Part shown: in pieces, positions 1 through 64,000 of the stretch | Numbering within the stretch: the stretch's first letter is position 1 | Layout: each line of letters opens with the position of its first letter | NCBI GenBank assembly: GCA_013360915.1 | Contig: JABWAT010000001.1 | Location: forward strand, 379,259-443,258 | Direction of reading: 5' to 3' | DNA from: Bacteroidota bacterium | Lineage (GTDB): Bacteria > Bacteroidota > JABWAT01 | Length of the DNA stretch: 64,000 nt | Notes under the pieces: generated by a model | What the model was told of the DNA's origin: nothing | Databases searched by the model: none | What the model saw: the letters and a program-made list of their open reading frames with translations, nothing else | Program-made: the position numbers and the translations under genes

Positions 1-48
1 TTCCGCGAAACCCTTCAGTTTATCCGTACCCGCTTTTCAGCAAACTGA

Positions 49-1479
49 TCAGTATGCTTTCGAAAACAGAACCCGGCGCTCCGAAGAACCGCCGCAAACC
101 GCACATGCACCCTTTTCGGCAGGTTCATCAAACGGAATACAACGAATGGTAGCCTTGGTTTCATCTTTCACCTTTGTTTCGCAATCCGCACTTCCGCACC
201 AGTGTGCCCGTGCAAATCCCTTTTCATTGGTGACAATATCCAACAATCCAGCATAATCATTTACTGTGAATATTTTTGACTGAAGGCGAACCCTCGCGCG
301 CTCAAGCATAGAAGTCTGAATGGTTTCCAGCAGGGTGGGAACTTCAGTTGCCACGCGGTCCAGAGCCAATGCCTGTTTTTCACCGGTGTCCCGTCTGGCT
401 ATTGTGCATAATCCCTGAGCCAGATCCCTGGGACCAATTTCGATCCGTACCGGTACACCCAGCATCTCATACTCGTTGAATTTCCAGCCTGGTTTATACT
501 GGTCACGATCGTCCACAAACACACTGTGTCCTGCACGAACCAGTGTTTTCTCTATTTGACGGGCTGTTTCCAGTACCGCTTGCTTTTCCTCATCCGACTT
601 GAAAATGGGAATGATAACAACCTGGGTTGGTGCAAGACGGGGTGGTAATACCAATCCCTGATCATCGCTGTGAGACATAATCAATGCCCCGATCAACCGG
701 GTCGAGACCCCCCAACTGGTCGCATAAACATACTGCTGCTGGCCAGATTTGTCCTGAAAGGTCACGTCGAACGCTTTGGCAAAATTCTGACCAAGATGAT
801 GTGAAGTACCCGCCTGCAAGGCCTTGTTATCCTGCATCAGGGCTTCAATACAATAGGTATGTACTGCACCGGCAAACTTCTCAGAATCAGTCTTCTTACC
901 GACAATCACCGGCACCGCCATAAAGTCCTCTGCAAACCGCTGATACACGCGAACCATTTTCATGGTTTCTGCTTCGGCTTCCTCTGCAGTTTCATGGGCG
1001 GTATGACCTTCCTGCCATAAGAATTCCGTGGTTCTCAAAAACAGCCGGGTACGCATTTCCCACCGGACCACGTTCGCCCACTGATTATACAGCAGAGGAA
1101 GATCCCGGTAGGATTGGATCCACTTTTTGTACATGCTCCAGATAATGGTTTCACTGGTCGGCCTGACGTACAGCTTTTCTTCGAGCTCCTTTCCTCCCCC
1201 GTGGGTAACAACCGCACATTCTGGTGAAAATCCCTCAACGTGCTCAGCTTCTTTATTCATGAAGCTTTCAGGTATGAACAGGGGGAAATAGGCATTCACA
1301 TGTCCGGTTGCTTTAAACATGTCATCCAATGCTTTCTGCATTTTTTCCCAGATGGCATACCCATTGGGACGAATAACCATGCATCCCCTGACGGGAGCAT
1401 AGTCTGCCAGTTTTGCATGAAGAACGATATCAATGTACCATTGGGAGTAGTCCTGTGAACGACTGGTTATTTTGGCCAT
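49..1479 (-). CDS. proS: Prolyl-tRNA synthetase, archaeal/eukaryote-like type
   Basis: Class II aminoacyl-tRNA synthetase that charges tRNA-Pro with proline in the cytoplasm. From the ATG at 1479 the protein is 476 aa, the size of the short ProS type without the editing insertion of the E. coli enzyme. Visible motifs are [10 protein letters not shown] (31-40), [17 protein letters not shown] (143-159, motif 2) and [17 protein letters not shown] (about 258-274, motif 3). The C-terminus has four cysteines (C428, C433, C459, C462) spaced like the zinc site of this type, and ends in Tyr as family members do. An in-frame TTG at 1530 would add 17 residues, but that extension has no family likeness and runs up to the terminator hairpin at 1521-1549, so ATG 1479 is preferred. 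A tRNA-Pro gene lies 1.9 kb upstream on the same strand. Confidence 0.96.
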
Positions 1480-1520
1480 GGCTGATGAGTGATTTTTTTT
1501 GTTTAGGTTGATTGGTAAAT

Positions 1521-1549
1521 GAAAAAGCAAAGCCGGTCATAGACCGGCT
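1521..1549 (-). terminator. Rho-independent terminator after the cNMP-binding gene
   Basis: Perfect 8-bp stem AGCCGGTC/GACCGGCT (1531-1538 and 1542-1549) with a 3-nt loop. On the minus strand it is followed by a T-rich tract (TTGCTTTTT). It sits 40 nt after the stop of the gene at 1589-2419 and before proS, so proS probably has its own promoter or depends on read-through. Confidence 0.75.
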
Positions 1550-1588
1550 GCAGAATAGAACATGGTTTGGAAAGCAGGTTTGTCCAGG

Positions 1589-2419
1589 TTACTTCTTCCC
1601 ACGTGATCTGAAACGAAGTTCCATTTCTCTGACTTTCAGCTGAAGTTCTTCCACGGGTATCTGGAGGTAATAATTCAGAAGATCTCTGATCATCAGCAGC
1701 CGGGTACCGTTTTCCTGGCTCATACCGGTTACCCGTTTTTGCTCCAGAATTTTCATGAGGTTTTCATTCTGAAGTTCTTCGAGGGTCAGGATAAAGACCT
1801 CAGAGGACCTTCCATCCTTGGTTGGGAAAGTGCCTCCGGCGATGTTTGCTTCCAATTGAATCCGTTGTTCACCGGCAGGGGCCTGTGCAGCACGGGCCTT
1901 CACATCCTGAACTGACATCTGTCCGGTGGAGGCAGGACTGGCGGCACCTGCAGGAGCATCAGGAATACCACCTTCAGCCTGATGAGCCACCAGTTTCTGG
2001 GTGGTATCACGCAGCCGCTGGCTCATGACCTTGATAAAATTCAGCAGAATCTTGATTGTTTCATTAGGCCGGCTCTGCAGCATCCGGTCAAAATTGTACT
2101 TCGGCATGACCAAAAGCTCTGCACGGTCTTTAATAAGAGCGGATGCAGAACGCTTTTCCTGCTCGAACAGGGACATTTCACCAATACAAGCTCCGGGACC
2201 CAGCACCGCAATGGTACTTTCCTTCCCTGTGTTGTCTTTCTTGGTAATTTCAACTGAACCGGAAAGAACCACATACATGATCTGGCCAACAATCAGATTT
2301 TCCCTGAATAACACGTATCCGGTATCAAATGTCTTGATAAAGGCATATTTGATAATCTGATCCATTTCCTCCTGAGATATACCCTGGAAAATGGGAATCG
2401 TATTCGGATCGACGTGCAT
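1589..2419 (-). CDS. Cyclic nucleotide-binding domain protein (Crp/PKA-R type sensor)
   Basis: 276-aa soluble protein. Residues about 8-130 form a cyclic nucleotide-binding beta-roll: the phosphate-binding cassette reads GEMSLFEQEKRSASA, keeping the Glu and Arg that contact ribose and phosphate in true cNMP binders, so ligand binding is plausible. There is no recognisable HTH. A low-complexity Ala/Pro linker (about 150-180) leads to a C-terminal helical region (about 200-276, ending in a basic RFRSRGKK) that I do not recognise, so it is probably not a classical Crp transcription factor. ATG 2419 is chosen because GAGGAG lies 8 nt upstream; an in-frame TTG at 2482 has no such site. A possible ligand source in the window is the CHASE2 adenylate cyclase at 60489-63251; that link is inference. 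Confidence 0.85.
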   Translation of the reverse strand: MHVDPNTIPIFQGISQEEMDQIIKYAFIKTFDTGYVLFRENLIVGQIMYVVLSGSVEITKKDNTGKESTIAVLGPGACIGEMSLFEQEKRSASALIKDRAELLVMPKYNFDRMLQSRPNETIKILLNFIKVMSQRLRDTTQKLVAHQAEGGIPDAPAGAASPASTGQMSVQDVKARAAQAPAGEQRIQLEANIAGGTFPTKDGRSSEVFILTLEELQNENLMKILEQKRVTGMSQENGTRLLMIRDLLNYYLQIPVEELQLKVREMELRFRSRGKK

Positions 2420-2521
2420 GGGGAAACTCCTCGAAGTCTCTGGTGTAAGGCTAAATATGATAATTTTGATTACTAAAGACAAGTAATCCAGAAATCGTTA
2501 CCTTATGTGATGCCGTATCTG

Positions 2522-3334
2522 TTACCTGGCGCAAACCGGATAAAGAGAACAGTCCTCACAGATTTCCGGTTGCCGTGCCGATGGACAGTGGTTCAGTATT
2601 CCAAGCCGGCTGAGTCCGAAATCAAACTTTACCGGGTCTTTCGGGTCAATTTCCTTTAGTCGTTGTGTTATCAGGGTGGCTGTTCTCATGTCGGTCCGTC
2701 TGGCCTCTGATAAACCAAGATAGTAACACAACCGGGAGGTATGTGTATCCAATGGAAAAATCAGGCTGGATGGAGAAAGATGAGTCCAGAGCCCAAAATC
2801 AATCCGGTCCTGCCTTACCATCCACCGGTAGTACATCATGAACCGCTTCCGGCCCGAGGAACCCGCCGGATCGGGAAACATGTAACGGGTGCCCGGTGTC
2901 CATCGGTCGGATTTCTCCAGAAACCGACCCCATTCCTCATACAAAGCCCTGTCATTCAATCCATCATGATTCTCTTCCAGAAAATCTGCAGGCGACTTCC
3001 CTTCCAGCACCATCATCCGGATAAACATTAACAAAGTGGCCAGATCGGCCCCGGAATAAAAACGATACGGTCTGGACTCACCTATCTGTCGAATATCTTT
3101 TTCATTCATTTCTGTCAGCCCGCCAACCAATGAGTCGCCAAAACAAGGCATGAGATCAGAAAAGAATCGCAGAATCAGTGAAACTCGGCCAAAAGAATAG
3201 GCTGATACCAGCAATCCGACCCATTCAATATCGACTGGATTCCTGTAAGCATGAACAATTGAAATGGGATCTGTTTTAATGAACGATTCATCATTGAACC
3301 GATCATAAAGCTGAGTGAGATAGTGGGAAAGCAA
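2522..3334 (-). CDS. DUF2400 / TIGR02757 family protein with endonuclease III-like Cys cluster
   Basis: 270-aa protein matching the uncharacterised DUF2400 (TIGR02757) family by the N-terminal LYDRFNDESF, the central GTRYMFPDP region, the DTHTSRL segment and the C-terminal cysteine motif. The four last cysteines (C250, C259, C262, C268) have the spacing C-x8-C-x2-C-x5-C, close to the C-x6-C-x2-C-x5-C [4Fe-4S] loop of endonuclease III, which suggests a DNA glycosylase-like fold. The function of the family is unknown to me. The start is TTG at 3334, only 8 nt after the tRNA-Pro 3' end (3343) on the same strand. No Shine-Dalgarno can exist in that space except within the tRNA, so translation probably starts on a transcript processed at the tRNA end. 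Confidence 0.8.
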   Translation of the reverse strand: MLSHYLTQLYDRFNDESFIKTDPISIVHAYRNPVDIEWVGLLVSAYSFGRVSLILRFFSDLMPCFGDSLVGGLTEMNEKDIRQIGESRPYRFYSGADLATLLMFIRMMVLEGKSPADFLEENHDGLNDRALYEEWGRFLEKSDRWTPGTRYMFPDPAGSSGRKRFMMYYRWMVRQDRIDFGLWTHLSPSSLIFPLDTHTSRLCYYLGLSEARRTDMRTATLITQRLKEIDPKDPVKFDFGLSRLGILNHCPSARQPEICEDCSLYPVCAR

Positions 3335-3342
3335 AGGAAAAG

Positions 3343-3416
3343 TCGGGGTGATAGGATTTGAACCTACGACCTCTCGGTCCCGAACCGAACGCGCTACCAG
3401 GCTGCGCTACACCCCG
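3343..3416 (-). tRNA. tRNA-Pro(CGG)
   Basis: 74-nt cloverleaf on the minus strand: acceptor CGGGGTG/CACCCCG, D-arm GCGC/GCGC, anticodon arm TTCGG-TTCGGGA-CCGAG with anticodon CGG, T-arm GTAGG-TTCAAAT-CCTAT, discriminator A. CCA is not encoded. It is followed 8 nt later by the DUF2400 gene and lies only 6 nt from the stop of the TonB-like gene at 3423, so it is probably co-transcribed with module B. Confidence 0.95.
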
Positions 3417-3422
3417 ATGAAA

Positions 3423-4385
3423 TTATTTACCCAATTTGAACTTAATGGGCATGGTGAACATGGTTTGCACAGGAACTCCACCCTGCATACCGGGTGTGTA
3501 ACGAACATTAAACAATGCATCCTGTGCAGCCTTATCCAGAGCAGGGTGAACCGACTTAAGAACTTCTGTATTAATCGGGGTACCATCTTTATCGATGTAA
3601 ACCCGGCACACGACTGTTCCTTCCACTTTCAGCATCATGGCGATTTCGGGATATTTCAGAATTTTATAGATTGCAGGTGGCCCGCCTTCTATCTCAGGAC
3701 TCACTTCTGTAACCTCATAAATTTTCGTATCGTCATTGATTGCTTCGAGTTCTTCCTGCTGAATAGCAGCAGTTTGTGTCTGTGCCTGAACAGGTGCGGC
3801 CGCTACTGGTGTCACAACCGGTGGTTGAACAACGGGTTGTGCCGGTGTTTCAACCGGTTTGCTGACAGGCTGTACAGGTTCCTGCTTAACGGCAGGAGCC
3901 TGGGCAACCGTCACAGCAGGTGTTTCCTTAACTGCGGGTGTGGTAACAGTGGGAGTATTTGAAACCGGTATGGCAGCCGGTTTTTCCTGAGGAGGAGCAG
4001 CAGGAACCACATTGTCGGCAAGGGCAATTGGTTTGGCCGCAGTCCCTTCACCAGCGGTCAGCGGAATGTAAAGCTTGGTGGTAAAATTGGGATTTACCCG
4101 CAATTGCTTGGCATATTCCGAATAACCCGATTTAGATGTCCGTATTGTATAGACATCAGGCTGAACGTTAACAAATGAAAAATTTCCGCCCGAATTACTT
4201 CTTGCAGAAAGTTTTTGCTGCTCACCAAGGTAGAGATACACCGTCACAAACGGGAGGCCGTTGTTCGTAGCCTGGTCAATGACTTTTCCGCTGATACGTC
4301 CATACTGTGTTTGCCCGGAAACGGGGGAAACCGCTACCACTGCAACCATCAGAAAACCAGCAAACCACAAAACCATCTTCTTCAT
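3423..4385 (-). CDS. Exported TonB C-terminal domain protein with carboxypeptidase-regulatory-like domain
   Basis: 320 aa from ATG 4385, which has GGAGG 5 nt upstream; an in-frame upstream start is less likely. Residues 1-24 look like a cleavable signal peptide (hydrophobic core, then SPVSG|QTQ). Residues 27-110 form a CarboxypepD_reg-like beta-sandwich (GRISGKVID, GLPFVTVYLY, NFSFVNVQPDVYTI). A Pro/Val/Ala-rich linker spans about 115-225 and a TonB-type C-terminal domain about 238-320 (YPEIAMMLKVEGTVVCRVYI, RYTPGMQGGVPV). It is the last gene after an ExbB and two ExbD genes and is the natural TonB partner of that motor. Classical TonB has an uncleaved membrane anchor; if the signal here is cleaved, the protein would be soluble in the periplasm. 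That is the odd point. Confidence 0.85.
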   Translation of the reverse strand: MKKMVLWFAGFLMVAVVAVSPVSGQTQYGRISGKVIDQATNNGLPFVTVYLYLGEQQKLSARSNSGGNFSFVNVQPDVYTIRTSKSGYSEYAKQLRVNPNFTTKLYIPLTAGEGTAAKPIALADNVVPAAPPQEKPAAIPVSNTPTVTTPAVKETPAVTVAQAPAVKQEPVQPVSKPVETPAQPVVQPPVVTPVAAAPVQAQTQTAAIQQEELEAINDDTKIYEVTEVSPEIEGGPPAIYKILKYPEIAMMLKVEGTVVCRVYIDKDGTPINTEVLKSVHPALDKAAQDALFNVRYTPGMQGGVPVQTMFTMPIKFKLGK

Positions 4386-4422
4386 TGAATCCTCCCGGGG
4401 TGTGAGTTCAGCCAATCAGAAA

Positions 4423-4839
4423 TTAATCTTCTGGCTTGGCTGAATAATTGATACGAAGTGCATCAGCATCCCGTAAACGTTGCTGGATGTCAGTTACGAT
4501 ACCCATCTTCTGCTCTTTATCCACACGCAACGATACGATTAACTGGGGGATTGCACGCCGTTTTTCAGAGAAAACCGGTACCAGCACGTCCAGGTCGTCC
4601 ACAATGGCATCATCAACCTGAATCTGGTCATTGTTTCCGACGAAGATGTAAGAAACAAACCGTTTTTTATCAATCTTTTCAATGGCCTTTGCATTCGGCA
4701 GAACAAACTGAACCAGAAGGGTGGTATCCCTCAAGGTGGTTGTCACCATGAAAAAGAACAAAAGCATGAAAATGATGTCGGGCATAGAGGCAGTTGGAAT
4801 TTCCTGCTTAACATTGGCAGATTTCTTCTGAAATTTCAT
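4423..4839 (-). CDS. ExbD/TolR family protein (module B, second copy)
   Basis: 138-aa single-pass inner membrane protein: a basic cytoplasmic N-terminus, one TM helix (about 19-37, MPDIIFMLLFFFMVTTTL) and a periplasmic domain. Asp21 is the conserved intramembrane carboxylate that carries protons in ExbD, TolR and MotB. The N-terminus (EIPTASMPD) aligns without gaps to that of the ExbD immediately upstream (EIPSASMAD), so the two are tandem paralogs. AAGGAG lies 5 nt before ATG 4839. Expected role: with the ExbB-like channel, to convert ion flow into movement of a periplasmic partner, probably the TonB-domain protein next door. Confidence 0.93.
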   Translation of the reverse strand: MKFQKKSANVKQEIPTASMPDIIFMLLFFFMVTTTLRDTTLLVQFVLPNAKAIEKIDKKRFVSYIFVGNNDQIQVDDAIVDDLDVLVPVFSEKRRAIPQLIVSLRVDKEQKMGIVTDIQQRLRDADALRINYSAKPED

Positions 4840-4848
4840 ACTGTCTCC

Positions 4849-5391
4849 TTATTTAACCCGCTCTGGTTCAGCAAAGGAAATCTTTTTGCCATATATGGCA
4901 GTAATCTGTTTTTTCTGATCATCACCAAGCTTTTCAAATGTGGTCCCGAATTTGGACCGTGCCTCTGCATCTCTGATTTCAGAGTAAGCGATGTTCAGCT
5001 CGTCATATACATCCATGAAGATGTTATAACTGGTTTCACGATCCACTTTTACAGAAATGAGAGCTTTATCGGGTCCTTCAGAAAAGTTTGGATCCGCTCC
5101 CCGGTTGGTGATATGCTTTTTGGCAATCTCACGAATCTGGGCGATAGAGGATTCCTCATTATTAACCAGCACCTGTCCTGCACTGTTCACCAGAATATTC
5201 ATGATATTCCGGGCTTTAACAGGAGGGGGTGGTTCATCCGTTGGAGGAGGCGGAAGCACCAATCCGATACCGGTATCAACGTCAATGGTGGTGGTCACCA
5301 TGAAGAAGATCAGCAGTAGGAAGGCGATATCAGCCATGGATGCGGATGGAATTTCCGGATCTGGCTTTTTTTTGCGTTTGATGTGTGGCAT
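4849..5391 (-). CDS. ExbD/TolR family protein (module B, first copy)
   Basis: 180-aa ExbD-like protein with basic N-terminus (KRKKK), a TM segment at about 19-37 ([18 protein letters not shown]) with conserved Asp21, a Pro-rich hinge just outside the membrane ([11 protein letters not shown]) and a periplasmic domain longer than usual. It lies between the ExbB-like gene and the second ExbD with gaps of 9-21 nt, so an operon is likely. The 40-residue C-terminal extension (KFGTTFEKL to PERVK) is absent from the neighbour and suggests different partners. Confidence 0.93.
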
Positions 5392-5412
5392 ACTGGTTAC
5401 CTGATGGTAAGA

Positions 5413-6105
5413 TTATTTACCGGAAACCTTTTTACCGCGCTGAATCATGACCAGGGAGTCAATGAGTTCGATGGAAGATTCTTCCATATCGATCACAATC
5501 CGGTCGATCTTGGATACAAAGTAGTTATAAAACACCTGAAGGATCATAGCCACAACCAGACCAAACAAGGTGGTCAAAAGAGCGACAGCAATACCACCAG
5601 CCACAACGTCAGGAGAAATGTCTTTTGCCGCCTTGATAGCATCAAATGCATCAACCATCCCTTGTACCGTTCCGGTAAACCCGAGCATCGGAGCAAGTGA
5701 AATCATGGTCGAAATCACAATCAGTCCTCTTTCAAGGAAACTCATCTCGATCTGGCCATAGGCAACGATTGCTTTTTCAGCGGCATCAATACCCTCTTCG
5801 GCGCGCAGGAGACCAGCCTGAAACACAGCGGCGATCGGACCACGGGTGTTGGCACATTTCTCTTCGGCAGCCTTGATTCCCCCTTCATCCAAAGCCTGTT
5901 TAACTTCAACAAGGAATTTTCTTGTGTTGATGGATGCACGGTTCAGCGTCCACAGCTTGGCAATGGCAACGGATAATCCAATGATGAGACATACAAGAAT
6001 AGGCCACATGAACAACCCACCTTCATTGAATTTTTGAATGATCCAATTCAGGTCGTAGGTAGGAGTTTGGGTGAGGTCCTGCAACAGAAGAAGGGAGAAT
6101 AGCAT
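5413..6105 (-). CDS. MotA/TolQ/ExbB proton channel family protein (module B)
   Basis: 230-aa inner membrane protein with the three TM helices of the family: TM1 about 31-52, TM2 about 128-152 with LGFTGTVQGMV, TM3 about 168-195 with GGIAVALLTTLFGL. The Thr/Gly-rich TM2 and TM3 form the proton path with the ExbD TM Asp. AAGGAA lies upstream of ATG 6105. It is the first gene of a four-gene run (ExbB, ExbD, ExbD, TonB), and the 217-nt gap before it has a promoter-like site at 6155-6185. Confidence 0.94.
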   Translation of the reverse strand: MLFSLLLLQDLTQTPTYDLNWIIQKFNEGGLFMWPILVCLIIGLSVAIAKLWTLNRASINTRKFLVEVKQALDEGGIKAAEEKCANTRGPIAAVFQAGLLRAEEGIDAAEKAIVAYGQIEMSFLERGLIVISTMISLAPMLGFTGTVQGMVDAFDAIKAAKDISPDVVAGGIAVALLTTLFGLVVAMILQVFYNYFVSKIDRIVIDMEESSIELIDSLVMIQRGKKVSGK

Positions 6106-6154
6106 TGGGAGATTCCTTTATGTTGAACTGATTATTTCACTTTAAAAGCGTTCG

Positions 6155-6185
6155 TAAAGGTAAAAGAAGACATTTTAAATGTCAA
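6155..6185 (-). promoter_or_regulatory. Promoter-like site upstream of module B
   Basis: Minus-strand TTGACA (6180-6185), 17-nt spacer, TACCTTTA (6155-6162), about 50 nt upstream of the exbB-like ATG at 6105. The downstream box resembles the Bacteroidota -7 element TAnnTTTG, and the same arrangement occurs upstream of the glutamate dehydrogenase at 28920. Found by eye only. Confidence 0.4.
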
Positions 6186-6322
6186 TCGGGTCATTTTACC
6201 CAAAAGACATCAAAACCGCCCTGTTTTCACAATAATACACCCCATTCCACCAAGTACAAAAGGCTTCAGGGTCTTTTAGTAAAAAACTAATCCTGAGTCT
6301 GATCTGAAGACCCGGCTTGTCC

Positions 6323-8104
6323 TTATTTATCGGGGTTCCAGGTACTTCTGATGTACAGTTCCCTTAGTTGCTTCTCGGCAACTCCAGAAGGGGCGCTATC
6401 CATCAGACTCTGCGCATTCGAATTTTTGGGAAACGCGATGACATCTCGGATGGAGGAAGATTGAGTCATGATCATGGCCAGCCGGTCCAATCCGAATGCA
6501 ATGCCGCCATGAGGCGGAGCTCCGTATTTGAAGGCATCCAGAAGAAAACCAAACTTCTCCTTTGCTTCTTCAGGGCCGATTCCCAACAATTCAAACATCT
6601 TGGATTGTAGCTCCGGCTTGAATATTCTGATGGAACCACCTGCAATTTCACTGCCATTAAGAACCAGATCGTATGCCTTTGCACGGATAGAGCCACTGTC
6701 TGTACCCATTTTGTCCATGTCTTCATTCCGGGGAGAGGTAAATGGATGGTGCATGGCCACCCACCGCTTCTCTTCCTCATCCCAATCCAACAATGGGAAA
6801 TTGGTAACCCAATGAAATGAGTAGGCCTTTTCATCGATCAGATTGAAATGCCGTCCCAGCTCCTGCCGGAGATTGCCCATGATGGTCATGTATTTATACC
6901 CGGCACCTGTACTCAGTAACAATTGATCACCGGCTGCCAGACCGAAAGTCCGGACCAGATTCGAAATTGCTTCAGGTGTCAGATGCTTGACGACCGGACC
7001 TTCAAGCTGTTCTCCCATACGGAAGAGAATCAATCCGGCGAGGCCCCCCTTTTTATAGCGGTCCACCATGTCATCATAGAGATTACGACTGAGGACCAGA
7101 GGCGCCGGGACTCTGATTCCACTGATCAGACTTCCCTCTTCCGACATGGAATCAAACACTTTGAATCCGGTCGGAGCGGTAAAACGGATCTCCTGAATCT
7201 TTAATGGATTCCGTAGATCGGGTTTATCGGAACCATAGACATGCATGGCTTCTTCAAAATCCATACGCGGGAAGGGGGTCTTCACATCCACATTCAGGAT
7301 TTCGCGAAACAGTTGTTTCACCATTCCTTCAGATACATTCTGTATATCTTCCTGATCCACAAATGCCATCTCGATATCGACCTGGGTGAACTCAGGCTGA
7401 CGGTCAGCCCGCAGATCTTCATCCCGGAAACATTTAACAATCTGAAAATACCGGTCAAATCCGCTGACCATCAGGATTTGCTTATACGTTTGAGGAGACT
7501 GCGGCAGAGCAAAAAACTTCCCCGGATTCACACGGGACGGAACCAGAAAATCTCTTGCTCCCTCAGGAGTGGACTTCATCAGAACCGGGGTTTCCACTTC
7601 AACAAACTGTTGCTTGTGGAAATAATCCCTGATGCTTTGGGTCATCTGGGATCGCAGAATAATTTTTTGCTGGAGGGCTTCTTTTCTCAGATCCAGAAAG
7701 CGATACTTGAGTCTCAGGTCTTCATTGACTTCTTCTGTTCCTTCTATCTGAAACGGAAGTGCCTGTGCTGCATTCAATATAGTAATTTCTGTAGCAACGA
7801 CTTCCACCAGACCTGTTTTCAGGTTCAGATTGCGACTGTTTTCGGGTCGTAACCGTACCGATCCGGTTACCTGGATGACCCATTCATTGCGTAATTCTTT
7901 GGCCTTTTCATAGACAGGCTTATTCTCGGGTTCAAAAACAACCTGGGTTTTTCCATACCGATCGCGGAGATCCACAAACAGAACCCCTCCGTGATCTCTC
8001 ACTCTGGCCGCCCACCCACTCAGGATGACCTTTTTACCAACTTGTGAGTCCGTCAGTTCCCCGCAGGAAAACTGGCGATAATGAGTAGTTAATTGCTCAG
8101 ACAT
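6323..8104 (-). CDS. aspS: Aspartyl-tRNA synthetase, bacterial type
   Basis: 593 aa, the usual length of bacterial AspRS. Class II enzyme charging tRNA-Asp. Visible: N-terminal anticodon-binding OB fold (GWAARVRDHGGVLFVDLRDR), motif 2 (FRDEDLRADRQPEFTQVD), the bacterial GAD insertion in the middle, and motif 3 near the end (GGIAFGLDRLAMIM). ATG 8104 is chosen because GAGGA precedes it by 6 nt; an in-frame ATG-like start at 8143 would lie inside the terminator hairpin at 8121-8152 and is rejected. The gene sits alone between the two Tol/Exb modules with a terminator upstream, so it is probably transcribed separately. Whether it is the discriminating or non-discriminating form cannot be told by eye. 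Confidence 0.96.
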   Translation of the reverse strand: MSEQLTTHYRQFSCGELTDSQVGKKVILSGWAARVRDHGGVLFVDLRDRYGKTQVVFEPENKPVYEKAKELRNEWVIQVTGSVRLRPENSRNLNLKTGLVEVVATEITILNAAQALPFQIEGTEEVNEDLRLKYRFLDLRKEALQQKIILRSQMTQSIRDYFHKQQFVEVETPVLMKSTPEGARDFLVPSRVNPGKFFALPQSPQTYKQILMVSGFDRYFQIVKCFRDEDLRADRQPEFTQVDIEMAFVDQEDIQNVSEGMVKQLFREILNVDVKTPFPRMDFEEAMHVYGSDKPDLRNPLKIQEIRFTAPTGFKVFDSMSEEGSLISGIRVPAPLVLSRNLYDDMVDRYKKGGLAGLILFRMGEQLEGPVVKHLTPEAISNLVRTFGLAAGDQLLLSTGAGYKYMTIMGNLRQELGRHFNLIDEKAYSFHWVTNFPLLDWDEEEKRWVAMHHPFTSPRNEDMDKMGTDSGSIRAKAYDLVLNGSEIAGGSIRIFKPELQSKMFELLGIGPEEAKEKFGFLLDAFKYGAPPHGGIAFGLDRLAMIMTQSSSIRDVIAFPKNSNAQSLMDSAPSGVAEKQLRELYIRSTWNPDK

Positions 8105-8120
8105 CTTGTCCTCATCAAAT

Positions 8121-8152
8121 AAAAAAAAACCAGGTTTAAACAAACCTGGTTT
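8121..8152 (-). terminator. Rho-independent terminator closing module A
   Basis: 11-bp perfect stem AAACCAGGTTT/AAACCTGGTTT (8127-8137, 8142-8152), loop AAAC, followed on the minus strand by at least six T. It lies 25 nt after the stop of the AgmX-like gene and immediately before aspS. Confidence 0.85.
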
Positions 8153-8176
8153 TTAAACCAAAACGGAAAGTAAAAA

Positions 8177-9283
8177 TTAATCTGCGAATACGTACGGTAT
8201 GTTCAGAACCTGAGGTTGTTTATCCGTTACCGTGCTGAACTGCCACAGACGAACCTTGTTGAGAATACAACGTTCAACATTGGCATTCTTCATGGTACTG
8301 GAAGCAATCCGGGGACCTACCACGCGACCGTCCGGTGAAATCCGTAATTCCACCACAATCTGTCCGCGAAGACTCGGATCTTTAACCTTTTCCTGTTCGT
8401 AGCAGGCCGTGATAGCACGTGAATGCTCATCAATCACACTGGTCAACTCATCCACTCCACGCGAGGAGGAACCAGATGATTTGATTTTTCCGGTGGAGAG
8501 ACTTGATTTGATGTTACCGCTGCGACCAAGAGCATCACCAACACCGGTTCCGGCTCCCAATCCGCGGGCAGCACCAACTGCACCCAGTTTTGCACCGACT
8601 GCTCCGCCACGTCCCACGTCTTCACGGGTAGCATTTCCAAAGCCCATGCCTTGCTGTCCGGCACCAGACTTCAGAATGGCCCCAAGGTCACCTGTACTGG
8701 TAGCAGAACTCAACACATCGGTAGCAGTTCCGGCTGAGGAAGCACGACCCGTACGGGACCGGCCGGCAAGGGCAGCAATCGCGGCACTTGCCTGTGCAGC
8801 AACATTGGCCTGGTACTGAGCCTTTGCAGCAGCAGCTGCTTCCGCACGTTGTTGTTTAAACTCTTCTGAAGTGGCTTCTTCGCGGGTTTTACCCTTGGTG
8901 GTCGCCTTTTCAGCAGCAGCCTCTTTCTTTTCTTCGGCCGCAACAACATTGTCGGTTTTGATTTCTTCCTTAGGGGTATCCAATTCAAGAGCAGCAGAAC
9001 GTTTCAGAATTTTTTGCATGAATGCCTGCTTGATCATTTCATTCACTGCAGATTGATCTGGAGGCTCGTAAGTAAGTAACATGGTAAACATGGCACCGTA
9101 AACAACCCCGAAGGTCGCTAACAGGATTCCTGCATACCTTTTGTCAATCCCTTCCCAGAATGTTTGTTTAAATTCATCCGGAAATGCGCGGCTTTGTGCA
9201 GCCATTACAGCTGTTGCCTTCGGATTAACCGCCTGCATTACTTCATTTGGTTGTGTCTGATCACCGCTTTTATGGTTTTTCAT
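8177..9283 (-). CDS. AgmX/PglI C-terminal domain protein (TonB-like linker of module A)
   Basis: 368 aa. Cytoplasmic N-terminus, single TM helix at about 51-71, then a charged Ala/Lys-rich stretch (about 95-165, probable coiled coil), a Gly/Ser-rich flexible region (about 175-275) and a C-terminal domain at 277-368. That domain (HSRAITACYEQ, GQIVVELRISPDGRV, CILNKVRLWQF, Cys294 and Cys339) matches the AgmX/PglI C-terminal domain, a TonB-like fold known from Myxococcus gliding proteins GltJ and GltG. It overlaps the preceding ExbD by one base (TGATG) and has GGAGGG upstream. Expected to be the rod that carries force from the TolQ/TolR-like motor across the periplasm. The lack of FHA or zinc-ribbon domains separates it from Myxococcus GltJ itself. 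Confidence 0.85.
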   Translation of the reverse strand: MKNHKSGDQTQPNEVMQAVNPKATAVMAAQSRAFPDEFKQTFWEGIDKRYAGILLATFGVVYGAMFTMLLTYEPPDQSAVNEMIKQAFMQKILKRSAALELDTPKEEIKTDNVVAAEEKKEAAAEKATTKGKTREEATSEEFKQQRAEAAAAAKAQYQANVAAQASAAIAALAGRSRTGRASSAGTATDVLSSATSTGDLGAILKSGAGQQGMGFGNATREDVGRGGAVGAKLGAVGAARGLGAGTGVGDALGRSGNIKSSLSTGKIKSSGSSSRGVDELTSVIDEHSRAITACYEQEKVKDPSLRGQIVVELRISPDGRVVGPRIASSTMKNANVERCILNKVRLWQFSTVTDKQPQVLNIPYVFAD

Positions 9284-9786
9284 CAGTTACCCTCCACAGT
9301 TATCAGCTTAATTTTGGTAAATCCTGCCTGCGAGGCAGTATACACAACCTTTATGAACGAGGTATAATCGAGACCTTTGTCACCCTGTATCAGGATTTCT
9401 CCAGTAAACAGGGGCTCACCATCCGGGCCATCACCTAAGTCAATTAATTCCTGTGCACGTGCATCAAGAATATCAAACAACTTTTTGATCATAAACCCAG
9501 TTTCAGGATCGACAGGCCCCAAATACTCTTCCGGAGCGGAAACATAGTCGTCATTGAATAGGAGACCGAGCTTAGAGACAGCAATAGTAGCTGTTTTTTT
9601 CGGTTTGTCCAGGTTAATGGATTCCGGCAAACGCAAACCCTCTGCTTCAGTAACCAGTGCACCTTCGGCAGAAAACTGGTTCAGCAGAAACAGAAGAATA
9701 ATTGTCATCGCATCCATAAGCGAGGTCAGAGAGACCCCACCTGAACTAAATCTGTGTTTTTTTCCCTTACTGGGTGCAAATGCCAT
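9283..9786 (-). CDS. ExbD/TolR family protein with conserved TM Asp (module A)
   Basis: 167-aa single-pass protein. The N-terminus MAFAPSKGKK is basic; the TM segment about 20-38 (LTSLMDAMTIILLFLLNQF) contains Asp25, the expected proton carrier. The periplasmic domain contains GEILIQGDKGLDYTSFIKVVYTA, the ExbD pattern in which a short strand (ILIQGD) precedes a helix. AGGAGA upstream of ATG 9786. The tandem neighbour at 9799-10389 shares the MAFxPSxxKK start but has Asn at the Asp25 position, so the two probably form an asymmetric pair. Confidence 0.92.
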   Translation of the reverse strand: MAFAPSKGKKHRFSSGGVSLTSLMDAMTIILLFLLNQFSAEGALVTEAEGLRLPESINLDKPKKTATIAVSKLGLLFNDDYVSAPEEYLGPVDPETGFMIKKLFDILDARAQELIDLGDGPDGEPLFTGEILIQGDKGLDYTSFIKVVYTASQAGFTKIKLITVEGN

Positions 9787-9798
9787 TGATCAGCTCTC

Positions 9799-10389
9799 CT
9801 AATTAATGTTTACACCCAAGGAGATGCTGGGAAATAAAACCAGCTCAATCTCTTTGCTTTGTTCATTGTATTTGGCTTTAACCGCATCCATGGTCTTGAT
9901 CAATACCTGATAAGGGATGGTGTTGGCAGCCGTAATCTGAATATTGAACTCATCTGCAAACTGGCCTTCGCCAATTTCTTTCTTCAGATCAGTCAGTTTG
10001 TTATTCAGTGCGGCGAGAGGCCAGTGTTTTTTAACATCCTGACCATCATAGACATCATATTCGCCCGGAGTTACCGGAATTGTAGCTGAATTGTTGGGAT
10101 CGGGTCCCTTTTCGATTCCGCGAATATTAGTCTGAATGGTATAACCATCATCCGTAACCAGTAGCTTCAGATCAAGCTTTTTCTGCTGCTCGGTGGGAGT
10201 GTTGGTTGCTCCCCCTCCCCCGCCACCCGAATCGGTTGGCAGGTTGATTTCGATTGTGCCAAGTTTAACGAACTCGGCACAGGACAGGAGCAATGGAATC
10301 AGACATACCATGAGGTTCATCACCACAATCATATCCGGTTCCTTGAACTCGTTATCCTGTTTTTTTCGTTGTGAAGGCTTAAATGCCAT
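9799..10389 (-). CDS. ExbD/TolR-like protein with Asn in place of the TM Asp (module A)
   Basis: 196 aa. N-terminus MAFKPSQRKK aligns gap-free with the downstream ExbD. The TM helix (about 20-37, MIVVMNLMVCLIPLLLS) has Asn25 exactly where the partner has Asp25; Asp19 is at the membrane edge and not an equivalent. A Gly-rich hinge (SGGGGGATN) follows, then a periplasmic domain ending FNIQITAANTIPYQVLIKTMDAV, the ExbD fold signature. Loss of the carboxylate suggests a structural subunit that does not itself carry protons, as inferred from known ExbD/TolR/MotB mechanisms. AAGAGG before ATG 10389. Confidence 0.85.
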   Translation of the reverse strand: MAFKPSQRKKQDNEFKEPDMIVVMNLMVCLIPLLLSCAEFVKLGTIEINLPTDSGGGGGGATNTPTEQQKKLDLKLLVTDDGYTIQTNIRGIEKGPDPNNSATIPVTPGEYDVYDGQDVKKHWPLAALNNKLTDLKKEIGEGQFADEFNIQITAANTIPYQVLIKTMDAVKAKYNEQSKEIELVLFPSISLGVNIN

Positions 10390-10453
10390 TTTAACCTCTT
10401 GTTATTAACTTTTACCTGCGTAATCGGGATTTGTTCCCGGTTAAGGATTCAGA

Positions 10454-11167
10454 TTAGTTAATTACGGGTTTGTAGCCAGTCAGAAGGTTAATCAGTTTTA
10501 CAGTGTGCTCATCAATCTCATCAATGATGGATTGGGTCTTCGCCTGAATAAGAACCACAAGTACGGTTAACGGGATTGCAGAGAAAAGACCCATCATCGT
10601 GGTACCCATGGCGGCCGAGATACCCTGAGCAAGATACTGTGATTTCTGAGCAGCCGGAATGGCCGTTCCACCCACAGCACCGAAAGCGATAATCAGACCA
10701 AAGATCGTACCGGCCAGACCGAGAAGAGTTGAAGCCGAAGCGATCATGACCAGATAACCGGTCCGGTTGGTCAGGCGGGGAATCACTTCAAGGGTTGCTT
10801 CATCAACTGCATTCTGAATGTCACGGAATTCCTTCGAGGTATCTGCGCGTTTCAGACCACGGAGGACGATGTAAGGAAGGGCCTTTTCCTTGGATTGCTC
10901 GGCAAGGGCAATGGCTTCCTTAATGTTGTTCGATTGAACATGCTGGCGGATGCGCTCCATGAATTTTCCAGCATTGATATTTGACCGGACATACACATAG
11001 TAGAAACGTTCAATGACGATTGCCATACCGATAACCATGAAGGTCAGAATGACCCACTGGAACCATGCAGAGGGGTCACCTGCCACAGCATTTCCGTTGG
11101 AATCAATGTGATCCCAGAATTTGAAGGAGTTAATAAAGGTATTAAGGAACAAGTCCAAAGCGTTCAT
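10454..11167 (-). CDS. MotA/TolQ/ExbB proton channel family protein (module A)
   Basis: 237 aa with TM1 about 36-57, TM2 about 138-162 (LLGLAGTIFGLIIAF) and TM3 about 182-207 (GISAAMGTTMMGLFSAIPLTVL); the Gly/Thr signatures of TolQ and ExbB are intact. The cytoplasmic loop between TM1 and TM2 holds the expected helical region. CGGAGA precedes ATG 11167. It is followed by two ExbD genes and an AgmX-like gene and preceded by three genes for exported proteins, so it is the motor stator of module A. It is clearly diverged from the 230-aa paralog of module B. Confidence 0.94.
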   Translation of the reverse strand: MNALDLFLNTFINSFKFWDHIDSNGNAVAGDPSAWFQWVILTFMVIGMAIVIERFYYVYVRSNINAGKFMERIRQHVQSNNIKEAIALAEQSKEKALPYIVLRGLKRADTSKEFRDIQNAVDEATLEVIPRLTNRTGYLVMIASASTLLGLAGTIFGLIIAFGAVGGTAIPAAQKSQYLAQGISAAMGTTMMGLFSAIPLTVLVVLIQAKTQSIIDEIDEHTVKLINLLTGYKPVIN

Positions 11168-11257
11168 TTGGTTTCTCCGTTTTTGGTTTGGTTAGAAAAT
11201 GATTAAGACTGGGTAAAGTTAAAGGGTGATTTGAAAAAATACAAACACCCCGGGGAT

Positions 11258-11584
11258 TCAATTCCGATTCCGTTTCAGCAGGACCTCGGTGTCAATTGAC
11301 AAGGGAAACTCACTGTCCTTGCGGATATAAAAGTCGGATTTAGGACGTTCTTTAACCTGATTGGATAATGATTCCACACTGGAGCTTGCCTGGGTGAAAT
11401 CAGGGCGAATCCGTTCGGGCACCAACTGAACCGTTGGCCGTCTGATTCTCGCACGGATTACCTGTGTACGGATGGTAATCACGGCCCCTTCACCACCTGC
11501 AGGTGCTGCCTGTGCCATGAGTTCAGACCAGGAGGATCCGGCAAGAACAAAAAACAGGATAATTAAGATAGTTATTGGTCTCAT
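11258..11584 (-). CDS. Small exported protein, unknown function
   Basis: 108 aa with a good signal peptide (about 1-24, hydrophobic ITILIILFFVLAG, then MAQA). The mature part is basic with many Arg and Val (VIRARIRRPTVQLVPERIRP), then a Ser-rich and Lys-rich tail; no TM helix. I do not recognise a family. Its start overlaps the stop of the 1780-aa TPR gene by 4 nt (ATGA) and has a strong site (GGAGGAGA), so it is translated with the giant protein. Position between the giant TPR protein and the motor suggests a small periplasmic component. Confidence 0.75.
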   Translation of the reverse strand: MRPITILIILFFVLAGSSWSELMAQAAPAGGEGAVITIRTQVIRARIRRPTVQLVPERIRPDFTQASSSVESLSNQVKERPKSDFYIRKDSEFPLSIDTEVLLKRNRN

Positions 11585-14500
11585 TTCGGTTCTCCTCCAC
11601 TTTTTTGTTCACCTTCCGGTTGCGGTGCCGGCTCGGTGGTTTGTGGCGCTGCTTCGGGTTCCTTGGGTTTGACTCCGGGCAGGTCGTTTTGTGACTGGAA
11701 CATGTTCAGTACCTTTTCAGGGGGTACATCCGGATAGTAGGTAACATTCACGAGAGCATACAGGTTTTTATTATAACTGTCTGTTGCATCGGTTTTGACC
11801 GCGAGAACGTTCTTTCCGCGGGTGAGGATCTTGCTGACATCCACAACCAGGGACTTGCCATCAGCGGAGGGCTCGCCCAGTGTTTCATCAATCGGGTTCT
11901 CATTCAGATAGATTTCGGCCTTCAGGTTTTTACCCACCACCAGAGTTGCCGTTTCAATGGCACCATCGATGGTCATGGTTTTCCTGAACAGAACCTTGTT
12001 GGGAACGGTTTGATTTTCGAATGCATCCGGTTGTTCGGCTACGCTGTTTTCAGGATAATCAAACCGGTTCTTCACCACAATGACGGGAGGCGCCGGCAAT
12101 TGAACCGGGGTGGCCAGCGATTGTACCTGATTGGTATCAGGCACCGTTTTCAGAGTAGAATCCTGTGTCACCTGAAGAAGTGAATCTGTAACCGGAAATT
12201 CATTCTCACCCTGAACCGACACGGTTGAATCGGTTGAAAGAGCCTCTGCAGGCTGTTCCATCACCTGTGCTGGCTCGGTATACGGCTGAGGAATGGTATC
12301 GGTATATACCGGTTCAGTGTTTTCTGCAGGCTGAACCAGATCTGTATCCGAAACAGACAGATGGAAATACCTGCTCATGCGGTTACCGGACTCATCCGTT
12401 TCTGACTCAAGTGGTGTTCCTTCATCAATGCGGTAGTACCAGACCGGTTGCATCACATAGGATTTCGGTCCGGACAGAAAATCGAAGAAATCTACCTGCA
12501 TGCCGGATGCAGAAATGGTCGGTTCAGCATTGAACCAGGTGGAATCATCCAGGGAAATCTGGAACCAGTTTTCCGGTATGGCTGTGGTCGCCCGCCAGGA
12601 ATGATCGGTTTCAAACACAAGGGATCCGCGAAGATCGATTTCACCAAGAAGTTTACCGTAGGTCTGAGGATCTACCGAGATCAGCCGGGTAATGATCTGG
12701 CCGGTCCACTGAGTAAATACTCCGTATTCATTCATGAAAAGGATACCGTTTTCGAGAATCGACAATCCGGTTACCTTAAGTGTGTTGATGATGTTATCAA
12801 TGGTAAAGGTTGCATCCAGATACCAATATTTATCCGGTTCTGCAATTGAAACCTGATCGTATTGCTTTCTGACGGGCAACAAGCGGCGCGATCTTTCCAG
12901 ATTCATGTCACCCGTTTTCAGTAGGAATTCGGTTGCGCGGTTTTCCACCTGCAGACGAAGATCCTTTCCGAGATTGTTGGCATCAACCACCTTCAAAGCG
13001 GTGGCAAATGAATTGATGGTGGTGGTCACATATTGATTATTGCTCTCAATGGCCACATTCATGATACTTTCCTGGTTAAGGATCTCGTCACCAAGAGGTT
13101 CTTCATTCACCTCTACCTTGGAACGGAAATTATCAAACAGATGATCAAACGCATTGATGGCATAGTTCACCAATTCAACATAGCGCGTCGCCTGCAAATC
13201 GGAAAGGTCGGTTATGGCTTGTCTCGACTCCTGAACCCAGTGGTTTTCAACTCCCCGTTCTGCAGACAGATCGATGTTTTTACGGTACAGTGAAATGGCA
13301 TCCGCAATATCAGGCGTTACGTCATCAATCAGCTGTGCACCAATCAGCAGGTATACGTTCGGGTCGGTCTGACTATCAAGCAGAGAGCGGTCGTTGATAA
13401 ACAGAAATACGACCTCATGCTGAGCTCTGGCTGCCCGGAACAGCATTTCTGATGTCTTTTCAGAAACAGTTGAGTCAAGTGAGGCTAGCAGTTTCAGTGT
13501 TGAATCAGGTACGACAATGTCATTGGTGGTAATAGAATCTTTGTTCTGCTCCAGAAGGGTATTCAGTGTGGACCCAAACTGTTTCAGGGAAGTATAGGTC
13601 TGTGCATAAATCTGATAGGCGGTTTCATAGAAACTCTTTGCATCATAATACACTTCAGACTGATACTTGATAAGATCTGCACCACGGTATCCTGCATCGG
13701 AGGCATTCCGCTCACCCACCTGACTGGACAGAATTTCCTGGGTCTTTCCAATATTATAGGTTGCCTCAAACGCCCGGTACAGACTTCCGCCCGGTTCCAG
13801 GCTCAGACCGCGGATTTCGATCTGATTGTTCCAGTAAGTTGTTTTTGCTGCTTCCTTTTTGTCCAGCGTAACCGAACTGTTGGCATAATCAATTTTGATA
13901 TCATCAAAGGCCCGGCGTAGTTCAAGACCGATCTTATAGAGGGACTCACCAGCAAAATAGGGACTTCCTGGCAATTTCTTTGCCTTCAGGTCACGGTTCC
14001 GGTTGGCTGCAGCCTGATACTCAACCTGAGCGCCGGTAAAATCCTGTTGTCTTTCGAGGTAATTACCGCGACGGTAAAAGGCCTCAACCGTCCTGAAATC
14101 ATCCGGGTATTGAGCCGCAAATTTTCCGTAGGCATCAAAGACACCCCGTTCATCCTTCAGGTCAGACTGCAGACCAATGGTCCCAAACAAGACTTCCGTT
14201 GCAAACGGACTCTTGGGAAATTTCTCCACATACAGTTCTGAAAGCCTGAAGGCTTCTTTCAGATCACGTGCCTTTTTGGCATCATCAAAGGCAAAATACA
14301 GGTACTGCTCGGCCAGTGTTTCTTCATTCTTACCGGCGAAGTAGTAATAGTTGCGCTCAGCCTGTTTAGATGACAGTGAAAAGGCACCCATTTCCTTGTA
14401 GTTAGCGTAGATGTTTTTATGGGCGTTATCAACCAGTTCCACCGATTTGGGGAATTTTTCAATCAAAAGATTGTACAGTTCGTTGGACCGGTTAAATTCT

Positions 14501-16923
14501 TTGATTTTGTCGAAGTTATCAGCTGCAAAATAAATGGCCTGATCGACTTCTTTATAATTAGGTGTTTCCTGATAGATACGGAACCATTGTTCAGCAGCTG
14601 CGAAATAATCCTTACGATCCTGCATGATAATGGCATACTGACCAATACTGTTTGACCAGACGCTCCAGGCATAATCCTTTTGTTTCTGGCTGGCATCCTT
14701 CATGTAGATCAGGGCACGAGCCAATTTTTCTGCAGAAGGATAGTCTTTAACCTGATAGTAACCGGTCATAAGGTCGGTCACATATCCAGGATTGACTTTC
14801 TTATCAGGGTAATATTTCTGAAGAATGACCTGCCAGTCGGCAACCGCATCGAGTTGATTCTTATTGAAATAAAGCAACGAGATGTTCTCAACATAGTCCT
14901 TTGTCTTCTGGATATGCGGGAACAACCTGGCGAAATTATCATAGGCTTCTATAAGCCGCTTTTCACCAGTGGTGAGCATGAGTGTATCCACATAGGCCAG
15001 GAATTTCAGGTCACGCAAGGTGGAATCGGCCACCATGGCCTGTGCACGGGACAATGAGGAAAGACCAATTTTGGGCGTGGTGGTTTCTTCCTGTTTAAAC
15101 TGATCCTGAGCAATAGATATGGCATTCAGAGCGGTTTCAAAGCGGTGATGCTCGGAAAACGGGTTTCTGGAAACCTCCAGATAGATCGGGTATGCTTCAG
15201 CCTGGCGGTTCAGACGCTGGTCAAGAACAAGGCCAAGGTAGTATCCGTTTTCATAAGCCACCGAATCGTAGCGGGAATAGAAATCAAAGTACTGAAAAAC
15301 AGTATTGGCATACCGGTTGTAATAAGACAATGCCTGTTCCTGGCTGGAAGTGATGCCTTCCCTGCTCTGAGATCCGTTAAAAGTTTCGGCATAGAACAGG
15401 TTGTGATCCATGTTATCAATGAAGTACTTCTGACTGGTGGAATCGACTTCAGTAAACATGGCTGCATTCAGATACCGGTCTACGATTCCCTTCACTGACT
15501 GATCTGCATCGGGTCCGTTTTGTTTATTAAACTTATCCAATTGCTGTTTGTACCAATCGGACCGGTAGTTGTACGTTTCCCAATACTTCAGACGTAACCC
15601 GTAAATTTCTTCACGCAAGGCAAGTTCTGCCATCCCCGTCAACGCATTCAGTTCCCGGGAACGAAGCTCGATAACCTTACCGGATAAACTGGCGGCTCTT
15701 TCTGATTGGGGAAACCGGTTAACGATGTATTCATAAACATAGATTTCGTCTTTTATTTCATCCACTTCTGAATAGGACAAACCCAGCCGTTCATAAACGT
15801 AGGGTTCATAGGCTTTAGGAGGATTGAAATTGCCGAAATATTGCACAAGACGATCCAGAACCTCACCGGTGCGCGGACTGCCCGATTTCTGTGAGTATTC
15901 CCGTTTGACAATATCCATGAAACAGATACCAATATACTGGGCCGCTTCATCGAGCATTTCGGTCTTTACGAAACCAGGCATAACCTGACCGTCAAACAAT
16001 TCTTTATTCTGCTGGATATCATCCATCAGGAATGTAAAGTAGGCAATGGCATCAGAGAAACTTCTCAGCTTATAGCTTACCCATGCCAACCGGTACAGGG
16101 ATTCCCCGAAACGACGGGAAGGAAACTCTGATTCTGCACTCAGTTCGAGCACCTTCTGGAAATGGCTCCGGGCCCGGCGCAAACGTGCATCATCGGAACT
16201 GTTAAAAAGAAACTCACCGATCAGCCAATTGGATTCTAGCACATAACGACTGTTTGGGTATTTACGTGTCAGTACCTCGAGGGTACGGATTCCCATTTCT
16301 GAGTTCTGCAACTCCCGTCCATAAATATAGGCCTTGTTATAAAGCGCATCCGGAACATATTTACTTTCGGGAATTTCATTGATCACATAGTCGTATAGCC
16401 AAATGACCTTGGAAAAATCCTTAACGGCCGGTTTCGGCTGTTCGGGTAACTCTGTGATTTCCTTCTTTTCAAATTGATCGAGCAGTCTGGCATAAGCATC
16501 CAGTTTTCGGTTGTACTCGGCATCATCCTCATAAAACTTGGTCTGAACCTTGTCATAGAGAATTTCTGCCTGACGCATGAGGATTTCATCGAGGATTTTT
16601 GACCGCTGAAAAATCTGAATGAAACGTTCATTGTTCTGATCGAGCAGAGCCGATAGACGCTTCTCCTCTTCTTCGGAAAGTTTTATCTTTTCCTGAGTCT
16701 TCTGAAGGATCAGTTCGATCTGAGGAAGGGTAAAGTTTTTGAAAATCCGGTCGGTTTCAGCCGATTTCGTTTTAGTGGTGATAATATCCTGATCGAGAGG
16801 GGTCACCACGATATGGCGACCTTTGACAATGGACGTATCCTGCCCGGAAACAGGACTGGCTACCACTGCAATCAGACATGCAGAAAGAAACAATCGATTG
16901 ATCCGGCTTCGATTTACTGTCAT
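11581..16923 (-). CDS. Giant exported TPR-repeat protein (1780 aa) of module A
   Basis: Signal peptide at 1-27 (cleavage VSG|QDTS), a charged helical segment (about 55-150), then many TPR-type helix pairs from about 165 to beyond 1000 (for example IWLYDYVINEIPESKYVPDA and YYRRGNYLE-like units, written here only as short parts). Around 1400-1500 and 1640-1740 the sequence becomes beta-rich; the later part (FRKTMTIDGAIETATLVVG, KAEIYLNENPID) resembles a jelly-roll/galactose-binding domain. Between them is a Thr/Pro/Gln-rich low-complexity linker, and the C-terminus is Pro/Glu-rich. No membrane helix after the signal, so periplasmic or outer-surface. It follows another exported TPR gene by 6 nt and overlaps the small exported gene. 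Role by context: scaffold or lever of the Tol/Exb-driven apparatus. No functional family recognised. Confidence 0.85.
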   Translation of the reverse strand: MTVNRSRINRLFLSACLIAVVASPVSGQDTSIVKGRHIVVTPLDQDIITTKTKSAETDRIFKNFTLPQIELILQKTQEKIKLSEEEEKRLSALLDQNNERFIQIFQRSKILDEILMRQAEILYDKVQTKFYEDDAEYNRKLDAYARLLDQFEKKEITELPEQPKPAVKDFSKVIWLYDYVINEIPESKYVPDALYNKAYIYGRELQNSEMGIRTLEVLTRKYPNSRYVLESNWLIGEFLFNSSDDARLRRARSHFQKVLELSAESEFPSRRFGESLYRLAWVSYKLRSFSDAIAYFTFLMDDIQQNKELFDGQVMPGFVKTEMLDEAAQYIGICFMDIVKREYSQKSGSPRTGEVLDRLVQYFGNFNPPKAYEPYVYERLGLSYSEVDEIKDEIYVYEYIVNRFPQSERAASLSGKVIELRSRELNALTGMAELALREEIYGLRLKYWETYNYRSDWYKQQLDKFNKQNGPDADQSVKGIVDRYLNAAMFTEVDSTSQKYFIDNMDHNLFYAETFNGSQSREGITSSQEQALSYYNRYANTVFQYFDFYSRYDSVAYENGYYLGLVLDQRLNRQAEAYPIYLEVSRNPFSEHHRFETALNAISIAQDQFKQEETTTPKIGLSSLSRAQAMVADSTLRDLKFLAYVDTLMLTTGEKRLIEAYDNFARLFPHIQKTKDYVENISLLYFNKNQLDAVADWQVILQKYYPDKKVNPGYVTDLMTGYYQVKDYPSAEKLARALIYMKDASQKQKDYAWSVWSNSIGQYAIIMQDRKDYFAAAEQWFRIYQETPNYKEVDQAIYFAADNFDKIKEFNRSNELYNLLIEKFPKSVELVDNAHKNIYANYKEMGAFSLSSKQAERNYYYFAGKNEETLAEQYLYFAFDDAKKARDLKEAFRLSELYVEKFPKSPFATEVLFGTIGLQSDLKDERGVFDAYGKFAAQYPDDFRTVEAFYRRGNYLERQQDFTGAQVEYQAAANRNRDLKAKKLPGSPYFAGESLYKIGLELRRAFDDIKIDYANSSVTLDKKEAAKTTYWNNQIEIRGLSLEPGGSLYRAFEATYNIGKTQEILSSQVGERNASDAGYRGADLIKYQSEVYYDAKSFYETAYQIYAQTYTSLKQFGSTLNTLLEQNKDSITTNDIVVPDSTLKLLASLDSTVSEKTSEMLFRAARAQHEVVFLFINDRSLLDSQTDPNVYLLIGAQLIDDVTPDIADAISLYRKNIDLSAERGVENHWVQESRQAITDLSDLQATRYVELVNYAINAFDHLFDNFRSKVEVNEEPLGDEILNQESIMNVAIESNNQYVTTTINSFATALKVVDANNLGKDLRLQVENRATEFLLKTGDMNLERSRRLLPVRKQYDQVSIAEPDKYWYLDATFTIDNIINTLKVTGLSILENGILFMNEYGVFTQWTGQIITRLISVDPQTYGKLLGEIDLRGSLVFETDHSWRATTAIPENWFQISLDDSTWFNAEPTISASGMQVDFFDFLSGPKSYVMQPVWYYRIDEGTPLESETDESGNRMSRYFHLSVSDTDLVQPAENTEPVYTDTIPQPYTEPAQVMEQPAEALSTDSTVSVQGENEFPVTDSLLQVTQDSTLKTVPDTNQVQSLATPVQLPAPPVIVVKNRFDYPENSVAEQPDAFENQTVPNKVLFRKTMTIDGAIETATLVVGKNLKAEIYLNENPIDETLGEPSADGKSLVVDVSKILTRGKNVLAVKTDATDSYNKNLYALVNVTYYPDVPPEKVLNMFQSQNDLPGVKPKEPEAAPQTTEPAPQPEGEQKSGGEPK

Positions 16924-16929
16924 AAGATG

Positions 16930-19389
16930 TTACTTACCCTTTTTTCCGGATGTACTTTTTTTCGTAGCCTTTGCATCTGCCTTCTTCGATTTGTCATCCT
17001 CGGGCTTTGTAGCCGGTGCAGGAGGAGCAGGTGGCGGATTCAGCCGGTCCATTAATTCCTTGGGAATGGGTTGAACGGACATCGGATCAAAATACACGCT
17101 ACGATAGTCGGTTAGTTTGGTTTTAAAATCGCTGTTAATGGAGTCGATTCGCTCGACAAAGAGTCGCTGAGATTCAATTTTTGCCAGATCGGACATGTAT
17201 CGCTCAAACTGATCTTTTTTCTCAGAAATGGCTCTCTTCAGTGCAGAGCGGATCTTGAGGTTTTCTTCATTCTCTGTCTTCCGACGGTCAAATTCACTGA
17301 ATAAAAGACTGGTCAGACCAAAGGCTGAAGCATCTCCCCATCGTTCGATTTCGGTCTGGGACCGGTAAAAGTCGGCTTCATAGAAAGAGACTTCCACTGC
17401 GTTGAACCGGTTTTTAACATCTCCGATCACCTCGGCCATGTAAGCAATGACGTCCCTTTTCATTGGTTCTTTATTCGATGAAACGGCACCACGAACTCTG
17501 GATTCAAGGTCACTGGCGCGGTTCACTTCAAGGGTGGCAACATCCCGCAGCATCCGATAGGAGTCTTTACTTGCATTCTCTGAAGACCGTAGGAGAATGG
17601 GGGCATGCTGGGCAAACAGGACAATATCCTTGCCGATTGGTTCGGCATAGGCGCGGTCAACAATTCCCTTAAGGGCTGTGATTGCGCTGTCTGCAAAAGT
17701 CACCATTTCACGCAGTCCGCGTTGACGGAGAGTGGCCTTTTGTTTATCCAATGACTCGATATCTGCTGTCAGCTCTTCAAGAATCTGGTCATTCAGCAAC
17801 CGGTTGTCCTTACGGAACTCAAGTCGGCTTGAAAGACCCAGTTTCTGGCTGGTGGTGTTCAACGATTCAATCATGGTGGTAACCGGGCCCAGAGAAGCCT
17901 GAGGAAGGTTTCTCGATTCGGCATAAACTTCCATGTTTACCCGCTGACGATTGATAATGTTCCTGTTTTTGTAGAAATCGGACAAAAACTGGTGTGCGAT
18001 CATTCCATTGATCACATAGTTGTAGCTGGTTTCGGAATTTTCGGTTTGGGAAGGGTTCTTGCGCTGGCGGATGTAACCTTCCAGAAAAACGGCCTGGTAA
18101 AGCAGTTCCTGATTGGTTACCTGATTGATGTAATTTTCCACTTTAAGAAGAGCGGTATTGTAATCGGCCTGCTGTAAATCAATCCAGGTTTCTGCCAGAA
18201 CCGCAGAAGAGTATTCGGGGTGAGTGATTTCAACCTGGTCAAAATAACTTTTACCGGTATCGAAATAGGTTTGAGGGGTAATGGTCACCTTTCTGGCGCC
18301 AACTGTTTCTTCAATCCGGAACTCGCCAGCCTTGATCATATTGACACCCTTGAGGTAATTGAGGTACCCCAACTGGAGGATGGCAGATGTTTTGAGTTGT
18401 TTCAAAGCCTTAGAGTCCCATGGCCAGACTGTTTCCCGCTCCACCCGGCCATAAAACCGGATGGCGTTATCAACATCATCGGTGATGGCATAGGTATTAC
18501 CAAGGACATAATTGGACATCATGTAGCCCGGATATTCCCGTGGCACACCAGAAAGGGTTGAAATGACCTTCTGATAGTCTTCCCGCTGGTGGTAGATGAC
18601 AGCCAGAAGCATCTGGATGTCATAGTAAACCGAATTCTGGGCATTAATAAGCCCTTTCAGCTTTTCCCAGTCCTCGAGGAGGGTTTCATTCTGTCCATAG
18701 ACGTAATGAATAAACAAAAGCCGGTAAATGGCATTGTTGGTAAAAGCTGAGGTGCCGTTGTATTGTTTCAGTACAATATTATAGTCTGCCCTGGCAGCCT
18801 GGTAGTGCCTGAGGGCGAAATTGGCCTCACCACGAAGGAAATACAGGTCATCCAATGATTTGTAGATCGGGGTAAAATCTGTAATTAGGTCATTGAGACC
18901 GAGAATAGCTACCCTGAAGTTTCCCGCATTGTAGTAACGCATAATCGCTTCTACCCGGTCGTTAAAGTAGGATTTCAACCGGTCGGGCGAGGCTCCTGTC
19001 ATCAGGATTTCCTTGTACCGCTGCAATTCTCTCGCTACGTTCTCAGTCTGTGCATACTCCAGAAACTGTTCATACAGTTCCTGAGTCTCAAACGTAAAGC
19101 GATATCCCTTCCCGGATCCGGAATAGGAATAGTCCCCGGGTTCAATCTTGGTGAATTGAAGGGATTTCCAGGCATCGCGGCTGAAATTTTTATCCTCTTT
19201 GATCCGATATTCCAATTCCCGGTAGGTAATATGGGCCATATCTGCCAGATAGATACTCCGGTTCAGGATCATATTGAAGTGAAAAACCGGGGGGTTTTTC
19301 ACGCTTCCCTTTAAAACTTCCTCAATTGTTTGTGCAGGAAGAAGGGAAGGGATTAACAAAAGGAGGAAAACTGCTTTTAATAGCTTCAT
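16930..19389 (-). CDS. Exported TPR-repeat protein (819 aa), first gene of module A
   Basis: Signal peptide at 1-19 (LLKAVFLLLLIPSLLPAQ), then TPR-like repeats through about 170-480 (DLYFLRGEANFALRHYQAA, YVLGNTYAITDDVDNAIRFY), a long helical or coiled-coil part (about 530-760) and a Pro-rich plus Lys-rich tail (about 780-819, ending TSGKKGK). It is translated from ATG 19389; the upstream 172-nt gap has a promoter-like pattern and the end of the trxB transcript. The stop is 6 nt before the giant TPR gene. Probably periplasmic; the basic tail could bind peptidoglycan or a membrane surface, which is speculation. No specific family recognised; Myxococcus GltE/GltC-type TPR proteins are the nearest analogy in role. 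Confidence 0.82.
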   Translation of the reverse strand: MKLLKAVFLLLLIPSLLPAQTIEEVLKGSVKNPPVFHFNMILNRSIYLADMAHITYRELEYRIKEDKNFSRDAWKSLQFTKIEPGDYSYSGSGKGYRFTFETQELYEQFLEYAQTENVARELQRYKEILMTGASPDRLKSYFNDRVEAIMRYYNAGNFRVAILGLNDLITDFTPIYKSLDDLYFLRGEANFALRHYQAARADYNIVLKQYNGTSAFTNNAIYRLLFIHYVYGQNETLLEDWEKLKGLINAQNSVYYDIQMLLAVIYHQREDYQKVISTLSGVPREYPGYMMSNYVLGNTYAITDDVDNAIRFYGRVERETVWPWDSKALKQLKTSAILQLGYLNYLKGVNMIKAGEFRIEETVGARKVTITPQTYFDTGKSYFDQVEITHPEYSSAVLAETWIDLQQADYNTALLKVENYINQVTNQELLYQAVFLEGYIRQRKNPSQTENSETSYNYVINGMIAHQFLSDFYKNRNIINRQRVNMEVYAESRNLPQASLGPVTTMIESLNTTSQKLGLSSRLEFRKDNRLLNDQILEELTADIESLDKQKATLRQRGLREMVTFADSAITALKGIVDRAYAEPIGKDIVLFAQHAPILLRSSENASKDSYRMLRDVATLEVNRASDLESRVRGAVSSNKEPMKRDVIAYMAEVIGDVKNRFNAVEVSFYEADFYRSQTEIERWGDASAFGLTSLLFSEFDRRKTENEENLKIRSALKRAISEKKDQFERYMSDLAKIESQRLFVERIDSINSDFKTKLTDYRSVYFDPMSVQPIPKELMDRLNPPPAPPAPATKPEDDKSKKADAKATKKSTSGKKGK

Positions 19390-19437
19390 TCTTTAACCCA
19401 AGACCGTTTAGACGGTTTATAATAATTTTACCCGGCG

Positions 19438-19467
19438 CTAAGATAATAAAATATGCTATTAAAACAA
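19438..19467 (-). promoter_or_regulatory. Weak promoter-like site upstream of module A
   Basis: Minus-strand TTGTTT (19462-19467), 16-nt spacer, TATCTTAG (19438-19445) in an AT-rich gap 49 nt before the ATG at 19389. It fits the loose pattern seen at 6155 and 28956 but is weaker. By eye only. Confidence 0.28.
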
Positions 19468-19486
19468 TCTAACTCTAAGGAATGAA

Positions 19487-19537
19487 GGTCTGACCGGCCG
19501 GATACGTGATTCTTTACACATCCGGCCGGAAAAGACC
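19487..19537 (-). terminator. Large inverted repeat after trxB, possible terminator
   Basis: CCGGCCGGAT/ATCCGGCCGG (19494-19503, 19520-19529) with 16-nt loop; flanking GGTCT/AGACC (19487-19491, 19533-19537) can extend the stem across a small internal loop. It lies 25 nt past the trxB stop. The T-tract on the minus strand is poor, so termination may be weak, or the structure may protect the 3' end. Confidence 0.5.
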
Positions 19538-19561
19538 GAAGAGGGGGGTCTAAGACAGGAA

Positions 19562-20485
19562 TCAGTGGCTTTCAAGAAAGCGGTATGCTTCGAGGGCGGC
19601 CTGACAACCGGTGCCTGCAGCCGTGATGGCCTGGCGGTACACATGATCCTGCACATCACCGGCAGCGAAAACACCTTCTATATTGGTTCTGCAACGGTCG
19701 TCAGTGATGATGTAACCATTTTCATCAAGGGACAGGATTCCTTTGAACAGGTCGGTATTGGGAATGTGCCCGACAAATACAAAAATTCCATCCACTGCCA
19801 GGTCTCTGGATTCTCCGGTCGTCAGGTTTTTAAGACGGGCTCCGTTCACCCCACCCTGATTATGCAGGACTTCTTCTACAACTGTGTTCCAGATCACGTT
19901 GATTTTTTCATTGGACAGAACCCGGTTTTGCAGAATCGGACTCCCTCTGAATTTATCGCGACGATGAACAAGAGTCAGTTTGTCAACAAACCGGGTCAGA
20001 AACAAGCTTTCATCGAGAGCCGAATCGCCACCACCCACCACCAGAACATGCTTTCCCCTGTAGAAAAAGGCATCGCAGGTGGCGCACGTTGACACTCCCC
20101 TTCCAATGTTCTCTGTTTCACCGGGGACACCAAGCATGCGGGATCCTGAACCGGTTGAAACAATCACTGATCCGGCCAGATACTCATCTCCGGAAGTGGT
20201 TTTCATATAGAAAGGCCGTTTGGAAAAATCTACCGAAATCACCTTATCGTGAATGGTGCGTGTTCCAAATTTTGTGGCCTGTTTTTCAAGTTTTTCGGCC
20301 AGTTCCAGTCCACCGATCCCATCGGGAAATCCGGGGAAGTTTTCCAGATCATTGGTCAGGGTAATCTGACCGCCGGGTTGGGTTCCGAGAAACAGGGTGG
20401 TATTAAGATTGGCCCGGGACGCATAAATGGCTGCTGTATAGCCAGCCGGACCGCCGCCGATGATGGCGACATCTACCTGATGCAT
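19562..20485 (-). CDS. trxB: Thioredoxin reductase (NADPH)
   Basis: 307-aa cytoplasmic flavoenzyme that reduces thioredoxin with NADPH. FAD-binding GGGPAGYTAAIYASRANL (10-27), redox-active CATC at 134-137, NADPH-binding GGGDSALDE (about 152-160), and the second FAD signature GVFAAGDVQD near residue 280. Length and layout are standard. AAGGGA upstream of ATG 20485. The gene follows trxA by 11 nt on the same strand, so reductase and substrate are probably co-transcribed. Confidence 0.97.
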   Translation of the reverse strand: MHQVDVAIIGGGPAGYTAAIYASRANLNTTLFLGTQPGGQITLTNDLENFPGFPDGIGGLELAEKLEKQATKFGTRTIHDKVISVDFSKRPFYMKTTSGDEYLAGSVIVSTGSGSRMLGVPGETENIGRGVSTCATCDAFFYRGKHVLVVGGGDSALDESLFLTRFVDKLTLVHRRDKFRGSPILQNRVLSNEKINVIWNTVVEEVLHNQGGVNGARLKNLTTGESRDLAVDGIFVFVGHIPNTDLFKGILSLDENGYIITDDRCRTNIEGVFAAGDVQDHVYRQAITAAGTGCQAALEAYRFLESH

Positions 20486-20496
20486 GGTACTTCCCT

Positions 20497-20820
20497 TCAG
20501 TTCAGGTGCACATTGACCTTGTCGGTCAGCATTTTCTTGGGCATGGCACCGACAATCTGTTCAACCACCTGTCCGTTTTTAAAAACGAGCAGAGTTGGAA
20601 TCGACCGGATTCCGAATTTGGTGGCCGTCATCGGATTCACATCCACATCGACTTTTGCGATTTTAAGTTTGCCTGCATATTCCGGGGCCATTTCTTCGAG
20701 AATAGGGGCAATCATCCGGCAAGGACCGCACCAGGCAGCCCAGAAATCGACCAGGACTGGTTCGTTTGACTGGATGACTTCCTTTTCAAAGGTGGCATCG
20801 GTGACAGTAACGGGTTTCAT
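20497..20820 (-). CDS. trxA: Thioredoxin
   Basis: 107 aa with the WCGPC active site (Trp30, Cys31, Cys34) and the cis-Pro region ([13 protein letters not shown]). Cytoplasmic disulfide reductant for ribonucleotide reductase and other enzymes. AAGGAG 5 nt before ATG 20820. It lies between dnaE (10 nt upstream) and trxB. Confidence 0.98.
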
Positions 20821-20830
20821 TGAATTCTCC

Positions 20831-23800
20831 TTAGTTTAAATATCTGACCGCATTTTCTCCCAGTACGATCTGGATTTTTTCCATAAAGTCCTGGTTCATG
20901 TTAATTCCAATGTTTCTTGCTAACGCACGGACTGGTTTTTTAATTCCGGTTCCGGTGAACTCCAGATAGACCTGGAGGTCGCCGGGATGTTCCAGCAGCA
21001 ACGACCAGATCTGTTCGATGTTTGATTCACTTAATCGTGTCAGGTTCAACTGAAGACTGACACTTCCCTTGCTTTTCCGGTTTCGCAGTTTGTCGGCGGT
21101 TTCAATTGAATCCACCAGAATTTTTCCGGAATCAGACCCGGCCTGGCCATCGAAGCGACCACTGACCAGAACCACCGCCTCATCGGTGATCAGGTCCTTC
21201 AGTTTTTCATATGTTTTACTAAAGACCAGACATTCGACCGTCCCGAAAAAGTCTTCAATGGTGATGAAGGCCATCATCCGCTGGTTCTTATCCGGTTTAC
21301 GGGTAACCGCCGAAATCTGACCGAGGATGTGAACGGTCTTTCCCATTTTTGATTCATTCAGCGTGTTGATGGGATCACGGGAATAGGCCTCGAACTCGGC
21401 TTGCCAGGAATCGAGAATGTGGCCCGACACATAGAAACCCAGAAACTCTTTTTCTTTTGCCAGAATATCTTTTTTGGACCAAGGTTCGGCGGATGAAAAG
21501 TCGGGTTCAGGACCACTGGCAGCCCGGGTGTTTCCGGTAGCGGCCGGTGAATCGAACAGACTATCCTGACCGATCCGTTCTGCGTTGAGTTGTGCCTGAG
21601 CCCAGGTGATTGCTTTTTCTATACTGGCCAGTTTCTGAGCGCGGTGGCCGGGAAGACTGTCGAATGCACCCACCTGAACCAGACTTTCCAACACCTTCTT
21701 ATTTACCAGGCGCAGATCGATTTTTCTGAAGAAATCGAAAAAGGATCTGAAACCACCCTGTTCGCCACGTGCCGCAATGATTGACTCGACGGCGTGCTGG
21801 CCTACGTTTTTTACGGCGGCCATTCCAAACCGGATTTTTCCATTCACAACACTGAACCCAACCTGGCTCTCATTCACATCCGGAGGCAGAACGGCCAGTC
21901 CCATCCGTTTACACTCATGAATGAAAAATACAATCTTATCGGTGGAACCGAGTTCCGAGTTTAAACACGCTGCCATAAACTCGGCAGGATAGTTTGCCTT
22001 CAGCCATGCAGTCTGGTAAGCCAGGATGGCATAGGCTGCTGAGTGCGATTTGTTAAAGGCATAATTGGAGAACGGCACCAGAATATCGAAGATTCTCTCT
22101 GCCAGTTCCTTTTCATACCCGTTGGCCACGGCTCCGCCAACCCACTCAGGGCGAATTTTGTCCAGTTCTTCCGGCTTTTTCTTGGCCATGATCCGGCGAA
22201 CCACGTCGGCTTTTCCAAGAGAGAAACCAGCAAGAACCTGCGCAATCTGCATAACCTGTTCCTGATACACAATGACGCCGTATGTTTCTTTCAGGATGGG
22301 TTCCAGATTGTTATGGAAGCAGTCGATGGTTTCCTGACCATGCTTCCGTTTAATAAAGGAAGGAATGTTGTCAATGGGCCCTGGACGGTACAGGGCATTC
22401 ATGGCGATCATATCCTCAATATTGGTGGGCTTCAGTTTTTTAAGGTATTCCCTCATCCCTTCCGATTCGAACTGGAACACACCAACCGTTTCACCCCGCT
22501 GAATCATCTCATAGGTTTTTGGGTCATTTTCGGGCAACCGGTCCAGATCAATGTCGATCTGATGGTTTTCCTTCACCATTCTTACCGAGTCGTTGAGGAT
22601 GGAAAGTGTTTTCAGACCCAGGAAGTCCATTTTCAGCAGTCCGACCTTTTCGGACCAATCCTTATCATACTGGGTGGTAATCACATCATTTGCTGCCTTA
22701 TGCAGCGGGACAAACTCGGTGAGGTCACCCGGGGTAATCACCACGCCGGCTGCATGCATGGAAGTGTGGCGTGCACTTCCCTCGAGGACTTTTGCAAACT
22801 CGATCAGCTGCTTGTGTGAGTGCTCACCATTTTTTTCGATTTCTTTCAGGTCAGGATTCTTTTCCAATGCATCTGCAATGGACTGATCGGGGCCTTCCGG
22901 AATCATTTTTGCAATCCGGTCCACATCCTTCAGCGGAATCCCAAGTGCTCTTCCCACATCGCGAATAGCACCGCGGGCCGCCATGGTACCAAAGGTGATA
23001 ATCTGGGTAACCGATTCCCTTCCATATTTATTCACCACATAATCAATGACTTTTCCCCGGCCCTTGTCGTCAAAATCGATATCAATATCGGGCATGGAGA
23101 TCCGTTCCGGATTCAGGAAACGTTCAAACAGAAGATTGTACCGGATGGGGTCCACGTTGGTGATACCGGTTGCATAGGCGACCAGAGATCCTGCTGCAGA
23201 ACCGCGACCGGGACCAACCGACACGCCCATGTCACGTGCAGCCTGAGTAAAGTCCTGGGTAATCAGAAAATACCCGGCATAGCCCATCCGCCTGATAACG
23301 GACAATTCAAGATCCAGGCGACTTTGAAGGTCCTCATTGATTTCGCCATACCGTTTCTGAACCCCGCGGATGCAGAGTTCACGAAGGTATTCATCCGGAC
23401 CCGTGGTATGAGGAGGGAGTTGGAAGTCGGGCAGGTGCGTTTCCCCGAATTTCCAGTCAAAGGAAACCGATTCAGCAATTTTTATCGTGTTTTCAATGGC
23501 CTCGGGAAGGTGTTTGAACAAGTTGGCCATTTCGTCGGATGATTTAAAGTACACCTGATCGGTGGTGAACTTCATCCGGTTCGGGTCGTTGTATTCTTTA
23601 CCGGTAGCCAGACAGAGCAGAATATCGTGAGCAGCGGCATCACCCTGAGAGATATAATGAATGTCATTGGTGGCGACCAGCGGCACTCCCTTTTCACGTG
23701 AAAGGTCAATCAGTGCATTGTTTGCGACGATTTCTTCCTTGATACCATGATTCTGGAGTTCGAGATAAAAATTTTCTCCAAAGATATCGAGATACTCATC

Positions 23801-24268
23801 GACCAGTTTCCGGGCCCGGTCCATGTTCCCTTTCAGTGCCGCATTGGGAACTTCTCCCTTGATACACGCGGTCAGGGCAATCAGACCATCCGAATGCTTT
23901 CTGAGCAACTCCCTGTCAATACGGGGTTTATAATAATAGCCATCGAGAAAGGACCTGGAACTGAGTTTGATGAGGTTTTTATAGCCTGTCACATTTTTCG
24001 CCAGCAGAATCAGGTGATACCGTTCTTTGGTATCTTTTTCATACATGCTGGTTGGGGTGACATAGAATTCACTGCCCAGAATGGGTTTTATCCCCGAATC
24101 TTTTGCCTTTTTATAAAAGGACGGAGCAGCGAACAGATTACCATGATCGGTGATCGCAATGGCTTTCTGTTTGTTTTCAACTGCCTTCTCGACCAACCGG
24201 TCAATACGGGCGGCTCCATCGAGAAGCGAATACTGGGAGTGGTTATGCAGGTGTACAAATTCTGCCAT
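20831..24268 (-). CDS. dnaE: DNA polymerase III subunit alpha
   Basis: 1145-aa C-family replicative polymerase. N-terminal PHP domain with metal ligands kept (H6, H8, D41-H42, H204), palm with [17 protein letters not shown] (352-368) and catalytic PDIDIDF (D394, D396), fingers, tandem helix-hairpin-helix (about 800-870) and an OB fold (about 965-1040, [14 protein letters not shown]). It is the DnaE1 type; a PolC-style exonuclease is absent. An intact PHP metal site suggests possible intrinsic proofreading, as known from other bacterial DnaE. The start ATG 24268 fits the family ([18 protein letters not shown]). The tRNA-Arg gene is 46 nt upstream. Confidence 0.97.
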
Positions 24269-24314
24269 TGAAGAGGACCCGGACCGGGTTGACCGGTTAT
24301 TCGTTAAAAAGAAG

Positions 24315-24388
<74 letters not shown>

Positions 24389-24390
24389 GT

Positions 24391-24975
24391 TTAGTGGTAA
24401 TACTGCCGTTCAAAAATACGGGATTTCACGGGGTCAGACAAAAGGAAATCCACCGGTTCTCCCTCTCTGATCCTTCTTCGGATGTCGGTGCTGCTGATAT
24501 CGAGCAACGGGGCCGAACTAAAGCGGATATGTCCGGACCAGGGTTGTAAAAAACCGGGCAAAACCAGATCTGAATAATCCTTTCTGAAAACAATCAAACG
24601 GGATTGTTCTATCAACTGCTGCCAGGATTTCCAGGTCGACAAAGAGGCCAGATTATCGGAACCCATCATCAGAACCGGTGCTTCGATCGGATACACCGAT
24701 TTCAGAATGGCGATGGTGTCGATCATGTAAGATGGCCCCTGACGATCCGTTTCGATGGTGGATATGAAAAAACGGGGCTCGTGAGCGATTGCCAGACCCA
24801 GAAGTTCCAGACGAATCGCTGCCGGGGATACACTCTGATTCAGTTTATTCGGGGGTTGCCCGGATGGAAGAAATCCGATTGAATCCAGTTGGAATTCCTC
24901 AAGAATATGGGAAGCTACCCTGAGGTGAGCCAGGTGAACAGGGTCAAAGGTTCCGCAAAACCAGGCTGTATTCAC
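24391..24975 (-). CDS. nadD: Nicotinate-nucleotide adenylyltransferase
   Basis: 194 aa; transfers AMP to nicotinate mononucleotide in NAD synthesis. Nucleotidyltransferase motif [11 protein letters not shown] (9-19) and [10 protein letters not shown] near the C-terminus are intact, and the length is normal. It starts with GTG at 24975 overlapping the bamD stop by 4 nt (GTGA), so translation is coupled. Confidence 0.95.
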
Positions 24976-25772
24976 TGATCCTTGGCTGCAGCCTCAGCTG
25001 CTTCTCTGGCTTCTTCTGCTTCCTTTGCCTTCAGTTCCTCTGCACGTTTCAGAAAGGTATCCAGTGTTGCAAGATTGGCCGACTCGGGATACCGGGTGCG
25101 GAAACGTTCCACTTCCTGGTTGAATTCATCCCATCGTCTGCGCTCGAGAAGTGCTTCACATTTTCCCAATGCAGCCTGTTCGGCGAACGGAGAGTCATAA
25201 TAACGATCCATGACGTACTGAAAATAGACAGTGGCTGATTTATAGTACTCCATTTTCATGTACGTTTTGGCATTCATGTACTCTTTTTCGGCGAGTTTCA
25301 GCCTGAGTTCACCAATTTTCTCAACCGCATCGCGAACGTTCGCATGTTTGGGGTAGTAATCAATAAAAGTCTGGAAATCGCTGATAGACTGAAGTGCATA
25401 CGTCTGGTCCAATGCAGGACGCGGACTCATTTTGTAATAGCAGACGGCTTTGTAGTAGGAAGCATCGGGGACCAATTCGCTGCCCGGAGTGGTTCTGATC
25501 ATGATATCAAACTGATCAGCTGCATTCAGATATTGCTCGAGCTTATAGTAGCACATCGCCAGGTAAAATTTGCTCTGATCATCGAATTCTCCACCAGCTG
25601 CCAGGTAGCTCAGATTTTTGAATTCACGGATGGCATCGGTGTATTCCTCGGCTTTATAGAAACCGACTGCCTTTTCAAACAATTCTTCCGGACTCAGTTG
25701 CCGGGTGGCATCATCCGAGCAGGAAATGAAAAAAATGAGGGGAATGGTAAAAAGAAGACTACGCTTTTTCAT
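24972..25772 (-). CDS. bamD: Outer membrane assembly lipoprotein BamD-like (TPR)
   Basis: 266 aa from ATG 25772: lipoprotein signal with Cys18 (FFISC), then five TPR-like helix pairs (FEKAVGFYKAEEYTDAIREF, FYLAMCYYKLEQYLNAADQF and others) as in BamD/ComL, and a Lys/Glu/Ala-rich C-terminal helix (about 240-266). Part of the BAM complex that inserts beta-barrel proteins into the outer membrane; it acts at the periplasmic face. The open frame extends to 25859, but that extension lies inside the upstream gene and lacks a signal peptide, so it is rejected. Together with LolA this shows a Gram-negative envelope. Confidence 0.88.
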   Translation of the reverse strand: MKKRSLLFTIPLIFFISCSDDATRQLSPEELFEKAVGFYKAEEYTDAIREFKNLSYLAAGGEFDDQSKFYLAMCYYKLEQYLNAADQFDIMIRTTPGSELVPDASYYKAVCYYKMSPRPALDQTYALQSISDFQTFIDYYPKHANVRDAVEKIGELRLKLAEKEYMNAKTYMKMEYYKSATVYFQYVMDRYYDSPFAEQAALGKCEALLERRRWDEFNQEVERFRTRYPESANLATLDTFLKRAEELKAKEAEEAREAAEAAAKDQ

Positions 25773-25833
25773 GTTTTTTTCGATTAGGACCCGCAAAGAT
25801 ACCTTCCGGTTCCACCGGATGCCAACCAGGGAA

Positions 25834-26214
25834 TTAAAAGCGGATGGTAAAAAAGGCAATCATGGTACCAGTGACCACCAGGGCAAGGGCCCAGGGGATC
25901 CAGGTTTTTTCCTCATCTGAGGAATGAAGGATCTTCTCTGTTCCCTCCCGGTCTGAGCGGATCAGCTGACGGGATCCATCGGCGATTCGGATCCGGATGG
26001 AAGGAAAATTTGATTCAGGGGTAACAACCAGGACATGTTCAGCCGACAGGACTTTCAACTCATCGCTGGTCAGGGACCTGATCTGATCAGGCATCAGGTA
26101 AAGTGTGTCGGCCAGAAACGACTCCGGCGGAATTCCTTCCGCCGGATAAGAGAACAAGAACAGCAGACCAAGGAAAAAGATACGGAGACCAGATTTTTTC
26201 TCCCGTCTTTTCAT
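25834..26214 (-). CDS. Small membrane protein with signal and C-terminal TM helix, unknown
   Basis: 126 aa. N-terminal signal or anchor (FFLGLLFLFSYPAEG), a small periplasmic part with the beta-like stretch VLVVTPESNFPSIRIRIADGS, and a C-terminal TM helix (about 106-124, WIPWALALVVTGTMIAFF). ATG 26214 overlaps the gdhA stop by 4 nt (ATGA), and the stop is 62 nt before bamD. I do not recognise the family. Confidence 0.65.
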   Translation of the reverse strand: MKRREKKSGLRIFFLGLLFLFSYPAEGIPPESFLADTLYLMPDQIRSLTSDELKVLSAEHVLVVTPESNFPSIRIRIADGSRQLIRSDREGTEKILHSSDEEKTWIPWALALVVTGTMIAFFTIRF

Positions 26215-27470
26215 CCGTAAATACCACGGATTTTTAAAGCCGTTGCCACCTTGCTGATTGCAAGAATGTAAGCACCGATGCGCAGGCTTTGGTTATGGGT
26301 GGTTGCCGTATCATATACATCATTGAAAGCAGCACGCATGGCACGGTCGAGACGGCGGTTCACTCTTTCAAGTGACCAGAAATAGCCCTGTTTATTCTGT
26401 ACCCATTCAAAATAGGAAACAGTTACCCCACCCGCATTGGCAAGGATATCGGGTATCACCATGATTCCCTTGCTGTTCAGAATCGGGTCGGCTGCTGCCG
26501 TTGTCGGGCCATTGGCGCCTTCTGAAATGATCTTTGCACGGATTTTATCCGCATTTTTCTCGGTGATCTGATCTTCCTTGGCCGCGGGAACCAGAACGTC
26601 GACTTCGAGGGTCAGCAGTTCCTCATTGGTGATCGGTTCACCACCGGTCCAGCCATGAAGCGTTCCTTTATTCTTCTCGGAATAACGCATGGCATCGTAG
26701 ACATCGATTCCCTTTTTGTTAAAGTACGCTCCGGATACATCTGAAATGGCAATGACTTTACAGCCCTGGTCATACAGCAACTTGGCGCTGATGGAACCGA
26801 CATTTCCAAATCCCTGAACGGCCACGGTTGAATGGTTCGGATCGAGATTCAACCGCTCCATGGCTGCGAGCGTTACATCCATCACGCCGCGTCCGGTGGC
26901 TTCTTTGCGTCCCAGAGATCCGCCGAGAATAATGGGTTTTCCGGTTACCACACCCGACACCGTCTGGTGTTTATGCATAGAATAAGTATCGACAATCCAT
27001 GCCATAACCTGTTCGTTGGTTCCCATATCAGGGGCCGGAATATCGCTATCCGGTCCAAAAATATTGATCAGGTTTGCGGTATACCGTCTTGTGATCTTTT
27101 CAAGCTCGGTCTGGGTCAGCTCGCGGGGATTACAGATGATACCGCCTTTTGCTCCACCAAAGGGAACATTGACCACGGCACATTTCCAGGTCATCCAGGC
27201 GGCGAGTGCTTTTACTTCGTCAAGTGAAACGTCGGGAGCATATCGGATTCCTCCCTTTCCCGGTCCCATGACATCATTGTGAATGACACGATAACCTTCA
27301 AACACTTTAATGGTACCATCGTCCATCTGAATGGGGATCGAGACGATGTGCTGACGCATGGGGGTTTTGAGAAATTCACGGATTCCCGGTTCGAGGCCAA
27401 GAATATCGGAGGCCACTTCAAAGCGGGCAAGCATATCCTGAAAGGGATTATGCGGAGTGGGAGCAGTCAT
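26211..27470 (-). CDS. gdhA: Glutamate dehydrogenase, paralog 1
   Basis: 419-aa Glu/Leu/Phe/Val dehydrogenase family enzyme. Interconverts glutamate and 2-oxoglutarate plus ammonia. GPGKGGIRY, MTWKCAVV and PFGGAKGGI contain the three conserved Lys of glutamate-specific members, DIPAPD holds the catalytic Asp, and VAVQGFGNVG is the dinucleotide-binding turn. GAAGG precedes ATG 27470. The length is of the NAD-dependent hexameric type; cofactor cannot be assigned by eye. A close paralog is next door at 27664-28920, with a terminator and a promoter-like site in between, so the two are independently regulated. Confidence 0.94.
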   Translation of the reverse strand: MTAPTPHNPFQDMLARFEVASDILGLEPGIREFLKTPMRQHIVSIPIQMDDGTIKVFEGYRVIHNDVMGPGKGGIRYAPDVSLDEVKALAAWMTWKCAVVNVPFGGAKGGIICNPRELTQTELEKITRRYTANLINIFGPDSDIPAPDMGTNEQVMAWIVDTYSMHKHQTVSGVVTGKPIILGGSLGRKEATGRGVMDVTLAAMERLNLDPNHSTVAVQGFGNVGSISAKLLYDQGCKVIAISDVSGAYFNKKGIDVYDAMRYSEKNKGTLHGWTGGEPITNEELLTLEVDVLVPAAKEDQITEKNADKIRAKIISEGANGPTTAAADPILNSKGIMVIPDILANAGGVTVSYFEWVQNKQGYFWSLERVNRRLDRAMRAAFNDVYDTATTHNQSLRIGAYILAISKVATALKIRGIYG

Positions 27471-27540
27471 AGGAAACCTTCATGATAGTTAGTGAACAGA
27501 GGTGGCCTTACTGGTCAGTGAAAGGCCATTTTCTGACTTG

Positions 27541-27570
27541 TGAAGATAGTAATTCGGGTTCATTTATCAA
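27541..27570 (-). promoter_or_regulatory. Promoter-like site upstream of gdhA paralog 1
   Basis: Minus-strand TTGATA (27565-27570), 16-nt spacer, TATCTTCA (27541-27548), about 70 nt before ATG 27470. Same form as the site at 28956-28986. By eye only. Confidence 0.35.
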
Positions 27571-27615
27571 CATCCGGCCAAACAGCGCACCCATTTCCAA
27601 TCAAACTCTCATTAA

Positions 27616-27644
27616 ATAAAAAAGGGCCGGAAAACCGGCCCTTT
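27616..27644 (-). terminator. Rho-independent terminator after gdhA paralog 2
   Basis: 10-bp stem AAAGGGCCGG/CCGGCCCTTT (27621-27630, 27635-27644), loop AAAA, with T-rich sequence on both exits. It lies 20 nt after the stop of the gene at 27664-28920. Confidence 0.85.
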
Positions 27645-27663
27645 TAATGGAATCCAAGATTAC

Positions 27664-28920
27664 TCAGGGAAAAACGCCACGTAGTTTAACCGCTTCAGCC
27701 ACGCGCGCAATGGACAGCGCATATGCTCCGTTCCGGTTATGAACCCGATGTTTTTCTGCAGTGGCAATAACAGCATCGAAACTGTCGTCCATGATTTCCT
27801 TCAGGTACTTAAGGATATCAGGGGTTTTCCAGAAGAAACTGTAATTATCCTGTACCCACTCAAAATAGGATACGGTCACCCCACCTGCATTTGACAATAT
27901 ATCCGGAATGACAAAAATCCCTTTATCAAACAAAACAGGGTCAGCATCAGGTGTGACTGGGCCATTCGCGGCTTCCGCGATTATACGAGAACGGATTAAG
28001 GAAGCATTTTCTTCTGTTATCACGTTTTCCAGGGCGGCGGGAATAAGGATGTCGACTGCCAATTCTAACAGCTCCTCGTTCGATATTTTTTCGGATCCCT
28101 TATAACCAATGACGCTTCCTGTTAGTTCTTTATGAATGGAAACATCGGTGGGATTTAAACCGCGTGTATTGAGAATCCCTCCCTTTGAATCGCTGACAGC
28201 AATGACTTTGGCACCCAGTTCATACATAAGACGTGCGGCAATCGCACCGGCATTACCGAAGCCTTGAACAGCAACTGTGGCTCCTTCCAGATTAAGACCA
28301 AGCTTTTTTGCAGCTTTCATAATCGTATAAACACATCCCTGTGCGGTTGCTTCATTACGGCCCTGCGATCCACCCAACGGGATTGGTTTGCCAGTTACGA
28401 CGCCCAGAGAGGAATGACCTTTAATCATTGAAAAGGTATCCATGATCCAGGCCATGGTTTGTGAGTTTGTGTAAACATCGGGTGCAGGAATATCACGGTC
28501 AGGTCCGATGATAACGGCTATCTCGCTGGTGTAACGACGGGTTACCCGTTCCAATTCAGTCTGGGAGCATTTCTTCGGATCGATAATCACACCGCCTTTT
28601 GCACCGCCAAAAGGAATTCCAACCACTGCGCATTTCCATGTCATCCAGGAGGCTAGTGCCTTTACTTCATCAAGAGTGACCGATGGGTGGAACCGGATTC
28701 CGCCTTTTCCGGGTCCGCGGGCCGTGCTGTGCTGAACCCGGTAGCCGGTCACAGAAATCACCTTTCCATTATCGAGTCTGACCGGAAAATTCACGGTTAA
28801 TTCGCGTTCAGGCAACCGGATGTGGTTCCGGTAATTGTCATCAAGATTGATCAGATCAGCCGCCTGGTCAAAGTTCCGCAGAGCACTTTCAAACGGGTTT
28901 ATCACGGTACGGGTTTCCAT
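27664..28920 (-). CDS. gdhA: Glutamate dehydrogenase, paralog 2
   Basis: 418 aa, same family and motifs as paralog 1 (GPGKGGIRFHPSV, MTWKCAVV, PFGGAKGGVI, DIPAPD, VAVQGFGNAG), with many differences in the C-terminal half. AAAGGA precedes ATG 28920. It has its own promoter-like site (28956-28986) and terminator (27616-27644), so it is monocistronic. The two genes may serve catabolic versus biosynthetic directions or different cofactors; which does which cannot be judged from sequence alone. Confidence 0.94.
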   Translation of the reverse strand: METRTVINPFESALRNFDQAADLINLDDNYRNHIRLPERELTVNFPVRLDNGKVISVTGYRVQHSTARGPGKGGIRFHPSVTLDEVKALASWMTWKCAVVGIPFGGAKGGVIIDPKKCSQTELERVTRRYTSEIAVIIGPDRDIPAPDVYTNSQTMAWIMDTFSMIKGHSSLGVVTGKPIPLGGSQGRNEATAQGCVYTIMKAAKKLGLNLEGATVAVQGFGNAGAIAARLMYELGAKVIAVSDSKGGILNTRGLNPTDVSIHKELTGSVIGYKGSEKISNEELLELAVDILIPAALENVITEENASLIRSRIIAEAANGPVTPDADPVLFDKGIFVIPDILSNAGGVTVSYFEWVQDNYSFFWKTPDILKYLKEIMDDSFDAVIATAEKHRVHNRNGAYALSIARVAEAVKLRGVFP

Positions 28921-29224
28921 AGTCTTTCCTTTCGGCAGGTTAAATTAATACGGCGTAAACGTACCAAAAAACCCACACCCTGACAACAGACCCAGAACCC
29001 GAAAATCATCTCTAATTATCTTTTAATGACATTTTCTTGACTTTACTTTTTTAATAAAAACATTAAGCATTTACAATATGATGGGGGGGGTTTATTCACA
29101 ATGCAATCAAATCACCCCGGACCAGATAGTCCGGGATTAATTTGTAAGGTGAAAGAAAGGAAAATTGGTGTATAAAGTGGTTTCGGTCGCAGAAAAAATT
29201 TGGTATGAACGACCGGTATTGCGG
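28921..29224. other. 304-nt intergenic region between the AKR gene and gdhA paralog 2
   Basis: AT-rich non-coding stretch. It holds the promoter-like site at 28956-28986 near the gdhA end, a run of eight G at 29083-29090, and a hairpin CCCGGAC/GTCCGGG (29116-29122, 29129-29135) that could end the AKR transcript but lacks a T-tract. I see no ORF with coding character and no RNA gene. Confidence 0.6.
28956..28986 (-). promoter_or_regulatory. Promoter-like site for gdhA paralog 2
   Basis: Minus-strand TTGTCA (28981-28986), exactly 17-nt spacer, TACGTTTA (28956-28963), 36 nt before ATG 28920. Closely resembles the site at 6155-6185 (TTGACA-N17-TACCTTTA), which raises confidence in both. Confidence 0.5.
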
Positions 29225-30247
29225 TCAGTCGCGGATGATGGATGACCAGGTACCACCCGTCATCACGTCCTTTACACCCTCACCCGACAGAAAATCATGA
29301 GGAAAACCGAGGGGAATCTGACTGACCTGATTCAGAGCAGTCATGTCCTCATCATCCAGAGAAACCGACAGGCAACCCAATGCATCTGAAAGCTGGTCAG
29401 GGCGACGGGCCCCCACGATGGGAATGGATTTTTTCACTTGTTGTCTGATCCAGGCCAGCGCAACCTGAGCCGGGGTTACGTTCCATTTTTCAGCCACGGA
29501 AAGCACCTGTCTTGCAATGGTCTGATTCCGTTCATTCAGCCGTTCGCTGGTTGGTGCGAGACGACCCGGCTTTTCCTCACCCTTAAGGTATTTTCCAGTT
29601 AAGGCACCACCGGCCAACGGGGCCCAGGGTGTCAGGGTCATTCCGAAGCCAGCGGCCATCGGGATGAGCTCTCTTTCGGGTGTTCTCTGTATCAGGCTGT
29701 ACTCGACCTGAAGCGCCGCAAAGGAAGTCCAGCCCTTTAATTCTGCCAGCACATTTGACCTGGCCACCACCCAGGCGGGTGTATCAGAAATACCCAGATA
29801 ATGGACTTTCCCTGACCGGATCAGATCATCCAGAGCTCGCATGATTTCCTGTTCAGGGGTTGTTGAATCCCAGGCGTGGACCCACAACAGATCAATAAAG
29901 TCGGTTTTCAGTCGTTTCAGACTTCCCTCGACCGACCGGATCAGGTTTTTTCGGTGGTTTCCCGAGAAATTCGGATCGCCTTTGCGGTCATAGAGTGTGT
30001 ATTTGGTCGCCAGGACAAAATGATCACGGTCGGATGCGATAAAATCGCCCACCAATCGTTCACTGGTTCCTTCTGTATATCGGTTGGCCGTATCAATAAA
30101 ATTTCCACCCGCCTGTGCATAGACTTCAAAAATGGACCGGCTGGTGATTTCATCGGCCCCCCAACCCCACTCGGTCCCGAAAGTCATGGTACCCAGCGCA
30201 AGTTCTGAAACCCGGCAACCGGTTTTTCCTAATAACTGATATTTCAT
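29225..30247 (-). CDS. Aldo/keto reductase
   Basis: 340 aa; NADPH-dependent TIM-barrel oxidoreductase. The catalytic tetrad is visible: Asp and Tyr in FIDTANRYTEG, Lys in LATKYTLY, His in LLWVHAWD. GTMTFGTEWGWGAD near the N-terminus is typical of the YajO/IolS-type branch. Substrate unknown. ATG 30247 is preferred over a GTG 9 nt upstream that overlaps the SDR gene. It is the last gene of an fbp-SDR-AKR run, with spacing of a few nt. Confidence 0.92.
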   Translation of the reverse strand: MKYQLLGKTGCRVSELALGTMTFGTEWGWGADEITSRSIFEVYAQAGGNFIDTANRYTEGTSERLVGDFIASDRDHFVLATKYTLYDRKGDPNFSGNHRKNLIRSVEGSLKRLKTDFIDLLWVHAWDSTTPEQEIMRALDDLIRSGKVHYLGISDTPAWVVARSNVLAELKGWTSFAALQVEYSLIQRTPERELIPMAAGFGMTLTPWAPLAGGALTGKYLKGEEKPGRLAPTSERLNERNQTIARQVLSVAEKWNVTPAQVALAWIRQQVKKSIPIVGARRPDQLSDALGCLSVSLDDEDMTALNQVSQIPLGFPHDFLSGEGVKDVMTGGTWSSIIRD

Positions 30248-30249
30248 TG

Positions 30250-30924
30250 TTACCACTCTATTGGTTTTCTATCGCGGAAAAATCCGCCGGTGGGGGGATT
30301 TTCCATGGTTGCCAGCCAGATGGCCGTATCAGCACCGGTTTCCACAGACCGGTGAGCCCCTGCTCCTCCCATGTCGGTTTTTACCCAACCCGGGCACATG
30401 GAATTGATACTGATGCCATCGCCTGCAAGTTCTCTTGAAAGGATTTTAGTCATCCCGTTCAAGGCCAGTTTGGATAACCGGTAAGCCATGTGTCCTGTTC
30501 CCATTCCGTGAAGTGCTCCCATTCCACTTGACAGATTCACCACACGCGGATCGTCAGACTGGCAAAGCAGCCGGTGGAAAGTCCGGATCATCATCCAGCT
30601 TCCTGAAACATTCGTGTCATGGGTATCGTTGAGGATTCCCCGTGTAATGGTAATAGAGGACGATTCATCCACCATGATGCCAGCATTGTTTATCAGGACA
30701 TCCAGATGTCCGAATCGGGTTTCCACCTGTTCTGCAGCCCGCAGGATGCTTGTATCATCGGTCAGGTCCAGTTGAATCGGGATAATGGATTCGCTTTGAA
30801 ATTGTCTTTCAGAAGGCTGACGCATACCGGCAAGGACTGTAAATCCGGCCAGGGCCAACCCATCGGCAATTCCTTTTCCGATTCCACGGTTCGCACCGGT
30901 TACCAGGGCAATTCTAGTTTTCAT
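30250..30924 (-). CDS. Short-chain dehydrogenase/reductase (SDR)
   Basis: 224-aa classical SDR: TGANRGIG (cofactor loop), NNAG, active-site Ser in NLSSGMGAL and YRLSK (Tyr and Lys). NAD(P)-dependent; substrate unknown. AAGGAG upstream of ATG 30924. Close to fbp (8 nt) and to the AKR gene (2 nt), so an operon. Confidence 0.93.
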   Translation of the reverse strand: MKTRIALVTGANRGIGKGIADGLALAGFTVLAGMRQPSERQFQSESIIPIQLDLTDDTSILRAAEQVETRFGHLDVLINNAGIMVDESSSITITRGILNDTHDTNVSGSWMMIRTFHRLLCQSDDPRVVNLSSGMGALHGMGTGHMAYRLSKLALNGMTKILSRELAGDGISINSMCPGWVKTDMGGAGAHRSVETGADTAIWLATMENPPTGGFFRDRKPIEW

Positions 30925-30932
30925 TCTGCTCC

Positions 30933-31961
30933 TTATCCATGGGCGGCGGCCAGATCGGCCTGCCGGATAAATTCCATGGCTTGTTCAACATCCCTGGTGG
31001 ACCCGATCAAAAGGGGAACCCGCTCGTGCAATTCTTTGGGGTGAATATCCAGAATACGCTGATATCCGTTGGTGGCTTTTCCACCGGCCTGCTCAACCAC
31101 CATCGCCAATGGATTGCATTCATAAAGAAGGCGCAACTTTCCATTGGGTGATTTGGCCGTGCCGGGGTAAATGTAAATTCCTCCGTAGAGCAGGTTTCTG
31201 TGAAAGTCGGCCACAAGCGATCCGATATACCTCGAAGAATAGGGACGGTTGGTCTGTTTATCGGATTGTTTCAGCCAGGTAATGTAAGCCTTTGTAGGTT
31301 CGTTAAATGAATCCCAGTTGCCTTCATTGATGGAATAGATGGCCCCCTTTGCCGGCGTCTTCATATCGGGATGGCTGAGCAGGAACTCACCGCAGGTGGG
31401 GTCATAAGTAAACCCGTGAACCCCATTGCCGGTGGTGTATACAAACATGGTGCTCGATCCGTACAACACATATCCTGCACCCATCTGCTTATAACCCGGC
31501 TGAAGAATATCGCGCATTTCGGCAACATGCCCAATGGGACTCTGGCGTTTAAAAATGGAAAAAATGGTTCCGATTGACACGTTTGCATCGATATTGGAAG
31601 AGCCATCCAACGGATCAAAAATGACGACATACTTTCCGTTTCTGGATTTCTTATCCAGCTTAATCAGATCATCTTCCTCTTCGCTTGCCATGGCACAAAC
31701 TACGCCATCATGACTGAGGACCGACTTGAAAACCTCATTGGCGTAGACATCGAGCTTTTTCTGAACATCCCCGGTGGCATTCTGTTCGCTGGTCACTCCC
31801 AGAATATCCACCAGACCTGCTTTTCTGACATCGCGGGTGACAATTTTTGCCGCAAGGGCCAGATTATAAAGAATTTTAGTAAACTCTCCGGTTGCTGCCG
31901 GAAACCGGCGTTCCTGTTCAATAAAATGCCGGTCAATGGTAACAATACTCTGAAATTTCAT
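30933..31961 (-). CDS. fbp: Fructose-1,6-bisphosphatase, class I
   Basis: 342 aa; gluconeogenic phosphatase. Metal-binding DPLDGSSNIDANVSIGTIF and upstream ASEEEDD contain the acidic ligands of the inositol-phosphatase fold; the substrate region YGGIYIYPG and NPLAMVVEQAGGKA are present. Length is normal. AAAGGA before ATG 31961. Together with the split transketolase this indicates gluconeogenesis and pentose phosphate metabolism. Confidence 0.96.
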   Translation of the reverse strand: MKFQSIVTIDRHFIEQERRFPAATGEFTKILYNLALAAKIVTRDVRKAGLVDILGVTSEQNATGDVQKKLDVYANEVFKSVLSHDGVVCAMASEEEDDLIKLDKKSRNGKYVVIFDPLDGSSNIDANVSIGTIFSIFKRQSPIGHVAEMRDILQPGYKQMGAGYVLYGSSTMFVYTTGNGVHGFTYDPTCGEFLLSHPDMKTPAKGAIYSINEGNWDSFNEPTKAYITWLKQSDKQTNRPYSSRYIGSLVADFHRNLLYGGIYIYPGTAKSPNGKLRLLYECNPLAMVVEQAGGKATNGYQRILDIHPKELHERVPLLIGSTRDVEQAMEFIRQADLAAAHG

Positions 31962-32116
31962 GGTTGGTCCTTTTTTATTGCAATATACTCACATTCCCGG
32001 CTGGTTGTCAGTAGCTGCGGATCACGACAGATGGATGATAATCAATGAGATAGAGGAAGAAGCGCTTCCAACACGTTGACGGAAAGGATTTCCTGCAGAA
32101 ATCAGGACCTGCCTGC

Positions 32117-33904
32117 TTACCGGTTCCCCGATTCCTGATCCTGGTATTGTAACTGATAGAGGCGGTGGTAAATTCCGCCAGCCGTCATAAGTTCACGGTG
32201 AGTTCCCGTTTCTTTCAGTTCACCTTTATGCATTACAAATATGCGGTTACAAATACGGACCGTGGAAAGTCTGTGTGCAATGATGATGGCGGTCCGTCCG
32301 GTCAGAATGGTTTCGGTGGCCTGCTGAATACGGTGTTCGGTATCGGTATCGACTGAACTGGTCGCTTCATCCAGGATCACCACCGGTGGATTAAACAGCA
32401 GGATCCGGATAAAACTGATAAGCTGTCTTTGTCCGGCCGACAAATTTCCTCCCCGCTCGGTCACCTGAAACTGATAACCACCAGGAAGGGCTTCAATAAA
32501 GGAATGAGCCTGCACCCGCCCGGCTGCCCGGTAAACTTCTTCTGGCAGAAAGTCATCCCGGCCCAGAGTCAGGTTTTCATATACAGTCCCCGAAAACAGA
32601 AAAACATCCTGCAGCACCACTCCGACCGAGGCGCGGAGTGATTTCAGGTCATACGCTTCAAGCGGGTGACCATCCAGATAAATCTGACCCTGCTGATAGG
32701 GATAAAACCGGTTTATCAGACTGATTATGGTTGTTTTTCCTGCACCTGTTGCACCCACAAGCGCAATTTTCTCGCCAGGTGCCACATGAAAACTGACATC
32801 TTTCAATATCCAGTCATTCTCATTATACCGGCTCCAGACATTCTGAAAACGGATATCACCTTGCCAGGAGTCCGGTTTCAGTGTCCCTGACTGGCGTTCG
32901 ACATCCTCCTGACGGTCAAGCAGCTTAAAGATCCGTTCAGAGGAAGCCATGGCCCTCTGTAAAATGTCATACTTTTCACTCATATCGCGGATCGGTCTGA
33001 AAAACATTTCCACGTACTGAATGAACATAAAAAGGATTCCGAAAGTAAGGGAGCCCTGAACCACTTCTCCTCCCCCGTACCAGACAATGAGTGCAATGGC
33101 CAGCGCGGAGAGGAAGTCGATAGCCGGGTAAAAGACACTGTAATAATAAATTCCCCTGACGTGTGCATCACGGTGATCGCGGTTAATCTGGGCAAATTTA
33201 CGCGCTTCCCGTTCTTCCCGGTTAAAAATCTGGACAATGCTCATTCCGGTTATATGTTCCTGCAGAAACGACATGAGCCTTGCCACATGTCCCCTGACCT
33301 CGAGATAAGATTCTCTGGCCTTCCGGCGGAAAAGAAACGAACCATAGATCATCAGCGGGAGAACGGAAAGGGTTACAAGGGACAATTTCCAATCGGTATA
33401 GAACATCAGGATCAGAATGATGATCAGCTTGAACAGATCACCAAATACAGCCACAAGGCCCGAAGAAAACAATTCATTCAGAACTTCAACATCACTGGTA
33501 ACCCTTGCGATCAGTCTTCCAATCGGGTTTCGGTCAAAGAAACGAAGATTCAATGTCTGAAGAAATGAAAAAACCGTTTCACGTAACCCAAAAATGGCCT
33601 TTTGGCCCAGTAATTGAGTCAGATAAGTGAGGGCGTACTGAGCAATGACATCGAGAATCAATAAAAGCAGAATCAGTGAACCAATCAGGTGCAGGCCTTC
33701 CCAGTCTGCTGTTGCAATGTGCTGATCGATGGCAATCTGAGCAAGCCATGGCCTTAGCGGCCCCAGCACACTGCCGGCAACCGAAATCAGAACACCGGCC
33801 ACCACCAGTTTTTTGTACGGAGCAATAAAAACCAGGAGCCGGCGTAAAAGGGACAGGTCGAAGGATTTTCCTGATACTTCGTCATCACTGACCGGCTGGC
33901 TCAT
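32117..33904 (-). CDS. ABC exporter half-transporter (TMD-NBD), canonical Walker B
   Basis: 595 aa. Six-helix TMD (about 25-320) and NBD (about 350-590). Walker A GATGAGKTT, Walker B VVILDEATSS with the catalytic Glu, but the signature reads LSAGQ rather than LSGGQ. The partner gene at 34827-36590 shows the mirror image (LSGGQ, but Asp for the catalytic Glu). Together they form the one degenerate and one active ATP site known from heterodimeric exporters such as TM287/288 and BmrCD. The start overlaps the rnz stop by 4 nt (ATGA). Substrate unknown; lipid or drug export are the usual roles. Confidence 0.93.
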   Translation of the reverse strand: MSQPVSDDEVSGKSFDLSLLRRLLVFIAPYKKLVVAGVLISVAGSVLGPLRPWLAQIAIDQHIATADWEGLHLIGSLILLLLILDVIAQYALTYLTQLLGQKAIFGLRETVFSFLQTLNLRFFDRNPIGRLIARVTSDVEVLNELFSSGLVAVFGDLFKLIIILILMFYTDWKLSLVTLSVLPLMIYGSFLFRRKARESYLEVRGHVARLMSFLQEHITGMSIVQIFNREEREARKFAQINRDHRDAHVRGIYYYSVFYPAIDFLSALAIALIVWYGGGEVVQGSLTFGILFMFIQYVEMFFRPIRDMSEKYDILQRAMASSERIFKLLDRQEDVERQSGTLKPDSWQGDIRFQNVWSRYNENDWILKDVSFHVAPGEKIALVGATGAGKTTIISLINRFYPYQQGQIYLDGHPLEAYDLKSLRASVGVVLQDVFLFSGTVYENLTLGRDDFLPEEVYRAAGRVQAHSFIEALPGGYQFQVTERGGNLSAGQRQLISFIRILLFNPPVVILDEATSSVDTDTEHRIQQATETILTGRTAIIIAHRLSTVRICNRIFVMHKGELKETGTHRELMTAGGIYHRLYQLQYQDQESGNR

Positions 33905-34827
33905 GGTTGATGCCCTCCCAGAGTCAGTTTCATGAAATCATCCCCCAACCGCGTCGTTGGAAATTCAGACCGGGCTTCGTTGAGCAGAGGAGTCAGATCC
34001 TGATACCGTGCACTGTAATGGAACAGAACCAGTTCTCCTGCAGAGGCTTCCCTTGCCACTTTTCCAGCCTCGCGGGCGGTCGAGTGACCCGTTTCTTTGG
34101 CTTTTTCGGTCAATTCATGAAGATAGGTTGCTTCATGCATCAGCAGGTCGGTTTCCCTGGCCAGATCAACCGACCGGCTGCAATACCGGGTGTCGGTGAC
34201 ATAGGTGAAAGATAAACCCGGCAGATCTGGGCCAATGACTTCACGCGGAGAAACCCATTCACCCTTTTTATTCAGTACCGGCTTCCCCTCTTTCAGGTCC
34301 TTAAAGCTGGGGCCCGGTATCAGTCCCAGAGCCTCGGCCTTTACCAGGTCGATATGACCGGGCCGCGTCTTTTGCTGAAATCGGTATCCGAAAGCTGGCA
34401 CCCGATGGTCCAGACTGACCGTCAGAAGCTGCCAGAAAGGTGTATCCAGGATGACAACAGGTTGGTTGGTAAATTCCAGTTCTATGATGTCGATTGGAAA
34501 ATCCGCAAAAAATTGCTGATGCCGCTGAGCCGTTTCCAGAATGTCGGCAATTCCCTTTGGCCCGATGACCGTCAGCTTATCGGACTTATTCGAATAATTA
34601 ATGCTGCTGATCAATCCCGGAAGTCCGAAACAGTGGTCACCGTGGAGGTGAGTGATGGCAATGGTATGGATTTTTGTGGGATGAAGCTTGATTTTTTTCA
34701 GTTGAAACTGAGTTCCTTCCCCGCAATCAAACAGGATGTATTCATGGTCCAGACCCAGAACAGTGGCCGACAGATTCCGGCGGAGCAACGGTACAGCAGA
34801 ACTGGTTCCTAAAATGGTTACTTCCAT
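33901..34827 (-). CDS. rnz: Ribonuclease Z (tRNA 3'-endonuclease)
   Basis: 308 aa, the size of bacterial short-form tRNase Z. Metallo-beta-lactamase motif HLHGDH (H60, H62, D64, H65) with the upstream DCGEGTQFQL that is diagnostic for RNase Z. It removes 3' trailers from tRNA precursors that lack encoded CCA, which fits the two CCA-less tRNA genes in this window. It is sandwiched between the two halves of an ABC exporter, overlapping both by 1-4 nt. Confidence 0.95.
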   Translation of the reverse strand: MEVTILGTSSAVPLLRRNLSATVLGLDHEYILFDCGEGTQFQLKKIKLHPTKIHTIAITHLHGDHCFGLPGLISSINYSNKSDKLTVIGPKGIADILETAQRHQQFFADFPIDIIELEFTNQPVVILDTPFWQLLTVSLDHRVPAFGYRFQQKTRPGHIDLVKAEALGLIPGPSFKDLKEGKPVLNKKGEWVSPREVIGPDLPGLSFTYVTDTRYCSRSVDLARETDLLMHEATYLHELTEKAKETGHSTAREAGKVAREASAGELVLFHYSARYQDLTPLLNEARSEFPTTRLGDDFMKLTLGGHQP

Positions 34828-36590
34828 CAGGTTATGGCCTTCAGTTCATCTTCAAGTTTCTGTTTTTCCCAGGTGGCGGCATACAATCCGTTTGCTGCCA
34901 GAAGTTCGCTATGTGTTCCCTGTTCAACCACTTCACCGCCAGACAGGACCAGAATGTGGGTGGCATTCCGGATGGCACTGATACGATGGGAAACAATAAT
35001 GGTCAGCCGTGACTCTGCATGTTCCTTCAGCCTGTTCAGAATCAGGTCTTCGGTCTGCGTATCCACCGCTGAGAGGCTATCATCCAGGATTAAGACAGAC
35101 GGTTTTCTCAGCAGAGCACGTGCAATGGCAGTTCTTTGCTTCTGCCCGCCAGACAGGGTAATTCCCCGCTCACCTACAAACGTATCATACCGCTGGGGAA
35201 AATCCTCAATATTTTCCCTGATGGAAGCCAGATCGGCAACCAGTCGAATTTCTTCCTCACCAGCCGATTCAACTCCGAATCCGATATTATTGGCGATGGT
35301 ATCACTGAAAAGAAAAGTATCCTGAGGCACATATCCAATGTGTTTCCGAAGGACCTTGAGAGGAATTTCACGCAGTGGCCGGCCATCCATCAGAATCGTT
35401 CCACTATCAGGATCAAACAGACGCATCACCAGGTTGACCAGCGTTGATTTTCCTGATCCGGTCTCGCCGGTAACAGCAAGTACCTGTCCGGGTGTGACCG
35501 AAAAGGAGATGTCTTTCAGGACAGGCCGGTCGGGCTGATAACCAAAGGAAACGGATTTGAAAGTCAGAAACCCTTTAACTGATTGAATTTCAGGATCGGT
35601 TTGGGGTGTATCCCTCACCTCAGGAACCTCATCCAGAATTTCATTGATCCGCTTCTGACTGGCCGAAGCCTGCTGAATAATGTTAATAACCCAACCGAGT
35701 GCAATCATTGGCCAGATCAGCATTCCGACAAAAATGACAAACTGAGTCATTTCACCCAAAGTGAGTTTACCTGCGATGACCAGACTTCCGCCATACCAAA
35801 CCACCAGCACGACACTCAGCCCGATCAGAAGTGACATCAGGGAGTAAAACAATGCCTGATATCGGACGAGCCGCAGATTTTTCAGCATGTAAGTCCGGTT
35901 TAACCTGGTGAAGGTCATGATTTCCCAGGCTTCTCTCACATATGCTTTAACCACCCGTATTCCGCTCAGATTTTCCTGAACCCGTGTCGTCAGGCTTGAA
36001 TAGTGAGATTGTATATGGGTGTACTGGTGATGAATTGATTTTCCCATTCTGAACACCATATAGGACATGACCGGCAGCGGAAGCAGGGCGACGAGTGTCA
36101 GTTCCCAATTTACGTAAGCCATTATTGGAATGATAAACAAAAAGGTGGCCAGTGTATTCGCCGAATACATGATACCCGGGCCCAGAAAACTTCTGATTGC
36201 ATTCAGATCATTGGTGTTTCGGGCCAGAATATCGCCGGTGGAACGGGTTTTATAATATCTGGTGGATAGTCGCTGGATATGCTGATACAAATCGTTCCGG
36301 ATATCCTGTTCGCAATCCCGGCTGACAACAATGATGGTTTGCCTGACCATAAAGAGAAACAATCCGCGACCAGCAGCCATGAGGATGATTAACAGCCCAT
36401 AACTGACCAGTTGAGCAGAAGAAAAATCCGATTTCAACCTGTCAATGGCCGAACCAATCAGCAGGGGACCAAGAACATTAAACAGATTGGTCAGTAAGAC
36501 GAAAAGGAGTCCAAGCAGGAGCTTGTTTCGGTAGGTCAGTAAATAAGGAAAAAGACGGGCAAGCGGATTGGGAGTATTCAGAATATCCAT
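34827..36590 (-). CDS. ABC exporter half-transporter (TMD-NBD), degenerate Walker B
   Basis: 587 aa; TMD about 15-310, NBD about 340-580. Walker A GETGSGKST, signature LSGGQKQ, but Walker B is VLILDDSLSAVD, with Asp in place of the catalytic Glu. This pattern (LDDxLSAVDT) is typical of the YheI/LmrC-like subunit of heterodimeric exporters. It is the first of three overlapping genes (this, rnz, the second half-transporter) and follows the TPR gene by 8 nt. GAAGG abuts the ATG at 36590, which is unusually close. Confidence 0.93.
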   Translation of the reverse strand: MDILNTPNPLARLFPYLLTYRNKLLLGLLFVLLTNLFNVLGPLLIGSAIDRLKSDFSSAQLVSYGLLIILMAAGRGLFLFMVRQTIIVVSRDCEQDIRNDLYQHIQRLSTRYYKTRSTGDILARNTNDLNAIRSFLGPGIMYSANTLATFLFIIPIMAYVNWELTLVALLPLPVMSYMVFRMGKSIHHQYTHIQSHYSSLTTRVQENLSGIRVVKAYVREAWEIMTFTRLNRTYMLKNLRLVRYQALFYSLMSLLIGLSVVLVVWYGGSLVIAGKLTLGEMTQFVIFVGMLIWPMIALGWVINIIQQASASQKRINEILDEVPEVRDTPQTDPEIQSVKGFLTFKSVSFGYQPDRPVLKDISFSVTPGQVLAVTGETGSGKSTLVNLVMRLFDPDSGTILMDGRPLREIPLKVLRKHIGYVPQDTFLFSDTIANNIGFGVESAGEEEIRLVADLASIRENIEDFPQRYDTFVGERGITLSGGQKQRTAIARALLRKPSVLILDDSLSAVDTQTEDLILNRLKEHAESRLTIIVSHRISAIRNATHILVLSGGEVVEQGTHSELLAANGLYAATWEKQKLEDELKAIT

Positions 36591-36598
36591 CCTTCTGA

Positions 36599-37909
36599 TT
36601 ACAGGGAGGTCATCTTCTGATCTTCCTTTTCCCGGTGGGCAATCGACTTTCTGATCGAATCCCCCAATTGGCGGAACTGATCAGGACCCAGCTTATCTTT
36701 TAAGATCTCCAGGTGACGGTCGATACCTTCGACCAGCAACACCAGATTGTTCTTCTCTGCCAGTGAACGCGACAGAAGATAGTATTTCAGAGCATCGCCG
36801 AATTTACCGGTTTCGGCCTGGAAAAAGGCGATATGCGAAAGGGTGAGTGAAATCCCCTGCTGAAAGGATAGTTTCTTAAACAAGTCGAGTGATTTTTTAA
36901 ACGATTCGTAGGCTGCGCCAGAATTGCCGGTTTGCTGATAGACCACACCTGAATTCAGTATGGCCATGGCTTCCAGCTCGACTTCTTCAATTTCGCGGGA
37001 AAACTGGGTTGCCTGCTTAAGAGACTCAAGGGATCTGTTGAGCCGGCCGAGGGACATCTGAATCACACCAATGGTAAGAAATGAGATGGCCAACCCTTTT
37101 TTGTCATCCAGTTCCTTCCGTATCCTCAGGGCTTCTGCAACCATATCCAACGCCTTGTCATAGCGGTTCCAGTACAGATAAATCAAAGCCATCTGATTCC
37201 GGTATTCTGCCACGGTGTAGATATTGGTTTGCCCTGACCGGATACACTGTTCGTAACATTCGAATGCTTTTTCATACTGCATGTGATCGAAATAATTACG
37301 GGCAAGTGTCTGAAGAACATTGATGTACTGATAACCACCCAGGACCGACAATTTTTGTTCGGTAAGCTGGTTTTCAAGGATCGAAATCGTATGAGTACGA
37401 ACCTTTTCAGGGGTGGGAGGATGTAATTGGTGAGGAATTGCAACCGGCAGGTTAAACTGGTCCTCGAACCGGATATGCTCCCAACATGCTTTCAGCAGCG
37501 CAGGACCATCCTGGTAAAGGGCGTCATAGATATATCTGGAAACCCAAAAGACGAAGGGAAACCGTTGAATATGAAAAACGGCCACCGACCGTTCCAGAAA
37601 GGCTGCAGCTTCCTTCTCGGATGAAAACTCGCTGAAAAATGCTTCGGTATCGGTGAACTGAAGCACAAGTTTATGATCAGGATTGCGGCTGCAAATCTCT
37701 TCCAATTGCCGGTCGAGCGGTTTCTTACTCGTCAACCTGATTTCAACCGGCAGGTAACCAAAGCGCAGGACGCGTTCATTAAACAGGTCTATTGCTTTTT
37801 TCCGCTGAACCGGGCTGCTGATTTCAATCAGAACCCTGGTTCCAAGTGGCTGGGCCTTAAAAACCTGCAGTACTTTATCGGAAACCCGGTTGAACTGATA
37901 ATTGAACAT
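36599..37909 (-). CDS. Cytoplasmic TPR protein with unrecognised N-terminal domain
   Basis: 436 aa, no signal peptide or TM helix. Residues 1-150 form a mixed alpha/beta domain that I do not recognise (RVLIEISSPVQRKKAIDLF, HKLVLQFTDTEAFF). Residues about 190-410 are TPR repeats (FDHMQYEKAFECYEQCI, LIYLYWNRYDKALDMVAEAL, YESFKKSLDLF), with a basic tail. It follows the YCF48-like lipoprotein gene by 5 nt and precedes the exporter genes, so it may link them in one transcript. Function unknown. Confidence 0.75.
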   Translation of the reverse strand: MFNYQFNRVSDKVLQVFKAQPLGTRVLIEISSPVQRKKAIDLFNERVLRFGYLPVEIRLTSKKPLDRQLEEICSRNPDHKLVLQFTDTEAFFSEFSSEKEAAAFLERSVAVFHIQRFPFVFWVSRYIYDALYQDGPALLKACWEHIRFEDQFNLPVAIPHQLHPPTPEKVRTHTISILENQLTEQKLSVLGGYQYINVLQTLARNYFDHMQYEKAFECYEQCIRSGQTNIYTVAEYRNQMALIYLYWNRYDKALDMVAEALRIRKELDDKKGLAISFLTIGVIQMSLGRLNRSLESLKQATQFSREIEEVELEAMAILNSGVVYQQTGNSGAAYESFKKSLDLFKKLSFQQGISLTLSHIAFFQAETGKFGDALKYYLLSRSLAEKNNLVLLVEGIDRHLEILKDKLGPDQFRQLGDSIRKSIAHREKEDQKMTSL

Positions 37910-37914
37910 CAGAG

Positions 37915-40722
37915 TTAATTGGTGGACTTGGTGGCGTAGGGTGAGTTGTCTTTCCTGTATTTAAATCCACCGGAAACCGTCCGGAACACTTGCCGGTTAG
38001 AGGTGACGAGCGTTCCGGTATAGGAATTATAGAAATGGGAGCCAATCACCAGGTCAGAGGTAAAGACCTGCTGAGGATCCCAGCTTGCTCCGCCGGTTTT
38101 CGTATAGAGAACCATGCCATTATTTCCAGTCACAATCCCGTTGGTGGCATCCTGGAAGAATAAACTGATCAGGTTGGCATTGGTCACACTCGCCTGCCGG
38201 GTCCAGGTCAGTCCGCGGTCATAGGAGACGGCAATCAGTCCATTTCGGCCACAGATAAAACCAGTCGAATCATTCACAAAAGTCATGTCATTGATTTCAT
38301 CGGTGAATCCGCTCGGAATAAACCGCCATGATTCCCCACCATCCTGAGATTTCAGCATGGTTCCGCCGGTTCCAAACGCATAGACAGTTAACTGATCAAT
38401 AAACCGGATTCCATTGATGCGGGTCCTGGACGTAGAGGCAACCTTTTTCCAGGTTTTACCTCCATCAGAGGTTTTAAACACAATTCCATCATCGGTCACG
38501 GTGACCCATGTCTGGTTGTTCAGGGCCCCAACTGACTGCAACCCAGAGGTGGTTCCGGGAGACAACCCGGACCAGGTATCACCCGCATTGGTTGAAACCA
38601 GTAACATTCCCTTTTCGGCTGCACCGATCACCGTATTCCCAAATCCGCTCAACTGATTAATCTGAACTGACAGACCAGTATTGACCGGAATAAAAGTCAG
38701 CCCACCATCGGTAGACTTCATAACCGATCCGTTGTTTGTAGAAACCAGAATGGCACCGTTTTCGGTGGCACGGAAAGAGGTGTATTGAAGGTCCGAAATC
38801 AGCGGAAAGTACTTCCAGTCCTGATTGCCGGTATTGGTGTAAAACACGGCATTTCCATCTGTCAGCAGCCAACCCCGTTTCCGGCTTGTGTAGTCGGCCT
38901 GCAAGACGGTTGTGTTAGGTGTGGTGGTGACCCTTTCCCAACTGTAAGCACCATCGATGGACTCATAGATCATTCCGTTGCGTGCAACCAGGATCACATG
39001 ACTGGAACTGAATGCCTCGGCATGGACCAGATCGGGTACCACGAAACCTGAATCCTGTGGATTGGGCAGTGGAACTGCATTCCAGGTAACACCAGCATCT
39101 TCTGAGAAGTAGGCCGCATTCATATCGCCGGCAACCAGAATTTTGTCTTTATTCAGAAAGGTCAGTGCATGCAGTTTCACCGGAACAGGTAAATTGGTTT
39201 TATTCCAGAATGATCCGCCATTGGTGGTCCGCAACACCGCGCCGCCATCGGTCAGGGCAAAGCCCAGATCCTGGTTCATAAATCTGATCTTTTGTATCCG
39301 TTCTGAGGTAGCAGACGCCTGAGGCATCCAGGTAAGACCTCCATCGGATGATTTGGCAATAAATCCGTTGGTTCCACCGACAAAAATGGTCCGTGAGTCG
39401 AGCATATCAATGGTGGTGAGGGTGGCATTAAACAGTCCGGATTGTTTCCAGGTTTTACCCTGGTCGGTGGTGATAAACAAACTTCCATCCATTCCGCCAA
39501 CCATTCCCAATGTGGTATCGCAGAAGGAAACGGTATATAAATCATTTTTGGTCGGAGCGGACCGGTTCACCCAGGTCTGTCCGCGGTCCGAAGTAAACAG
39601 GACCATTCCCTCTGATCCGACAGCCCATCCAAGGTCTGCTGTGAAAAATTGAATGGCTCCGATGGTGGCCAGACTTTTTCCGGTCAAAAGCAGCCAGTTT
39701 ACGCCGCCATCGTTGGTTTTAAGCATGGTACCGTTCCGTCCGAAGGCATAGCCAACCAGCGGGTTCATCATCTGAATCGATTCGATTGTATTCTGAGTCG
39801 GGCTGTTCTGGATGGTCCAGGTGGCACCACCATCGTTCGTAAACAGAATGGTTCCGTTAGAACCAGCAACCCACCCGGTATTCGAATCAAGGAAATGAGC
39901 AGCAAGCATATTTTCATTCACTGGAAGGGACAGTACTTCCCAGGCTGTGGCCCCCGGACGCATGGCGATGGCAAATCCATTATTTCCAAAGGCAAAGGCG
40001 GCTCCGAAAGAGGGGGTAACCAGTACCCGGACGGCCTGATCAGGAACGGGGGATTCTTCAGGTGTGAAGGAAAGACCACCATCGGTGGTGCGGGAAATCA
40101 GGCCCGCTCTGCCAGCAATCCATCCGCTGAGGGAATCGGTAAATCCAAGAGACAAAACATCGTTGTAGACATCAGTAGCAAGCAGCGTCCAGGAGTTTCC
40201 ACCATCATTGGTTTTTGCAACTCCACCCTGAGGAAGAGAGATCAATGCACGGTTGTAATCAAATACTCTCACAGAGTAAACCGGACTTTGTGTCCCACTC
40301 TGGACTCTGGTCCAGCTTGCACCACCATCGGTGGTCCGGAGAATGGTACCCAGATTTCCGACTGCAAAGCCAAACTGCCGGTCCACAAAGTGAACATCAA
40401 GTAAACCTTGTGTGGTGCCCGAAGTCTGTTGTTGCCAGGTAAGTCCACCATCATTGGTTTTCAGAATGGTACCGAATCCGCCAACCAACCATCCCTCCAT
40501 TTCTGATACGAACCAGGAAGAGGTGAAATGCACACCGGTCGGTCTCGGCGAGACCCATTCCCAACCCAGTCCTTCTTCAGGCGCTGAGGCAGGCAGCGCA
40601 CTCATAAAAGGAAGCCGGGGAACTTCCACTTTTACGGGTCCGGAGGCGGTTCCACAACCATAGAGAACATAACCGATCACTAAGACGGGCAGAAGGCGGA
40701 GGGAGTTCAGTTTGAAAGACAC
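37915..40722 (-). CDS. Lipoprotein with about 19 YCF48-like (BNR) repeats
   Basis: 935 aa from GTG 40722 (GGAG 8 nt upstream); an in-frame TTG at 40797 lacks a site. The signal ends in VLYGC with Cys23 as lipid anchor. The rest is about 19 tandem units of about 45 aa centred on T-x-DGG-x-T/S-W (for example LKTNDGGLTW, SRTTDGGLSF, LFTNDGGATW, FKTSDGGKTW), the hallmark of YCF48/HCF136-like beta-propellers. Nineteen units imply two or three seven-bladed propellers or one large solenoid. In some units Gly-Gly is altered (SSDGG, IDGAYSW, TNTGNQDW). No T9SS-type C-terminal signal is evident. Outer membrane or surface location is inferred; role unknown, possibly adhesion or assembly. Confidence 0.82.
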   Translation of the reverse strand: MSFKLNSLRLLPVLVIGYVLYGCGTASGPVKVEVPRLPFMSALPASAPEEGLGWEWVSPRPTGVHFTSSWFVSEMEGWLVGGFGTILKTNDGGLTWQQQTSGTTQGLLDVHFVDRQFGFAVGNLGTILRTTDGGASWTRVQSGTQSPVYSVRVFDYNRALISLPQGGVAKTNDGGNSWTLLATDVYNDVLSLGFTDSLSGWIAGRAGLISRTTDGGLSFTPEESPVPDQAVRVLVTPSFGAAFAFGNNGFAIAMRPGATAWEVLSLPVNENMLAAHFLDSNTGWVAGSNGTILFTNDGGATWTIQNSPTQNTIESIQMMNPLVGYAFGRNGTMLKTNDGGVNWLLLTGKSLATIGAIQFFTADLGWAVGSEGMVLFTSDRGQTWVNRSAPTKNDLYTVSFCDTTLGMVGGMDGSLFITTDQGKTWKQSGLFNATLTTIDMLDSRTIFVGGTNGFIAKSSDGGLTWMPQASATSERIQKIRFMNQDLGFALTDGGAVLRTTNGGSFWNKTNLPVPVKLHALTFLNKDKILVAGDMNAAYFSEDAGVTWNAVPLPNPQDSGFVVPDLVHAEAFSSSHVILVARNGMIYESIDGAYSWERVTTTPNTTVLQADYTSRKRGWLLTDGNAVFYTNTGNQDWKYFPLISDLQYTSFRATENGAILVSTNNGSVMKSTDGGLTFIPVNTGLSVQINQLSGFGNTVIGAAEKGMLLVSTNAGDTWSGLSPGTTSGLQSVGALNNQTWVTVTDDGIVFKTSDGGKTWKKVASTSRTRINGIRFIDQLTVYAFGTGGTMLKSQDGGESWRFIPSGFTDEINDMTFVNDSTGFICGRNGLIAVSYDRGLTWTRQASVTNANLISLFFQDATNGIVTGNNGMVLYTKTGGASWDPQQVFTSDLVIGSHFYNSYTGTLVTSNRQVFRTVSGGFKYRKDNSPYATKSTN

Positions 40723-40819
40723 AGTGTTTCTCCGGGAAATACTAAAAAATTTTAAGTATAATTGGCTAATAATACAGCTAAATTCATGCTTTTTCAAATC
40801 GGGTCCACTCTTCTGTGCT
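40723..40819. promoter_or_regulatory. Divergent AT-rich control region between the YCF48 lipoprotein and rqcH
   Basis: 97 nt between the GTG at 40722 (minus) and ATG 40820 (plus). AT-rich with several TA-rich tracts (AAAAAATTTTAAGTATAATT around 40743-40762), suitable for back-to-back promoters. No clear -33/-7 pair is assigned. Confidence 0.3.
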
Positions 40820-42328
40820 ATGATTAATCACTACGTCACACTGGTAAAAATCGTTGGTGAACTCGGCAGCCACCTGCCCGGAAGCCGGTTTGTGGGGGCC
40901 ATCAGTTTCAGGAAAAATGAATTTCATCTTCTTTTTTCGGGGAACCGGTCTGTCGGCGTGTACCTGTACCCTTCCCGCCCTTTTCTGTTTCTGGATGCTC
41001 ATCCCGGACTCCCGGGTAAAAATGTGGCTCATTTCTTTGAAACGGCCATCGGTCAGGAAGTTCAATCGGTTTCCATCCATGAATCGGACAGACAGGTTGC
41101 CATCCACCTCAGCAATGGATTCACGCTGGTCATCCGCGTATACTCTGCCTCAAGCGGAACCGGACTTTATCAGCAAAATCAGTTAATTGAAAGCATCCGG
41201 ACCGTTGAACCACTTTTATTGCCGGATGTCTGGATCAATCCTCTGGATCACCAGAATCTTTGGCCATTTCTTATCACCAGTTTCCAGAATCTGTTAAAAC
41301 GATTCTCGCCAGCAATCACCGGTGAAACACCCCCTCTTTCCGATCTGAGACCTTGGGATCATTACCGGATCTATGGCCACCCCGATAAACCCGATTCCCT
41401 TTTGATTTCGCCTTTGGGAATTTCGGGGCTCAGGGAAATCCGGTTAATTACTGATGGCAGCCGTGAGCTCAGGAAGGCTGAACTGGGACGACGTCAGGCC
41501 GATGAATTCAAGAACCGGAAAGCACAGGCCATCAGGCAGGTACAGGATCGGTTAAGCCGGCTCAAACAAACCATTCTTCAGCTTTCATCTTTTCTGGAAG
41601 ATGATTCAAAACATACTGCTGAAGCTCACCTGGGACATTTGCTTCAGTCCTTTCCCGATCAGGAACTCCGTGGACTTGAATCGGTCCGCATTTCTGACTG
41701 GACCACTGACCAACAGGAACCCAGGCTGATCAGACTGAATCCGACCCTAACCATCCGTGAAAATGCGGTACGGTTTTTTGACCGGTCTAAACGGATGAAG
41801 CAAACCCTGGGGGAAAAAAAACTGATTCTGAAGAAAACCATTGAGTCGGTTTATCAGATTGAACAGCTTCTTGCTCAACTGAACAATACTGAAAATGGAC
41901 GGGAACTTCAGTCATTGCTCAAACAACTCCCCATGCAAACCGGTCCGACACCTTCAGGAGATGCACCGGAACCTTTTCACCGGTTTCCATCGAAATTCGG
42001 ATATGAAATACTGGTCGGCAAACATGCGAAGGGCAATGATTTTCTGCTGAGCAAAGTGGCTGGTAAGAATGACATCTGGTTTCATTGCCGCGGTGATTCG
42101 GGAAGTCATGTGATTCTGCCCAACCGGCAACCCGTCTATCCGGGAAAAGCACAACTTGAGGAAGCAGCCGCGTTGGCCGCCTGGTTTTCCAGACAGCAAA
42201 AGTCGGATTGGGTTCCGGTCAGCTACACATTTGTCAAATACGTCAGAAAACCCAGACAGGCGGCACCGGGTGCCGTGATTATTGAACGGGAAGAAGTGCT
42301 GTTCGTTTCTCCCCGTGCGTCCTCCTGA
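40820..42328 (+). CDS. rqcH: Rqc2/RqcH homolog (NFACT protein) for ribosome quality control
   Basis: 502 aa. NFACT-N (about 5-200), helix-hairpin-helix region and coiled coil (about 210-370), NFACT-R/DUF814 domain (about 395-500; FGYEILVGKHAKGNDFLLSKV and DIWFHCRGDSGSHVIL). The Asp90-Arg91 pair (HESDRQVAI) matches the DR motif needed for tRNA handling in bacterial RqcH. Family role: binds 50S subunits obstructed by peptidyl-tRNA and adds C-terminal Ala tails as a degradation tag. ATG 40820 is chosen by homology; no strong Shine-Dalgarno is seen. It converges with the kinase gene with a 3-nt gap. Confidence 0.9.
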   Translation: MINHYVTLVKIVGELGSHLPGSRFVGAISFRKNEFHLLFSGNRSVGVYLYPSRPFLFLDAHPGLPGKNVAHFFETAIGQEVQSVSIHESDRQVAIHLSNGFTLVIRVYSASSGTGLYQQNQLIESIRTVEPLLLPDVWINPLDHQNLWPFLITSFQNLLKRFSPAITGETPPLSDLRPWDHYRIYGHPDKPDSLLISPLGISGLREIRLITDGSRELRKAELGRRQADEFKNRKAQAIRQVQDRLSRLKQTILQLSSFLEDDSKHTAEAHLGHLLQSFPDQELRGLESVRISDWTTDQQEPRLIRLNPTLTIRENAVRFFDRSKRMKQTLGEKKLILKKTIESVYQIEQLLAQLNNTENGRELQSLLKQLPMQTGPTPSGDAPEPFHRFPSKFGYEILVGKHAKGNDFLLSKVAGKNDIWFHCRGDSGSHVILPNRQPVYPGKAQLEEAAALAAWFSRQQKSDWVPVSYTFVKYVRKPRQAAPGAVIIEREEVLFVSPRASS

Positions 42329-42331
42329 GTG

Positions 42332-44527
42332 TTACTTCTGGTTTGAGGAATAATAGTAGTAGTAGTTCCCCTGACTGGACAGGTGGTTTTTCCTGACTTT
42401 ATTCAATACAACACCCAGAACCTTCGGTCCAAACCGGTTTGCGATAGTACGGTATTGCCGGATAAAATCACGCTTATTCACCAGCTCGGCACCACTCACA
42501 TAGATCAGTCCATCGGCATGCTCTGCATAGATGTACACATCACCCACCGAGAGGGATGGAGGCGCATCCATGATGATATAGTCGTACTGGGCCCGGAACT
42601 TATTAATATGGCTCATGAACTCTTCACTTGAGATCAACGGAACCGGAGAAACCGGAATCGTACCGGAAGCGATGACATCAAAAGTAGCTGAGTGAAAGGA
42701 TTCTACTTTCTGAACGCCGGACAGGTCACCGTTAAGAATAAGCTCGGTCAGACCGGGGAATTTACGGATTGGAAGGTGTTTGTCAACCGTCGGACGGCGC
42801 AAGTCACCATCAATCAAAAGAACTTTATAACCCAGGTCAGCCAGTGAGCCAGCCATGAGGATTCCGGTAAAGGTCTTCCCTTCCTGCGGAATGGTACTGG
42901 TGGTCAGCAGGAAAAGGCCATTTTCGCGACCTTTACGGTTCAGAATATAATTGATATTAATCGATATCTGACGGTGCATTTCCTGAACAATGGCAGAGAT
43001 ATCCTTAATGAGGTTGCCGGTAGCCAGGCGTTCCTCATCCACTGGCACCTGACCCAGAATCTGAATGTTCAGTTTTTCAAGATCATCCAGTTTGTGAATC
43101 CGGTTATCCATCTTTTTAAGACCGATCGACAGACCCAGTCCAACCAGTAATCCAAGAACCGTCAGTAAGGAAACCATTCTGGCGCGCTGAGGCTCAACAG
43201 CAACAAAATCGGGGATGGCAAGGTCAATCACCTTGATATTGGTGTTGATCTGCAATTCAGAAATGATGGCTTCCTGATATTTTTTCTCCAGGATCAGATA
43301 CAATTCTTCGGCAGACCGTCTTGCTCTTTCCAGGCGGGCATACTCAACATTTTTTGTCGGAATGGCCTGAAAACGTTTTTCATAATCGGCTAACAGGGTC
43401 TGTAATTTTTCAATCTTAAAGTTCTCAATGACGATTGATACGGTTCCAACAGCGATTTTATTCTGATTTTGCCGAACCAATTCCATGGTATTGCTGCCTG
43501 GCAACTCACTCTGGATGGATTCTTCTATACGTTTTTCCAGCAGTTCACGAAGATTTTTGGCTTCACGCTCAAGACGTTCCATTTCGGCTTTTGCGGCTGG
43601 AGCGGCCGTATCAAGCGTCGCACGCTGTATATCGCGACGGCTTTCCGTTTCGGCAATTTTTTGCTGAAGGATTCTGATGTAGGAATCAGAATAGCCGCTG
43701 AATTCAACCGAACTTGATGGTTGAAGCGTTTTAAGTTGTTCACGGGCTATCCGGATTTCTTCCTCAAAAATTCCAATCTGTAAACGGGACTCATTGATGC
43801 GGGCTTCAAGAGAAGCAATGTTGCTCACCACATTTTGTGATTCACTCGAAACGGTCACAATCCCACTCTGGACCATGTAGGTCTGAATATCATTCTCACT
43901 TTTCCGGAGGTCCTGAGCTTTTTCATCCAACTGTGTTTTGATGAAGTTTTTCACAATGGATTGAGTGGTCCGGTTGTTGGTAAGGTCATTGACGATATAC
44001 ACATTCGCAAGAATGTTCGCGATGATGGCTGCCTCTTCCGGATCGGAACTCATGAAGGAAATATTGATAATGTCGAGTGCCCGGGGAGAGGTGGCGTTTC
44101 TGTTAAGAAGGACGGTTCCGAGTACTGAATAGGGGTTCCCTGTTCCCTGAATGGTTGAAAAAAGAGGAAAACGGGCGAGGGCCGGATTAACCCGAAGGCT
44201 TTCTGCCATGGCTGTCACCACCAGTTCGCCGAACTGGCGGGACCGGATCAGTTCGAGTTCATTGCCAAGCGCCCGGCTTTGGTTTGATCCGAAATTGCCC
44301 GAAAACAAGGACACTTCCTGAGTGGTTTTTCCATACAGCAACCGGACCGTTGATAAGTACACGTTCGGCTGATAGTAGTAGTAGATATAGCTGACGGTAA
44401 ATGCCAGAACGGTGGAGGAAATGATAATCCATTTCCACCTCCTGACAGAATCCAGAAAATCTTCAATGGTAAGAAATTCGGTTCCGGTGGTCTGGTTTGT
44501 CGGTATTTGTTCGTTACGTTGTTCCAT
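42332..44527 (-). CDS. Wzz/BY-kinase: polysaccharide co-polymerase fused to tyrosine autokinase
   Basis: 731 aa. Two TM helices (about 33-52 and about 440-460) flank a long periplasmic coiled-coil Wzz region (about 190-400). The cytoplasmic BY-kinase has Walker A IPQEGKTF, Walker A' LLIDGDLRRP and Walker B YIIMDAPP. The C-terminus ends with a tyrosine cluster (Y722-726), the autophosphorylation tail. Controls chain length and export of capsule or exopolysaccharide in partnership with an outer membrane channel not encoded here. AAGAG upstream of ATG 44527. Part of a run with an acetyltransferase and a flippase-like gene. Confidence 0.93.
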   Translation of the reverse strand: MEQRNEQIPTNQTTGTEFLTIEDFLDSVRRWKWIIISSTVLAFTVSYIYYYYQPNVYLSTVRLLYGKTTQEVSLFSGNFGSNQSRALGNELELIRSRQFGELVVTAMAESLRVNPALARFPLFSTIQGTGNPYSVLGTVLLNRNATSPRALDIINISFMSSDPEEAAIIANILANVYIVNDLTNNRTTQSIVKNFIKTQLDEKAQDLRKSENDIQTYMVQSGIVTVSSESQNVVSNIASLEARINESRLQIGIFEEEIRIAREQLKTLQPSSSVEFSGYSDSYIRILQQKIAETESRRDIQRATLDTAAPAAKAEMERLEREAKNLRELLEKRIEESIQSELPGSNTMELVRQNQNKIAVGTVSIVIENFKIEKLQTLLADYEKRFQAIPTKNVEYARLERARRSAEELYLILEKKYQEAIISELQINTNIKVIDLAIPDFVAVEPQRARMVSLLTVLGLLVGLGLSIGLKKMDNRIHKLDDLEKLNIQILGQVPVDEERLATGNLIKDISAIVQEMHRQISININYILNRKGRENGLFLLTTSTIPQEGKTFTGILMAGSLADLGYKVLLIDGDLRRPTVDKHLPIRKFPGLTELILNGDLSGVQKVESFHSATFDVIASGTIPVSPVPLISSEEFMSHINKFRAQYDYIIMDAPPSLSVGDVYIYAEHADGLIYVSGAELVNKRDFIRQYRTIANRFGPKVLGVVLNKVRKNHLSSQGNYYYYYSSNQK

Positions 44528-44533
44528 CAGCTC

Positions 44534-45118
44534 TTAAGATATTGGTTCAATTTCCTGTTGATTCAACCGGTAGGCCTGACCGCAGGACCTGCAGGTCGCC
44601 GGGAAGGTTTCCGGTAATTTAACTCCGCACTGGCACATCCATCCGCGCTGTCTGGCCGGATTTCCGGTCATTAGTGCATAGGCAGGCACTGACCGTGTGA
44701 CCACAGCCCCGGCTCCGATAAAGCAAAAACGACCCAGCGTTATGCCACAAACAATGGTCGCATTGGCACCGATACTGGCCCCTTTCCGGACCAATGTGGT
44801 CTTATACTCTTCCTTTCGGGAAACGGCAGATCTGGGGTTGATCACATTGGTGAACACCATGGATGGTCCCAGAAACACGTCATCCTCACAAATAACACCG
44901 GTGTAAACAGATACATTGTTTTGAATTTTAACATTCCGTCCAAGTCTGACACCGGGAGAAATCACCACATTTTGACCGATATTACAATTCTCGCCGATCA
45001 CCGAATCCTTCATTATATGACTGAAGTGCCAGATTTTGGTTCCGGGGCCGATTTCACAAGGCAGATCGACATAGGAGGACTCGTGAATAAAAACCTGATC
45101 CAATTGGGGTGATTTCAT
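44534..45118 (-). CDS. Hexapeptide-repeat N-acetyltransferase, WbpD/WlbB-like
   Basis: 194 aa from ATG 45118. Left-handed beta-helix with many hexapeptide units (IHESSYVDLPCEIGPG, NCNIGQNVVISPG, VKIQNNVSVYTGV, VFLGPSMVF). VCGITLGRFCFIGAGAVVTRSVP and GNPAR are hallmarks of UDP-2-acetamido-3-amino-glucuronate acetyltransferases used for O-antigen sugars. A small C-terminal Cys cluster (CQCG, CRSCG) looks like a zinc ribbon. Upstream in-frame sequence to 45265 overlaps the flippase gene and is not family-like. The synthesis genes for the other steps are not in the window. Confidence 0.88.
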   Translation of the reverse strand: MKSPQLDQVFIHESSYVDLPCEIGPGTKIWHFSHIMKDSVIGENCNIGQNVVISPGVRLGRNVKIQNNVSVYTGVICEDDVFLGPSMVFTNVINPRSAVSRKEEYKTTLVRKGASIGANATIVCGITLGRFCFIGAGAVVTRSVPAYALMTGNPARQRGWMCQCGVKLPETFPATCRSCGQAYRLNQQEIEPIS

Positions 45119-45155
45119 GACATTGGGTGCAAAACTGTTAAAGTTAGCCGATGAA

Positions 45156-46157
45156 TCAGGCAGACTCAACCGGACCGGTGGTTCTGTGCGCCTGATCAAA
45201 AAGGAAACAACCGGCTCCGGCCAGGGTGGAAAAGCCAAGATTGAGCAGGTGAACCAGGGTTGCAAAGCTGACGGCCTCGGCCTGATTCACCCCGAAAATC
45301 TGAATGAGAGCCATGCTGCAGAACCAATGATAGGTACCGGTTCCACCCGGTGATGGAATCACCATTCCGATCGCAGCTATGGCCATAACAGCCATTCCTG
45401 CAGGGAATCCCAGATTGGCCGATTGCTGAAAGGGAAATGCAAACATCGGCAACCAGGTTCCTGCAATGTAAAGAAGGAAAATCAACAGGGATGATACCAG
45501 AATGGCTGGTAAGAAATGACCATTCCGCAGGGCAGAAACACCCTCAAGAAACCTTCCGGAAAGGTCACCGATTTTTGCACTTAGTCTGCTGCCCAACCAT
45601 CTGGTAAACCAATGAATCAACACTTTCGATTTTTCAACCGGGAGCAAGGTGAGAACCAGCAGCATTCCGACCAGCGAGACAGTTAACACGCCGGCTCCGA
45701 CACCCAGACCGGGAAAATGGCGGTCAATGTCCTCGGAAAACCACAGCATGGAAAGACCAAACACGACAAGAAGAATCAATGAATCGATCAGGCGCTCCAG
45801 AACAACTGTACCGAGTACATGAGTCTGGGACCGGTTGGTCATTCTTCCAAGATAAATGGCCTTGGCCAGTTCCCCGCCCCGGGGCAATGCATTATTGACT
45901 GCATACCCCACCATGGTGGAACTGAAATACGGATAGAGCCTATCCGATTCCGCATCGTGCCCGAAAAACAACCGCCACCGCCACGCCCGGACGTAATGAC
46001 TGAGAACCATCACCACAGTGGTGGGTACCAGCCACCACCAGTTAACCGAACTGAGGATATTGGTAATGGTGGATAAATCCATGCCATAAAAGGCCGCATA
46101 AAGCGTAACCGCTGAAATGAGGGCTCCCAGGAGGAGTTGAAACAGGCGGTTTTTCAT
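45156..46157 (-). CDS. Flippase-like domain integral membrane protein (UPF0104/AglD/YbhN family)
   Basis: 333 aa with about eight TM helices and the family landmarks NNALPRGGELAKAIYLGRM and PSPGGTGTYHW. Related proteins include the lysylphosphatidylglycerol synthase TM domain and archaeal AglD; many are thought to move lipid-linked sugars or lipids. Directly abuts lolA (TGAATG) and precedes the acetyltransferase, so it probably serves glycan or lipid transport in the envelope. Exact substrate unknown. Confidence 0.85.
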   Translation of the reverse strand: MKNRLFQLLLGALISAVTLYAAFYGMDLSTITNILSSVNWWWLVPTTVVMVLSHYVRAWRWRLFFGHDAESDRLYPYFSSTMVGYAVNNALPRGGELAKAIYLGRMTNRSQTHVLGTVVLERLIDSLILLVVFGLSMLWFSEDIDRHFPGLGVGAGVLTVSLVGMLLVLTLLPVEKSKVLIHWFTRWLGSRLSAKIGDLSGRFLEGVSALRNGHFLPAILVSSLLIFLLYIAGTWLPMFAFPFQQSANLGFPAGMAVMAIAAIGMVIPSPGGTGTYHWFCSMALIQIFGVNQAEAVSFATLVHLLNLGFSTLAGAGCFLFDQAHRTTGPVESA

Positions 46158-46787
46158 TCAGCGGAGATCAATCACATCAACGCCTTTGGGCGGTGTAAAC
46201 TGAAACCACTGATCGGGCAGTCCGGAGTTGATCTGCAACTGCCTGAGGCGGTAAGTGGTGGTTGACCCGTTAATATCGGTCACTTCCACCTGACGAATAA
46301 ACCATTCCTTCTCATCTGCCCAAAGGGACATGGCCTGAATAAAATTGTCGGGATTTTTCGGAGTGAGGTTCAGCTTCCATGTCACCATGCCACCAATGGT
46401 TTCCCGGCCAACGACAGTCATGATAAAGTCCTTTGGGAATTCCAGAAAAAACCGGGAAGGAGACAATTCAGAGCTGGTTGGATCAAAATGATCAATGATC
46501 ACTTTCTCATTAAAAACCGAATAAGTCCAGGCAGTTTTTCCATCGGTCACCAGAATCTGTTCTTCGGTTTCAAGCCTGAGCTTATCCTGTTTCTTGACCG
46601 AGATCCGGCCGGTGAGTTTCTGGTTCAGCCGGGTAACCTTATAACTGACCATCTGGTCAAAGTCTGCAGACGCATCTTTGATGGAATCATAGGCTTTTCT
46701 GACTTTTTCGAGAACATCACTGGCATTCTGAGCCTGAAAGAAGGCCAGTACACCCGAGATCATTAAAGTGGTAAACATGGAAATCAT
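46158..46787 (-). CDS. lolA: Outer membrane lipoprotein carrier LolA
   Basis: 209 aa; signal peptide about 1-19 (MISGVLAFFQAQ), then the LolA beta-sandwich: FDQMVSYKVTRLNQKLTGRI, the Trp-containing GKTAWTYSVFNEKVII, SPSRFFL and IRQVEVTDINGSTTTY. Periplasmic chaperone that carries lipoproteins from LolCDE to the outer membrane. GGAA before ATG 46787. It follows ftsK by 12 nt; the ftsK-lolA pair is also neighbouring in Gammaproteobacteria. Confidence 0.9.
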   Translation of the reverse strand: MISMFTTLMISGVLAFFQAQNASDVLEKVRKAYDSIKDASADFDQMVSYKVTRLNQKLTGRISVKKQDKLRLETEEQILVTDGKTAWTYSVFNEKVIIDHFDPTSSELSPSRFFLEFPKDFIMTVVGRETIGGMVTWKLNLTPKNPDNFIQAMSLWADEKEWFIRQVEVTDINGSTTTYRLRQLQINSGLPDQWFQFTPPKGVDVIDLR

Positions 46788-46799
46788 CTGGCTTCCGCT

Positions 46800-49691
46800 T
46801 TATTTAATATTCAGAATATCGTTTAGAGTGTCGGGGTCATCAATCATCACCTGACGTGCTTTGGATCCATCGGGAGGTCCCACGATGCCCAGGATTTCGA
46901 GCTGGTCAATAATCCGTGCGGCCCGGGAATAACCGATTTTCAGTTTTCGCTGAAGCAGGGATGTGCTTCCCTGATTGTGCTGTACAATTACCTGTGCGGC
47001 TTCTTCAAGCATATCATCCCAATCATCCGTCTGTTCAATCTCCCCTTTTTTACCCGATGTCTTTCCGTTTTTATCGGGCGGAATGGGCAGGCGGTAGGCC
47101 GAGATGAAACCTGGCTGCCTGGCAATGTGCTCAATAATGGCCTCGCATTCCTCAGTTGAGACGAACGCATTCTGAATCCGTTCAGGTTTGGGAGATCCGC
47201 TGGGCAGGTAAAGCATATCACCATTCCCCAGCAACTGTTCGGCACCATTCATATCCAGAATGGTACGAGAATCAATTTTGCTGGTCACCTGATAGGCGAT
47301 CCGTGCCGGGAAATTGGCTTTGATAATACCGGTAATCACATCAACCGACGGTCGCTGAGTGGCCACCACCAGGTGAATACCCACTGCACGGGCCAGCTGA
47401 GCCAGGCGGGCAATGGGCTCCTCCACCTCTTTTCCCGATGTCATCATCAGGTCGGCCAACTCATCAATAATCACCACAATAAATGGCAATTTGGTGTAAG
47501 GATCCCCCGCATGTGATTTTATTTCACCCGATTCCACCTTCCGGTTAAAGTCCTTCAGGTGACGAACGCCGACTTTGGCAAGCAACGTGTACCGGTCATC
47601 CATTTCCCGTTCAACTGCCCGCAGCAAGGTCACGGCCTTTGACGTATCGGTCAGAATGGGTTCATCCAGCTCGGGAAGAACAGCCAGAAAGTGCTTTTCC
47701 AACCGGCGGTAAATGGAAAGCTCAATCTTTTTCGGATCAATCATCACAAACTTGATCGTGGCCGGATGAGCAAAATACAACAAGGAACAGATAATGGTAT
47801 TGATTCCGACCGATTTACCCGAACCCGTCGTTCCCGCAATCAGCAGGTGAGGGAGTTTGGCCAGGTCTTCCAGATAAATGCCATTATTGATCGTCCGGCC
47901 AAAGGCAACCGGCAACAGCATGCCGTTCTCTGCCGCTTTCTGGAATTTTTCTGACTCAAGAATTTCCCGTAAGAAAACATGAACCGATTTTTTGTTGGGA
48001 ATTTCAACCCCGACCACCGGTTTTCCCGGGATGGGCGCCATGATGCGGATTCCACGTGCAGCCATGGCCAGCGCAATATCATCGGCCAGGGCGGTAATGC
48101 GACTCACCTTGATTCCCTCTGCCGGTTTTATTTCGAAAAGGGTCACCCGGGGGCCGACGGTCACCTCTGGTTTGCCATCAATCTGAATCCCATAGGTTGA
48201 AAGTTTGTGAACAAGCTTGCGGGCATTCTCTTCGAGTTCAAGCGGATCAATAACGTTGGTAACGGTATTCGGATTGATCTGCAGGAGATCGAGTCCGGGT
48301 TTCCGGTATCCGAATTTGAAAATCGGATCGCGGGGAAGTTCTGCTTTCTGTTCCTCTACCGTGGGTTTCAGAATCAGTTCGATTTCCTGTTCGCCATCCA
48401 CCGCAACCGGAATGGTTTGCACTGCACCGGGGTGAGACTCAGGTTCCGGCTCTCTGATTGGTTTGGGTTCTGATGAAAGGGGTGGCGGAACCGGGGGTTC
48501 AGAATGAACCGTTTCGGATCTGGTTACCGGCGGAGTTATCGTTTTTTCTGCGACAGGTTCTTCCCTTTTTTCGGGAGTGTGGGGAACCGAAGTTGTTTCC
48601 TTTTCGGGCTCCTTAACAAAGGCCCTGAAAAAGGTCAGACCTTGTTTTTCCTGAGAAGGAGATCCGGCGGGTGTCTCGGGACGAGAGTCCTCGGTGACCA
48701 CGGGTGCCGGACCGGATTCCATTGTTCCGGATTCCTCAGGTTTTTCAGATTCCGGTCCAACCGGGATAAAATTCTCGGCTTCGGTACGAAACTCATCGGT
48801 GTGAAGCACCACTTCGGGCGGGGCAACGGATTCTTCTCTGGGTGGAAGAATCTCTTCAAGCGGTATACCAATCGGTTTTGATGCCTTGCGAACGGTGGTG
48901 ACCGGTTTGGGTTCCTCCTGAATAACCGGCGGTGGTGGCGGGGCAGGCTGGGATCTGGTAACCGGTGGGTCCCATGGAGGTGACTGGTCTTCCTCCTCAG
49001 TATCCTGTTCCGTTTCATCAGCGACAGGTTCATCCTGTTTCACAACGATTTTTGATTTCGAAGTCAGCCACCCCTGTATGCGTGAAGCGGTTGCCTTCAG
49101 ATCCAGATCAATAAAAAGGACGACCAGGATAAACAAACCAGTCAGAATTAGCAATGTTCCGCCGATTCCGCCCAGAATGGTATAGATCATTGAGGCGATG
49201 AAAATACCCGCCAGCCCCGACCAGGCATTTCCCAGCAGAGAATAATCGGACAGAATCGACAGAAAACCGAAAGCTGTGGAAAGGCCCAGAGAAAACAACA
49301 AGCCATAGATGGTGAAATAAACGGGCTTCGAAAGTCCGTGATGCCTTAGCATCACCCAGCCCCAGACCATAACCAGTAAACAGGGAATCAGAACCGGATA
49401 GCCCAGCAGATTGAAAATGAGGTGGTGAGAGAGGAACGCACCGATCACACCAAGCCAGTTGCCAATGAGGGAGGCAGGCGGCTGGTCAGGTGAAAAATAA
49501 TCCCCGGGTCGCATGGTCGTGATGATGGAATAATCAGCTTCCTTGCTTGACAGTACCGAGAGAACCATGATGAGCCCGAAGACCATCAGGATTAATCCGG
49601 CAATTTCAATTTTTCTTTCCGGACTGATTTTCCGGTTACCCCCAGATTCAGGGGCAGGAGAGGAAGGTGTTTTTTCCTTTTTTTTCGCCAT
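46800..49691 (-). CDS. ftsK: DNA translocase FtsK/SpoIIIE
   Basis: 963 aa. Four TM helices in residues 31-193, a Pro/Glu-rich linker (about 215-455) with two PPVTRS repeats (242-247 and 387-392), the alpha and beta motor domains with Walker A GTTGSGKS (620-627) and Walker B VVIIDELADLMM, and a C-terminal gamma winged-helix (SLLQRKLKIGYSRAARIIDQL) that reads orienting sequences. It moves chromosomal DNA at the division septum. ATG 49691 overlaps the comB stop by 1 nt (TGATG). Confidence 0.95.
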   Translation of the reverse strand: MAKKKEKTPSSPAPESGGNRKISPERKIEIAGLILMVFGLIMVLSVLSSKEADYSIITTMRPGDYFSPDQPPASLIGNWLGVIGAFLSHHLIFNLLGYPVLIPCLLVMVWGWVMLRHHGLSKPVYFTIYGLLFSLGLSTAFGFLSILSDYSLLGNAWSGLAGIFIASMIYTILGGIGGTLLILTGLFILVVLFIDLDLKATASRIQGWLTSKSKIVVKQDEPVADETEQDTEEEDQSPPWDPPVTRSQPAPPPPPVIQEEPKPVTTVRKASKPIGIPLEEILPPREESVAPPEVVLHTDEFRTEAENFIPVGPESEKPEESGTMESGPAPVVTEDSRPETPAGSPSQEKQGLTFFRAFVKEPEKETTSVPHTPEKREEPVAEKTITPPVTRSETVHSEPPVPPPLSSEPKPIREPEPESHPGAVQTIPVAVDGEQEIELILKPTVEEQKAELPRDPIFKFGYRKPGLDLLQINPNTVTNVIDPLELEENARKLVHKLSTYGIQIDGKPEVTVGPRVTLFEIKPAEGIKVSRITALADDIALAMAARGIRIMAPIPGKPVVGVEIPNKKSVHVFLREILESEKFQKAAENGMLLPVAFGRTINNGIYLEDLAKLPHLLIAGTTGSGKSVGINTIICSLLYFAHPATIKFVMIDPKKIELSIYRRLEKHFLAVLPELDEPILTDTSKAVTLLRAVEREMDDRYTLLAKVGVRHLKDFNRKVESGEIKSHAGDPYTKLPFIVVIIDELADLMMTSGKEVEEPIARLAQLARAVGIHLVVATQRPSVDVITGIIKANFPARIAYQVTSKIDSRTILDMNGAEQLLGNGDMLYLPSGSPKPERIQNAFVSTEECEAIIEHIARQPGFISAYRLPIPPDKNGKTSGKKGEIEQTDDWDDMLEEAAQVIVQHNQGSTSLLQRKLKIGYSRAARIIDQLEILGIVGPPDGSKARQVMIDDPDTLNDILNIK

Positions 49692-50452
49692 CAGACCTGG
49701 GTCCTGCCGGTAGTCTCGGTTTGCATCCGTTTAATTTTGCTCGATTCGGCCAGCACGGGAACCACATCATACTTATCGATGTCGGTGCATAAATCGATAT
49801 CAGATTCGAAACCAAGAATCCTTAACGTATTGCCGTGGTCAGAATCACGAACTGCCCTCCGTAATTGATCCTTTTCCCTTTGCCAGGTGAACAGAGAGAC
49901 CTTGGCCGCATCGTTTAACTGAGGAGTCGGTGTGCCCTCTCCTTCCGTGAGACGATCGATGAGAGCGCCGGCACAGAGGCTGTCTTCCAGACTGAAGTGA
50001 TGTTCCCTTCCCCCGCAGATGATGTACAACTGTGAGGGAGACACCGACTGAAGAACCGATGTAATGGCTCCCAGATTCAGGAAGCCGGTGATCAGGACCT
50101 TTTCTGCATGCCGGGCTTTAACGATGGCACCCGTTCCGTTGGTGGTGGCAAAAACAATCGACTTTCCCGACACTTTCTCTGCCGTGTATTCTCTTGGTGA
50201 GTTACCCAGATCAAAGCCTTGAATCCGCTTCCCACCGCGTTCACCACCCAGAAGAAACTGACCATCGAATAAGTTGGAGGCAATCTTCATTCCGTAGTCA
50301 ACCGAGGCAACCGGAATAATTTCCCGTGCACCATTCACAAGTGCCGTGCAGATGGTGGAAGAAGCCCTCAGGACATCAATCACACAGACCCATTGTCCCT
50401 TCAGGGTCGATTCATCCACCAGCCCCGAGTCGAAATAAACATCGATTTTCAT
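49691..50452 (-). CDS. comB: 2-phosphosulfolactate phosphatase family protein (ComB-like)
   Basis: 253 aa; CVIDVLRASSTICTAL, GGERGGKRIQGFDLGNSP and ATTNGTGA are hallmarks of the ComB family, whose studied member hydrolyses 2-phosphosulfolactate in coenzyme M synthesis. No other coenzyme M gene is nearby and many bacteria carry this gene without making coenzyme M, so the substrate here is uncertain. Between gcvT (9 nt) and ftsK (1-nt overlap). Confidence 0.85.
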   Translation of the reverse strand: MKIDVYFDSGLVDESTLKGQWVCVIDVLRASSTICTALVNGAREIIPVASVDYGMKIASNLFDGQFLLGGERGGKRIQGFDLGNSPREYTAEKVSGKSIVFATTNGTGAIVKARHAEKVLITGFLNLGAITSVLQSVSPSQLYIICGGREHHFSLEDSLCAGALIDRLTEGEGTPTPQLNDAAKVSLFTWQREKDQLRRAVRDSDHGNTLRILGFESDIDLCTDIDKYDVVPVLAESSKIKRMQTETTGRTQV

Positions 50453-50461
50453 CAGAATCTG

Positions 50462-51550
50462 TCAGGCCTTCCGGTAGAAAGGAAATTTCTGTACGGTACC
50501 CCATTGCGGCTGGTTCCGGATCATTATACCCACCACGGTTCCCTCTGCACAATACTCAGGTTTCAGATAGGCCATGGCAATTCCCTTTTCCAGTGAGGGG
50601 GAAAACGTTCCCGAGGTCACTTCTCCAATCACATCACCGTCCTGATTCACCACCTGATAGTGGCTTCGCGGAATGGCCTTTTCACGCAGGACAATGCCGG
50701 TCAGTTTTCGGGAAAGACCGTTGTTTTTTGCATCGAGAATGGCTTGCCGGCCGATAAAGTCGCCTTTATCCAGTTTGGTAATCCAACCAAGACCTGCTTC
50801 GAGCGGATGGGTGGTATCTGAAATATCATTGCCGTAAAGGGCATATCCCATTTCGGTACGAAGGGTGTCGCGGCAACCCAATCCGACTGGTTCCAGTCCG
50901 GAAGGCTTTCCTGCTTCGAGCAGGGTGTTCCAGACGGAAGCGGCATGCTGTGTATAAAAGTACAATTCAAATCCGGGTTCACCAGTATAACCGGTACGTG
51001 AAATATACATTTCCACACCAGCCAGTTTACCGATGGCAAAGCCGTAGTAAGGGATCTCTGCAAGGTTGACCGGGGTCAGTGCCTGCAGGATGGTTTCAGA
51101 AGCAGGCCCCTGAACTGCCAGCAGGGCGGTTTCATCCGATTCATCACGCAGGGAAACCGAAGAATCGGCATGGGATTTCATCCAGGCAAAGTCTTTGTCC
51201 TTGTTCGAGGCATTAACCACCACCATGTAGTATTCGGGAAGCCGGTAAATAATCATGTCATCGATGATTCCACCCTTTTCATTGCACATGGCTGTGTACT
51301 GTGCCTTGCCAACGGTGAGTTTGGTGACATCATTGGTGGAAATCCGGTTTAAAAAACCCTGGGCACCGGTGCCTTTGACTTCGATTTCACCCATGTGGCT
51401 CACATCGAACAAGCCAGCCTTTTGCCGGACCAGCTGATGTTCGTAAACAATGCCTCCTGCATACTGGACGGGCATATCCCATCCACCAAATTCAACCATC
51501 CGGGCACCTGCTTTCAGGTGCATTTCATGGAAAGGGGTTTTCTTTAACAT
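50462..51550 (-). CDS. gcvT: Aminomethyltransferase (glycine cleavage T protein)
   Basis: 362 aa, normal length. Transfers the methylene group from H protein to tetrahydrofolate. [22 protein letters not shown], GVGxxxTRD-like active region ([11 protein letters not shown]), [14 protein letters not shown] and [18 protein letters not shown] are family features. AGGAA before ATG 51550. gcvH and gcvP are not in the window. No glycine riboswitch is visible in the 27-nt gap upstream. Confidence 0.95.
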
Positions 51551-51577
51551 GGTCTTTTTCCTGTATCTCTGGTCAGA

Positions 51578-52534
51578 TTATTTTTTTCTGGACACCGCGC
51601 GTCTGGCTGCATCGGCGATATCGGAAACCGCAAGACCAAACTGTGTCAGCAATTCATCGGGAAGGCCGGATTCGCCAAACCGGTCATTAACGGCCACGAT
51701 TTCCAACGGTAACGGCAGCCGGGTCGAAAGCACATGGGCAACCGCATCACCCAGTCCGATATTTTTCTGATGTTCTTCCACGGATACACCACATCCGGTT
51801 TTCGAAAAGGATGTCAGAATAGCCTCCTGGTCAAGAGGCTTGATCGTATGCATATTGATTACCTCGGCTTCAATGCCTTCCCGTGCAAGTAAGTCGGCTG
51901 CCTCCAGTGATTTCCAAACCATGATCCCACAGGCGACAATTGTCACCGAGTTACCTTCCCGCAGTTTAACCGCTTTTCCAATGCGGAAATCACGGGTCCG
52001 TTCGGTGAAATTGGGTTGGTTTGGTCGTCCGAACCGCAGATAAACAGGACCTTTGTGTTCCGCAACGGCCAGGGTGGCAGACCAGGTTTCGTTGGCATCA
52101 CAAGGCACAATCACCGTCATATTCGGCAAGGCACGCATCAGACCGATGTCTTCCAGGGCCTGATGGGTGGCGCCATCCTCACCCAGCGTCAATCCGGCAT
52201 GGGAAGCACAGATTTTTACATTCAGATTTGAATAGGCAACCGATTGCCTGATCTGGTCATAAACCCGACCTGTACTGAATTCAGCGAAGGTGGTGGTAAA
52301 CGGAATTTTTCCGCCGATGGCAAGTCCGGCAGCCGTACTGATCATATCGGCCTCGGCGATTCCCAGGGAAAAGAAGCGATCGGGGAATTCAGATGAAAAT
52401 TTTTCCAGTTTCAGGCTTCCGGTCAGATCTGCACAAAGCGCCACCACATCCGGTCGGGTTTTCCCAAGTTCAACCATGGCCTCACCAAACGCATTTCTGG
52501 TTGGTGTCTGATCATAAACTTTAAAAGACGGCAT
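51578..52534 (-). CDS. tkt: Transketolase, C-terminal subunit
   Basis: 318 aa from ATG 52534 ([20 protein letters not shown]). Pyrimidine-binding domain with [10 protein letters not shown], the [18 protein letters not shown] region holding the conserved Glu that activates thiamine diphosphate, and the C-terminal domain. The start overlaps the stop of the N-terminal half by 1 nt (TGATG), so both chains are made in equal amounts. A split transketolase is common in several bacterial and archaeal lineages. Confidence 0.95.
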
Positions 52535-53430
52535 CAGTTCATCCTCCCAAACCAATCAGATGGTACCACTCTGGCTGCAGGATCATCGTAATCCTTCCAG
52601 TCTGTGGAAGGCAGGTGATCGGTCAATGCGCGTTGTTCAAGTTCCTTCGTTGGTGGTGTTCCGTGCCATTTTGCAAGGTTTTCCATAAACGGAATTCCCT
52701 TGCTCATCACCGTATTGGCAATGATCACTGTGGGCTGTCCGCTTCCCCGGTTGGCTTTTGCCTTTCTGATGGCGGTCATAATTTCCTGATAAGAATGGCC
52801 GTCGATTTCGATAACATTCCAGCCAAAAGCCATCCACTTCTCAGGGAAAGGATCCAGTCGTTTAACTTTCTCGGTGTCCCCATCAATCTGGATCCGGTTA
52901 CGGTCGATAATGGCAATCAGGTTATCCACCTGTTGGTGAGGTCCATTCTGGGCTGCTTCCCATATCTGGCCCTCATTGCATTCTCCATCGCCCATCACCA
53001 CGTATACCCAATCGGTGCGCTTATTCAGTTTAAGGGCCATTGCCGCCCCAATAGCCACCGACAGCCCCTGACCCAGTGAACCAGAGGCCACCCTGATGCC
53101 AGGAAGTCCTTCCTGAGTGGCAGGATGTCCCTGCAACCGTGAATGAATACGCCTGAGGGTTCCTAATTCGGCAAGCGGAAAGTACCCCGCTCTGGCCAGT
53201 GAGGCATACCAGATGGGGGCAATATGTCCGTTGGAAAGAAAAAAGAGGTCCTGACCACTGTGATCAGGCCAGGATGCCGGGTTGTGCTTCATTGCATGAA
53301 AAAACAAGGTGGCGAAGATGTCGGCCATTCCAACCGAGCCACCGGGATGTCCCGATTCTGCATTGGTGATCATCCTGATACAATCCCGGCGAAGCTGCCG
53401 GGCAAGGGTTGCTAATTCCTGTTCGATCAT
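52534..53430 (-). CDS. tkt: Transketolase, N-terminal subunit
   Basis: 298 aa. Thiamine diphosphate-binding half: [44 protein letters not shown], and [14 protein letters not shown] followed by an Asn in DRNRIQIDG (metal-binding GDG-N motif). AAAGGA before ATG 53430. Acts with the next gene in the pentose phosphate pathway. Confidence 0.95.
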
Positions 53431-53547
53431 TAAAATCCTTTTAAAAACAGACTATAAATTTACAGTATTTCCCACGCAGAACCAATCTTGAACCTATGGC
53501 TACGCTGAAAGACCTTCCGGCAGGATCAGCCCCCGGCCGTTATACAT

Positions 53548-53578
53548 AAAAAAAGCCAACCCGGACACCCGGGTTGGC
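53548..53578 (-). terminator. Rho-independent terminator after the S46 peptidase gene
   Basis: 10-bp stem GCCAACCCGG/CCGGGTTGGC (53555-53564, 53569-53578), loop ACAC, then seven T on the minus strand (53548-53554 as A on the plus strand). Lies 28 nt after the stop at 53606. Confidence 0.9.
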
Positions 53579-53605
53579 CCAGTTCAGATTCCAGCAATTC
53601 AGGAA

Positions 53606-55738
53606 TCAGTAGACAATCACCATTTCATCCAGCAGGTTTTTTGCACCTGAGAATTTATCAAGGACAAAAAGGACATAACGGCTGTCTACGGCAATGGTAC
53701 GGTTAATGGAATTTTCAAATTTCCAGTCACCGGTGAGTGCTTCCCAAACGCCATCGAATGCACAACCGATCAGTTCACCATTTCCATTGATCACAGGACT
53801 TCCACTGTTTCCACCGGTGATATCATTGGTTGTCAGAAAGGCAACCGGAACATCCTTTAACCTGTTATCGACCCATTTTCCCAGATCTTTATTCTGATAC
53901 AGGGAAATCAGTTTCGGATGGTTTTTAAATGGCTCTTCTCCAGATTCCTTATCGATGACACCTTTGAAAACGGTTTGGGATTTGTAAACCACCGCATCGC
54001 GTGGTTCATATCCTCTGACCGATCCGTAAGTAAAACGCAGAGTAAAGTTCGCATCCGGATACAGGTATTCCCCTCTGAAACCGGCAAGCGCATCGATGTA
54101 CTTTTTGCGCAGGTCACTGATTTTTAAATTGAAGTCCTGCTCGAATTTGGAAAAGGCACTGGTTTCAGCATTCAGTGCACGGGCCAGACGGACAGCAACC
54201 GGAACGGCCTCGCCGCCTTTCACAACTGCATCGATAAATGATATCACTGAAACCGAATCAGCCGAAGGCAAACTTTTAACAACGGCAGATGCAAGACCGG
54301 CAACAGCTTCTTCCATGGATTTGCCGGTTCCCAGCAAGGCTTTCATGTCGGCAGACTGCTGATCGGCAGGCAGGGAATAATAAAGGGTCAGAACATTCCG
54401 AAGCACATTTTTCTCGAGTTCCTGACGCACCATGGCTGCACTGCCCGTGTATTTCGCCACCAGTGAGGATTTTTCAGCCGGAGTCATTTCCTTTCCGGTG
54501 ACGGCCTTATCAAGACCATTGGCCAACGGAAACCATCTGGAACGGGTCGGCCACCTTGCAATGGTCGACTTTTTATACATCGGGCTCATTTCTTTATACA
54601 ATGCATCGATATCGGAAAGAATGGTGCCATACTTTTCCTGTCTGGCCTTGTCTTTGGAAACCCACTCGCTGAACGCTTTTTCAGACTGACGTTTTTCTTC
54701 AATCAAACCGTTTTTCTTAAGACCAGCCACATTTCCCTGAAAATTCTTAATGGTGTTCAGGAATCCTTTGATGTTGCTGGCATATTCGATTTCCAATTCC
54801 ACATTGTTTTTCGTGGCCTCTTCCATTCCTTTGATGGAAGCATCGAGAAGGCTGATGGTTACCGGATAGTTATAATCCAGTGCAAACGCCGTTTCAAAAG
54901 ACGTCCGGTAACGGGTGGTCCGGCCAGGATATCCCATGATAAAGGTGAAATCCTCATCCTTGATGCCTTTGGCAGAGATTTTCAGGAAACGTCCGGGCAC
55001 GTAAGGTACATTGTCTTTGCTGTAGGCGGCACTGGTTTTTCCATCAGGAGACATGTAGGCACGAAGGAAGGAGAAATCACCCGTGTGACGTGGCCACATC
55101 CAGTTATCGGTTTCGCCGCCATATTCACCGATCGACCGGGGAGGCGCGTACACCAGCCGGATATCATTGAAGAAGCGGTAAACCACCAGCGTGTATTCGT
55201 TGCCCTCATTCATGATCATTACATCAGCGGTGCGTTCGGGGAACGAGGTGTGAGATTTTGCCAGGCTTTCAAAAATGGCTTTTCTGGCAAGGGCTGGTGT
55301 GCTGAATGATTTGGCGGTATCGAGCGCAGCCAGCACCTTCGCTGTCACATCCTCCATCCACTCGGTAACCTGCCCGGTATAAGTCGATTTCAGTTCACCT
55401 GAAATCGTGGCGGCATGGAATCCTTCCTCGAGCAGATTCAGTGACTCGGTTGAATTTTCACGAATGGCCCCGAATGCAACGTGATGATTGGTGAGAATGA
55501 GACCTTTTGCAGATACGAATTCACCGGTTCCGCCAATGTTCAGTCTGATGATGGCGTGGTTCAACCCTTTCTGTGAATCGGAATTCATGATTTCATCGGC
55601 TTTCAGATTCAAGCCCATTTTCTTCAATTTTTTCCAATCCAGTTTATCCAGCCGGTTCGGAAGAAACATGCCCTCATCGGCCAGTGCAACAGTCAGATGC
55701 CCGACCAGAATCAACAAGAGGACCAATCCTTTTTTCAT
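53606..55738 (-). CDS. S46 family dipeptidyl-peptidase, DPP7-like
   Basis: 710 aa with a signal peptide (1-20, VALA|DEG). Catalytic His in LILTNHHVAFG (His85/86) and Ser645 in GGNSGSPVINGNG identify the S46 family (DPP7/DPP11). The residue 18 positions after the catalytic Ser is Gly663 (CAFDGVWEA), as in DPP7 with hydrophobic preference; DPP11 has Arg there. Periplasmic enzyme that trims dipeptides from the N-terminus of peptides, feeding amino acid catabolism, which fits the two glutamate dehydrogenases. GGAG before ATG 55738; own terminator, so monocistronic. Confidence 0.93.
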   Translation of the reverse strand: MKKGLVLLLILVGHLTVALADEGMFLPNRLDKLDWKKLKKMGLNLKADEIMNSDSQKGLNHAIIRLNIGGTGEFVSAKGLILTNHHVAFGAIRENSTESLNLLEEGFHAATISGELKSTYTGQVTEWMEDVTAKVLAALDTAKSFSTPALARKAIFESLAKSHTSFPERTADVMIMNEGNEYTLVVYRFFNDIRLVYAPPRSIGEYGGETDNWMWPRHTGDFSFLRAYMSPDGKTSAAYSKDNVPYVPGRFLKISAKGIKDEDFTFIMGYPGRTTRYRTSFETAFALDYNYPVTISLLDASIKGMEEATKNNVELEIEYASNIKGFLNTIKNFQGNVAGLKKNGLIEEKRQSEKAFSEWVSKDKARQEKYGTILSDIDALYKEMSPMYKKSTIARWPTRSRWFPLANGLDKAVTGKEMTPAEKSSLVAKYTGSAAMVRQELEKNVLRNVLTLYYSLPADQQSADMKALLGTGKSMEEAVAGLASAVVKSLPSADSVSVISFIDAVVKGGEAVPVAVRLARALNAETSAFSKFEQDFNLKISDLRKKYIDALAGFRGEYLYPDANFTLRFTYGSVRGYEPRDAVVYKSQTVFKGVIDKESGEEPFKNHPKLISLYQNKDLGKWVDNRLKDVPVAFLTTNDITGGNSGSPVINGNGELIGCAFDGVWEALTGDWKFENSINRTIAVDSRYVLFVLDKFSGAKNLLDEMVIVY

Positions 55739-55874
55739 AAAACAGTCTCCAGGTTTAATAGAAAAACCGGCTCACAGATATCCTGATCTGGGTTAAAAAC
55801 CGGTTTGAGCCTGTAAAATTAAAAAAAAAGGCTCATTTTAGTGGTTTATCCATCATTAAAAGATCTTAGTGTAC

Positions 55875-58481
55875 ATGGCCGGACGCACCGAAACTCCCCT
55901 GATGGCACAATATGCCTCGATCAAGGCAAAATATCCCGACGTGGTTCTCCTGTTCAGGGTGGGAGATTTTTACGAAACCTTTGAAGAGGACGCCAAAACC
56001 TGTTCACGGGTCCTTGGAATCACGCTGACCAAACGATCAAACGGGGCTGCAGGGGAAACACCTCTGGCCGGATTCCCTTTTCATTCGGTGGATACTTACC
56101 TGCCAAGACTTGTCAGTGCCGGTTTAAGGGTTGCCATCTGCGAACAGCTTGAAGATCCAAAGCTGACAAAAACTCTCGTGAAAAGAGATGTTGTGGAGGT
56201 CGTGACTCCGGGTGTTACTTTTTCAGACAAACTGCTCGATCACCGCTCCAATCATTACCTGGCTTCCCTGACTCCCGGACCTGATCGCTCGGGTCTGGCT
56301 TTTTGCGATGCCTCCACCGGTGAATTCTTCTGCTATGAAGGGACCAGCGACCAGATCAGTGGTATTCTTGAAATGCTTCAGGTCAAGGAAATTCTCATTC
56401 CGAGACGCAGCAAACTGGTTCCTTCCCTGTCTTATAAGACTGTTCAGACAGAAAGGGATGACTGGATCTTCACCCCTCAGTTTGGCAGGGACGAGTTGAT
56501 CAGACATTTTAAAACGCATTCCCTGCGGGCATTCGGACTGGAAGAATTGCCGCTTGCAACCGCTTCTGCAGGTGCTATCATTCATTACCTGTATGAAAAT
56601 CAGAAAGAAAACCTGGGGCACTTCAGGAAACTGGCCGTCTACCATCCGGAAGCATATATGGTGCTCGATGGTTCCACCAAACGAAACCTTGAACTGATCT
56701 CTTCCATGGCCGATGGTCAGACCTTCGGAACCCTGATTTCCATCCTGGATGAAACGGAAACCCCCATGGGTGCCCGGATGCTGAAAAAATGGCTCTTTCA
56801 GCCTCTGATTCAGACTAGCCCGATACAAGCACGTCTCGATTCGGTTCAGGCCTTTTATGAAAATAAAACCCTGAGGAATGAAGTCAGGGCTTTGCTCGCG
56901 AGCATTGCCGACCTGGAACGTTTGGCTACAAAAGTCAGCATGGGGAAAATCACCCCACGGGAACTGGTCACCCTCAAACGGTCCCTCTCCGAACTTCCCC
57001 TTCTGAAAAAAACCCTTTCAGATTCTGCGTCAGCCTTTATTTCTGATCTGGCCACTCCGCTGACCCTGTTTCCGGAACTGGTAAACCGGATCGAACAAAC
57101 CCTGGTGGATGATCCTCCTGCCAGTATCACAGAAGGCGGACTGATCCGCCCGGGATTCAGCAACGATCTGGATGAAATCCGTGCCATGGCCAATGACGGG
57201 AAAGCCTGGATATCGCGGCTGCAGCAGGAAGAGCGGGACCGCACCGGCATCCAATCTCTGAAAATCAACTTCAATTCAGTTTTTGGTTATTACATCGAAA
57301 TCACCAAAACCCATCTCGAGAAAGTTCCGGCCAGTTACATTCGCAAGCAAACCATGGTGAACGCAGAACGGTTTATCACACCCGAGCTGAAAGAAACCGA
57401 AGAAAAACTGCTTCATGCCGAAACACGAATGAATGAATTGGAACAGTCCCTCTTTCTTCAATTACGACAGGAAATTGCCCAATCAACAGAAGCACTTCAG
57501 CAAACGGCACATCAACTGGCCACCATCGATTGTCTGGCTAATTTTGCCCACATTGCTGTCCGTCGTCATTATACCAAACCGGTGGTTAATGACAGCGATC
57601 TCATCGACATAAGGGATGGTCGTCACCCGGTCATTGAGACCCTGCTTCCGCCCGGCGATTCCTATGTTCCCAATGATGTGATTCTGAAAGGAACGGAAGA
57701 GCAGATTCTGATCATCACCGGCCCGAACATGAGCGGAAAGTCGAGTTACCTGCGGCAGACCGGTCTGATTGTCCTGATGGCTCAGGTGGGCTCGTTTGTG
57801 CCGGCATCATCGGCCTCGGTTGGTGTTGTGGACCGGATTTTCACCCGTGTGGGAGCAAGTGACAACCTTGCAGCTGGCGAGTCAACCTTTCTGGTCGAAA
57901 TGAACGAAACCGCCAATATTCTCAACCATGCCACCGACCGGTCCCTGATTTTACTGGATGAAATCGGGAGAGGAACCTCTACCTATGACGGATTGTCGAT
58001 TGCCTGGAGCCTGTGCGAATATCTGCACGACCACTCCAGGGCCCGGACGTTATTTGCCACACACTATCACGAATTAAACGAACTGGCAAGCACCTTCACC
58101 CGTATCCGCAATTTTAACGTGGAAGTGAGAGAATACGGTGACAAGGTCATTTTTCTGAGAAAAATCATTCCGGGGGGTGCGGACCACTCATACGGGATAC
58201 ACGTGGCCCAGCTGGCTGGTCTTCCGGAGCCCCTTATTTCCAGAGCAAGGATTATTCTGCGTGAGCTGGAGGAAGGCTCTTTTATCAGTCACCAGACCTC
58301 ATCAAAAAATCCCCCGGCAGATGGAGGATTTCAAATGACCCTGTTTGATGTGCGTGAAGCACCCATTATTGAAGCACTGTTAAAAACCGATGTCAACCGG
58401 TTGGCACCGGTCGAGGCATTGCTCAAACTGAATGATCTGATCTCCATGGCCCGCGCAGCCATGAAGAAAAAGCGGAGTTAA
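55875..58481 (+). CDS. mutS: DNA mismatch repair protein MutS
   Basis: 868 aa from ATG 55875 (an in-frame GTG at 55869 is possible). Mismatch-binding F32-Y-E34, the lever and clamp region, ATPase Walker A GPNMSGKSSYLRQ and Walker B LILLDEIGRGTSTYDG, and the C-terminal dimerisation helix. Recognises mismatches and recruits MutL. Full length, no damage visible. It converges with the membrane protein gene at 58478, with overlapping stop codons (TTAA). Confidence 0.97.
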   Translation: MAGRTETPLMAQYASIKAKYPDVVLLFRVGDFYETFEEDAKTCSRVLGITLTKRSNGAAGETPLAGFPFHSVDTYLPRLVSAGLRVAICEQLEDPKLTKTLVKRDVVEVVTPGVTFSDKLLDHRSNHYLASLTPGPDRSGLAFCDASTGEFFCYEGTSDQISGILEMLQVKEILIPRRSKLVPSLSYKTVQTERDDWIFTPQFGRDELIRHFKTHSLRAFGLEELPLATASAGAIIHYLYENQKENLGHFRKLAVYHPEAYMVLDGSTKRNLELISSMADGQTFGTLISILDETETPMGARMLKKWLFQPLIQTSPIQARLDSVQAFYENKTLRNEVRALLASIADLERLATKVSMGKITPRELVTLKRSLSELPLLKKTLSDSASAFISDLATPLTLFPELVNRIEQTLVDDPPASITEGGLIRPGFSNDLDEIRAMANDGKAWISRLQQEERDRTGIQSLKINFNSVFGYYIEITKTHLEKVPASYIRKQTMVNAERFITPELKETEEKLLHAETRMNELEQSLFLQLRQEIAQSTEALQQTAHQLATIDCLANFAHIAVRRHYTKPVVNDSDLIDIRDGRHPVIETLLPPGDSYVPNDVILKGTEEQILIITGPNMSGKSSYLRQTGLIVLMAQVGSFVPASSASVGVVDRIFTRVGASDNLAAGESTFLVEMNETANILNHATDRSLILLDEIGRGTSTYDGLSIAWSLCEYLHDHSRARTLFATHYHELNELASTFTRIRNFNVEVREYGDKVIFLRKIIPGGADHSYGIHVAQLAGLPEPLISRARIILRELEEGSFISHQTSSKNPPADGGFQMTLFDVREAPIIEALLKTDVNRLAPVEALLKLNDLISMARAAMKKKRS

Positions 58482-58954
58482 GGTTGGGCGGGTAACTGTC
58501 CGTTTGTCTGGGCTGTTCTGATCAATCCGCCTATCATGCTGAAAAATCCATATAACAATGAAAGAAACAACACCGGAATCAGGACATACGGAAAACTGAA
58601 TAACTCGGCCAGGGGCGGCAATCCTGCATCTGCTCCGGTCATTAACCCATATTGAGTAAATGCCTCTTTCATCTGTGTTTCCACCTGACTGAAACCAACC
58701 AACTGCATCAGAGCAGAGGTGATTAGAGTATAGATAACGGCCGCCACCACCCCGCTTAGCACTCCGGTCAATGCACCTTCCGATAAGGATAACCGGTCAC
58801 CTGTGAACCGCTCTCTGAAATAGACAGCCATGTATCCCCCAAAAATGTAGCCAGCACAAAACAGAAAGTTTATCAGGTTGATCACAGGCAAAATGGCAAT
58901 CAGCGTTGAAATTCCACTACCGGCCAGGATGGCCTTGGTCTTCTGGTCAAACAT
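58478..58954 (-). CDS. Small integral membrane protein, unknown
   Basis: 158 aa with about four TM helices (TLIAILPVINLINFLFCAG, YMAVYF region, GVLSGVVAAVIYTLI, YVLIPVLFLSLLYGFFSMI) and glycine-rich packing. Resembles uncharacterised DUF4199/DUF5518-like membrane proteins, not certain. AAGGGA before ATG 58954; it overlaps the DUF2085 gene by 8 nt, so co-translated. Confidence 0.7.
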   Translation of the reverse strand: MFDQKTKAILAGSGISTLIAILPVINLINFLFCAGYIFGGYMAVYFRERFTGDRLSLSEGALTGVLSGVVAAVIYTLITSALMQLVGFSQVETQMKEAFTQYGLMTGADAGLPPLAELFSFPYVLIPVLFLSLLYGFFSMIGGLIRTAQTNGQLPAQP

Positions 58955-59402
58955 AACGGACTTCCCTTTTTAAACGCTGAATAATCACCATGCCGGTTAA
59001 CAGACCAAACAAACTCCCGGTCACGATTCTTAGCAGCAGATCAGGAGATTTAATCTGGAGAACATTCAGGCCGACATCCAATCCCATGAGGATGCCTGCA
59101 CCTGTCATCCATGCCGGCGAAAGTAACGGCAGGTTGGCTGCAAACCAAACCACGGCCGTCCCGGTCAGAAAACCAAGATACATGGCGGTGCAGCGGCAGC
59201 AAACAGGAAGGAACACCTCATTCAGCTGGCAGCTGGCCTCTGGCAGTTGATGGCAAACCGGACTCAGAAAGAGACGCACCCAACCGGCCCATTCCGCAGA
59301 AATGAAAGGAACCGACCAGATGAGACCATTCAGAACCAACCAGGCAATGACCCAGATGGGAACCCATGGCACCATTATCTGCTTAGAGAAGTTGCCGGGC
59401 AT
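58947..59402 (-). CDS. DUF2085 family membrane protein
   Basis: 151 aa, about four TM helices. The DUF2085 signature is present: CHQLPEASC (C50, H51, C58) and CCRCTAMYLGFLTG (C68, C69, C71), a conserved Cys/His set that could bind a metal at the membrane. Function unknown. AAAGGA before ATG 59402. The only recognisable partner is the membrane protein immediately downstream. Confidence 0.82.
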   Translation of the reverse strand: MPGNFSKQIMVPWVPIWVIAWLVLNGLIWSVPFISAEWAGWVRLFLSPVCHQLPEASCQLNEVFLPVCCRCTAMYLGFLTGTAVVWFAANLPLLSPAWMTGAGILMGLDVGLNVLQIKSPDLLLRIVTGSLFGLLTGMVIIQRLKREVRYV

Positions 59403-59452
59403 GGATTTCCTTTTACCTTGTCTTTATACCCGAAAATAGCGAATTTGAACCT

Positions 59453-60460
59453 ATGATTAAATCTGCACTTACCTTCAGCTTTCTGATCGCCTGCGCATCA
59501 GGACTTCATGCACAGTCTTTTACAAAATATGCCGGTGAGTTTATGGCCGGTGGCACTGGTGCCCGTTATCTGGGGATGGGTAACTCGGCCGTATCCCTTA
59601 CCAATGATGCCTACGCGGTTTACTGGAATCCGGCCGGATTGATCCACGTGAACAACACCCAGCTCGCGGTCATGCATGCAGAACGGTTTTCTGGATTGGT
59701 CTCCTTGGATTTTGTGTCGGTGGCAGTGCCCTGGCAGGAACGGTACAGCATTGGTCTGGGTGTTCTCCGGTCCGGAGTGGATGATCTTCCTGATACCCGC
59801 GATGGATGGGACTTTAATCTGAACCGGCCCAAAACCGGATTTGTACCAAGTTATTTTAATGCCGCAGATTATGTATTCTATGGTTCCTTTGCTGCTCAGG
59901 ACCTGATGTTCTGGCCGGTGGGATTTACCGCAAAATACATCTACCGTTCTTACGGTTCAGTAGCGGGCGCATGGGGCATCGGCCTTGATGCCGGAACCCA
60001 GAAAAAGGGCGTGTTTTTCGATAATCTCACTGTCGGTATTGTCCTGCGTGATATTACTTCAACCCTGATTGTCTGGGAATCGGGAACCAGCGAACTCATA
60101 CCGCCTTCTGCTGAGACAGGCGTTTCTGCTGAATTCGACTTACCGGTTGGCTCCCTGCTGGTGGCCGCAGGTGTAATCAACCGTCTGGAAAACCGACGCT
60201 CAACTGCACAATTTAACTGGGGCGCACTTTCCCATGATTTCAAGGCCGGGGCTGAATGGCAATACAGGCAAACGCTGGCACTCCGTGCCGGATACAATGA
60301 ACTTGAGCGGGTGAATTTGGGCGCCGGGTTCAGGTTGCAAACCCTTTGGATTGATTATGCCTTCGAACATTTTTCCGGTGATCTCGATCTGGGTAACAGC
60401 CACCGGATCAGCGTAACATTTGACCTGAACCGATTGGGTCCCACACGTAACGTCGAATAA
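59453..60460 (+). CDS. PorV/PorQ family outer membrane protein
   Basis: 335 aa with signal peptide (about 1-20, GLHA|QSF). The N-terminal GEFMAGGTGARYLGMGNS followed by NDAYAVYWNPAGL is the hallmark of the PorV/PorQ (UPF0164/FadL-like) beta-barrel family. PorV in type IX secretion shuttles cargo to the attachment complex. No other T9SS gene is visible here and many FCB genomes have several PorV-like proteins, so a specific T9SS role is not claimed. Divergent from the DUF2085 gene with a 50-nt gap. Confidence 0.85.
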   Translation: MIKSALTFSFLIACASGLHAQSFTKYAGEFMAGGTGARYLGMGNSAVSLTNDAYAVYWNPAGLIHVNNTQLAVMHAERFSGLVSLDFVSVAVPWQERYSIGLGVLRSGVDDLPDTRDGWDFNLNRPKTGFVPSYFNAADYVFYGSFAAQDLMFWPVGFTAKYIYRSYGSVAGAWGIGLDAGTQKKGVFFDNLTVGIVLRDITSTLIVWESGTSELIPPSAETGVSAEFDLPVGSLLVAAGVINRLENRRSTAQFNWGALSHDFKAGAEWQYRQTLALRAGYNELERVNLGAGFRLQTLWIDYAFEHFSGDLDLGNSHRISVTFDLNRLGPTRNVE

Positions 60461-60486
60461 AAAAAGGCCGGTTACCCGGCCTTTTT
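60461..60486. terminator. Bidirectional terminator between the PorV-like gene and the cyclase
   Basis: 11-bp stem AAAAAGGCCGG/CCGGCCTTTTT (60461-60471, 60476-60486) with loop TTAC, T-tracts on both strands, placed between convergent stops at 60460 and 60489. Confidence 0.92.
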
Positions 60487-60488
60487 TA

Positions 60489-63251
60489 TCATTTGTGTTT
60501 CATCACATACACGCCCGACCAATCTGCGCCCGGCGGGTTCTCCTTAAATTCCTTCGACCGTTTAATATACGTTTTTGAAGGACCATCCTCGGGTTCAATC
60601 GTTAAGGCCTCCTGGAATTTTGCAACTGCAGCATCCCATTGCTGTGAATAGTACAACCGGAGTCCATCGTTGTAAACCTTCACCAGAGCATCCATCTGAG
60701 TATATTCACCACCATCGGTCCGGTCGGCCATTAGCTCATAAACGGTAACCGGTTTGGTTTTTCCTTTCACCTGCAGCAGATCGAGCTGACGGCAGATGAA
60801 CTCTTCCTTGACGTACTCATAGGTGAATTCAGAAATCATGACCAGGGTATCAAATTCCTTGTTCGCCGGTTCGAGCCGTGCAGCAAGGTTGACCGAATCG
60901 CCCATTACCGTGTAGTTAAAACGGCTCGAAGAACCCATGTTTCCAACGACCATCGCTCCCGTATTGACCCCAAAGCGTGCAATGAGACGGGGAAATCCCT
61001 GTGCCACCCACTGATCGGCAAGCAGCCTCAGTTTGGCCTGCTGTTTCATCACAGCACGGCAACAACGGATTGCATGGTCCTCCTGAGCAATCGGCGCACC
61101 CCAGAAGGCCATGATGGCATCACCAATGTATTTATCCAGCGTTCCGCCGTCTTTCAGGATGATTTCAGTCATCGATCCGAGATATTCATTCAGAAGATCC
61201 ACCAACGCCTCAGGTGTGAGCATTTCAGAAATGGTGGTGAACCCAGACAAATCCGAAAACATCACCGTCAGGGTCACTTTCTCTCCGCCCAACCTCACCG
61301 CCTCTGGATTTTCCAGCATTTTGTCAACCACTTCCTTGTTCACATAATGGCTGAAAACACCTTTGATCACTTTCTTTTGCTGGCTCTCAGTCAGATACTG
61401 ATAGGCAATTGACCCGACATATCCCAGAAAGATAGATGCAATAAGTGGTACAATTTTCATCATGACCAGGTATTCATTAAAAACAAACTGGGCCAGTACC
61501 ATTACCAGCCAGGAAGCAAGAACGACAAACAAAATATTGGCAAACTCGGTTGTGACTTCATGGTCGAGTTTATTACGGTGAAACATCCAGGTGATAAAAC
61601 CAGCCAGTACCCCTGCAACCGAATACGGGATCATAAAATACAGGAAGGATTTCAGGGTGGCTGGTTCGATCCAATAGGGGAAGAGAATCATATCCTCATA
61701 CTCCATAATCATCACCAGAATGATATAGGCGGCCAGATAAATCACTGCATAGACAAAAACGAAATTGACAATATTGAAAAACCACGTACTCTTGACCTTC
61801 AGGTGCTTGATTCCGGTGGTCGCAATAAAAATCAGATAGGCGGCAATAAACAGGACCAGGAACAGGACCCAATCCGGCATCGGTCGAACATTGTTTCCAT
61901 CCAGCAGATTCTGAACAGCCGTTGCGTGGATCTCCACTCCATAGGTCAGGTTGGATTGGCGTGCATCCCCTTTCCTCATTGGAATGGCAAGCATGTCCTT
62001 GTCTTCCGGATTCGCTGACCCGACCAAAACAATTTTGTTTTTCAGAACCCCCGACTGAAGAATGGCCAGCTGATCATAGGCTGCAAGATCTTCATCAGTC
62101 AGATCCTCAAGAGCCTTCAGTTCCTTCGGACGGTTGGGATTGGCATTTCGTGACGACCATTCCGGATAGAGGCTTTCATCCTGCAGAATATCAAGAACAT
62201 CGGCTTCCATTTCATCGGCAAGCGCCTGGACCCGTGCCTTTTCGGCAGGCGTGATTCTTGAAGGATCGTTCAGAAAGGAATTCAGACTGTATTTTGAAGC
62301 CAGCCTTTTCATTTTGCTGTTATCGAAAAGGTCTTCGGCCCATTGGTTGTACAAGGTCTCATCGGCCAGAACAGAATCCTCGTGCACACCAAACTCATCT
62401 GCCAGAACTTCGGCGTTGATGCGCTCGTTCTTGGTAATCAGCAGAGAGTCATCCAGAACTTTATCCAGACCAATGTAGGTGAACGTCTGGGCAGGACCGT
62501 AGTAATTCAGAAAAACAGTATAGCCATCCCAGTTTGGTGCAGAATACTTGCCGACCTGAATCGTTTCATCCGTTTTATTGATGATGAATTCGTTATGATT
62601 TCGTCCCGATTCAATGTTGTCGATATATTGAACTATTTCGAAAGCAAAGGTGGGGAAAATCTGACCATTATTTGCCTGGTGAGTGATCGCATACCGCCGG
62701 TAAATGTTATCCCGGTCGGGTGGAACGTAGATCAGTCCAAGCTTGACACCAGCATCAATGTCATAAAAAATATTCCGCAGATACAAGGAATCCGAGGTCT
62801 TGATGTCATACCGGTCACCCGAAACACTTTCGGTTTCGGTCCGGCCGGCCAATACCACATTCTTATAGGACAGGAGGACTTCTCTGAGCAAGGAATCACT
62901 GGTGGTATTCGACATATCCACCCCGTCAAACAAAATATCAATTCCGATGGCAGAGGCACCAGCCCGGTTCATGTTTTGGATAAAGCGCGCATAGTAGGCG
63001 CGGGGAAACGGATAGTTATCGGGAATGTTGTCGATGGACTGGTCATCAATCCCGACAATCACCACGCGGGCCTGTTCGGTGAATCCCTGTACCGTACCCC
63101 GGCCTTCAAACCGTTGATCCACCGACTTGTTTTCAATGGTTTCAAATATGGTGGTAAAAGTAAACCAGTAAGCGATCAGGACAATTCCGATACTGATCAG
63201 CAATCCGGTAAAATATAAATTTTTAAACAGGTTACCCGGTTTTGATGCCAT
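60489..63251 (-). CDS. CHASE2-domain adenylate cyclase
   Basis: 920 aa. An N-terminal TM helix (about 13-35), a CHASE2 extracytoplasmic sensor (about 45-440), several TM helices (about 455-650) and a class III cyclase domain (about 659-850). Catalytic residues are intact: metal Asp667 (MFSDLSG) and Asp711 (YIGDAIMAF), adenine-selecting Lys707 and Asp785 (VMGDSVNLAARLE), transition-state Asn788 and Arg792; hence an active adenylate cyclase is predicted. The C-terminus (about 855-920) is a TPR-like segment. CHASE2 carries an insertion of about 130 residues (about 270-402). AAGGAG before ATG 63251. The cNMP-binding protein at 1589-2419 could be a receiver. Confidence 0.92.
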   Translation of the reverse strand: MASKPGNLFKNLYFTGLLISIGIVLIAYWFTFTTIFETIENKSVDQRFEGRGTVQGFTEQARVVIVGIDDQSIDNIPDNYPFPRAYYARFIQNMNRAGASAIGIDILFDGVDMSNTTSDSLLREVLLSYKNVVLAGRTETESVSGDRYDIKTSDSLYLRNIFYDIDAGVKLGLIYVPPDRDNIYRRYAITHQANNGQIFPTFAFEIVQYIDNIESGRNHNEFIINKTDETIQVGKYSAPNWDGYTVFLNYYGPAQTFTYIGLDKVLDDSLLITKNERINAEVLADEFGVHEDSVLADETLYNQWAEDLFDNSKMKRLASKYSLNSFLNDPSRITPAEKARVQALADEMEADVLDILQDESLYPEWSSRNANPNRPKELKALEDLTDEDLAAYDQLAILQSGVLKNKIVLVGSANPEDKDMLAIPMRKGDARQSNLTYGVEIHATAVQNLLDGNNVRPMPDWVLFLVLFIAAYLIFIATTGIKHLKVKSTWFFNIVNFVFVYAVIYLAAYIILVMIMEYEDMILFPYWIEPATLKSFLYFMIPYSVAGVLAGFITWMFHRNKLDHEVTTEFANILFVVLASWLVMVLAQFVFNEYLVMMKIVPLIASIFLGYVGSIAYQYLTESQQKKVIKGVFSHYVNKEVVDKMLENPEAVRLGGEKVTLTVMFSDLSGFTTISEMLTPEALVDLLNEYLGSMTEIILKDGGTLDKYIGDAIMAFWGAPIAQEDHAIRCCRAVMKQQAKLRLLADQWVAQGFPRLIARFGVNTGAMVVGNMGSSSRFNYTVMGDSVNLAARLEPANKEFDTLVMISEFTYEYVKEEFICRQLDLLQVKGKTKPVTVYELMADRTDGGEYTQMDALVKVYNDGLRLYYSQQWDAAVAKFQEALTIEPEDGPSKTYIKRSKEFKENPPGADWSGVYVMKHK

Positions 63252-63273
63252 GGTTGTCTCCTTGGTCAGGATG

Positions 63274-63302
63274 AAAAAAAACCCCGGTGGTTGCCGGGGT
63301 TT
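63274..63302 (-). terminator. Rho-independent terminator of the partial gene at the right edge
   Basis: 9-bp stem AAACCCCGG/CCGGGGTTT (63279-63287, 63294-63302), loop TGGTTG, then five T on the minus strand. Lies 18 nt past the stop of the partial gene at 63321 and 22 nt upstream of the cyclase start. Confidence 0.85.
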
Positions 63303-63320
63303 CTAACTAATTGTATCAGG

Positions 63321-64000
63321 TCAGTAGTTGAATTGAAGTCTGAAGTTAAATAAAAGGTCGTTATCAACCCCTTCATTCAGAACCATGCTGAGGTCAGACA
63401 TGGCAATCAGGTTCGGAAGTATGTTGTACTGGGCAGAACCGCCAAAAATGTATTGGTTAATGTCACTGAAGGTCATATTCGCCCTTGCTCCCACTCTGAC
63501 ATTATTATTGAAGAAGCTCTTAAAGGCACTGGCTTCGATAATATTGAAGGTGATTTCCCTTTCGTCTTCCGAAGCAAAGGTGGCAGATTGACCAGGATTG
63601 ATCGTTCCGGCCTGTGCAGAATCTGACAACACGGTTTCTATGTTTGTGGAGGACGCAAAGTTGTAACTGACGTTCAGTGAAATATCATCGCCAATGTTGG
63701 TTCCATAGTTTGTGATGATTGAGTTACTGTTTTGCTGGTAACTTCCCAGACCATAGCGGTACAAATAAATGGCTTTATCCCGATTGTCCACTTTATCGGT
63801 GAAGGAATAGGATAATCCAAGGGTGTGGAAGGCATTCGCCAGGCTAAAACTGTAGTTTGATCCAATGATATAGGTACTTGAGGTGAAATCGGTCGATGCA
63901 GTGGCAAAGTCAGGAAGTTCGTTTTTGTTTGCTGCATTGATGTAGTCAAATGAAAGAGACGGATATTTGGCACCCGGGAAAAAGGCAAATCCGGCCCGAA
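63321..64000 (-). CDS. Probable outer membrane beta-barrel protein (5' part outside the window)
   Basis: The frame is open from the window edge to TGA at 63321, giving the last 226 residues or so. The sequence alternates hydrophobic and polar residues in beta-strand fashion (SLSFDYINA, YIIGSNYSFSLANAFHTLGLSYSF, DISLNVSYNF, VRVGARANMTFSDI) and ends FNFRLQFNY with aromatic C-terminal Tyr, as in outer membrane barrels that use the BAM complex. Family not recognised. The true start lies beyond 64000; an apparent internal start at 63791 is only an in-frame GTG. Confidence 0.65.
   Translation of the reverse strand, partial: RAGFAFFPGAKYPSLSFDYINAANKNELPDFATASTDFTSSTYIIGSNYSFSLANAFHTLGLSYSFTDKVDNRDKAIYLYRYGLGSYQQNSNSIITNYGTNIGDDISLNVSYNFASSTNIETVLSDSAQAGTINPGQSATFASEDEREITFNIIEASAFKSFFNNNVRVGARANMTFSDINQYIFGGSAQYNILPNLIAMSDLSMVLNEGVDNDLLFNFRLQFNY

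Follow-up and report, generated by a model that had tools for sequence, protein, structure and literature searches.

The closest described relatives of the locus reported here are the Agl-Glt core complexes (aglRQS with gltC/D/E/G), of unknown function, which have been published from Proteobacteria and Fibrobacter and which, by the published account, Bacteroidetes do not conserve (Luciano 2011, Wartel 2013; PMC3169522, PMC3858216). Core complexes are also found in non-gliding bacteria, and the core alone is insufficient for the gliding of M. xanthus (PMC3169522). In published work, Agl motors carry slime and spore-coat polymer along the surface (PMC3858216), and the literature has left open the question of an AglQ-AglS heterodimer (PMC9389320, PMC9120999). 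We analysed a window, i.e., a whole stretch of 64,000 nucleotides of a Bacteroidota genome, and found a seven-gene cluster, named module A, which we take with moderate confidence to encode a trans-envelope machine of the Agl-Glt (core-complex) family, in a branch belonging to Bacteroidota. The PMF-driven machine of this family is the one by which Myxococcus and Bdellovibrio travel across surfaces. The phylum is known for a different gliding motor. The cluster matters because it extends the family to a phylum from which the machine was reported absent, conservation there being denied by the 2011 statement, and because the key residue is gone from one of the two parts that carry protons. A first-pass annotation of the same DNA had called the machine undescribed, which is too strong for a published core complex.

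Module A occupies positions 8177–19389 of the minus strand, which also carries all the other features of the window described below. It encodes, in this order, two large exported TPR proteins, a small exported protein, one ExbB, two ExbD/TolR, and an AgmX/PglI protein. The intergenic gaps range only from −4 to 90 bp, so that the genes likely form a single transcript. The cluster is flanked upstream by trxB-trxA-dnaE (19562–24268), a conserved flank, and downstream by aspS (6323–8143), the latter flank being the same in the relatives G001, G002, and G003. Beyond aspS lies module B, composed of adjacent genes for an ExbB (5413–6105, PF01618 E 3e-28), ExbD 1 (4849–5391, PF02472 E 2e-20), ExbD 2 (4423–4839, PF02472 E 3.5e-13), and a CarboxypepD_reg plus TonB_C protein (3423–4415, PF13620 E 1e-12 and PF03544 E 4e-19); the Asp is present in both ExbDs. 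The gene inventory given by the first-pass annotation, namely two same-strand modules with one TolQ/ExbB and two TolR/ExbD genes each, the AgmX/PglI, small exported and two TPR proteins of module A and the TonB-domain protein of module B, was recovered in full.

The same annotation had joined the two modules into one machine with two motors, and this part did not survive comparison with related genomes. The modules share a strand with only aspS between them here, and module B is found ~8 kb beyond aspS in two relatives; in a third, however, the distance is ~34 kb, and module B keeps its own syntenic block, DUF2400-crp-proS. Moreover, in f5 and f26, the other families examined, the cassette has no B-like set next to it, the gene content of module B is that of an ordinary TonB set, and the genome contains about a dozen TonB_C matches that need an energiser. 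A dual-motor machine is thus barely credible, and module B is a separate, ordinary TonB-ExbB-ExbD-ExbD energiser, an unrelated neighbour of module A.

The ExbB of module A (10454–11167), a MotA/TolQ/ExbB motor pentamer subunit (PF01618 E 4e-20), is of the AglR type. In the ExbB tree it falls into one clade with AglR (support 99/97), the reference sequences of this clade all being from Bdellovibrionota. E. coli TolQ/ExbB, the module B ExbB, and the third motor are placed outside the clade, and AU tests reject the grouping of the module A ExbB either with that of module B (p 0.015) or with the motors of families f5, f26, and f49 (p 0.0016). Its closest AglR relatives (44–45%) belong to the Bdellovibrionota clusters L122 and L125–L127. 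Two of the reference clusters were verified as real Glt: L074 carries GltG (1e-42), GltC (2e-28), CglF (4e-7), and a CglD-like adhesin (1e-11), and L130 carries GltC (2e-54), GltE (1e-13), and CglF (4e-12). No flagellar MotA is found among the three PF01618 matches.

As in the core complex with AglQ and AglS, two ExbDs stand beside the AglR-type ExbB. In ExbD1 (9799–10389, PF02472 E 9e-10), the proton-binding Asp is replaced by Asn25 (codon 10315–10317), an Asn common to all members of the window's family, f1 (4/4). ExbD2 (9283–9786, PF02472 E 9e-11), which matches a Bdellovibrionales ExbD from a glt cluster at 34%, keeps Asp25 (codon 9712–9714), and this Asp is present in all 23 sets. The loss of the Asp from one ExbD only is also seen in 7 of the 19 Bdellovibrionota sets. 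Judging from length and from the Asp, ExbD1 would be AglS-like and ExbD2 AglQ-like. The one-sided loss bears directly on the AglQ-AglS heterodimer question and makes it testable in laboratory strains of M. xanthus or Bdellovibrio; for AglQ, the D28N exchange is known to cause paralysis.

The last gene of the cluster (8177–9283) encodes a transmembrane protein with a Gly-rich linker and an AgmX/PglI C-terminal domain that scores above the cut-off of NF033768 (4e-23). It matches the GltG model NF033760 at 4e-29, which is far below the equivalog cut-off (650 bits), and the GltG of Bdellovibrionota at 2.2e-22 by hhalign. We assign it, from these profiles, as a GltG-like protein with a TM segment and an AgmX tail; a domain search finds no FHA domain in it. 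The tail also resembles TonB_C weakly (2e-5), which, together with the ExbB/ExbD homology, could make module A a TonB-like energiser of import via outer-membrane receptors. Such a role is very unlikely, as the cassette lacks a receptor gene and has two large conserved TPR proteins, GltD included, and as its motor is AglR rather than ExbB by phylogeny.

The 1780-residue exported TPR protein (11581–16923) is, by profile comparison, a GltD homologue: hhalign aligns it to Bdellovibrionota GltD over 825 profile columns with E 2.9e-28 (reversed control, E 0.24), and the match persists when only three f1 sequences make up the profile (4e-16). A sequence search detects no relative in the PDB. Weak matches of its profile throughout the phylum (E 1e-4 to 1e-14) are due to generic TPR or glycosidase domains and do not represent the cassette. 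Its C-terminal domain (11719–12627) is predicted to be a galactose-binding-like jelly-roll split by a disordered linker: in the AlphaFold model, two folded blocks flank residues 161–298, which have low pLDDT. All the Foldseek matches of this domain are GH2/rhamnosidase enzymes, with E 2e-4 and weaker and low TM-scores, and the domain matches NF041573 at 6e-4; the part tested, residues 1638–1735, has no match in Bdellovibrionota GltD. The clade of the ExbB and the GltD and GltG matches, all to Bdellovibrionota Agl-Glt, bear out the kinship with the Myxococcus gliding apparatus that the first-pass annotation had proposed.

The 819-residue exported TPR protein (16930–19389) is GltC-like by position only. 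Its hhalign score with Bdellovibrionota GltC (3.7e-10) is not clearly above those of other TPR controls, which reach 5e-8, the NCBIfam GltC model does not match it, and its fold model (pLDDT 62) is no more specific than a generic TPR superhelix. Likewise, the small exported protein of 108 residues (11258–11584) occupies the GltF/CglF position and is a candidate for it by position only. Its full-length match to CglF (2.9e-6) is due to the signal peptide; between the mature parts the value is 0.06, within the shuffled controls, and the match was therefore rejected as evidence of GltF/CglF kinship.

Four families of Bacteroidota, f1, f5, f26, and f49, conserve the cassette, and no relative was found on plasmids. 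Within f1, wherever the sequence can be read, the genes follow one another in the same order between the same flanks (trxB ... aspS). The f5, f26, and f49 genomes, probably of Ignavibacteria-type lineages, have orthologues of the 819-type TPR protein, of the 1780-type GltD, of the small protein, which is kept throughout, and of the GltG-like protein, and several of their cassettes adjoin trxB. Other genomes thus also have the TPR genes next to those of the motor, and a separation of the two, which the first-pass annotation had named as counting against its reading, is not what we observe. In these three families, however, the gene order differs and the ExbB is TolQ-like, whereas it is AglR-like in f1. 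This exchange of motors under the same GltD/GltG cassette makes a natural test of force-transducer modularity.

Some of these features would suit envelope maintenance, in which a Tol-Pal-like device would pull or tether the outer membrane to the wall as the cell grows and divides and would play no part in surface movement. In Bacteroidetes, Tol-Pal loci are not easily found, and other systems linking outer membrane and peptidoglycan are expected (PMC12204202); GltD orthologues in f26 bear OmpA or BON domains, f5 clusters end with a gene for a NamZ exo-N-acetylmuramidase, and in the window the locus sits amid the housekeeping genes trxB-trxA-dnaE and aspS. This main rival is a serious possibility, albeit an unlikely one: the motor of module A is AglR-like rather than TolQ-like, TolB and Pal are absent from the clusters read, both in the window's and in the other families, TolA is also absent from the module A cluster, and the genome has an MglA chemosensory operon.

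The first-pass annotation had listed MglA as missing, which is true of the window and not of the genome. MglA is encoded on another contig; PF00025 alone scored it weakly (1.7e-6), and a PDB sequence search settled its identity (E 2e-73 to M. xanthus MglA). Beside mglA are found a roadblock protein (PF03259, 3e-8) and CheA, CheB, CheW, and receiver-DUF4388 genes, forming a chemosensory operon, so that an MglA GTPase and an MglB-type roadblock partner are both present, away from module A. MglA also serves type IV pili and is found in genomes without Glt; this and the secretin and GspE/PilB-type genes of the genome tell against a role in surface movement. The sole PilT-family match is a GspE/PilB-like ATPase, below the PilT cut-off, within a Gsp/Pil-like operon. 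A GldM search gave no match and is uninformative, its control being equally silent.

Module A most likely moves outer-membrane or surface cargo directionally, a function predicted for a lineage represented by an uncultured MAG. The ExbB pentamer would surround an ExbD1-ExbD2 heterodimer, and proton flow via ExbD2 alone would power the motor. The GltG-like protein would relay force across the wall, and the exported TPR scaffold would receive it; there, the galactose-binding-like domain of GltD may hold a glycan or an outer-membrane partner. Either surface transport or gliding would result, and the MglA/roadblock/chemosensory operon may do the steering. A bolder proposal, that an MglA-steered Agl-Glt machine, independent of type IX/GldLM, propels the cells or the surface polymers of this deep Bacteroidota lineage with a 5:2 motor built on an obligate ExbD heterodimer with one proton-carrying subunit, is rather improbable; if true, such a motor would take half the usual protonation steps per turn.

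When compared with known systems, module B shares with TonB-ExbB-ExbD the ExbB, two ExbDs, and a TonB_C protein with a CarboxypepD_reg domain. Module A shares with the Agl-Glt/Nfs core the AglR-type ExbB, two ExbDs, the GltG-like AgmX protein, GltD, and additional exported proteins, all encoded together in an operon-like arrangement. It differs from this core by a GltG without FHA, a GltD with a C-terminal galactose-binding-like domain, a first ExbD without the proton-binding Asp, and the absence of a separate GltE-type gene, also noted in the other clusters of the window's family. None of the group A components (GltF/CglF, A, B, H, I, J, K) and no adhesin is adjacent to module A in the neighbourhood read. 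The Bdellovibrionota glt clusters (L074, L112, L130) differ in having outer-membrane β-barrel genes, together with GltC and CglF, for which module A has candidates by position only; genes of the CglD-type adhesin and GltJ-like kinds are often their neighbours. Module A and Bdellovibrionota sets (7 of 19) alike have lost the Asp from one ExbD only, and the order in L130, GltC-GltD-GltE-small-GltG-AglR-ExbD-ExbD, is close to that of module A.

The window's genome (3.65 Mb, 51 contigs) contains only three MotA/TolQ/ExbB genes, each paired with two ExbD genes: one in module A (8177-19389, minus strand), one in module B (3423-6105, minus strand) and the third some 47 kb away from the window on the same contig; no flagellar MotA was found among the genome's PF01618 matches. 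The genes named in the first-pass annotation are all real and correctly placed. The third set (locus L017:5448-7315, at about 331-333 kb of contig C1 of genome G000, that of the window) is preceded by a small lipoprotein-like gene and adjoins ComEC; the nearest relative of its motor is the cassette motor of the Bacteroidota families f5 and f26.

In the window's class, four genomes were compared, all of the single family f1. Relatives G001 and G003 have the identical order trxB - TPR819 - TPR1780 - small exported protein - ExbB - ExbD - ExbD - AgmX protein - aspS, and in G002 the cluster is split across two contigs, both halves matching this order. A TPR1780 profile searched in 395 genomes of the phylum matched strongly (E below 1e-130) in 15 of them, which belong to four families: f1, f5, f26 and f49. 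In the last three, where the contig permits reading, the order is TPR819 - ExbB - ExbD - ExbD - AgmX - TPR1780 - small, in some cases with a further TPR gene and one for the exo-N-acetylmuramidase NamZ after it; NamZ forms the end of the f5 clusters. Since the cassette is conserved in f1 and in these three families, the TPR genes do belong with the motor genes, as first supposed. Adjoining module A is trxB-trxA (19562-20820); trxB also adjoins several f5/f26/f49 cassettes, and in the Bdellovibrionota sub-clade nearest to module A (L122, L123, L125, L126 and L127), trxA lies close upstream of aglR, adjoining it in three of the five loci and separated from it by one small gene in two. A possible link between thioredoxin and the machine is thereby seen in two phyla; two Cys are conserved in the GltG tail.

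Module B had been proposed to form one dual-motor machine with module A. It is followed by DUF2400-crp-proS in three relatives, as in the window, and lies beyond aspS by about 8 kb in two of them and 34 kb in one; this separate block argues against a joint machine, and module B is an ordinary TonB set, neighbour of module A. The f5 and f26 genomes carry their other ExbB far away from the cassette. A cNMP-binding protein (1589-2482) adjoins module B; elsewhere in the window are a CHASE2 and adenylate/guanylate cyclase protein (60489-63251) and a 960-residue protein with many YCF48/BNR/sortilin-type repeats (37915-40797), probably a secreted β-propeller.

For the ExbB of module A, a scan of named genomes gave a single relative outside f1, in a Bdellovibrionales glt cluster (L074, 37%), which carries GltG, GltC, CglF and a CglD-like adhesin by NCBIfam models. 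Further Bdellovibrionota loci carry similar gene sets; in L130 (GltC, GltE and CglF by NCBIfam), the order is OMP - GltC - GltD - GltE - small - GltG - AglR - ExbD - ExbD. A tree built from 35 sequences puts the f1 ExbB within the AglR clade (support 99/97); outside that clade are the f5/f26/f49 cassette motors, module B, the third motor, and TolQ and ExbB of E. coli. Because several branches are long, AU tests were run: f1 and the f5/f26/f49 motors as one clade were rejected (p 0.0016), as were f1 and module B (p 0.015), and a Bdellovibrionota AglR clade without f1 was not (p 0.17). Given the latter value, the analysis places the f1 ExbB and Bdellovibrionota AglR in the same clade, and nesting of the former within the latter would go beyond the AU result. 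The f5/f26/f49 loci (L024, L058, L060-L070) carry the same GltD/GltG/TPR/small cassette with a motor that is TolQ-like, not AglR-like, which we read as a motor exchange.

The alignment of TPR1780 with Bdellovibrionota GltD spans 825 columns and has an E of 2.9e-28, as against 0.24 for the reversed controls and near 1e-10 or weaker for other TPR comparisons. Residues 1340-1780 are modelled as two folded blocks with a disordered linker between them (mean pLDDT 63). The Foldseek matches of this model, GH2 and rhamnosidase enzymes, are all weak (best E 2e-4), with TM-scores near 0.15 because of the disordered linker, and the same part is also hit by a rhamnosidase model of NCBIfam (6e-4); we read it as a predicted galactose-binding-like jelly roll with putative sugar binding. 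An HMM of the second block found no match in Bdellovibrionota GltD. The f26 orthologues (L060, L064) carry a BON or OmpA domain within the C-terminal linker.

The AgmX protein aligns with GltG at 2.2e-22, chiefly in the tail; its score against the GltG equivalog model is far under the cut-off, and no FHA domain was found in it. TPR819 is GltC-like by position only, and the small exported protein is only in the CglF position, its profile match to CglF vanishing once signal peptides were removed. No GltE gene was seen in the module A cluster. Two further AgmX-tail proteins of the genome (L025:5227-5961 and L026:7298-8599), one of them bearing a tandem pair of AgmX domains, lie away from any motor gene.

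The position of E. coli ExbD Asp25 is occupied by Asn in the module A ExbD1 of all four family members, and by Asp in ExbD2. Among 19 Bdellovibrionota sets, the first ExbD has Ala or Ser in seven and the second has Asp in all; mapped onto the ExbB tree, the pattern takes a minimum of three changes. The D28N substitution in M. xanthus AglQ abolishes function (PMC3858216), and reviews predict the Asp in both AglQ and AglS, giving their pairing as unknown (PMC9389320). A pair of ExbDs of which only one is predicted to carry protons would be hard to square with homodimers of both kinds, and an ExbD1-ExbD2 heterodimer would be the simplest reading. By length alone, ExbD1 (196 residues) resembles AglS (194) and ExbD2 (167) resembles AglQ (162); under these equivalences, the ExbD gene order is reversed relative to M. 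xanthus aglRQS.

The genome's MglA matches the M. xanthus and Thermus MglA structures (2e-73 and 1e-70) and carries a YTVPGQ stretch. Its gene comes after one for a roadblock protein in a row resembling an operon on another contig (L162:2-9104), CheA-CheB-CheW-CheW-receiver/DUF4388-roadblock-MglA, with two CheW-like genes. In published surveys, MglA is more widespread than Glt (PMC3441718). The sole match of a PilT-family search is a GspE/PilB-like ATPase; as genes for a secretin and a GspF/PilC-like protein adjoin it, the genome has a pilus or type II-like system, which MglA could serve instead.

Beyond the gene content, homologies, conservation and Asp pattern, read directly from the sequences, we propose that PMF through ExbB/ExbD2 would power the machine, that the GltG-like protein would pass force to the exported GltD scaffold, and that the output would be at the outer membrane or surface. 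The Agl machines described in the literature transport slime or spore-coat polymer, and their core has been put forward as a basal machine for transport (PMC3858216). The chief rival is a role of the cassette in envelope maintenance, favored by the housekeeping setting of the locus, by the peptidoglycan-binding domains of f26 and by the rarity of Tol-Pal among Bacteroidetes (PMC12204202).

The first-pass annotation had proposed a related but distinct, candidate undescribed machine. The kinship to Agl-Glt holds, through the AglR clade and the GltD and GltG matches; the categorical novelty does not, module A being a variant of the Agl-Glt core complex with an altered motor. We found no report of an Agl-Glt system in Bacteroidota in the open-access literature, and the core was earlier stated not to be conserved in this phylum (PMC3169522), where a variant of it is now found.

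Follow-up and report, generated by a model that had tools for sequence, protein, structure and literature searches.

The Agl-Glt gliding and spore-coat motor of Myxococcus xanthus consists of AglR, AglQ and AglS; their genes, one TolQ-like and two of the ExbD/TolR type, lie in this order. Outside the Deltaproteobacteria, aglR-Q-S forms one locus with the core set gltD-E-G-C (Luciano et al., 2011, PMC3169522). In the AglQ D28N mutant of M. xanthus, proton conductance is reported to be abolished, the gliding machinery paralysed and sporulation lost (PMC3858216). Since this change alone abolishes function, one Asp is insufficient in the Myxococcus background. Whether AglQ and AglS form a heterodimer is treated as open in a 2022 review (PMC9389320). 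The E. coli TolQ-TolR and ExbB-ExbD systems, which belong to the same families, have a single ExbD/TolR gene, and their axle is a homodimer carrying two Asp residues. TolR Asp23 engages the Thr ring of the wheel, and a simulated water chain to Asp23 starts at TolQ Glu173 (PMC12583513). In the structures of TolQR and MotAB the two Asp residues are found in different environments, and their alternate use has been proposed (PMC12215075, PMC12583513).

The minus strand of the 64,000-nt stretch of DNA analysed here (the window) carries a locus, module A, with AglR-like, AglQ-like and AglS-like genes in the Myxococcus order and with nearby genes for a GltG/AgmX-type transducer and TPR partners, a further likeness to that system (PMC3169522). 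The genes follow one another in the order TPR protein, 1780-aa protein, small protein, ExbB, ExbD-Asn, ExbD-Asp and GltG-like transducer (Table 1), a make-up resembling the core set of Luciano et al. (2011, PMC3169522). The second exbD gene and the transducer gene overlap, the end of the former with the start of the latter. The transducer passes a profile cut-off with its AgmX/PglI C-terminal domain only; it misses the GltG equivalog cut-off (NF033760, 101.5 bits vs 650). ORFs of similar size to the small protein occupy its place upstream of exbB in Gammaproteobacteria and Calditrichota loci. Module A shares with the E. coli systems the Thr ring and the periplasmic fold of the Asp copy, and differs from them in having two ExbD genes and in lacking TolQ Glu173. 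Module B, in the same window, is likewise an ExbB-ExbD-ExbD module; the gene between the two is, judging by its sequence, an aspartyl-tRNA synthetase.

Table 1. Features of module A, and the position of module B, in the 64,000-nt window.
Feature	Position	Strand	Remarks
GltG-like force transducer, AgmX/PglI C-terminal domain	8177..9283	-	NF033768, 81 bits, cut-off 40
Second ExbD/TolR protein, 167 aa	9283..9786	-	Asp25 present; AglS positional ortholog
First ExbD/TolR protein, 196 aa	9799..10389	-	Asn25 at the proton-carrying Asp site; Pro32 at +7; AglQ positional ortholog
Asn25 codon AAC	10315..10317	-	Single transition away from an Asp codon
ExbB/TolQ/AglR-like wheel subunit	10454..11167	-	Thr ring (TolQ T145/T178) present; Ala at the TolQ-E173 position
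Small secreted-looking protein, 108 aa	11258..11584	-	Directly upstream of exbB; also in family relatives
Large repeat-like periplasmic protein, 1780 aa	11581..16923	-	Probably belongs to the Glt-type gene set, by analogy (PMC3169522)
TPR protein, 819 aa	16930..19389	-	Probably belongs to the Glt-type gene set
Module B (ExbB-ExbD-ExbD)	4423..6105		Asp21 in both ExbD copies

Both ExbD/TolR proteins of module A pass the Pfam ExbD/TolR profile (PF02472; 39.1 and 42.3 bits, cut-off 25.4). The membrane helix of the first copy reads ...EPDMIVVMN25LMVCLIPLLL and that of the second ...GVSLTSLMD25AMTIILLFLL, so that the proton-carrying Asp typical of ExbD/TolR proteins is present in the second copy only. 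This asymmetry had been proposed in a sequence-only reading and is borne out, with both genes intact, as is the presence of Asp21 in both copies of module B. The accompanying statement that the two proteins align without gaps up to residue 25 holds for this species but not for its family relatives, in which the Asp is at residue 26. Asn is identical in the first copies of 4/4 genomes of the family; in G001-G003, which belong to it, all first copies have Asn and all second copies have Asp. The dN/dS of the Asn-copy gene is ~0.05, indicating strong purifying selection. Sequencing error is excluded by the conservation of Asn in four genomes, and a frameshift or pseudogene by the open frames and the low dN/dS. 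Chance is likewise excluded, because Asn is fixed in the family, dN/dS is low and the residue recurs across phyla. A search of 391 further genomes of the phylum did not recover module A. The genome studied here has a third ExbB-ExbD-ExbD module at another site, which is likewise Asp/Asp.

AlphaFold2 models of the two copies have the same layout, with a single membrane helix (residues 20-39 and 20-40) that includes residue 25, followed by an ExbD-type periplasmic domain. The model of the Asp copy matches the ExbD/TolR structures 8vgc, 8pek and 5by4 at E<1e-3 (E ~2e-4); in the fold search with the Asn copy the best ExbD match was weak (E=0.11). A sequence search found no AglRQS-like entry among solved structures.

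We surveyed 255 adjacent ExbB-ExbD-ExbD pairs of the AglRQS-type family, 228 of them distinct by their helix regions. Of these, 107 were fetched from named genomes with a DNA pattern that describes only the second-copy (Asp) helix and are therefore an unbiased sample for the first copy. A profile of the first copy fetched 144 pairs from Myxococcota, Gammaproteobacteria, Geobacterales and Calditrichota; these were not preselected for the second copy, which carries Asp in 140 of them. Further divergent loci were fetched in addition; the survey excludes pairs located at the edge of a contig. The states of first and second copy were Asn/Asp in 158 pairs, Asp/Asp in 81, Gly/Asp in nine and Ser/Asp in three, with the reverse asymmetry in four (Asp/Ala in three and Asp/Gly in one). 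Asn thus accounts for 158 of the 170 pairs with a non-Asp first copy. The premise of the sequence-only reading, that both subunits normally have the Asp, is wrong for this family, in which one Asp per pair is commoner; outside certain lineages the orthologs carry Asn (or Gly or Ser) at the site. By record titles, Asn/Asp pairs span about eleven named phyla, several of them represented by single MAGs that could be misassigned. They include Pseudomonadota, Thermodesulfobacteriota, Myxococcota, Calditrichota, Fibrobacterota, Cloacimonadota, Fermentibacterota, Latescibacterota, Gemmatimonadota and Nitrospirota.

No pair among the 255 lacked Asp in both copies. About 2.7 such pairs would be expected if the copies were independent, a figure resting on few independent events, and taken alone the lack of double losses is not significant. 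That Asp is lost in either copy yet never in both fits one shared axle. The pairs with the reverse asymmetry (L267, L270, L276 and L279, all Myxococcota) form one clade. The Gly-bearing first copies of Fibrobacter (L045, L086, L107, L116, L118 and L120) are enlarged to ~298 aa. In a Polyangiaceae MAG the Asn/Asp ExbD pair is duplicated in tandem (L100, 2264-4936). Many Calditrichota genomes (for example G991, G960 and G954) have two such modules, the first ExbD being longer (~180 aa) in one and shorter (~155 aa) in the other.

A tree of ExbD proteins is divided by a branch (support 99*) that separates all second copies from all first copies. The first-copy side has weak support of its own (48), and the Myxococcaceae Asp28 copies fall within it. 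M. xanthus was represented by Pyxidicoccus as a stand-in, the first copy of which has Asp at residue 28, matching AglQ Asp28. By position, the Asn copy is orthologous to Myxococcus AglQ, a correspondence overlooked in the sequence-only reading, and the Asp copy to AglS, the two copies lying in the matching clades; module B is distant from module A. We also built a three-protein tree with the trait residues masked, in which Asn first copies make up 137 of the 189 thinned rows. There, five independent contrasts set first-copy Asp apart from non-Asp, in surroundings that are mostly Asn. Asp/Asp pairs thus appear about five separate times in this tree, most of which is Asn; its root is not secure, for which reason gain and loss are unsettled at deeper levels. 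The clearest Asp group, the Geobacterales, is nested in an Asn clade. Asn and Asp codons are one transition apart (AAY/GAY).

We infer a heterodimeric axle and a single-site mechanism, and consider it likely that module A encodes an AglRQS-type 5:1:1 motor in which the heterodimer is obligate and one carboxylate carries the protons. Five AglR-like wheel subunits would surround an axle of one AglQ-like and one AglS-like ExbD subunit. In most of the AglRQS-type family, module A included, the proton-carrying Asp resides only on the AglS-like subunit, the AglQ-like one having Asn, or sometimes Gly or Ser. The single carboxylate would serve the five Thr sites in turn, perhaps with one 72-degree step per proton, as opposed to alternating 36-degree steps with two carboxylates. 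The Asn subunit would be the structural half of the axle and may hydrogen-bond to the Thr ring. Force would be taken up by the GltG-like transducer and by the TPR proteins, with a putative role at the outer membrane, and module A may act in motility or in the envelope. Two observations count against a single-site heterodimer. The residue found naturally in module A is the same one that disables the Myxococcus model motor, AglQ D28N being inactive (PMC3858216), and an orphan Asn-type ExbD gene occurs with no ExbB or second ExbD nearby (L291, 1517-2119).

The two ExbD proteins could instead form separate homodimers on the same wheel, with Asp/Asp as the working motor and Asn/Asn in an idle, regulatory or anchoring role. 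All solved relatives have homodimeric axles, and the question of AglQ/AglS dimerization was left open in PMC9389320. Nevertheless, we regard this arrangement as unlikely. The two ExbD genes adjoin in all scored loci, and if the first copy were idle, repeated changes between Asn and Asp, at some five places in the tree, would not be expected. Moreover, Asn/Asn axles would be dead and yet are under strong selection. A heterodimer with one proton site is the simplest account. The four Myxococcota loci in which the second copy has lost Asp and the first has kept it are also hard to explain with homodimers and favour a heterodimer.

A further question is whether another carboxylate acts in the Asn subunit, at -6 (Asp19 in module A), at -8 or near the periplasmic end of the helix (Glu39). 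At -6 an acid is indeed present in 49% of Asn copies as against 2% of Asp first copies, but about half of the Asn copies do without it. The -8 acid is common not only in Asn copies but also in Asp first copies (76%), and an acid at +14 is found in only 11%. Between -5 and +13 relative to the site, 137/137 thinned Asn copies have no acid, so a replacement within the helix is excluded. Both conditions under which the sequence-only reading would have failed, Asp at the site in orthologs and a neighbouring carboxylate taking over, thus speak for it. In the wheel, the Glu of TolQ-173 is mostly missing from N/D motors (3/150), which have mainly Val, Thr or Ala at this position. Overall, we think it improbable that a different carboxylate takes over. 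It is more improbable still that Asn is a mechanistically meaningless, tolerated degeneration of a redundant copy: Gly (in Fibrobacter) and Ser do occur at the site, but Asn prevails among the non-Asp states, the helix around it shows conservation (128/137 Asn copies have Pro at +7), dN/dS is low and the Asn state is spread over about eleven phyla.

The Thr ring of the wheel (T145/T178) is invariant in 150/150 N/D sequences. In D/D motors the TolQ-173 position is Glu or Lys in 71/78, and Pro at +7 is nearly always absent from Asp first copies. The Myxococcaceae follow this pattern: both copies have Asp, TolQ-173 is mostly Glu or Lys and Pro at +7 is missing, whereas module A combines Asn/Asp with Ala and Pro at these positions. 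The AglR of many Asp/Asp motors in Myxococcota (L164-L192) has Lys, and so a positive charge, at the TolQ-E173 position, where TolQ and ExbB have Glu. Three Myxococcota loci (L293, L269 and L285) combine a first-copy Asp with Pro at +7 and Ile at TolQ-173, and look like an Asn-type motor after a recent Asn-to-Asp change. Module B is Asp/Asp with Val at TolQ-173, so Glu at this position is not needed in all motors. Coupling of Asp to Glu or Lys at TolQ-173 ran in one direction in two to three independent contrasts (p 0.25), and coupling to the loss of Pro in three to four (p 0.125), in neither case with a reversal; with so few contrasts, neither is significant. We also put forward a wider proposal, which we consider almost as likely as not. 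Here, 5:1:1 single-carboxylate motors with a heterodimeric axle, five protons per turn and 72-degree steps would be widespread and Asn/Asp their common state. The two-Asp forms of Myxococcus and Geobacter would have arisen later as reversions, linked to a changed wheel (Glu/Lys at TolQ-173) and a changed helix (Pro at +7 lost).

No match to the Asn copy was found in a plasmid search, and there was no confirmed relative in viral contigs, where the pattern matches had in-frame stops. Among open-licence papers we found no earlier notice of the Asn/Asp asymmetry. The asymmetry is old and common across many bacterial phyla and is not peculiar to this genome, and the Myxococcus model system is atypical of its own motor family at the Asp site. 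Models of MotAB and TolQR presuppose a homodimeric axle whose two proton sites alternate. If the single-site heterodimer is correct, a large natural one-site family would demonstrate that a single carboxylate is sufficient to power a motor of this kind. The Asn/Asp pair would then be a built-in asymmetric label for the counting of steps and protons, and the stoichiometry of AglQ and AglS would become directly testable.
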